A DNA stretch of 17,688 nucleotides from Anaerolineaceae bacterium (GTDB lineage: Bacteria > Chloroflexota > Anaerolineae > Anaerolineales > Anaerolineaceae): assembly GCA_028714615.1 (NCBI GenBank), contig JAQTMA010000018.1:1-17688 (forward strand), read 5' to 3'. The notes below the pieces were generated by a model. The model ran no database searches and was not told the origin of the DNA. It saw nothing but the letters and a program-made list of their open reading frames with translations. The translations under genes and the position numbers were made by a program. Shown here one piece after another: positions 1-17,688 of the stretch. The first letter of the stretch is position 1, and every line of letters begins with the position of its first letter.

Positions 1-1135
1 GGATACGCACGGTATACAAGATATCCCCGCCCTTGGGTGTAAAGCCATCCGAGATGCGGTCGATGCGTCCCTTGAGTTTCAGATCGGGCAGCGCGTCGGG
101 AACAACGCTGGCAGCCTGACCAACAGCCAGCTTGACCACGTCCATCTCGGTCAGGTCGCTGGTTTCCACGTACCATTCGGACAGATCGGCCAGGAGCAGC
201 ACCGGTTGGCCGGGAACAGCGTGCTCTTTGGCGGCAATATTCAGACTGACCACCGTGCCATCAAAAGGAGCCTTGAGCTCCAGGGCATCCAGGGAGGCTT
301 GGGCGGCAGTCCGCTGCGCGCGCGCATTATCGAGTTGGGCCTGGGCTAAGGCCAACTGGTCGGGATCTGGACCGTTCTTGAGCTGATCGAGTTCGCGCTG
401 CGCATCGTCCAGTTTGGCTTTGGCGACGGCCACTTGAGCATCGGCGGTGTTCAGGTCTTCTTCGGTAGGTTTGCCGGTGAGCCAATTGTAGTTAGCCAGG
501 GCCTGGTCGCGGGCTTTTTGAGCCAGGGTCAGGTCGCTGATAACTTTATTCTTGAGAATGCTGTCGTCAGGGAACACTTTGGCATGGTCGTATTGATCTT
601 GCATGCGGGCGACGTTAGAAAGCGCCAACTGGTAGGCTGACCAGGCATTGTCAATATCCACCTGGGTGCCGCGCGGATAGGCCATGCCGTCACGGTGATC
701 TTTGGCCTTGCGGTAGGCGGTTTGCGCCTGAGCGAGGGACAGCTCGGCGGCTGAAGTGGACAGGCCGGCTTTCTGGTTCAGCGTATTCAACGCCTGTTGG
801 GCGTTTAACACGGCCAGCTTCGCCGCCGTAACGGCGGCCTCCATCGGTTCGCGGTTGCCGAGCATCACCAATTCGGCGTCCTTGGTGACGTGATCGCCTT
901 CTTTCACCAGGACTTCGGAGACGTCTCCCGCGGTGAGAAAGGCTAACTGGGCCGAATCGCGGGGAACCACGTGCCCTTCCGCACTGACCCCCGCCGTCTG
1001 GCGGACGGTGGGGATGGATGGGGAACTGGTGGCCCCAGCCAGGGACGGCGTAGCGGCAGAGCAGCCAGCCAGCAGGCTGCCCGCTAGAGCCAGGACCAGG
1101 CAAAACAAGGATAAATTGCGTCGAGTACTATTCAT
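1..1135 (-). CDS. Periplasmic-adaptor-like (HlyD/MacA family) lipoprotein, C-terminus cut off by window edge
   Basis: I read this frame by hand: it is open from an ATG at 1135 to the left edge (378 codons, no stop). The N-terminus is a lipoprotein signal with lipobox LLAGC (Cys25) and a Ser/Thr/Pro linker. A barrel/lipoyl half-motif follows (GDVSEVLVKEGDHVTKD), then a long Ala/Gln/Leu-rich alpha-helical hairpin, then the returning half (LKAPFDGTVVSLNI) and the start of a beta-barrel domain. This is the usual order in membrane fusion proteins that work with MacB-type ABC transporters. GAGGAG lies 7 nt before the start. The gene follows the fused permease by 49 nt on the same strand, so it is probably the last visible gene of the exporter operon. 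In a bacterium lacking a classical outer membrane it would be an extracellular lipid-anchored partner rather than a link to TolC; that role is inferred. Confidence 0.88.
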   Translation of the reverse strand, partial: MNSTRRNLSLFCLVLALAGSLLAGCSAATPSLAGATSSPSIPTVRQTAGVSAEGHVVPRDSAQLAFLTAGDVSEVLVKEGDHVTKDAELVMLGNREPMEAAVTAAKLAVLNAQQALNTLNQKAGLSTSAAELSLAQAQTAYRKAKDHRDGMAYPRGTQVDIDNAWSAYQLALSNVARMQDQYDHAKVFPDDSILKNKVISDLTLAQKARDQALANYNWLTGKPTEEDLNTADAQVAVAKAKLDDAQRELDQLKNGPDPDQLALAQAQLDNARAQRTAAQASLDALELKAPFDGTVVSLNIAAKEHAVPGQPVLLLADLSEWYVETSDLTEMDVVKLAVGQAASVVPDALPDLKLKGRIDRISDGFTPKGGDILYTVRI

Positions 1136-1184
1136 GGTTATTCTCCTCTACCGGTGATATACCCCTCCGGTTTAATAGTCCCTG

Positions 1185-3596
1185 TTATTCATAAGAGAGC
1201 ACTTCGCGGATGGTCAGGCGGGCGGCGTTGCGGGCGGGAATGACGCTGGCCAGGATCGAGAGCACCAGAACCGCCCCGAACCAAATGACCACACCGGTGG
1301 GGGTAATGGTAAAACTGGCAGGCGCATCGAAGATAGCCTGGCTGACCTGGTCTGACATCAACTTCCCAAAAGGGATCGAGAGAACGCAACCCAAGGCCCA
1401 ACTGAGCGCACCGATCAACAATCCTTCCACAATCACCATGCTCATTAATATCCCGTCTGATGCGCCGATCGAGCGCATGATGCCGATCTCACGGGTGCGC
1501 TCCATGACGTTCAGGCTCATGGTGCCCATCAGCCCAATACTACCGACCAGCGCTGTCAAGCTGGCCATGATCAACAGGAAGATGGTGAGAATGTTGAGAC
1601 CGCGAGCAGCGGAGGCGCTGACATTCTGCCCGGCGTTCATATCGGCGATATGCAGACCCGCCCGGCGCAGATGCGTCTCGATCTCCAGCTCCAAAGCCTT
1701 CTGCTGATCCATGGTCAGTCCTTTGTGCGAAGCGACCACCTGGAAAGTGATGGCCTTGTTGGGAAGGTGAACCAGGGTGGAGAGATACTCGTAATTGGTA
1801 TAGGCCAGATAACCACCGCTCTTACCGGCCAACTGGAAGAAACCAACCACAGTAAAATTGGTCTCCTTACCGTTGACCAGCAGGCGCAGCGTGTCGCCCG
1901 GTTTGAGGTTTGGGAAGCCCGAAAGGAAACGCTCACTCAAGGCGATCGCGTTCTGGTCTTGCGGGAGAATCCAACGTCCGGAAAGTAACTTGGGCTCCAC
2001 CAGGTGGCTGTCGCTGGGAGGGCCGAATAATTGGATGCTGTCGCCGGGTTTGCCGTTATCCAGGATCAGCTCGCAGCGAGCCGCCGCCCAACCCTCCACG
2101 CTGGCCACCCCGGGCAGGTCGCTCAACTCCTGTTGGATGCGATCCACCCGGTAAGGGCGGTCCATCGTCAGAGTGACATCGGCGCGGAAATACTGGCTGA
2201 CCTGCACGATGTAATTATCGATAGAAGCACGGACGTTAAAGGTCGAGATGAAGATGGCGCCGCCCATGCCCAGGGTGATCAAGGTGAGGATCAGCCGCCC
2301 TTTGCGGCGGAACGTATTGCGCAGTGAAATCATCAATGGGCGCGGGATGCGGCGGATGCGCCCGACCAGGCGATCCAGGAGGCTTTTTTGCGGGCTGGCT
2401 TTCACCTGCCCGGCGCCGGAAAGCGCTTCCTGCACGCTAATCTGCGAACCATGCCAGATGGGGATGAATGCCGCCACCTGGGGAACCAGCAAGGCAATGA
2501 TGAGCTGCAGGATGACGGTACGCGGCACGATGCGGTACGGTTGGGCAGAGAAATTAATGCGCGCTGCCAGGAATTCGATCAGGCGGTTGGCAGCCTGGTC
2601 AGCCAGGGGCTGGGCGATGAGGAATGCCAGGACGCCGAACACGAAGATCAAAGCCATGTAGATCATCACGATCTGACTGCGCCGCGCGCCGATGGTCTTC
2701 ATGATCCCGATTTGGGCCATCTGCTGGTTGAGCAAGGCAAACAATGAATTGGTGATCAGGAAGCCGCTCAAGAAGACGACCAGTAAGCCGAGAAAGAGCA
2801 GTACTCCTGAGATCGCGTCGATGTAAGGTGTGAGCGGGTGGTCGGAGGAGCGGCGCATGATGGTGTTGACCACCAGTTGGTTACTATTCTCAACCTCGTG
2901 CCGCACCCGGTCGGCGACCTGTAAGATGTGGGCCAGGTCGTTGCCATCACCGGTAACAGTCACATAGACCTGGTTGAAGGTGGAAGGCAGCTCCAGCCAT
3001 TCGAGCGTGTCCTGGGTGATGTACCCCTGGACGGGGGCCAGGAAAAAACCCCCGCCAATCCCATTCGAGCCGATGGTTTGGTCGTGGACGATCCCCACCA
3101 CTTTGAGCTGGCGGGTTTTTCCGGAGGGCAGTTCGATCTCAATCGAATCACCCAGGCCAGCATGCGTATCACCGGCCTTGTTGTATTCGAGCACGACTTC
3201 CCGGTCAGACGGAGGCCAGGTTCCCTTGGCGAGCCTGACCTGGTCGATCTGCAGATTCTTGATATCGCCAAGTGCATTAATATTGATGGCAATCCATTGG
3301 CCAGCTCCGGTGTTCAGGCGCATGCCGGCCGTACGGGCGCCTTCCGCGTTTTGTACTCCTTCAAGGCGCCGGACGCGGTCGACCAGATCCTGGTCGATCG
3401 AGGCAGCCGCCATGCGGATGTTAGCGGGATGGATCGCGGCGTAGCCGACACTCATATCGCGACCCAGGACAGCATGCAGCGTAGAAATGATGCCGACGGC
3501 AAATAGCCCCACCGTGATGGAGGCGATGATCAACAAGGAACGGATTTTGTTCCCCCACAGATCGGAAAAGACTTTGCGCCAGCGCGGCCGGATCAT
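1185..3596 (-). CDS. ABC transporter permease with two FtsX/MacB-type halves (803 aa)
   Basis: This is a large membrane subunit of the FtsX/MacB (type VII) class. The first half has a transmembrane helix near residues 20-40, an extracellular MacB-core-like domain to about 255, then three helices around 260-375. The second half repeats the plan: one helix near 430, an outer domain, and three helices ending in IPARNAARLTIREVLSYE, the typical FtsX C-terminal motif. Both halves carry the coupling segment before the second helix (IGIMKTIGARRSQI and IGIMRSIGASDGI). I chose the ATG at 3596 because its first bases overlap the stop of the upstream ATPase (ATGA) and GGAGGAG lies 4 nt before it. An upstream in-frame TTG at 3611 would overlap that ribosome site. 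Such proteins usually move substrates from the outer leaflet or periplasm, or transmit force, rather than form a classic channel. The substrate is unknown. Confidence 0.93.
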   Translation of the reverse strand: MIRPRWRKVFSDLWGNKIRSLLIIASITVGLFAVGIISTLHAVLGRDMSVGYAAIHPANIRMAAASIDQDLVDRVRRLEGVQNAEGARTAGMRLNTGAGQWIAININALGDIKNLQIDQVRLAKGTWPPSDREVVLEYNKAGDTHAGLGDSIEIELPSGKTRQLKVVGIVHDQTIGSNGIGGGFFLAPVQGYITQDTLEWLELPSTFNQVYVTVTGDGNDLAHILQVADRVRHEVENSNQLVVNTIMRRSSDHPLTPYIDAISGVLLFLGLLVVFLSGFLITNSLFALLNQQMAQIGIMKTIGARRSQIVMIYMALIFVFGVLAFLIAQPLADQAANRLIEFLAARINFSAQPYRIVPRTVILQLIIALLVPQVAAFIPIWHGSQISVQEALSGAGQVKASPQKSLLDRLVGRIRRIPRPLMISLRNTFRRKGRLILTLITLGMGGAIFISTFNVRASIDNYIVQVSQYFRADVTLTMDRPYRVDRIQQELSDLPGVASVEGWAAARCELILDNGKPGDSIQLFGPPSDSHLVEPKLLSGRWILPQDQNAIALSERFLSGFPNLKPGDTLRLLVNGKETNFTVVGFFQLAGKSGGYLAYTNYEYLSTLVHLPNKAITFQVVASHKGLTMDQQKALELEIETHLRRAGLHIADMNAGQNVSASAARGLNILTIFLLIMASLTALVGSIGLMGTMSLNVMERTREIGIMRSIGASDGILMSMVIVEGLLIGALSWALGCVLSIPFGKLMSDQVSQAIFDAPASFTITPTGVVIWFGAVLVLSILASVIPARNAARLTIREVLSYE

Positions 3597-4369
3597 CGCG
3601 CTCCTCCGCAAGGTGCACCAGGCGCGATCAACTCGCCGTCCGAAAGCAAGAGCATGCGCGCTGTGCGCTGCGCCAGGCTTTGATCGTGGGTTACCATCAG
3701 GATGGTCTTCCTTTGTTGGATCAACTGGTCGAAAATGGCAAAAACTCCATCGGCCGTCTTCGAATCCAGGTTTCCGGTCGGTTCATCTGCGATCACGATG
3801 GGGGGATCATTGGCGAGCGCCCGGGCGATGGCCGCGCTTTGCTGCTGGCCACCGGCTACTTCGCCGGGCAGTTTCTGCGCCATTTTCTCGAGACCCACCA
3901 GCGCAAGCAAATCCATTGCCCGGCCTTCGCGCTCCCCCGTTGCGAACTTGTTGCAGAAATCCATGGGCAGGATGGTGTTTTCCAGAAGGGTAAGCATGGG
4001 CAATAACTGGAAGAATTGAAAGACGATCCCCAGGTTCAGCCCACGCCAGATAGCCATCTTGCTCTCGCGCATCTTATGAATGTACGTATCCCCAACTCGC
4101 ACCGTCCCCGAGGTGGGGTGATCGATGCCGGTGATCATGTTGACCAGGGTGGATTTTCCACTGCCCGAGCGTCCGACGACACTGACGAATTCTCCGGGGT
4201 AAAAACATGCATCGACACCCTTCAACGCCTGGAAATCCCCGGCAGGAGTCTTGAAGATCTTGACGATCTGGCGCATTTCGATCAGCGGTTGAGACGCCGG
4301 CGCTGCCGGGGATGAAGGAGAGCCGGCTGCGAAGGGGGAGGGTGGAAGACTGCCGGTCATGTCAGCCAT
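3593..4369 (-). CDS. ABC transporter ATP-binding protein, MacB/LolD-like, with a degenerate signature motif (258 aa)
   Basis: A Pro/Ser-rich N-terminal extension of about 28 residues precedes an ATPase domain. Walker A is GRSGSGKST (66-74), Walker B is IVIADEP with catalytic Glu196, the D-loop is NLD and the H-loop is His228 in VTHD. The ABC signature is unusual: VAGGQQQSAAIARAL replaces the family consensus [15 protein letters not shown], so both the signature Ser and the conserved Arg are changed. The start codon lies 8 nt inside the preceding ATPase gene; an ATG three codons later (4360) is an equally plausible start. The stop overlaps the permease start (ATGA), implying translational coupling. 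Together with the neighbouring ATPase it probably forms a heterodimer under the single fused permease. The degenerate signature suggests one ATP site hydrolyses poorly; that is inference from the motif only. Confidence 0.93.
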   Translation of the reverse strand: MADMTGSLPPSPFAAGSPSSPAAPASQPLIEMRQIVKIFKTPAGDFQALKGVDACFYPGEFVSVVGRSGSGKSTLVNMITGIDHPTSGTVRVGDTYIHKMRESKMAIWRGLNLGIVFQFFQLLPMLTLLENTILPMDFCNKFATGEREGRAMDLLALVGLEKMAQKLPGEVAGGQQQSAAIARALANDPPIVIADEPTGNLDSKTADGVFAIFDQLIQQRKTILMVTHDQSLAQRTARMLLLSDGELIAPGAPCGGAR

Positions 4370-5102
4370 TTACAATCTCGCCATCCACAAGATGGACTAC
4401 ACGCGAGACACGCTGCGCCAGGGATTGGTCATGGGTGACCATCAGGATGGTTTTACCCTGGTCGACCAGCTTGAGGAATATCTGAAAAATGGTCTCGGCA
4501 GTGGTGGAGTCGAGACGTCCGGTGGGTTCATCAGCCACCAGGATAGGTGGGTCGTTCGCCAGGGCGCGGGCAATCGCCACGCGTTGCTGCTGTCCGCCGG
4601 AAATGGCAGCGGGAGGCTTGTTAGCGTGAGCTTCCAGCTCGACCTCGCGCAGCAACTGCATGGCTCGTTCGGCACTCTTGCGTGGGCGATACCGGCCGCA
4701 CAGGTCCATCGGGAACATGATGTTATCCAAAAGAGAGAGGGAGGGGAGCAAATGAAACGACTGGTAGATGACGCCCAGATTTAGCCCGCGCCACTGGGCC
4801 AAAGCATCCTCATCCATCTGGTGTACGGAAACGCCCTGCACCCTAACCTCCCCTGAGGTCAGGTGGTCAACCCCGGTCACCATGTTGGCCAGGGTGGTTT
4901 TCCCGGCGCCCGACTTACCGATGATGCCGACGAACTCACCCGGATACACGTCCAGGTCAATGCCTTTCAGCGCCGCGGATTCCCCCGCTGCAGTACGGTA
5001 GATCTTGGTGACCCCTCGCATTTGGATGAGCGGCTGCGCGGTTCCCGGGCTGGGTGGGAATGCCCCACTGCCTTCTTGACTGGACGATTGGATATTTTCC
5101 AT
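4362..5102 (-). CDS. ABC transporter ATP-binding protein, MacB/LolD-like, canonical motifs (246 aa)
   Basis: First gene of the exporter operon. After a short Ser/Pro-rich N-terminus the domain shows Walker [10 protein letters not shown] (62-70), signature [15 protein letters not shown] (from 167), Walker B ILVADEP with Glu192, and the H-loop His224 in VTHD. All catalytic motifs look intact, unlike those of the downstream paralogue, with which it shares much of its sequence ([28 protein letters not shown]). The ATG at 5102 is preferred because AGGA lies 5 nt upstream. The longer frame back to 5183 begins with TTG, has a Cys/Arg/Lys-rich stretch unlike the family, and falls in the predicted 5' leader. 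The two ATPase genes probably arose by duplication and now energise one double permease. Confidence 0.93.
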
Positions 5103-5185
5103 TACGATCCTACCAAAGCCACCTGCCTTGCACCGACATGGTTTCCGATTGCACGGAATAGTGATGCGCGGTAAAATGAACAATG

Positions 5186-5201
5186 TGTTTATTTATAAAC
5201 A
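5186..5201. promoter_or_regulatory. 16-bp palindrome, candidate TetR operator
   Basis: Seen directly: TGTTTA-TTTA-TAAACA, two perfect 6-bp arms around a 4-bp AT-rich centre. It lies in the 244-bp gap between the divergent tetR and exporter genes, 4-20 nt downstream of the predicted start point of the exporter transcript. A repressor bound there would block promoter clearance. This is the usual geometry for local TetR control, but binding is inferred. A weaker 16-bp inverted repeat (TTCCG, 6-nt gap, CGGAA) lies at 5143-5158 in the leader. Confidence 0.5.
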
Positions 5202-5211
5202 ATACGTTCAT

Positions 5212-5240
5212 ATTATAATCGGGATCAATGAGCTTTGCCA
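5212..5240 (-). promoter_or_regulatory. Predicted promoter of the exporter operon
   Basis: On the minus strand a perfect TATAAT (5217-5212) has TGGCAA, a weak -35 matching 3 of 6, at 5240-5235 with a 17-nt spacer. The start point would fall near 5205, giving a leader of about 100 nt before the first ATPase. The same ATTATAAT core also reads TATAAT on the plus strand (5214-5219), so it could serve the divergent tetR gene too, although no good -35 box is visible for that direction. Confidence 0.45.
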
Positions 5241-5346
5241 TGGAAGATCCCCGGATTTTTGATGTTTCTGCGAGCTCAGTACGCACAAACAGCATAATTC
5301 CGGTTAATCCCACGACTGTAATGAGCCAGGTGACGGGCGGTGGATC

Positions 5347-5976
5347 ATGATGGACAAAAAGCAGGATCGAAGAACCAGCCGGACGCGCCGCTTATTGAGA
5401 GACGCGCTCCTGGCGCTCGTGCTTGAAAAGGGCTACGATACGGTGACCGTTGAAGAGATCACGGCACGGGCTGACCTGGGGCGAACCACTTTCTATTTGC
5501 ATTACCGGGACAAAGAGGAGTTATTGCTGGAGAGCATCGACAGTATGGTCAACGACGTGGTCGAGATGGTCTCCCAGATCCCCCTTTCCGCCTGGAAACC
5601 CGGGCCCTACCCAGAACAAGCGCTGCACACCCCCATCCAGTTCATTTTCGAACACGCCGCCAGCCATGCGGACCTGTACCGCATTATCCTCCGCGGGGAA
5701 GGCCGTTCCCAGGCAACCGAGCGTCTGCGCGAGATCATCGTTCGGGCAGCCAATCGTTTTCTCGAAGTGCGACTGGCGCGCGAACGGCCAGCCATTCACC
5801 CGCACATTCCTCTGGACGTATTTTCGAATTATTTCGCCGGATCGCTGCTGGGCAGCCTGACGTGGTGGCTGGAAAACAGGTTGCCCTATCCACCCGAGCA
5901 AATGGCCGAGATGTTCGAGATGATGTTTTTCCAGGGCTCCGGGCAAGCGCTGGGCTTGCCGCGGCAAACCGAGTAG
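5347..5976 (+). CDS. TetR/AcrR family transcriptional regulator (209 aa)
   Basis: The N-terminal TetR DNA-binding domain covers about residues 12-60, with the recognition helix in ITARADLGRTTFYLHYRDKEEL, a close match to the family consensus. The C-terminal ligand domain (about 75-205) contains a Leu/Trp-rich helix, YFAGSLLGSLTWWLENRLPYPPE, abridged here as GSLTWWLE near residue 175, resembling the TetR_C_7-type regulatory region; that subfamily call is tentative. Two adjacent ATGs (5347, 5350) are possible starts, and GGTGG lies just upstream. It is the only confident plus-strand gene and is divergent from the two-ATPase exporter operon, with a 16-bp palindrome between them. Most likely it represses the exporter and perhaps itself, and is released by a compound the exporter handles. 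The ligand cannot be told from sequence. Confidence 0.93.
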   Translation: MMDKKQDRRTSRTRRLLRDALLALVLEKGYDTVTVEEITARADLGRTTFYLHYRDKEELLLESIDSMVNDVVEMVSQIPLSAWKPGPYPEQALHTPIQFIFEHAASHADLYRIILRGEGRSQATERLREIIVRAANRFLEVRLARERPAIHPHIPLDVFSNYFAGSLLGSLTWWLENRLPYPPEQMAEMFEMMFFQGSGQALGLPRQTE

Positions 5977-5992
5977 ATTTCTCCCCTCACCA

Positions 5993-6409
5993 TCAACCTT
6001 CGCTTTTTCCCCCGATCATGCGGATCGAGACACTTGGCGCGCCTTCTTTACGGAAACGCAGGATCTCCGGATGGGAGGTGGAGAAGCTATCCAAAGATTT
6101 CGTGTCCCAGGTGACGCGCGGTTTACTCCACACAGCCTGCAGGTATTGGCCTTTGAAGCTGGCGCCAGATACTTTAACGGCATTCTTAATGGCTTCCTCT
6201 AGTTCAGTGATGTTGGTATTGACCGCTTCCGCTTTTTCAGAAAATTCGTCTTCGATTTCCTGGAGTTTGGCGCGGATTTCGGGGGTCAGGATAGAGTCGA
6301 TGAGCTGCTTCTTCTCCAATTGCAAGGCATCCCGTTGCGCCTGATACTGAGCAAGCTGATCGAGCATCTTGGGGATAACGGACTCAAGAGTTGGGGGAGG
6401 AGGGCTCAT
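5993..6409 (-). CDS. Small coiled-coil protein of unknown function (138 aa)
   Basis: I do not recognise a named function. Residues 12-80 are charged and heptad-like (Gln/Leu/Lys/Glu rich), predicting a coiled coil. The C-terminal 50 residues form a compact segment with aromatic and conserved-looking motifs: GASFKGQYLQAVWSKPRVTW, then DTKSLD, HPEILRFRKEG and PSVSIR. This resembles short proteins I recall from Chloroflexota and phage-like contexts in which KG..L.AV...RV.WDT and HPEI..FRK.G.PS..IR recur; that is memory, not a search result. No Shine-Dalgarno precedes the start, because the upstream codons encode a Thr/Pro tail. The ATGA overlap with the protease-LysM gene stop implies translation by re-initiation and a functional link. 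The 3' end lies 16 nt from the convergent tetR stop. Confidence 0.8.
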   Translation of the reverse strand: MSPPPPTLESVIPKMLDQLAQYQAQRDALQLEKKQLIDSILTPEIRAKLQEIEDEFSEKAEAVNTNITELEEAIKNAVKVSGASFKGQYLQAVWSKPRVTWDTKSLDSFSTSHPEILRFRKEGAPSVSIRMIGGKSEG

Positions 6410-8055
6410 GCGGGTGTAGGGGTATCGGCCGGTGTGGGGGTATCCGTGGGCGGCAGAGGGGTTTCAGTCGGCGTGGGAGTATCCGTGGGCGGGAGCGGGG
6501 TTTCGGTGGGGGTGGGTGTATCGGTGGGCAAGTCTGTAGCCGTCGGGGTGTGTGTGGGCGGTAGCGAGGTGGCTGTAGGCGTAGGCGTCCGGGTTGGGGT
6601 GTTGGTCGGCGTGTGAGTAGGCGTGCGAGTAGGGGTATCGGAGGGAGTGGCGGTAAGGCTTGGAGTGCGGGTGGGCGCCAGGGTGAAGGAAGGGGTCGGA
6701 GAGGGGCCAGCCGTTGGAGTGCGGCTCGGTGGAGGAGTCGCGGTAACGGTTGGGAAAGGCGTGTCGGTGCGTGCGGTCTGATCGGTGGGAGTTTCGGTGT
6801 TGGGGGGAAGATAAGGCAAGTAAAGCAGTTGGCCCGTCTTAAGAATGTCGCTGGTCATGCAATTGGCCTGGCGAATCTGGGCTACACTCATATTGAGTCG
6901 TTGGCCCAACCCCGACAGAGTGTCGTTGACCCGAATGATATATGCAACCCACCTCGGGGGGCGCCCGCAGGGTGTGGCAGTCGCTGTGGAGAGTGGAGCA
7001 AGCGTCGATTGAATACCTTCTGGCGTCAGGCTGGCTGCTTTTGGGGTTGCGGAGTTTGCCACCAGGGTGGACGGAGAGGAGGGTGTGACAGTGGGCAGCA
7101 ACCAGGGTCGCGTTGCCTGTCCGGTTGCCATGGGGGCAAGCACGTCCGCCCCGGTGACCGGGAAAAGCGGAGCGACCGGCGGGGTAGCGGCGGGTACAGC
7201 CAACAAGAGCGGGAACACCAAGAATAACCCGATATTGATGAGTCCATGCGAGAGCGCCACTCCGAGGATCGAGCCGGTGAGCAGGGTGATACACCCAAAG
7301 ATCAGCGCAACCGCCAGCACAAAAACGACGTCCAGGGGAGAGCGGTACCCCAGGTGCAGAACCGCAAATACAAGGGCTACGTAAAACAAGCCGAACAAGC
7401 CGTAATTGCGCGTGGCGGTGTATTGCATGAAACCACGGAAAATAAATTCCTCTAGAAAGCCGGTAAATACCAACAGAATGATGGCCGGCAGGATGATTTG
7501 CTGCAAGTTCAGTTGAGAAATCAAAGGCGCGGGCTTTAAAATCTGATATTCAACGTAACCCAGAACCAGGCCGCTGGCGCCGATGAGGAGCTGGATGGGC
7601 AGCTTCCGGGGAGAGATGGTTAAGCCCAGCATACTGCTGCTCAGGTTGCCGGCGCGCACCAGAAAAAAGGCGGCAACGCACAGGGGAACTCCCACCACCA
7701 GGTACCAGTAGACATAGGGGATATCGGGCATCGGGAAAGCCAGGCTCAGAACCCGCAACAGGGAAGCCAATGCCAGGCTAAGGTAAAAGCGCTGGCGCAC
7801 TTCCCCGGGTCGAGCCAGAACGTTCAGCAGGAGAGTTACCAGCACGGCCGCATGCAAGATAAGGCCAAGCCGGGCGCCGATCCAGTGGGTGAGGATTTCC
7901 GCAACCGCCAAGGCGATCAAATACGCCAGTGCGGTGACCGGAGTGGATCGAAGGAAAGGAACTTCCTGAATGGATTCACCGGCGCCATCCTGCGGATTTG
8001 ATTCAACGGGGAGGTTGGGTGTGCCAGGAGTAAGAGAAGGGGTACGTTCAGCCAT
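6406..8055 (-). CDS. CPBP-family intramembrane protease fused to LysM and a Thr/Pro repeat tail (549 aa)
   Basis: After a 36-residue Pro/Ser-rich head, residues 37-290 form about eight membrane helices. The CPBP (CAAX/Abi) protease motifs are visible: EEFIFRG with Glu202, Glu203 and Arg207, FAVLHLG with His234, and SHGLIN with His270 and Asn274. A linker of about 80 residues leads to a LysM domain (about 371-414, IIRVNDTLSGLGQRLNMSVA ... ILKTGQLLYLP), expected to bind glycan chains such as peptidoglycan. From about 420 to the end the protein is a low-complexity TPT/TETPLPPTD tail that includes a 13-residue tandem repeat. Family members usually consist only of the protease domain, so the fusion is unusual. 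Topology suggests that LysM and tail lie outside the membrane and tether the protease to the cell wall (inference). The start ATG has no strong ribosome site. A good promoter lies 100 bp upstream. Confidence 0.9.
   Translation of the reverse strand: MAERTPSLTPGTPNLPVESNPQDGAGESIQEVPFLRSTPVTALAYLIALAVAEILTHWIGARLGLILHAAVLVTLLLNVLARPGEVRQRFYLSLALASLLRVLSLAFPMPDIPYVYWYLVVGVPLCVAAFFLVRAGNLSSSMLGLTISPRKLPIQLLIGASGLVLGYVEYQILKPAPLISQLNLQQIILPAIILLVFTGFLEEFIFRGFMQYTATRNYGLFGLFYVALVFAVLHLGYRSPLDVVFVLAVALIFGCITLLTGSILGVALSHGLINIGLFLVFPLLLAVPAATPPVAPLFPVTGADVLAPMATGQATRPWLLPTVTPSSPSTLVANSATPKAASLTPEGIQSTLAPLSTATATPCGRPPRWVAYIIRVNDTLSGLGQRLNMSVAQIRQANCMTSDILKTGQLLYLPYLPPNTETPTDQTARTDTPFPTVTATPPPSRTPTAGPSPTPSFTLAPTRTPSLTATPSDTPTRTPTHTPTNTPTRTPTPTATSLPPTHTPTATDLPTDTPTPTETPLPPTDTPTPTETPLPPTDTPTPADTPTPA
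6440..6517 (-). repeat. 39-bp tandem repeat encoding a 13-residue Thr/Pro unit
   Basis: Two near-identical 39-bp copies (6440-6478 and 6479-6517) with degenerate partial copies on either side encode TPTPTETPLPPTD units in the C-terminal tail of the protease-LysM protein. The plus strand here is rich in G runs (GGGG, GGGGG) every 5-15 nt. Copy number probably varies between strains. Confidence 0.8.
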
Positions 8056-8153
8056 CGGTAATCGGGGCGACTCTCTATCGTAAGGGTATGATAAACCGTA
8101 AAGGGGTTAATTGCGGTAGTGATGGTACGGGGAACGGGAAAAAGATATATCCT

Positions 8154-8182
8154 ATTCTAATTAGCATCTTGCCTGGCGTCAA
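8154..8182 (-). promoter_or_regulatory. Sigma-70-like promoter for the protease-LysM gene
   Basis: On the minus strand TTGACG (8182-8177) and TAGAAT (8159-8154) are separated by exactly 17 nt. The start point is expected near 8147, giving a leader of about 90 nt. This is the best -35/-10 pair in the window and marks a new transcription unit after recO. Confidence 0.65.
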
Positions 8183-8206
8183 TAACAATAAGCACATTTT
8201 CCATAT

Positions 8207-8224
8207 GACAATTTTGTGATTGTC
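8207..8224. repeat. 18-bp inverted repeat upstream of the protease-LysM promoter
   Basis: GACAAT, a 6-nt gap, then ATTGTC, perfect in both arms, lying 24 bp upstream of the -35 box and about 58 nt after the recO stop. It could be an activator or repressor site. As a terminator it would be weak (AT-rich stem, no clean T run). The rest of the 226-bp gap between recO and the next gene shows nothing recognisable besides the promoter. Confidence 0.3.
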
Positions 8225-8281
8225 TACAGGAGCCGGAGTCAGCGCCCAGGAAGGGAGGACGATCGCCGGGCTTGCGGAGGT

Positions 8282-9061
8282 TTATGCGTCGGGGGAGGAG
8301 GTGCGACTCTGCCGGACCTGACGCATGAACGCAGGCGTGTTGAGGCTGCGCTCGAGGAAGTAAGTCATATAGCGCTGCAGAATGGCTTCCATTTCAGCCC
8401 GTACGACGGGGGTGAGCTGCGCGCGGGCCGCCTCTGGATAGCTACTGCGCTGCAGGTGACGCAGGTACTTCAATGCTTCGACGGAAACCGGAACCACATC
8501 TGGGCGACCCGGGCCGCACTTTGGGCAAAAGATTCCGCCCTGCTCGAAGGAGAAGAACTGGTCTTGCGGCTGAACCAGCTCGCCGCAGCCCAGGCAGTTG
8601 GTCAGCTCCGGGCGGTAGCCGAGCAGATCGAGCAGGTGGATCTCGAAGTAACGGATGGCCAGCACCGCATCCGGCTGAGTGGAGATGCGCTCGAGGGTCT
8701 CGGTCAGCAGGCGGTAGACAGCCCGATTTTCCCCCTCTTCATAGAAAAAGCGGTCGATGATCTCCACCAGGTAAGCCGCGTAACTGGTCTTGACCAGGTC
8801 TTCGCGCAACGGCAGGTAGGCATCCACGGTTTCGGCCTGGGTAACAATAGGCATATCGCGTCCCTGGGCGAGTTGCAAGCTGACGCGGGTGAAGGGCTCG
8901 AGGTGCCCGGCCTTGCGCGAGCGGATCTTGCGGGCGCCTTTAGCGATCGCGCGGACTTTGCCCGACTCGCGCGTATAGAGCACGAGTAAGCGGTCAGCTT
9001 CGCCGTAATTGGAATGCCGTAGGACAACGGCTTCAACCCGGAAAGAACGTTCGCGAGACAA
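8282..9061 (-). CDS. recO: DNA repair protein RecO (259 aa)
   Basis: RecO acts in the RecFOR pathway, helping load RecA onto SSB-coated single-stranded DNA and annealing strands. The N-terminal OB-fold shows the family pattern FRVEAVVLRHSNYGEADRLL and LYTRESGKVRAIAKGARK. The helical C-terminal part carries a zinc-binding set, CLGCG (Cys156, Cys159) and CPKCG (Cys179, Cys182), as in many RecO proteins. Length is normal. The start is TTG at 9061: the frame has a stop 7 codons upstream, no ATG or GTG falls before the conserved FRVEAVV, and no Shine-Dalgarno is visible. It lies 78 nt after the CBS membrane-protein gene, with no evident promoter or terminator between, so it is probably the last gene of the glmU run. 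Confidence 0.93.
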   Translation of the reverse strand: MSRERSFRVEAVVLRHSNYGEADRLLVLYTRESGKVRAIAKGARKIRSRKAGHLEPFTRVSLQLAQGRDMPIVTQAETVDAYLPLREDLVKTSYAAYLVEIIDRFFYEEGENRAVYRLLTETLERISTQPDAVLAIRYFEIHLLDLLGYRPELTNCLGCGELVQPQDQFFSFEQGGIFCPKCGPGRPDVVPVSVEALKYLRHLQRSSYPEAARAQLTPVVRAEMEAILQRYMTYFLERSLNTPAFMRQVRQSRTSSPDA

Positions 9062-9139
9062 AAGGTTAGTGGTTAGTCAAGAAGGAGGTAGGAATGTGAC
9101 GACGCGGCTCTGTGACCATCAGACAACGTGACTATTTGG

Positions 9140-10417
9140 CTACTCGACATTGACCTCTTTGACCTCCGTCTCAGGTTTTGGCTGGATGCGCCGGGCGCGC
9201 ACCTTACGGATGCGGCGCCCGCTGACCTGTTCGACGGTCAGCACCAGGCCGTCGGTCTCGACCGATTCGCCGCCGGCCGGGATACGCCCGATCTCCGCGT
9301 AAATAAAGCCGCCCAGGGTATCGGCATCCTCCTTGGCCAGGTGGCTGCCCATGACTTCATTGAAATCGTCCAGGTTGATGCGTCCTTGAAAGATGTATTC
9401 ATCCGGACCCACGGGCTGGAAAAGCATCTCTTCGGCCTGATCGTATTCGTCCTGGATCTCGCCGACAATCTCTTCGACGATGTCCTCGAGCGTTACTAGG
9501 CCGGAGACTCCGCCATACTCGTCCACCACGATGGCCACGTGGACGCGGCGCAGTTGCATTTCGGTGAGGAGCTCGTCTGCTTTCTTGGCCTCCGGGACAA
9601 AATACGCCGGGCGCAGCAGCTCGCGCCGCTCGCTGAGGGGCTGGTTGGAAGGCTTGGCGCGCAGCAGGTCCTTGGCGTAGAGCAGGCCGACAATGTTGTC
9701 GATGCTCTCTTCGTAGACCGGGACGCGCGAGTGACCCGTCTGGCTCATCGCTTCGATGGCCTCAGCCAGGGGGGTGCTGATTTCAAGCACTTGAACGTCC
9801 ATGCGGGGGACCATCACCTCCCGGGCGAGGGTATTGCGGAAATGAAAGATGGAATAGATCATCTCGCGCTCGCCCTTTTCCAGGCTGCCTTCCGGCTGGC
9901 CGGCTTCGACCCAGTTCTTGAGCTCATCTTCGGTCATCTGGGTCATAGATGGCTGCGATGGGGTGGAGTAACCCATAACTGCCATCATTAGCGCTGAAAA
10001 TGGAGAAAGCAGCAAGTCGATCGCCTGTCCAACCGGGGAGAGGTGGATCAGCCACTCCTCGGCGTGGGGTAGAGCGCGGCCTTCAAGTCCGTTTTCCAGC
10101 AGAAAAACCACCAGGCCCGTCATAGCAAGCACGCCGAGCAACTGGCCCACGCCCAGCGGCGTCGATACGTAGCGCTGCAGCAGTAACCAGGAGATGCCCG
10201 CGAAGCAAAAATGTCCCAGGACGGTTGCCAGGCGCAGGCTCACCCGGCTGCGCGGTTTTTCAGAAAAAGTCACCGCCCGATCCACCGGCCCGGGGCGCTG
10301 CTCGCGTAAATTCAGCAGGAGCGGCAGGCGCGCGTTCACCAGGCTGGCTCGCACCGCCGTGAACAGCAGATCCAGGGCTAACAGAAGGAACCAGATAATC
10401 CACGCAGCGTCAATCAC
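9140..10417 (-). CDS. CNNM/CorC (HlyC) family membrane protein with CBS pair (425 aa)
   Basis: This family is linked to magnesium and cobalt efflux or resistance; older annotations call it hemolysin-like. Residues 1-150 form a membrane domain of about four helices (DUF21 type, rather divergent). A linker with [20 protein letters not shown] leads to a CBS domain pair, about 198-325 ([51 protein letters not shown]). The C-terminal CorC/HlyC-associated domain runs from about 340 to 410 ([30 protein letters not shown]). I chose GTG at 10417, which overlaps the glmU stop by 8 nt, with GGAT 5 nt upstream. The longer frame to 10483 would run deep into glmU and adds a sequence that does not look like a membrane protein start. 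It is probably co-transcribed and translationally coupled with glmU. Confidence 0.9.
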
Positions 10418-11765
10418 GATGATCCAACTTGCGTAACGGGCGGGCGGGCACGCCGACCACGACCGTATTCGGGGGGACGTCATGGGTTACGACCGCGCCC
10501 GAACCGGTGATCGCGCCTTCCCCCACCTTGATCGGGGCAACCAGCAAGGTATCGCTGCCGATAAATGCCCCCGCTCCAATTTCCGTGGGGTTCTTCTTGC
10601 CGTCCGGCGAGAAATTACAGGTGATGGTACCGCAGCCAATATTCACATCTTCCCCGATGTGTGCATCGCCAATATAGGAGAAGTGGCCCATCTTGACCCC
10701 GGGAGCCAGGTAAGAATTCTTCACCTCGCCAAAGTTGCCCATGTGAACACCTTTCCCCAGGTGAGCGCCCTTGCGCAAATGTGCGAACGGCCCCATGTCG
10801 ACATCGTCCTCAAGGCGAGCGCTCTCCAATACGGAGGCCAGGACGGTACACCGGCTGCCGACCTGGGTATCACGGATGATGGTGTTCGGACCAATCTGAC
10901 AACCCTCGCCGATGGTGGTCTGCCCCTGCAGGTACGTATCCGGCCAGACGACAGTGTCACGCCCCAGGGTGACCTCCGCTTCGATGTAGGTCGAGTCTGG
11001 GTCGATCAGAGTGACGCCTTGCAGCATCCACCGCTCGTTAATGCGCTGGCGCATGGCCCGCTCGGCCTCGGCCAGATGGACGCGAGTATTGATCCCAAGA
11101 AGTTCCTGAGGGTCTTCGATGATCAACGCCTGCACGGAGCGGCCTTCGCGAACCGCCAGGGCGACGGTATCGGTGAGGTAGTATTCGCCTTTGGGAGAAA
11201 GCGGCACGCGCTGAAGCGCATCCCACAACCAGGCGGCCGAAAAGCAGTAAACACCCGCGTTGAGCTCGTGGATGGCCAATTGTTCGGGGGTGGCTTGCGC
11301 CTCTTCCACGATCGCCTGGACGCTGCCATCCCCTGCGCGCAGGATGCGGCCAAAGCCGCGCGGGCTATCCGCGACGACGGTCAGGAGGGTGAGCACACCC
11401 GAAGAATGGCGTTGGGTCTCGACCAGGCGAGAAAGGGTCTCGGCGCGCAGCAGAGGCATGTCTGCGTATGTAACCAGAATCAGGTCGGATTGTCCGCGCA
11501 GGAGAGGCTCGGCGGCCTGCACGGCGTGAGCCGTCCCCAGTTGCTGTTCCTGGATCGCAAAACGGGCAGAATCGCCGGCAGCCAGGCGGACGGCATCCGC
11601 CCCGGACCCCACGACCACCACCGGGAGGGTATCGCTGGCGGACTGAGCGGCGCCCAGGGCATGCAAGATCATCGGCCGCCCCGCAACCGGGTGCATGACC
11701 TTCGGAAGTGTAGAGCGCATGCGGGTTCCCTGGCCGGCGGCCAGGATGACTGCAGTAGTGGTCAT
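10410..11765 (-). CDS. glmU: Bifunctional UDP-GlcNAc pyrophosphorylase / GlcN-1-phosphate acetyltransferase GlmU (451 aa)
   Basis: GlmU makes UDP-N-acetylglucosamine from glucosamine-1-phosphate, acetyl-CoA and UTP in the cytoplasm, the entry to cell-wall precursors. The N-terminal uridyltransferase half has the nucleotide-binding motif LAAGQGTRMRSTLPKVMHPV, then the Asp of TYADMPLL and later NAGVYCF. From about residue 245 a left-handed beta-helix of hexapeptide repeats follows (GRDTVVWPD, GEGCQIGPNTIIRD, YIGDAHIGEDVNIGCGTI), ending in a typical TGSGAVVTHDVPPNTVVVGV. Length matches the family. The ATG at 11765 is chosen because GGGAG lies 8 nt upstream and the protein then starts right before the catalytic motif; the frame further upstream (to 11831) crosses a terminator-like hairpin. 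The gene overlaps the following CBS protein gene by 8 nt. Confidence 0.97.
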   Translation of the reverse strand: MTTTAVILAAGQGTRMRSTLPKVMHPVAGRPMILHALGAAQSASDTLPVVVVGSGADAVRLAAGDSARFAIQEQQLGTAHAVQAAEPLLRGQSDLILVTYADMPLLRAETLSRLVETQRHSSGVLTLLTVVADSPRGFGRILRAGDGSVQAIVEEAQATPEQLAIHELNAGVYCFSAAWLWDALQRVPLSPKGEYYLTDTVALAVREGRSVQALIIEDPQELLGINTRVHLAEAERAMRQRINERWMLQGVTLIDPDSTYIEAEVTLGRDTVVWPDTYLQGQTTIGEGCQIGPNTIIRDTQVGSRCTVLASVLESARLEDDVDMGPFAHLRKGAHLGKGVHMGNFGEVKNSYLAPGVKMGHFSYIGDAHIGEDVNIGCGTITCNFSPDGKKNPTEIGAGAFIGSDTLLVAPIKVGEGAITGSGAVVTHDVPPNTVVVGVPARPLRKLDHRD

Positions 11766-11785
11766 CAATTTACTCCCATTAATAC

Positions 11786-11822
11786 AAAAAGGCTGTGCGC
11801 TCGTGGTTGTTGGCGCAAAGCC
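11786..11822 (-). terminator. Intrinsic terminator-like hairpin between tRNA-Gln and glmU
   Basis: On the minus strand GGCTTTGCGC and GCGCACAGCC pair at 9 of 10 positions around a 12-nt loop and are followed by TTTTTG. The tRNA lies 56 bp upstream and the glmU ATG about 20 bp downstream. It should end the tRNA transcript. Because so little room remains for a separate promoter, it may also act as an attenuator for glmU read-through. Confidence 0.65.
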
Positions 11823-11877
11823 CATTTGCATCTAAATTCCAGCTTATTGTCTTCCCATCCGTATGAAACTCACGAGG

Positions 11878-11948
11878 CTGGGGCACCTGGACTCGAACCA
11901 AGATCCACAGATCCAAAGTCTGGTGTGCTGCCATTGCACCATGCCCCA
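11878..11948 (-). tRNA. tRNA-Gln (anticodon UUG)
   Basis: Folded by hand. The acceptor stem TGGGGCA pairs with TGCCCCA in all 7 pairs and the discriminator is G. The D arm GTGC/GCAC is complete, the anticodon loop is CTTTGGA with TTG at 34-36, the variable loop is 4 nt, and the T arm CTTGG/CCAGG encloses TTCGAGT. Four of five anticodon-stem pairs form; the outermost is C-T. CCA is not encoded (CCT follows the discriminator). Identity follows from the anticodon and from the U1-A72 acceptor pair usual in tRNA-Gln. Confidence 0.95.
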
Positions 11949-11980
11949 ACATTGCAACCCCACCGGGCCGCGTGGTTGTG

Positions 11981-12008
11981 ATTCTAACACAAAAAAGGGA
12001 GTTCGCAA
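11981..12008 (-). promoter_or_regulatory. Predicted promoter of tRNA-Gln
   Basis: On the minus strand TTGCGA (12008-12003) lies 16 nt before TGTTAGAAT, an extended -10 with TG one base ahead of TAGAAT (11986-11981). The start point would fall near 11974, about 26 nt before the mature tRNA. The preceding response-regulator gene ends at 12012, so its 3' end and this promoter nearly touch. Confidence 0.55.
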
Positions 12009-12011
12009 TCG

Positions 12012-13187
12012 TTAACGTTCAGAATCCTTGGGCGCCAGACCCATACGGGTTGCTTGTTGGTACGAAAGCACGTCCACGCTGGTGGGATCATCGAGCGCAG
12101 CCGGGCCGGTTGCGCCATCCCAGAATGCGTCGACGTCGGCCGGTTTCATTCGCTTCGCGTTGGTTTGATCGAACAATGCAGCCAATTGCTCCATTGGGAG
12201 TGGATCATCAGCTAGCTCTTGGGGGGGAAGGACAGCGGGAGCGAGAGCCATCGCTGTGTTTACCCCGGCTGTGGAAAATCCCTCCGCGCCAGAGTAGGTT
12301 TCTGGGGTGACAGGCAATCCGGTAGACATGGGTGGAGCCAGCGGGACAGGGGTTTCTACGCGCGGGGCGGGGGCGTTCAACTCAGCCGTCTTGACCGCCT
12401 GGGCTTTTTCGAGATCTTTCTGTACGGCCAGCAACTCTTCCAGGGCGATCGCCATGCGCAAGTTGCTGCGTTCTTTTCGAATCACCACCAACACAGCCAG
12501 GGCGCCGCCTGCCGGGGCGACCAGCAAATGGCAGGTTGATCCGCGATAGGCCAGCACACTTTCCGGCGCAGGCGTCCCCAATTGTTGGCTGACCTTCAAG
12601 CCGGCGCTCAATGCCGGCAGCAAGGTGGGAAGGATGGCAGCCTCTATCGAAGGTTCTGGCCAGGCCCCGGTTTGCATCACGACGCGACCTTGCTCGTTGA
12701 TCAGGGCAACCAAAGCCGCGCCGAGGGACTTGCGCAAGCCAGAAAGCAGATCCCCCATGCGGATTGACTTTGCGTCTTTGGGACGCGGCGAAATCCCTTC
12801 CGGGCGAACAGGGGGCTTTACCCCAAGCATCTGCGCGACTGTATGAAGAAAATCACCGGTGGAGATGGGCTTAGGGAAAAATGCGTTGGCGCCGGCAGCC
12901 AGAGCTTGCTGCCTGACCTGCGGGTCGGTGATGCCGGAGATCTCGATGATCTGGACGGCCTGATCTCGGGCGCGCACACGGCGGGTCAACTCCAGGCCAG
13001 AAAGCCCCGGCAGGCGGACGTCGATCACCAAAAGATCAGCGCCTTCCGAAAACAACTCGACCAGCACTTCTTCGGCGGTTGCGAAGGTTTTGATCTGCAA
13101 GCCTGAATCCAGGGTTGAGATGGCCGTAGCAATCAGCCGGCCAGTCTCGCGCGCATCGTCAACTATGAGAACCTTTTTCCCGCTCAT
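12012..13187 (-). CDS. Response regulator with C-terminal Roadblock/LC7-like domain (391 aa)
   Basis: Residues 4-122 are a CheY-like receiver: acidic pair Asp10-Asp11, phospho-acceptor Asp56 in LLVIDVRLPGLSG, Ser84, and Lys106 in FFPKPI. All key residues are present. No DNA-binding or enzymatic output follows. Instead residues about 145-240 (LGAALVALINEQGRVVMQTG, then GSTCHLLVAPAGGALAVLVV) look like a Roadblock/LC7 (MglB-type) fold, usually a partner of small Ras-like GTPases. A short coiled stretch (250-270) and a disordered Pro/Ala-rich region lead to a C-terminal block with VDVLSYQQATRMGL. No histidine kinase or GTPase lies in the window, so the partner is unknown. The gene stands alone between the peptide-transport operon and tRNA-Gln. 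The Roadblock call rests on pattern only; a GAF-like fold is the alternative. Confidence 0.85.
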   Translation of the reverse strand: MSGKKVLIVDDARETGRLIATAISTLDSGLQIKTFATAEEVLVELFSEGADLLVIDVRLPGLSGLELTRRVRARDQAVQIIEISGITDPQVRQQALAAGANAFFPKPISTGDFLHTVAQMLGVKPPVRPEGISPRPKDAKSIRMGDLLSGLRKSLGAALVALINEQGRVVMQTGAWPEPSIEAAILPTLLPALSAGLKVSQQLGTPAPESVLAYRGSTCHLLVAPAGGALAVLVVIRKERSNLRMAIALEELLAVQKDLEKAQAVKTAELNAPAPRVETPVPLAPPMSTGLPVTPETYSGAEGFSTAGVNTAMALAPAVLPPQELADDPLPMEQLAALFDQTNAKRMKPADVDAFWDGATGPAALDDPTSVDVLSYQQATRMGLAPKDSER

Positions 13188-13196
13188 GGTGTACTC

Positions 13197-13205
13197 ATTA
13201 TATCA
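13197..13205 (-). promoter_or_regulatory. Extended -10 promoter element just before the response-regulator start
   Basis: The minus strand reads TGATATAAT, with a perfect TATAAT at 13202-13197 and TG one base upstream. Only 9 nt separate it from the ATG at 13187, so the transcript should start at or within about 3 nt of the start codon. No ribosome site is seen, which agrees with a leaderless mRNA. Confidence 0.5.
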
Positions 13206-13220
13206 TCAAGGGATTTTTGG

Positions 13221-13394
13221 ATGAGTTGCTTCTCATGCGATGCAATTACCAGGCCAAGAATACTGTTTGCTAACCCTGGCGCCGCCCTCCACAACGCGCT
13301 TCCCGTGGCGGACTGCACCGTGTTGACGCACGGCGTCACGCTACACGTGCCGGTGGGGCAGAAGTTTCTCGAAGAGCTTGTTATACGCCCATAA
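13221..13394 (+). CDS. Possible small ORF or gene remnant, 57 codons, unknown
   Basis: An ATG at 13221 preceded by AAGGG at 8 nt opens a 57-codon frame ending in TAA at 13394. From about codon 18 the third positions are strongly G/C and the sequence looks protein-like (ALHNALPVADCTVLTHGVTL, then HVPVGQKFLEELVIRP). The first 15 codons are less coding-like, so this may be the tail of a lost gene rather than an intact small protein. I recognise no family. The stop lies inside the left arm of the large hairpin at 13384-13433. It is divergent from the response-regulator gene and no clear promoter is visible. Confidence 0.3.
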   Translation: MSCFSCDAITRPRILFANPGAALHNALPVADCTVLTHGVTLHVPVGQKFLEELVIRP

Positions 13395-13433
13395 CGCGAA
13401 TTGTGCTCAAAGCAATTCGCCTAATGGGTGTAC
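13384..13433. repeat. Large imperfect hairpin downstream of the dppF-like gene
   Basis: The inner arms GCGAATTG (13396-13403) and CAATTCGC (13413-13420) pair perfectly around a 9-nt loop. The outer arms TACGCCCAT and ATGGGTGTA pair with one G-T wobble, separated by a small internal loop. On the minus strand it begins 18 nt after the stop of the peptide-transport operon, so it may be a 3' end stabiliser or terminator, but no T run follows on either strand. It could also be a dispersed palindromic repeat. Confidence 0.6.
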
Positions 13434-13451
13434 TTCGCGGTTTGTATGTCT

Positions 13452-14432
13452 TTACGCGATGCGCCAGCAGGCGGCCCAGTGATCTTTGGAGACCTCCTGG
13501 AAGACGGGTTCTTTTTGGGCGCACACATCCATGGCTACAGGGCAGCGCGGATGAAAGCGGCAACCCGGCGGCGGGTTAACCGGAGAGGGTACGTCGCCAC
13601 GCAGGATGATACGGTCACGCTTCACCTTGGGGTCCGCAACGGGGATGGCGCTCATCAATGCCTGAGTATAGGGATGCAAGGGGTTGCGGAAGAGCTCATC
13701 CCGCGAGGCCAGTTCGACCATTTTGCCCAGGTACATGACTGCTACCCGGTCGGAGATGTGCTCCACGACAGACAGGTTGTGGGCGATGAACAGATAGGTC
13801 AGGCCGAATTCTTTCTGCAGATCCTTGAGGATATTCAAGACCTGGCTTTGGATGGAAACATCCAGGGCAGAGACCGGCTCATCGCACACGATGAACTTGG
13901 GACGCAGGGCCAGCGCGCGGGCGATGCCGATGCGTTGGCGCTGCCCGCCGCTGAACTCGTGCGGATAGCGGCGGGCGTGATAGTCCTCCAGGCCCACCTT
14001 GCGCAAGGTTTCGATCATCAGATCGTAGCGTTCCTTGGAATTCCCCACGTTGTGAATCTTGAGCCCTTCCATGACGCTTTCACCAATGGGCATGCGCGGA
14101 TCGAGCGAGGCGTACGGGTCCTGGAAGATGATTTGCATATTGCGGCGCATTTCTTTCAGGCTGCGGCCCTTGAGCGCAAACACGTCCGTCCCTTCGAAGC
14201 TGACCTGGCCCCCGGATGGTTCGGTCAAGCGCAACATGGTGCGCCCCACGGTGGTCTTCCCGCAGCCGGATTCTCCCACCATGCCGAGGGTTTCACCGGC
14301 GCGGATGTTGAAGCTGACGTCATCGACCGCCTGGACCCAGGCTACAACACGTTGCAGCAACCCGCCGCGGACGGGGAAGTATTTCTTGAGGTTTTTGACT
14401 TCGATCAAATTACTGGAATTCATTGATTCCAT
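13452..14432 (-). CDS. Oligopeptide/dipeptide ABC transporter ATP-binding protein, DppF/OppF type (326 aa)
   Basis: Second ATPase of the peptide-import operon. Walker A is GESGCGKTT (53-61), the Q-loop is [10 protein letters not shown], the signature is [15 protein letters not shown] (from 160), Walker B is FIVCDEP and the H-loop is His218 in FIAHNL. The family-specific C-terminal oligopeptide domain follows: [15 protein letters not shown] with Cys291, Cys297, Cys304 and a late Cys322, the four-cysteine set typical of OppD/DppD/OppF proteins. The ATG at 14432 has AAGGA 6 nt upstream; a second ATG at 14423 is possible. A 103-bp inverted repeat occupies the spacer between this gene and the DppD-type gene upstream. 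Confidence 0.93.
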
Positions 14433-14452
14433 GTTTCATCCTTCAAGGGCTT

Positions 14453-14555
14453 TTAACGCAGAGGACACAGAGCAGTACCAGAGCACGCAGAGGAAACCAG
14501 AGAAAAAATTATATCTCTGTGTACTTTGGTTCTTTCTCTGCGAACTCCGTGTTAA
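14453..14555. repeat. 103-bp intercistronic imperfect inverted repeat rich in CGCAGAG/CACAGAG units
   Basis: It begins TTAACGCAGAG and ends CTCTGCGAACTCCGTGTTAA, whose complement matches the opposite arm. The arms, about 45 nt each, match at most positions, and many mismatches are purine changes that leave G-U pairs in RNA. Inside are CACAGAG, CCAGAG, CGCAGAG and CTCTGTG. It fills nearly the whole 128-bp gap between the two peptide-transport ATPase genes, ending 6 nt beyond the dppD-type stop. I recall similar ACGCAGAG elements scattered in many environmental genomes including Chloroflexota; copy number here cannot be judged. Confidence 0.75.
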
Positions 14556-14560
14556 GGTTC

Positions 14561-15595
14561 TTAGACTTCGATTGGCGCTTTGTGGTCAGGGCCGTCAGAG
14601 TACAGCCAGCAGCGCACGGAGTGACCTGCTGCAACTTCCTCCAGGTCTGGCTCGACCTCGGTGCAGATCTTCAGCCCATACTCGATCCGGGCCCGGCAGC
14701 GCGATGCAAAGCGGCAGCCGGCGGGCAGGTTGATCAGGTTCGGCACGGAACCGGGGATGACGTCCAGGCGCTCGGTCACTTTCCCCAAAACGGGGATCGA
14801 ACCAATCAGGCCTTGGGTGTAGGGATGCAGCGGCTTTTCAAACAAGGTTTCCACATCCGCTTGCTCGACGATGCGCCCGGCGTACATCACTGCCACCCGG
14901 TCGGCCATTTCGGCGATGACCCCCAGGTCGTGGGTGATCAGGATCACACTGGTACCCATGCGCTCGCGGAGATCGCGCATCAGGTCCAGAATCTGGGCTT
15001 GAATGGTGACATCGAGAGCAGTGGTGGGTTCGTCAGCAATGAGGAGCTGTGGATTGAGGGCCAGCGCCATAGCAATCATGACACGTTGGGCCTGCCCGCC
15101 GCTCATCTCATGCGGGTACGACCTGGCCTTCTTCTCCGGGTCCGGAATCCCAACCAGGTGAAGCAGCTCGACAGCGCGCTCCCAGGCTTGTTTCTTCTCC
15201 AGGTTCTGGTGGATTTCCAGTACTTCGGCGACCTGGTCGGCAACCATGAAGACGGGGTTTAGGCTCGATTGAGGCTGCTGGAAGATCATCGAGATGCGAT
15301 CGCCGCGCATTTCGATCATCTCGTTCTCGGGCAGCTTCAGCAGGTTTTTCCCGTCAAACCAGATCTCTCCGGCGACGATTTTACCCGGAGGGCCTACCAG
15401 GCGCATGATGGAGAGGGACGTGACGCTTTTGCCACACCCCGATTCACCCACCAATCCCAATACTTCACCGGAACGCACGGTAAAATCGACCCCATCGACC
15501 GCCTTCACTACCCCTTCTTCCGTGAAGAAGTACGTCTTCAGGTCGCGGACTTCTAAGATATTAGTGTCTTTGCTCAGTGTTGCCCGCATACTCAT
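14561..15595 (-). CDS. Oligopeptide/dipeptide ABC transporter ATP-binding protein, DppD/OppD type (344 aa)
   Basis: First ATPase of the pair. Walker A is GESGCGKSVT (from 50), the Q-loop is MIFQQPQSSLNP, the signature is MSGGQAQRVMIAMAL, Walker B is LLIADEPTTALD and the H-loop lies in LITHDLG. The C-terminal oligopeptide domain has NLPAGCRFASRCRARI with further cysteines downstream (KICTEVEP, VRCWLY). The second half of the usual CRFxPRCP motif is altered to ASRCRAR, a minor deviation. The ATG at 15595 is preferred: GGAGGAAAG lies about 6 nt upstream, and the longer frame to 15652 runs into the end of the binding-protein gene and starts with a non-conserved sequence. The gap to the binding-protein stop is 31 nt, so the two are co-transcribed. 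It hydrolyses ATP to drive import of peptides or similar solutes. Confidence 0.93.
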   Translation of the reverse strand: MSMRATLSKDTNILEVRDLKTYFFTEEGVVKAVDGVDFTVRSGEVLGLVGESGCGKSVTSLSIMRLVGPPGKIVAGEIWFDGKNLLKLPENEMIEMRGDRISMIFQQPQSSLNPVFMVADQVAEVLEIHQNLEKKQAWERAVELLHLVGIPDPEKKARSYPHEMSGGQAQRVMIAMALALNPQLLIADEPTTALDVTIQAQILDLMRDLRERMGTSVILITHDLGVIAEMADRVAVMYAGRIVEQADVETLFEKPLHPYTQGLIGSIPVLGKVTERLDVIPGSVPNLINLPAGCRFASRCRARIEYGLKICTEVEPDLEEVAAGHSVRCWLYSDGPDHKAPIEV

Positions 15596-15626
15596 CAAAT
15601 TCTTTCCTCCACTCCTCTCGCTCCTG

Positions 15627-17585
15627 CTACCCGCCGCAGGACGGCCCATCATCGAAGACTTCTAGCCCCCACAACTCACTACGTGCTTCGGGAATGAGGG
15701 TGAAACCACAAAAGTCAGGGCGAGTAACGACGACAGACAAATCCAGGTAAAGCGGAAGGACGGGCAAATCCCGGGCGAAAATTTCCTGGGCTTGTTGGTG
15801 CGCCTGGGCAACTTCGGGCTGGTCTGGCCGCGATAGGAGCGCGGTGCGGCAAGCCCGGTCAAACTCCGGGTTGGTGTATCCCGAGACATTCTCGCCAACC
15901 CAATGGTTTTGCAGATTGGGAATGCGATCCGATGCGTATAAGAAACAGGCCGGGCGCAGGCCGGCAGCCCAACTGAATTGGGCCAGGTCAAACTGGCGGC
16001 CAAAGAGCGGCCCTTCCGGTCCGGGGGCAAATAGCTCACTCGGGCTGGACTCTTTGATCTTCACCTGGAGGCCGCATTGGCCCAAAGAAGCCTGCAATGC
16101 CTGGGCTACCTTCTCGCGCAGCGGCGCCTGAGTGGTCTGAAAGACAACTGTGAAGGGAGTGCCATCTGGCACACCAGATACACCCTGGGCGATGCGAGGG
16201 GTGGCGGGATCCTTGTCAGGGTCTTTCCACCCGGCTGCTTCGAGCAAGCGAGCGCCTTCCTGCGGGTTGAACTCGTACTTCGGCAAGCCCGTTGCGGCCT
16301 GAGGCGCATAGCTCGCAGGAACCCGAGACTGCTTGTAGAGCAGCTTATCGACGATGCCCTGCCGGTCGGCGCAATAGGCAAAAGCCTGGCGGGTGCGCAC
16401 GTCGCCGAAAAAGTTGGGGCGGTCCCCGGCGGCAGGGTTAAAGCCATCATCGTAGGAGGCCGGTTTGATGCCGAAATCCAGGTGTTCCCATTCCGGACCG
16501 GCGGCGTAATAAGGTTTTAGTTTGCCAGCCTTGTCGAGCTCAGCCAGTAATGGGAGTTGCTCGTCCAGTCCTCCGGTGCGGTCAACCAGGTCGCACTCGC
16601 CCGCCAGCAGAGGATTGGTATTGGCGCTACTATTCTGGCCGATGAAGCGGAAGACCAATGCGTCGAACTTCGGCAAGCCCTCTTTGGCGCGGAAATAGTT
16701 GGGATTCTTATGCAAGCTTATGTGATCGCCACGCACCCACTCGTCGATCACGTATGCACCCCAGCCAACCGGCCTGACTGCTGAAAGGTCGGCGGTTTGC
16801 AAGTCGGTGGGAGAGAGCGAACCCCACAGGTGTTCGGGCAGCGGCATCCAGAAGTAAGTGGGATAACCCGAGTCGATGAAACCGGGCACGCCGGTCCATT
16901 CGACGGAGGTGTCATCAACGGCTTTGTATGCGGAGGTGCGGTTTACCAGCGCCTTCGAAACAGGCGTCTTCGGGTCCGCAGCGAGCTTGAACGAATACAC
17001 CGAATCGGAGGCCTTGAGCGGGGTTCCATCCGACCAGGTCACTCCGGGCAGCAAGCTGAAGCGGACGGTCATCTGGTCCATCTGTAACGGACTCTTGCCA
17101 TCGTAAGGTTTCGCGCAATCCGGCCCGGTGCAGCCGCTCGGGCGTACGATCACACCCTGTGCGAGGGTCACCAGGTTGCCGTTGGCATCCACCACGTCTT
17201 GGCCTGGAGCGACGCTCACCGGCTGGATACTGGCGTCCTTGTCTTGCAAGGAAGGCAGCTTCTGCAAGATGACCGCCTGGTTGCCTTTGGCGCCCAACTG
17301 ATCGATGGGGCCATCATAAACCGCTTCTAACACACTCCAGAGGGTGGCAGAGCCCTGCCCATAAGGAAACAGGGTCAACGGTTCCTGACCCAGGCAGATT
17401 ACCAACGACCGGGCTGCCTGGGTAGGGGTAGCAACCGGCGGCTGGGTAGCGGTCACCGGCGTGGCTGCCTGCGTGGATGTGGGAAGCGGCGGGGGAGGAT
17501 TCTGAGCGCGACACGAAACCAACAAGAGAAGCGGGATGGTGAGCAGGGAGAACCCGGTGCTAACAGTATGGCGAATAGAGCGCAT
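15627..17585 (-). CDS. Peptide/solute-binding lipoprotein of ABC importer, SBP family 5 (652 aa)
   Basis: This is an extracellular solute-binding protein of the DppA/OppA class anchored by lipid. The signal peptide ends in lipobox LVSC (Cys25) and is followed by a roughly 40-residue Pro/Thr/Gln-rich linker. Family features include MTVRFSLLPGVTWSDGTPLK, SVYSFKLAADPKTP, WGAYVIDEWVRGDHISLHKN and DVRTRQAFAYCADRQGIVDK. The protein is somewhat longer than classical members, because of the linker and an insertion around residues 110-160 (NGNLVTLAQGVIV, then a GCTGPDC pair of cysteines). I preferred the ATG at 17585: the signal peptide begins there and AAGGA lies upstream, though at 11 nt. The longer frame adds 12 non-signal residues. 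It heads the operon with two ATPases directly behind it. The ligand may be a peptide, but family 5 also binds nickel, haem and sugars. Confidence 0.93.
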   Translation of the reverse strand: MRSIRHTVSTGFSLLTIPLLLLVSCRAQNPPPPLPTSTQAATPVTATQPPVATPTQAARSLVICLGQEPLTLFPYGQGSATLWSVLEAVYDGPIDQLGAKGNQAVILQKLPSLQDKDASIQPVSVAPGQDVVDANGNLVTLAQGVIVRPSGCTGPDCAKPYDGKSPLQMDQMTVRFSLLPGVTWSDGTPLKASDSVYSFKLAADPKTPVSKALVNRTSAYKAVDDTSVEWTGVPGFIDSGYPTYFWMPLPEHLWGSLSPTDLQTADLSAVRPVGWGAYVIDEWVRGDHISLHKNPNYFRAKEGLPKFDALVFRFIGQNSSANTNPLLAGECDLVDRTGGLDEQLPLLAELDKAGKLKPYYAAGPEWEHLDFGIKPASYDDGFNPAAGDRPNFFGDVRTRQAFAYCADRQGIVDKLLYKQSRVPASYAPQAATGLPKYEFNPQEGARLLEAAGWKDPDKDPATPRIAQGVSGVPDGTPFTVVFQTTQAPLREKVAQALQASLGQCGLQVKIKESSPSELFAPGPEGPLFGRQFDLAQFSWAAGLRPACFLYASDRIPNLQNHWVGENVSGYTNPEFDRACRTALLSRPDQPEVAQAHQQAQEIFARDLPVLPLYLDLSVVVTRPDFCGFTLIPEARSELWGLEVFDDGPSCGG

Positions 17586-17654
17586 GGAGGTGGAATCCTT
17601 CGGGTGAAATGCGGAGCACAACTGTCCGCACAGGTATGTACGACGTTGGGCTCG

Positions 17655-17663
17655 ATTCTATCA
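17655..17663 (-). promoter_or_regulatory. Possible extended -10 element of the peptide-transport operon
   Basis: The minus strand reads TGATAGAAT, a TG-n-TAGAAT extended -10 resembling those before tRNA-Gln and the response regulator. No good -35 lies at 16-18 nt. A start near 17649 would leave a leader of about 63 nt before the binding-protein ATG. Confidence 0.35.
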
Positions 17664-17669
17664 CAGGAT

Positions 17670-17688
17670 AAAGAAACCGGGTTTCTTT
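17670..17688. repeat. 19-bp perfect palindrome at the right edge
   Basis: AAAGAAACC, one G, then GGTTTCTTT: two perfect 9-bp arms. It touches the last base of the window and may continue. It resembles AGAAACC/GGTTTCT palindromes I recall as highly repeated in Chloroflexota and cyanobacteria. It could also be a terminator for a plus-strand-convergent or preceding gene, since its last bases are TTTCTTT. Confidence 0.6.

Follow-up and report, generated by a model that had tools for sequence, protein, structure and literature searches.

The gene considered here, located in a window of 17,688 nucleotides (the whole stretch of DNA analysed) from an Anaerolineaceae bacterium of the Chloroflexota, encodes a CPBP membrane protein that continues into a LysM domain and a Thr/Pro tail (Table 1). 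It belongs to a protease family that is tied to surface-glycan loci and to DUF1616 by locus position and co-occurrence, and in which LysM is only one among several interchangeable tails. The best reading of its product, which we place slightly on the probable side, is a predicted intramembrane protease associated with glycan assembly and tethered to the wall.

Table 1. Features of the CPBP-LysM gene and of its neighbourhood in the window.
Feature	Position	Strand	Basis or remark
orf138, overlapping the CPBP stop (ATGA)	5993..6409	-	Small protein of wide occurrence; probably a mere neighbour
CPBP-LysM gene, 549 aa plus stop	6406..8055	-	Open frame, Pfam, relatives
Thr/Pro tail, residues 415-549	6409..6813	-	Composition; tandem repeat
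LysM domain, residues 372-414	6814..6942	-	PF01476, E 4.4e-6
Cys399, within LysM, possible disulfide partner of Cys363	6859..6861	-	Invariant, 9/9 rows
Pro/Ala/Thr-rich linker, residues 288-371	6943..7194	-	Composition of residues 288-357
Cys363, directly ahead of LysM	6967..6969	-	Invariant, 9/9 alignment rows
Nine predicted membrane helices, residues 41-287	7195..7935	-	Averaged hydropathy, loop K+R
Rce1-like (CPBP) domain, residues 186-275	7231..7500	-	PF02517, E 2.5e-14
HxxxN motif, residues 270-274	7234..7248	-	Alignments
His234, second catalytic motif	7354..7356	-	Alignments
EExxxR motif, residues 202-207	7435..7452	-	Alignments
N-terminal segment, residues 1-40, predicted cytoplasmic	7936..8055	-	Averaged hydropathy and charge
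Promoter-like site in the gap between recO and CPBP-LysM	8154..8182	-	Weak
recO, upstream neighbour	8282..9061	-	TIGR00613

The gene is a single open reading frame with an ATG start and an uninterrupted frame. Its product matches PF02517 with 53.8 bits (cut-off 22.4) and PF01476 with 27 bits (cut-off 20.9), above the curated thresholds of both the CPBP and the LysM profiles. The 135-residue tail is composed of 36% Thr and 29% Pro (65% together); a 39-base tandem repeat (6418-6529) lies in its coding sequence. A LysM domain and a Thr/Pro tail behind the membrane domain had been announced by the first-pass annotation of the window, and the PF01476 match and the tail composition bear this out. 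That annotation had also named a frameshift splitting the gene as a refuting outcome, and had called for a database search for the CPBP plus LysM architecture. CPBP followed by LysM in one frame recurs in eight other protein clusters (P0001-P0007, P0009) and in two genome loci, L063 and L064. A frameshift artefact is therefore unlikely, and none is indicated.

The window protein has the EExxxR, His and HxxxN motifs in common with the Rce1-like/CPBP proteases (PF02517; MmRce1, DidK), and these motifs fall in predicted membrane helices. The catalytic residues named in the first pass (E202, E203, R207, H234, H270 and N274) were all found at these positions; in a 20-row alignment, the first five are invariant and N274 is conserved in at least 90% of the rows. 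The E202-H234-H270-N274 spacing is close to that of D203-H237-H274-N278 in DidK, and its first pair to E140-H173 in MmRce1 (PMC10811503). Of the 80 tabulated family members, 57 retain the full set of six motif residues, as does every LysM-type (11/11) and golvesin-type (3/3) member; the remaining 23 members lack at least one of the six, with sets such as EERQHS (L119-L121) and EERPHA (L123). With E values of up to 10 allowed, sequence searches of the PDB gave no match for the CPBP part; the matches obtained were LysM proteins, low-complexity or unrelated weak ones, none with a CPBP fold.

The topology, predicted from indirect lines of evidence, comprises nine helices, with the N-terminus inside and the C-terminus outside. 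A hydropathy profile averaged over 45 aligned members displays nine peaks. Moreover, after L069 and L074 were dropped (80 to 78 rows), loops 2-3, 4-5, 6-7 and 8-9 together contained more Lys and Arg than the alternating set of loops in 78/78 members, with means of 8.7 in the inner and 2.2 in the outer loops (8 and 3 in the window protein); leaving out R207 preserves this excess in 77/78. Natural fusions provide a built-in hint of CPBP membrane topology. LysM, SH3_3 or Golvesin_C modules follow helix 9 with no adjacent helix 10 in 18/18 members, whereas HTH or TPR domains come after an extra helix 10 in 5/5 (Fisher p 3e-5; p 7.5e-4 with three near-identical HTH members taken as one). The 18 wall-type fusions exclude P0013, which is SH3-like by eye only and is labelled SH3 in the tree described below. 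A hydrophobic stretch of L064, about 290 residues past helix 9 and beyond LysM, was not counted as helix 10. By eye, that region of L064 resembles a shifted frame. A third line comes from the two cysteines common to the window LysM and to secreted-looking LysM proteins. A crude single-sequence predictor gave mixed results, often with fewer helices and with a cytoplasmic C-terminus ranked first in many members, which counts against the topology; this predictor judged helices that contain polar catalytic residues too strictly, and the averaged profile took its place. Hence, the cytoplasmic LysM and tail that the first pass had named as a refuting outcome are not what the averaged profile, the loop charges and the fusions indicate, the crude predictor being mixed. 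What sets the window protein apart from the Rce1-like proteases is a C-terminus, bearing a stalk and a LysM, that is predicted to leave the membrane on the outer side behind helix 9; the extra helix that some relatives carry at this point is missing from it.

The LysM module has close relatives in proteins without a CPBP domain. The Cys363/Cys399 pattern is also present in 33 of 64 other proteins (P0020-P0083), and the window module is 57% identical to one in P0020, a LysM protein whose N-terminus is signal-anchor-like by eye. P0020-P0022, several of them named Anaerolineae, share with the window protein a Thr/Pro tail and a cysteine-paired LysM, at identities of up to 57%, but have two LysM copies and no CPBP domain. 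An initial search of the contigs of class genomes (13 loci) returned mostly matches to the Thr/Pro tail and served only to enter the genomes.

A tree built from the membrane domain places the window protein inside the Chloroflexota glycan-locus CPBP family, within a 23-row set (SH-aLRT 97) whose rows were gathered using the window protein as query. This quick tree contains 74 of 80 rows, L069, L074, L096, L124, L127 and L133 having been dropped. The tails, of LysM, SH3 or golvesin type or consisting of a bare Thr/Pro stalk, were swapped repeatedly: their labels change 15 times on the tree, and the starred branches force at least two changes for LysM and at least three for SH3. As regards the first-pass statement that most CPBP proteins end with the membrane domain, the survey covered this family, in which 40 of the 74 proteins have no tail module by label; one of those so labelled, L093, has a tail of 237 residues that matches no Pfam entry.

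Gene order and co-occurrence link this CPBP family as a whole to glycan assembly and DUF1616. Using BLAST probes for seven glycan-assembly families, which were picked from CPBP loci themselves, at least one family was found within 6 kb in 26/31 relatives' loci, compared with 1/20 loci at contig starts in these genomes and 0/20 recO loci of other class members. The enrichment over the contig starts (p 2.6e-8, each probe's own locus excluded) refers to controls from 20 of the 29 genomes, which include several short stretches and amount to 218 kb versus 323 kb; because related genomes share loci, the p-values overstate independence. Among the probes, those called 'PMT' lack a Pfam name, and the score of the L065 Wzx probe falls below its cut-off. 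Five loci (L044, L066, L067, L069, L074) gave no probe match within 6 kb; however, L066 contains DUF1616 by profile, and in L044 genes for a polysaccharide deacetylase and a GNAT protein lie upstream. Overall, the family loci contain DUF1616, Wzy_C ligase/polymerase, GT4/GT2, Wzx-like and LCP genes. To our knowledge, DUF1616 is a domain without known function; in one paper, it appears as a glycosylated archaeal membrane protein, with no function given. At E 1e-10, DUF1616 is present in 23/29 genomes with the protease (absent from six) and in 12/367 without it. A DUF1616 gene ends at most 40 bp upstream of the CPBP gene on the same strand in 9/31 loci, and overlaps it in seven, as judged from longest-frame gene calls. 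In the LysM-type locus L064, the order is GT4, DUF1616, CPBP-LysM and a gene that clusters with Wzy genes, the latter being cut by the contig end and having no Pfam match of its own. In L063, also LysM-type, a Wzy_C gene is next downstream.

The window copy itself lies outside any glycan locus, with zero probe matches in its surroundings. The stretches around recO of 20/20 relatives contain no CPBP match and the genes downstream of recO vary, so that membership of the gene in a recO operon was rejected. We infer that the window copy is displaced relative to the family loci, yet keeps the family role.

These features can be assembled into the following proposal. The enzyme would belong to the glutamic-type intramembrane proteases of the CPBP (Rce1-like) superfamily and cross the membrane in nine helices, N-terminus in and C-terminus out. 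After helix 9, a Pro/Thr-rich stalk would present one cysteine-paired LysM, expected to bind N-acetylglucosamine-containing glycans. By binding these glycans, LysM would fasten the enzyme to the wall and leave the active site in the membrane, and the tail may hold the enzyme where new glycan meets the wall. Since the family genes mostly lie in surface-polysaccharide loci, the most likely job of the family would be to cut a protein that takes part in exporting, polymerising or attaching surface glycans, or to control such a protein via the membrane core. The first-pass annotation had proposed a wall-tied protease. This part stands as the natural reading, because a full set of active-site residues is followed by a LysM predicted outside the cytoplasm; the tie to glycan loci and DUF1616 and the interchangeability of the tails had been missed. 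More tentatively, the first pass had suggested that the protein may sense the wall state or cleave exported proteins and that its tail may be O-glycosylated. A connection between a CPBP gene and surface glycans also exists in Riemerella anatipestifer, which belongs to another phylum than the window's host. That study reports that transposon inactivation of the CPBP gene M949_RS01035 left the bacterium deficient in the O-antigen ladder; its product has 225 residues versus 549 here (PMC6142336).

Other assignments of the family's job have to be weighed. Processing of surface proteins by a CPBP enzyme is described for myxosortase (PMC11980579), which is a precedent for the favoured reading too. 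The window protein might similarly be an exosortase or myxosortase analogue, coupled to the glycan locus and trimming a C-terminal signal off exported surface proteins, which we consider rather unlikely. The myxosortase family (MrtX, MrtJ, MrtS) supplies the best NCBIfam models, MrtJ (5.3e-8) and MrtS (1.8e-6) being the top two for the window protein, and the context of the relatives is surface-related. For L063 and P0001, too, MrtJ ranks first; for L051 it comes second, behind an ABC-permease/CPBP fusion model. Nevertheless, the scores lie far under every cut-off (MrtJ 33.5/75, MrtS 28.3/130, Mrt_core 14.9/100 bits), and MrtX has 239 residues versus 549 for the window protein (PMC11980579). 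A search for C-terminal sorting signals yielded no CTERM substrate near the genes and no substrate candidate in the fetched loci: no protein with a plausible tripartite signal was seen, and loose candidates numbered 3 in 32 CPBP sources (window included) versus 11 in 40 control loci. Exosortase loci carry polysaccharide deacetylase and GNAT genes, which the upstream genes of L044 resemble. Exosortases are membrane enzymes tied to glycan loci, as here, but of a different family; they are known from exopolysaccharide loci (PMC1569441). A Pfam search with E up to 0.1 detected no exosortase domain (PF09721) in the window protein. This domain is found in 3/29 protease genomes versus 9/29 others, only a trend towards mutual exclusion, which would agree with a sorting enzyme; the coexistence of both systems in three genomes speaks against it.

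Proteolysis might also be beside the point. SpdC/LyrA of Staphylococcus aureus, a membrane protein of CPBP/Abi type like the window protein, is linked to the regulation of the cell wall. Its C-terminal part is cytoplasmic; for that of the window protein, loop charge and fusions predict an outside position, and the single-sequence predictor gave mixed results. The available part of the SpdC report describes eight predicted helices followed by a C-terminal part, mentions no LysM and states that SpdC binds histidine kinases via its membrane helices (PMC5854430); a complex with SagB is described as well (PMC10811503). By analogy, the CPBP fold could act as a non-proteolytic scaffold that binds or tunes kinases, hydrolases or glycan polymerases, catalysis being incidental. 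The family members with incomplete motifs fit this improbable alternative, and the N-terminal receiver or TPR modules of some members suggest protein-protein contacts. The intact motifs of all LysM-type and golvesin-type members are unexpected under it, because catalysis would then be dispensable. It is quite improbable, finally, that the tail is a passive anchor or spacer without a role in function, picked up when the gene fused by chance to a secreted LysM-Thr/Pro module that is abundant, and the window copy a displaced accessory gene. The close match of the LysM and Thr/Pro module to LysM proteins, several of them named Anaerolineae, the large share of rows labelled without a tail module and the location of the window copy would all agree with such an origin. 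However, wall- or carbohydrate-binding tails arose repeatedly, as the label changes on the quick tree attest, and a chance fusion would not favour one domain kind.

Beyond the wall-tethered protease favoured here, it is possible, if speculative, that the CPBP protease, DUF1616 and the Wzy_C ligase/polymerase form one undescribed glycan machine of Chloroflexota. The protease would mature or release a glycan-bearing or glycan-exporting protein, and the swappable tails would fix the machine to the wall of each lineage. If true, this would be a further kind of surface-tied protein processing, beside exosortase and myxosortase. The link of the family to glycan assembly and DUF1616, if it holds, offers concrete knock-outs and a first way into DUF1616 as well as into envelope building in the poorly studied Chloroflexota. 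A literature search, covering titles, abstract openings and few subscription papers, returned no description of a CPBP-LysM fusion or of an association of CPBP with glycan genes, and prokaryotic CPBP proteins have been called largely unexplored (PMC11980579).

As for the immediate neighbourhood of the window gene, two promoter-like sites were found in the scanned stretch versus 0.9 expected. At E 0.01, none of the loci gathered for the recO comparison matched the small gene orf138; it has 257 homologues, whose naming is inconsistent.

The unexpected outcome is a family in which a membrane protease appears to carry interchangeable outer wall-binding tails and to be coupled to DUF1616, a membrane protein domain, in Chloroflexota glycan loci. 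In the window, one intact frame joins a CPBP (Rce1-like) membrane domain, a LysM domain and a tail with 36% Thr and 29% Pro in its final 135 residues; frame, Pfam matches and composition confirm the layout read in the first-pass annotation. The catalytic residues were also found at the positions it had claimed. A 20-row alignment of relatives shows no variation at E202, E203, R207, H234 or H270 and at least 90% conservation at N274. The stop codon overlaps the beginning of orf138, and a short DNA tandem repeat lies close to the 3' end of the tail.

Coordinates of the window features and of related genes at other loci (L handles)
Feature	Location	Strand	Remarks
CPBP-LysM ORF	window 6406-8055	minus	intact, ATG start, 549 residues
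Rce1-like (CPBP) domain	residues 186-275		Pfam, above curated cut-off
Single LysM domain	residues 372-414		Pfam, above curated cut-off
Genes that the CPBP-LysM gene comes after	window 8282-17621		SBP, OppD, OppF, response regulator, GlmU, CorC, RecO
tRNA-Gln (TTG)	window 11876-11948	minus	just upstream of glmU
orf138	window 5993-6409		small protein; 257 homologues at E 0.001
Gene set	window 2-5976		HlyD-like gene (by eye), FtsX/MacB-like permease, two ABC ATPase genes, divergent TetR regulator
FAD enzyme genes	L053:9434-10792, L057:7352-8590		overlapping CPBP start
CPBP relatives	L119:1399-3003, L120:1918-3132, L121:1656-2954		extra helix and C-terminal HTH
Receiver fusions	L061:9209-10504, L123:1368-3296		N-terminal receiver domain fused to CPBP protein

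A sequencing frameshift splitting the gene, named earlier as a refuting outcome, is very unlikely because the order CPBP then LysM recurs in at least eight proteins (P0001-P0007 and P0009) and in two further LysM-tailed members from whole genomes (L063 and L064). The eight proteins, two of which (P0005 and P0007) are near copies, match the window protein at 40-58% identity across the aligned region. They were found by searching some 5.8 billion proteins, which yielded 83 matches, 19 with CPBP; a profile search (E 1e-20) yielded 59 matches and no additional CPBP proteins. Because both searches scored only the 7997 candidates with most words in common, the count is a lower bound. The architecture seems rare. 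With the membrane part as query, the family was matched in 29 of 396 genomes of the class sample (E 1e-10 or better) and in 31 of 400 of the phylum sample (1e-15), a patchy distribution. The window's RecO shares up to 65% identity with that of genomes in this class, and the host is most likely a member of the Anaerolineae.

The hydropathy profile averaged over 45 members has nine peaks, the last ending around residue 287. With helix bounds set by us from this profile, Lys+Arg average 8.7 in loops 2-3, 4-5, 6-7 and 8-9 vs 2.2 in the alternate loops (78 members); the former are richer in all 78 members, and in 77 when the catalytic Arg207 is not counted. This bias predicts an N-terminus inside and a C-terminus outside. 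Natural fusions agree with such a topology. Domains of the LysM, SH3_3 and Golvesin_C types are usually found outside the cell, whereas HTH and TPR are usual in the cytoplasm. LysM (11), SH3_3 (4) or Golvesin_C (3) follows helix 9 without an adjacent tenth helix in 18/18 members, whereas HTH (P0017, L119, L120, L121) or TPR (L117) is preceded by a tenth helix in 5/5 (Fisher 3e-5, or 7.5e-4 with L119-L121 taken as one). Some members carry N-terminal receiver-like or TPR-like modules, of which the L123 receiver and most TPRs score below their cut-offs. Every row of the LysM-type alignment keeps Cys363 and Cys399; their pattern occurs in 33 of the 64 other proteins matched (P0020-P0083), and a signal anchor-like start was seen by eye in all four N-termini inspected (P0020, P0021, P0022 and P0029). 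A crude single-sequence topology predictor gave mixed results, which were counted against an outside C-terminus. On balance, the LysM domain and tail of the window protein are predicted, with good confidence, to lie outside the cytoplasm.

A quick tree of 74 membrane domains, some of its branches long, requires 15 changes of the tail label, and its starred branches force at least two for LysM and at least three for SH3. The window protein belongs to a 23-row set (support 97) holding 20 of the 25 tailed rows, a clustering that may stem in part from the use of the window protein as query when the rows were gathered. The complete set of six motif residues is kept in 11/11 LysM-type, 3/3 golvesin-type and 3/4 SH3_3-type members, and in 57 of the 80 family members tabulated; losses occur, for instance, in L119-L121 and L123. 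In L119-L121 the active site reads EERQHS, the second-motif His and the Asn being replaced; these proteins are possibly membrane-bound regulators that lost protease activity. In L123, an SH3 domain lies at the opposite end from the receiver.

Glycosyltransferases, DUF1616, Wzy_C, Wzx-like and similar genes recur around the 31 CPBP genes of the class sample (L044-L074). At least one of seven probe families, drawn from the CPBP loci themselves with each probe's own locus excluded, lies within 6 kb in 26 of these 31 loci, vs 1/20 first-contig loci (from 20 of the 29 protease genomes; p 2.6e-8) and 0/20 recO loci of other class members. The controls are either contig starts, which differ in length, or a single recurrent block, and the genomes, where related, are not independent. 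DUF1616 was matched in 16 CPBP loci, GT4 in 13, Wzy_C and GT2 in 9 each, 'PMT' and Wzx-like in 5 each and NTP_transf_5 in 2; GT2 also accounts for one first-contig locus, and 'PMT', Wzx-like, NTP_transf_5 and GT2 each lack significance when taken singly. Among the five CPBP loci without a probe match, L066 nevertheless has a DUF1616 found by profile and L044 a polysaccharide deacetylase with a GNAT gene.

DUF1616, found by profile in 35/396 genomes at E 1e-10, is present in 23/29 protease genomes vs 12/367 others (odds ratio 113, Fisher p 2.9e-23, related genomes again not being independent). At E 1e-22 or better, a cut picked after seeing the data, 22/22 genomes with DUF1616 have the protease. 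In 9/31 loci a DUF1616 gene ends at most 40 bp upstream of CPBP on the same strand, seven overlapping it in longest-frame gene calls. In L048 and L060 the gene immediately upstream is Wzy_C, in L065 an LCP glycopolymer transferase and in L044 the GNAT gene beside the deacetylase. Apart from the window's own copy, two LysM-type members have a known context, and both belong to glycan loci: L064 reads GT4, DUF1616, CPBP-LysM, then a Wzy-cluster gene cut by the contig end and itself without a Pfam match; L063 reads CPBP-LysM, then Wzy_C. The FAD enzyme gene of L053 weakly matches geranylgeranyl reductase, that of L057 being assigned by clustering; in several relatives, recO is followed by genes that, judged by eye, resemble these.

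The evidence fits a model in which an active CPBP protease would act on the surface-glycan machinery while its tail would hold it at the wall. Precedents serve as analogies: published work describes a Riemerella anatipestifer CPBP transposon mutant deficient in the O-antigen ladder (PMC6142336), the Abi/CPBP-type protein SpdC linked to wall regulation (PMC5854430) and myxosortase, a CPBP enzyme processing surface proteins (PMC11980579). A version of the protease role as a sorting enzyme is weakened, since substrates were not found within the fetched loci and scores fall under every myxosortase cut-off. The wall-tied protease proposed at first is partly supported, by the retained motifs and by charge, fusions and cysteines that predict an outer LysM.

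The window gene itself looks like a displaced copy: none of 20 stretches around recO of relatives has a CPBP match, and the genes after recO differ between relatives. Its link to glycan assembly would therefore come through the family only. In 19/20 relatives GlmU and the response regulator are likewise found near recO; CorC is found there in 1/20. Upstream of the gene lies a promoter-like site, of a kind whose frequency is near chance level. The orf138 product has no Pfam match reaching the curated cut-off, and its homologues are named inconsistently (PDCD5-like, Gam-like). The gene set at the window start resembles a system for efflux or lipoprotein export.
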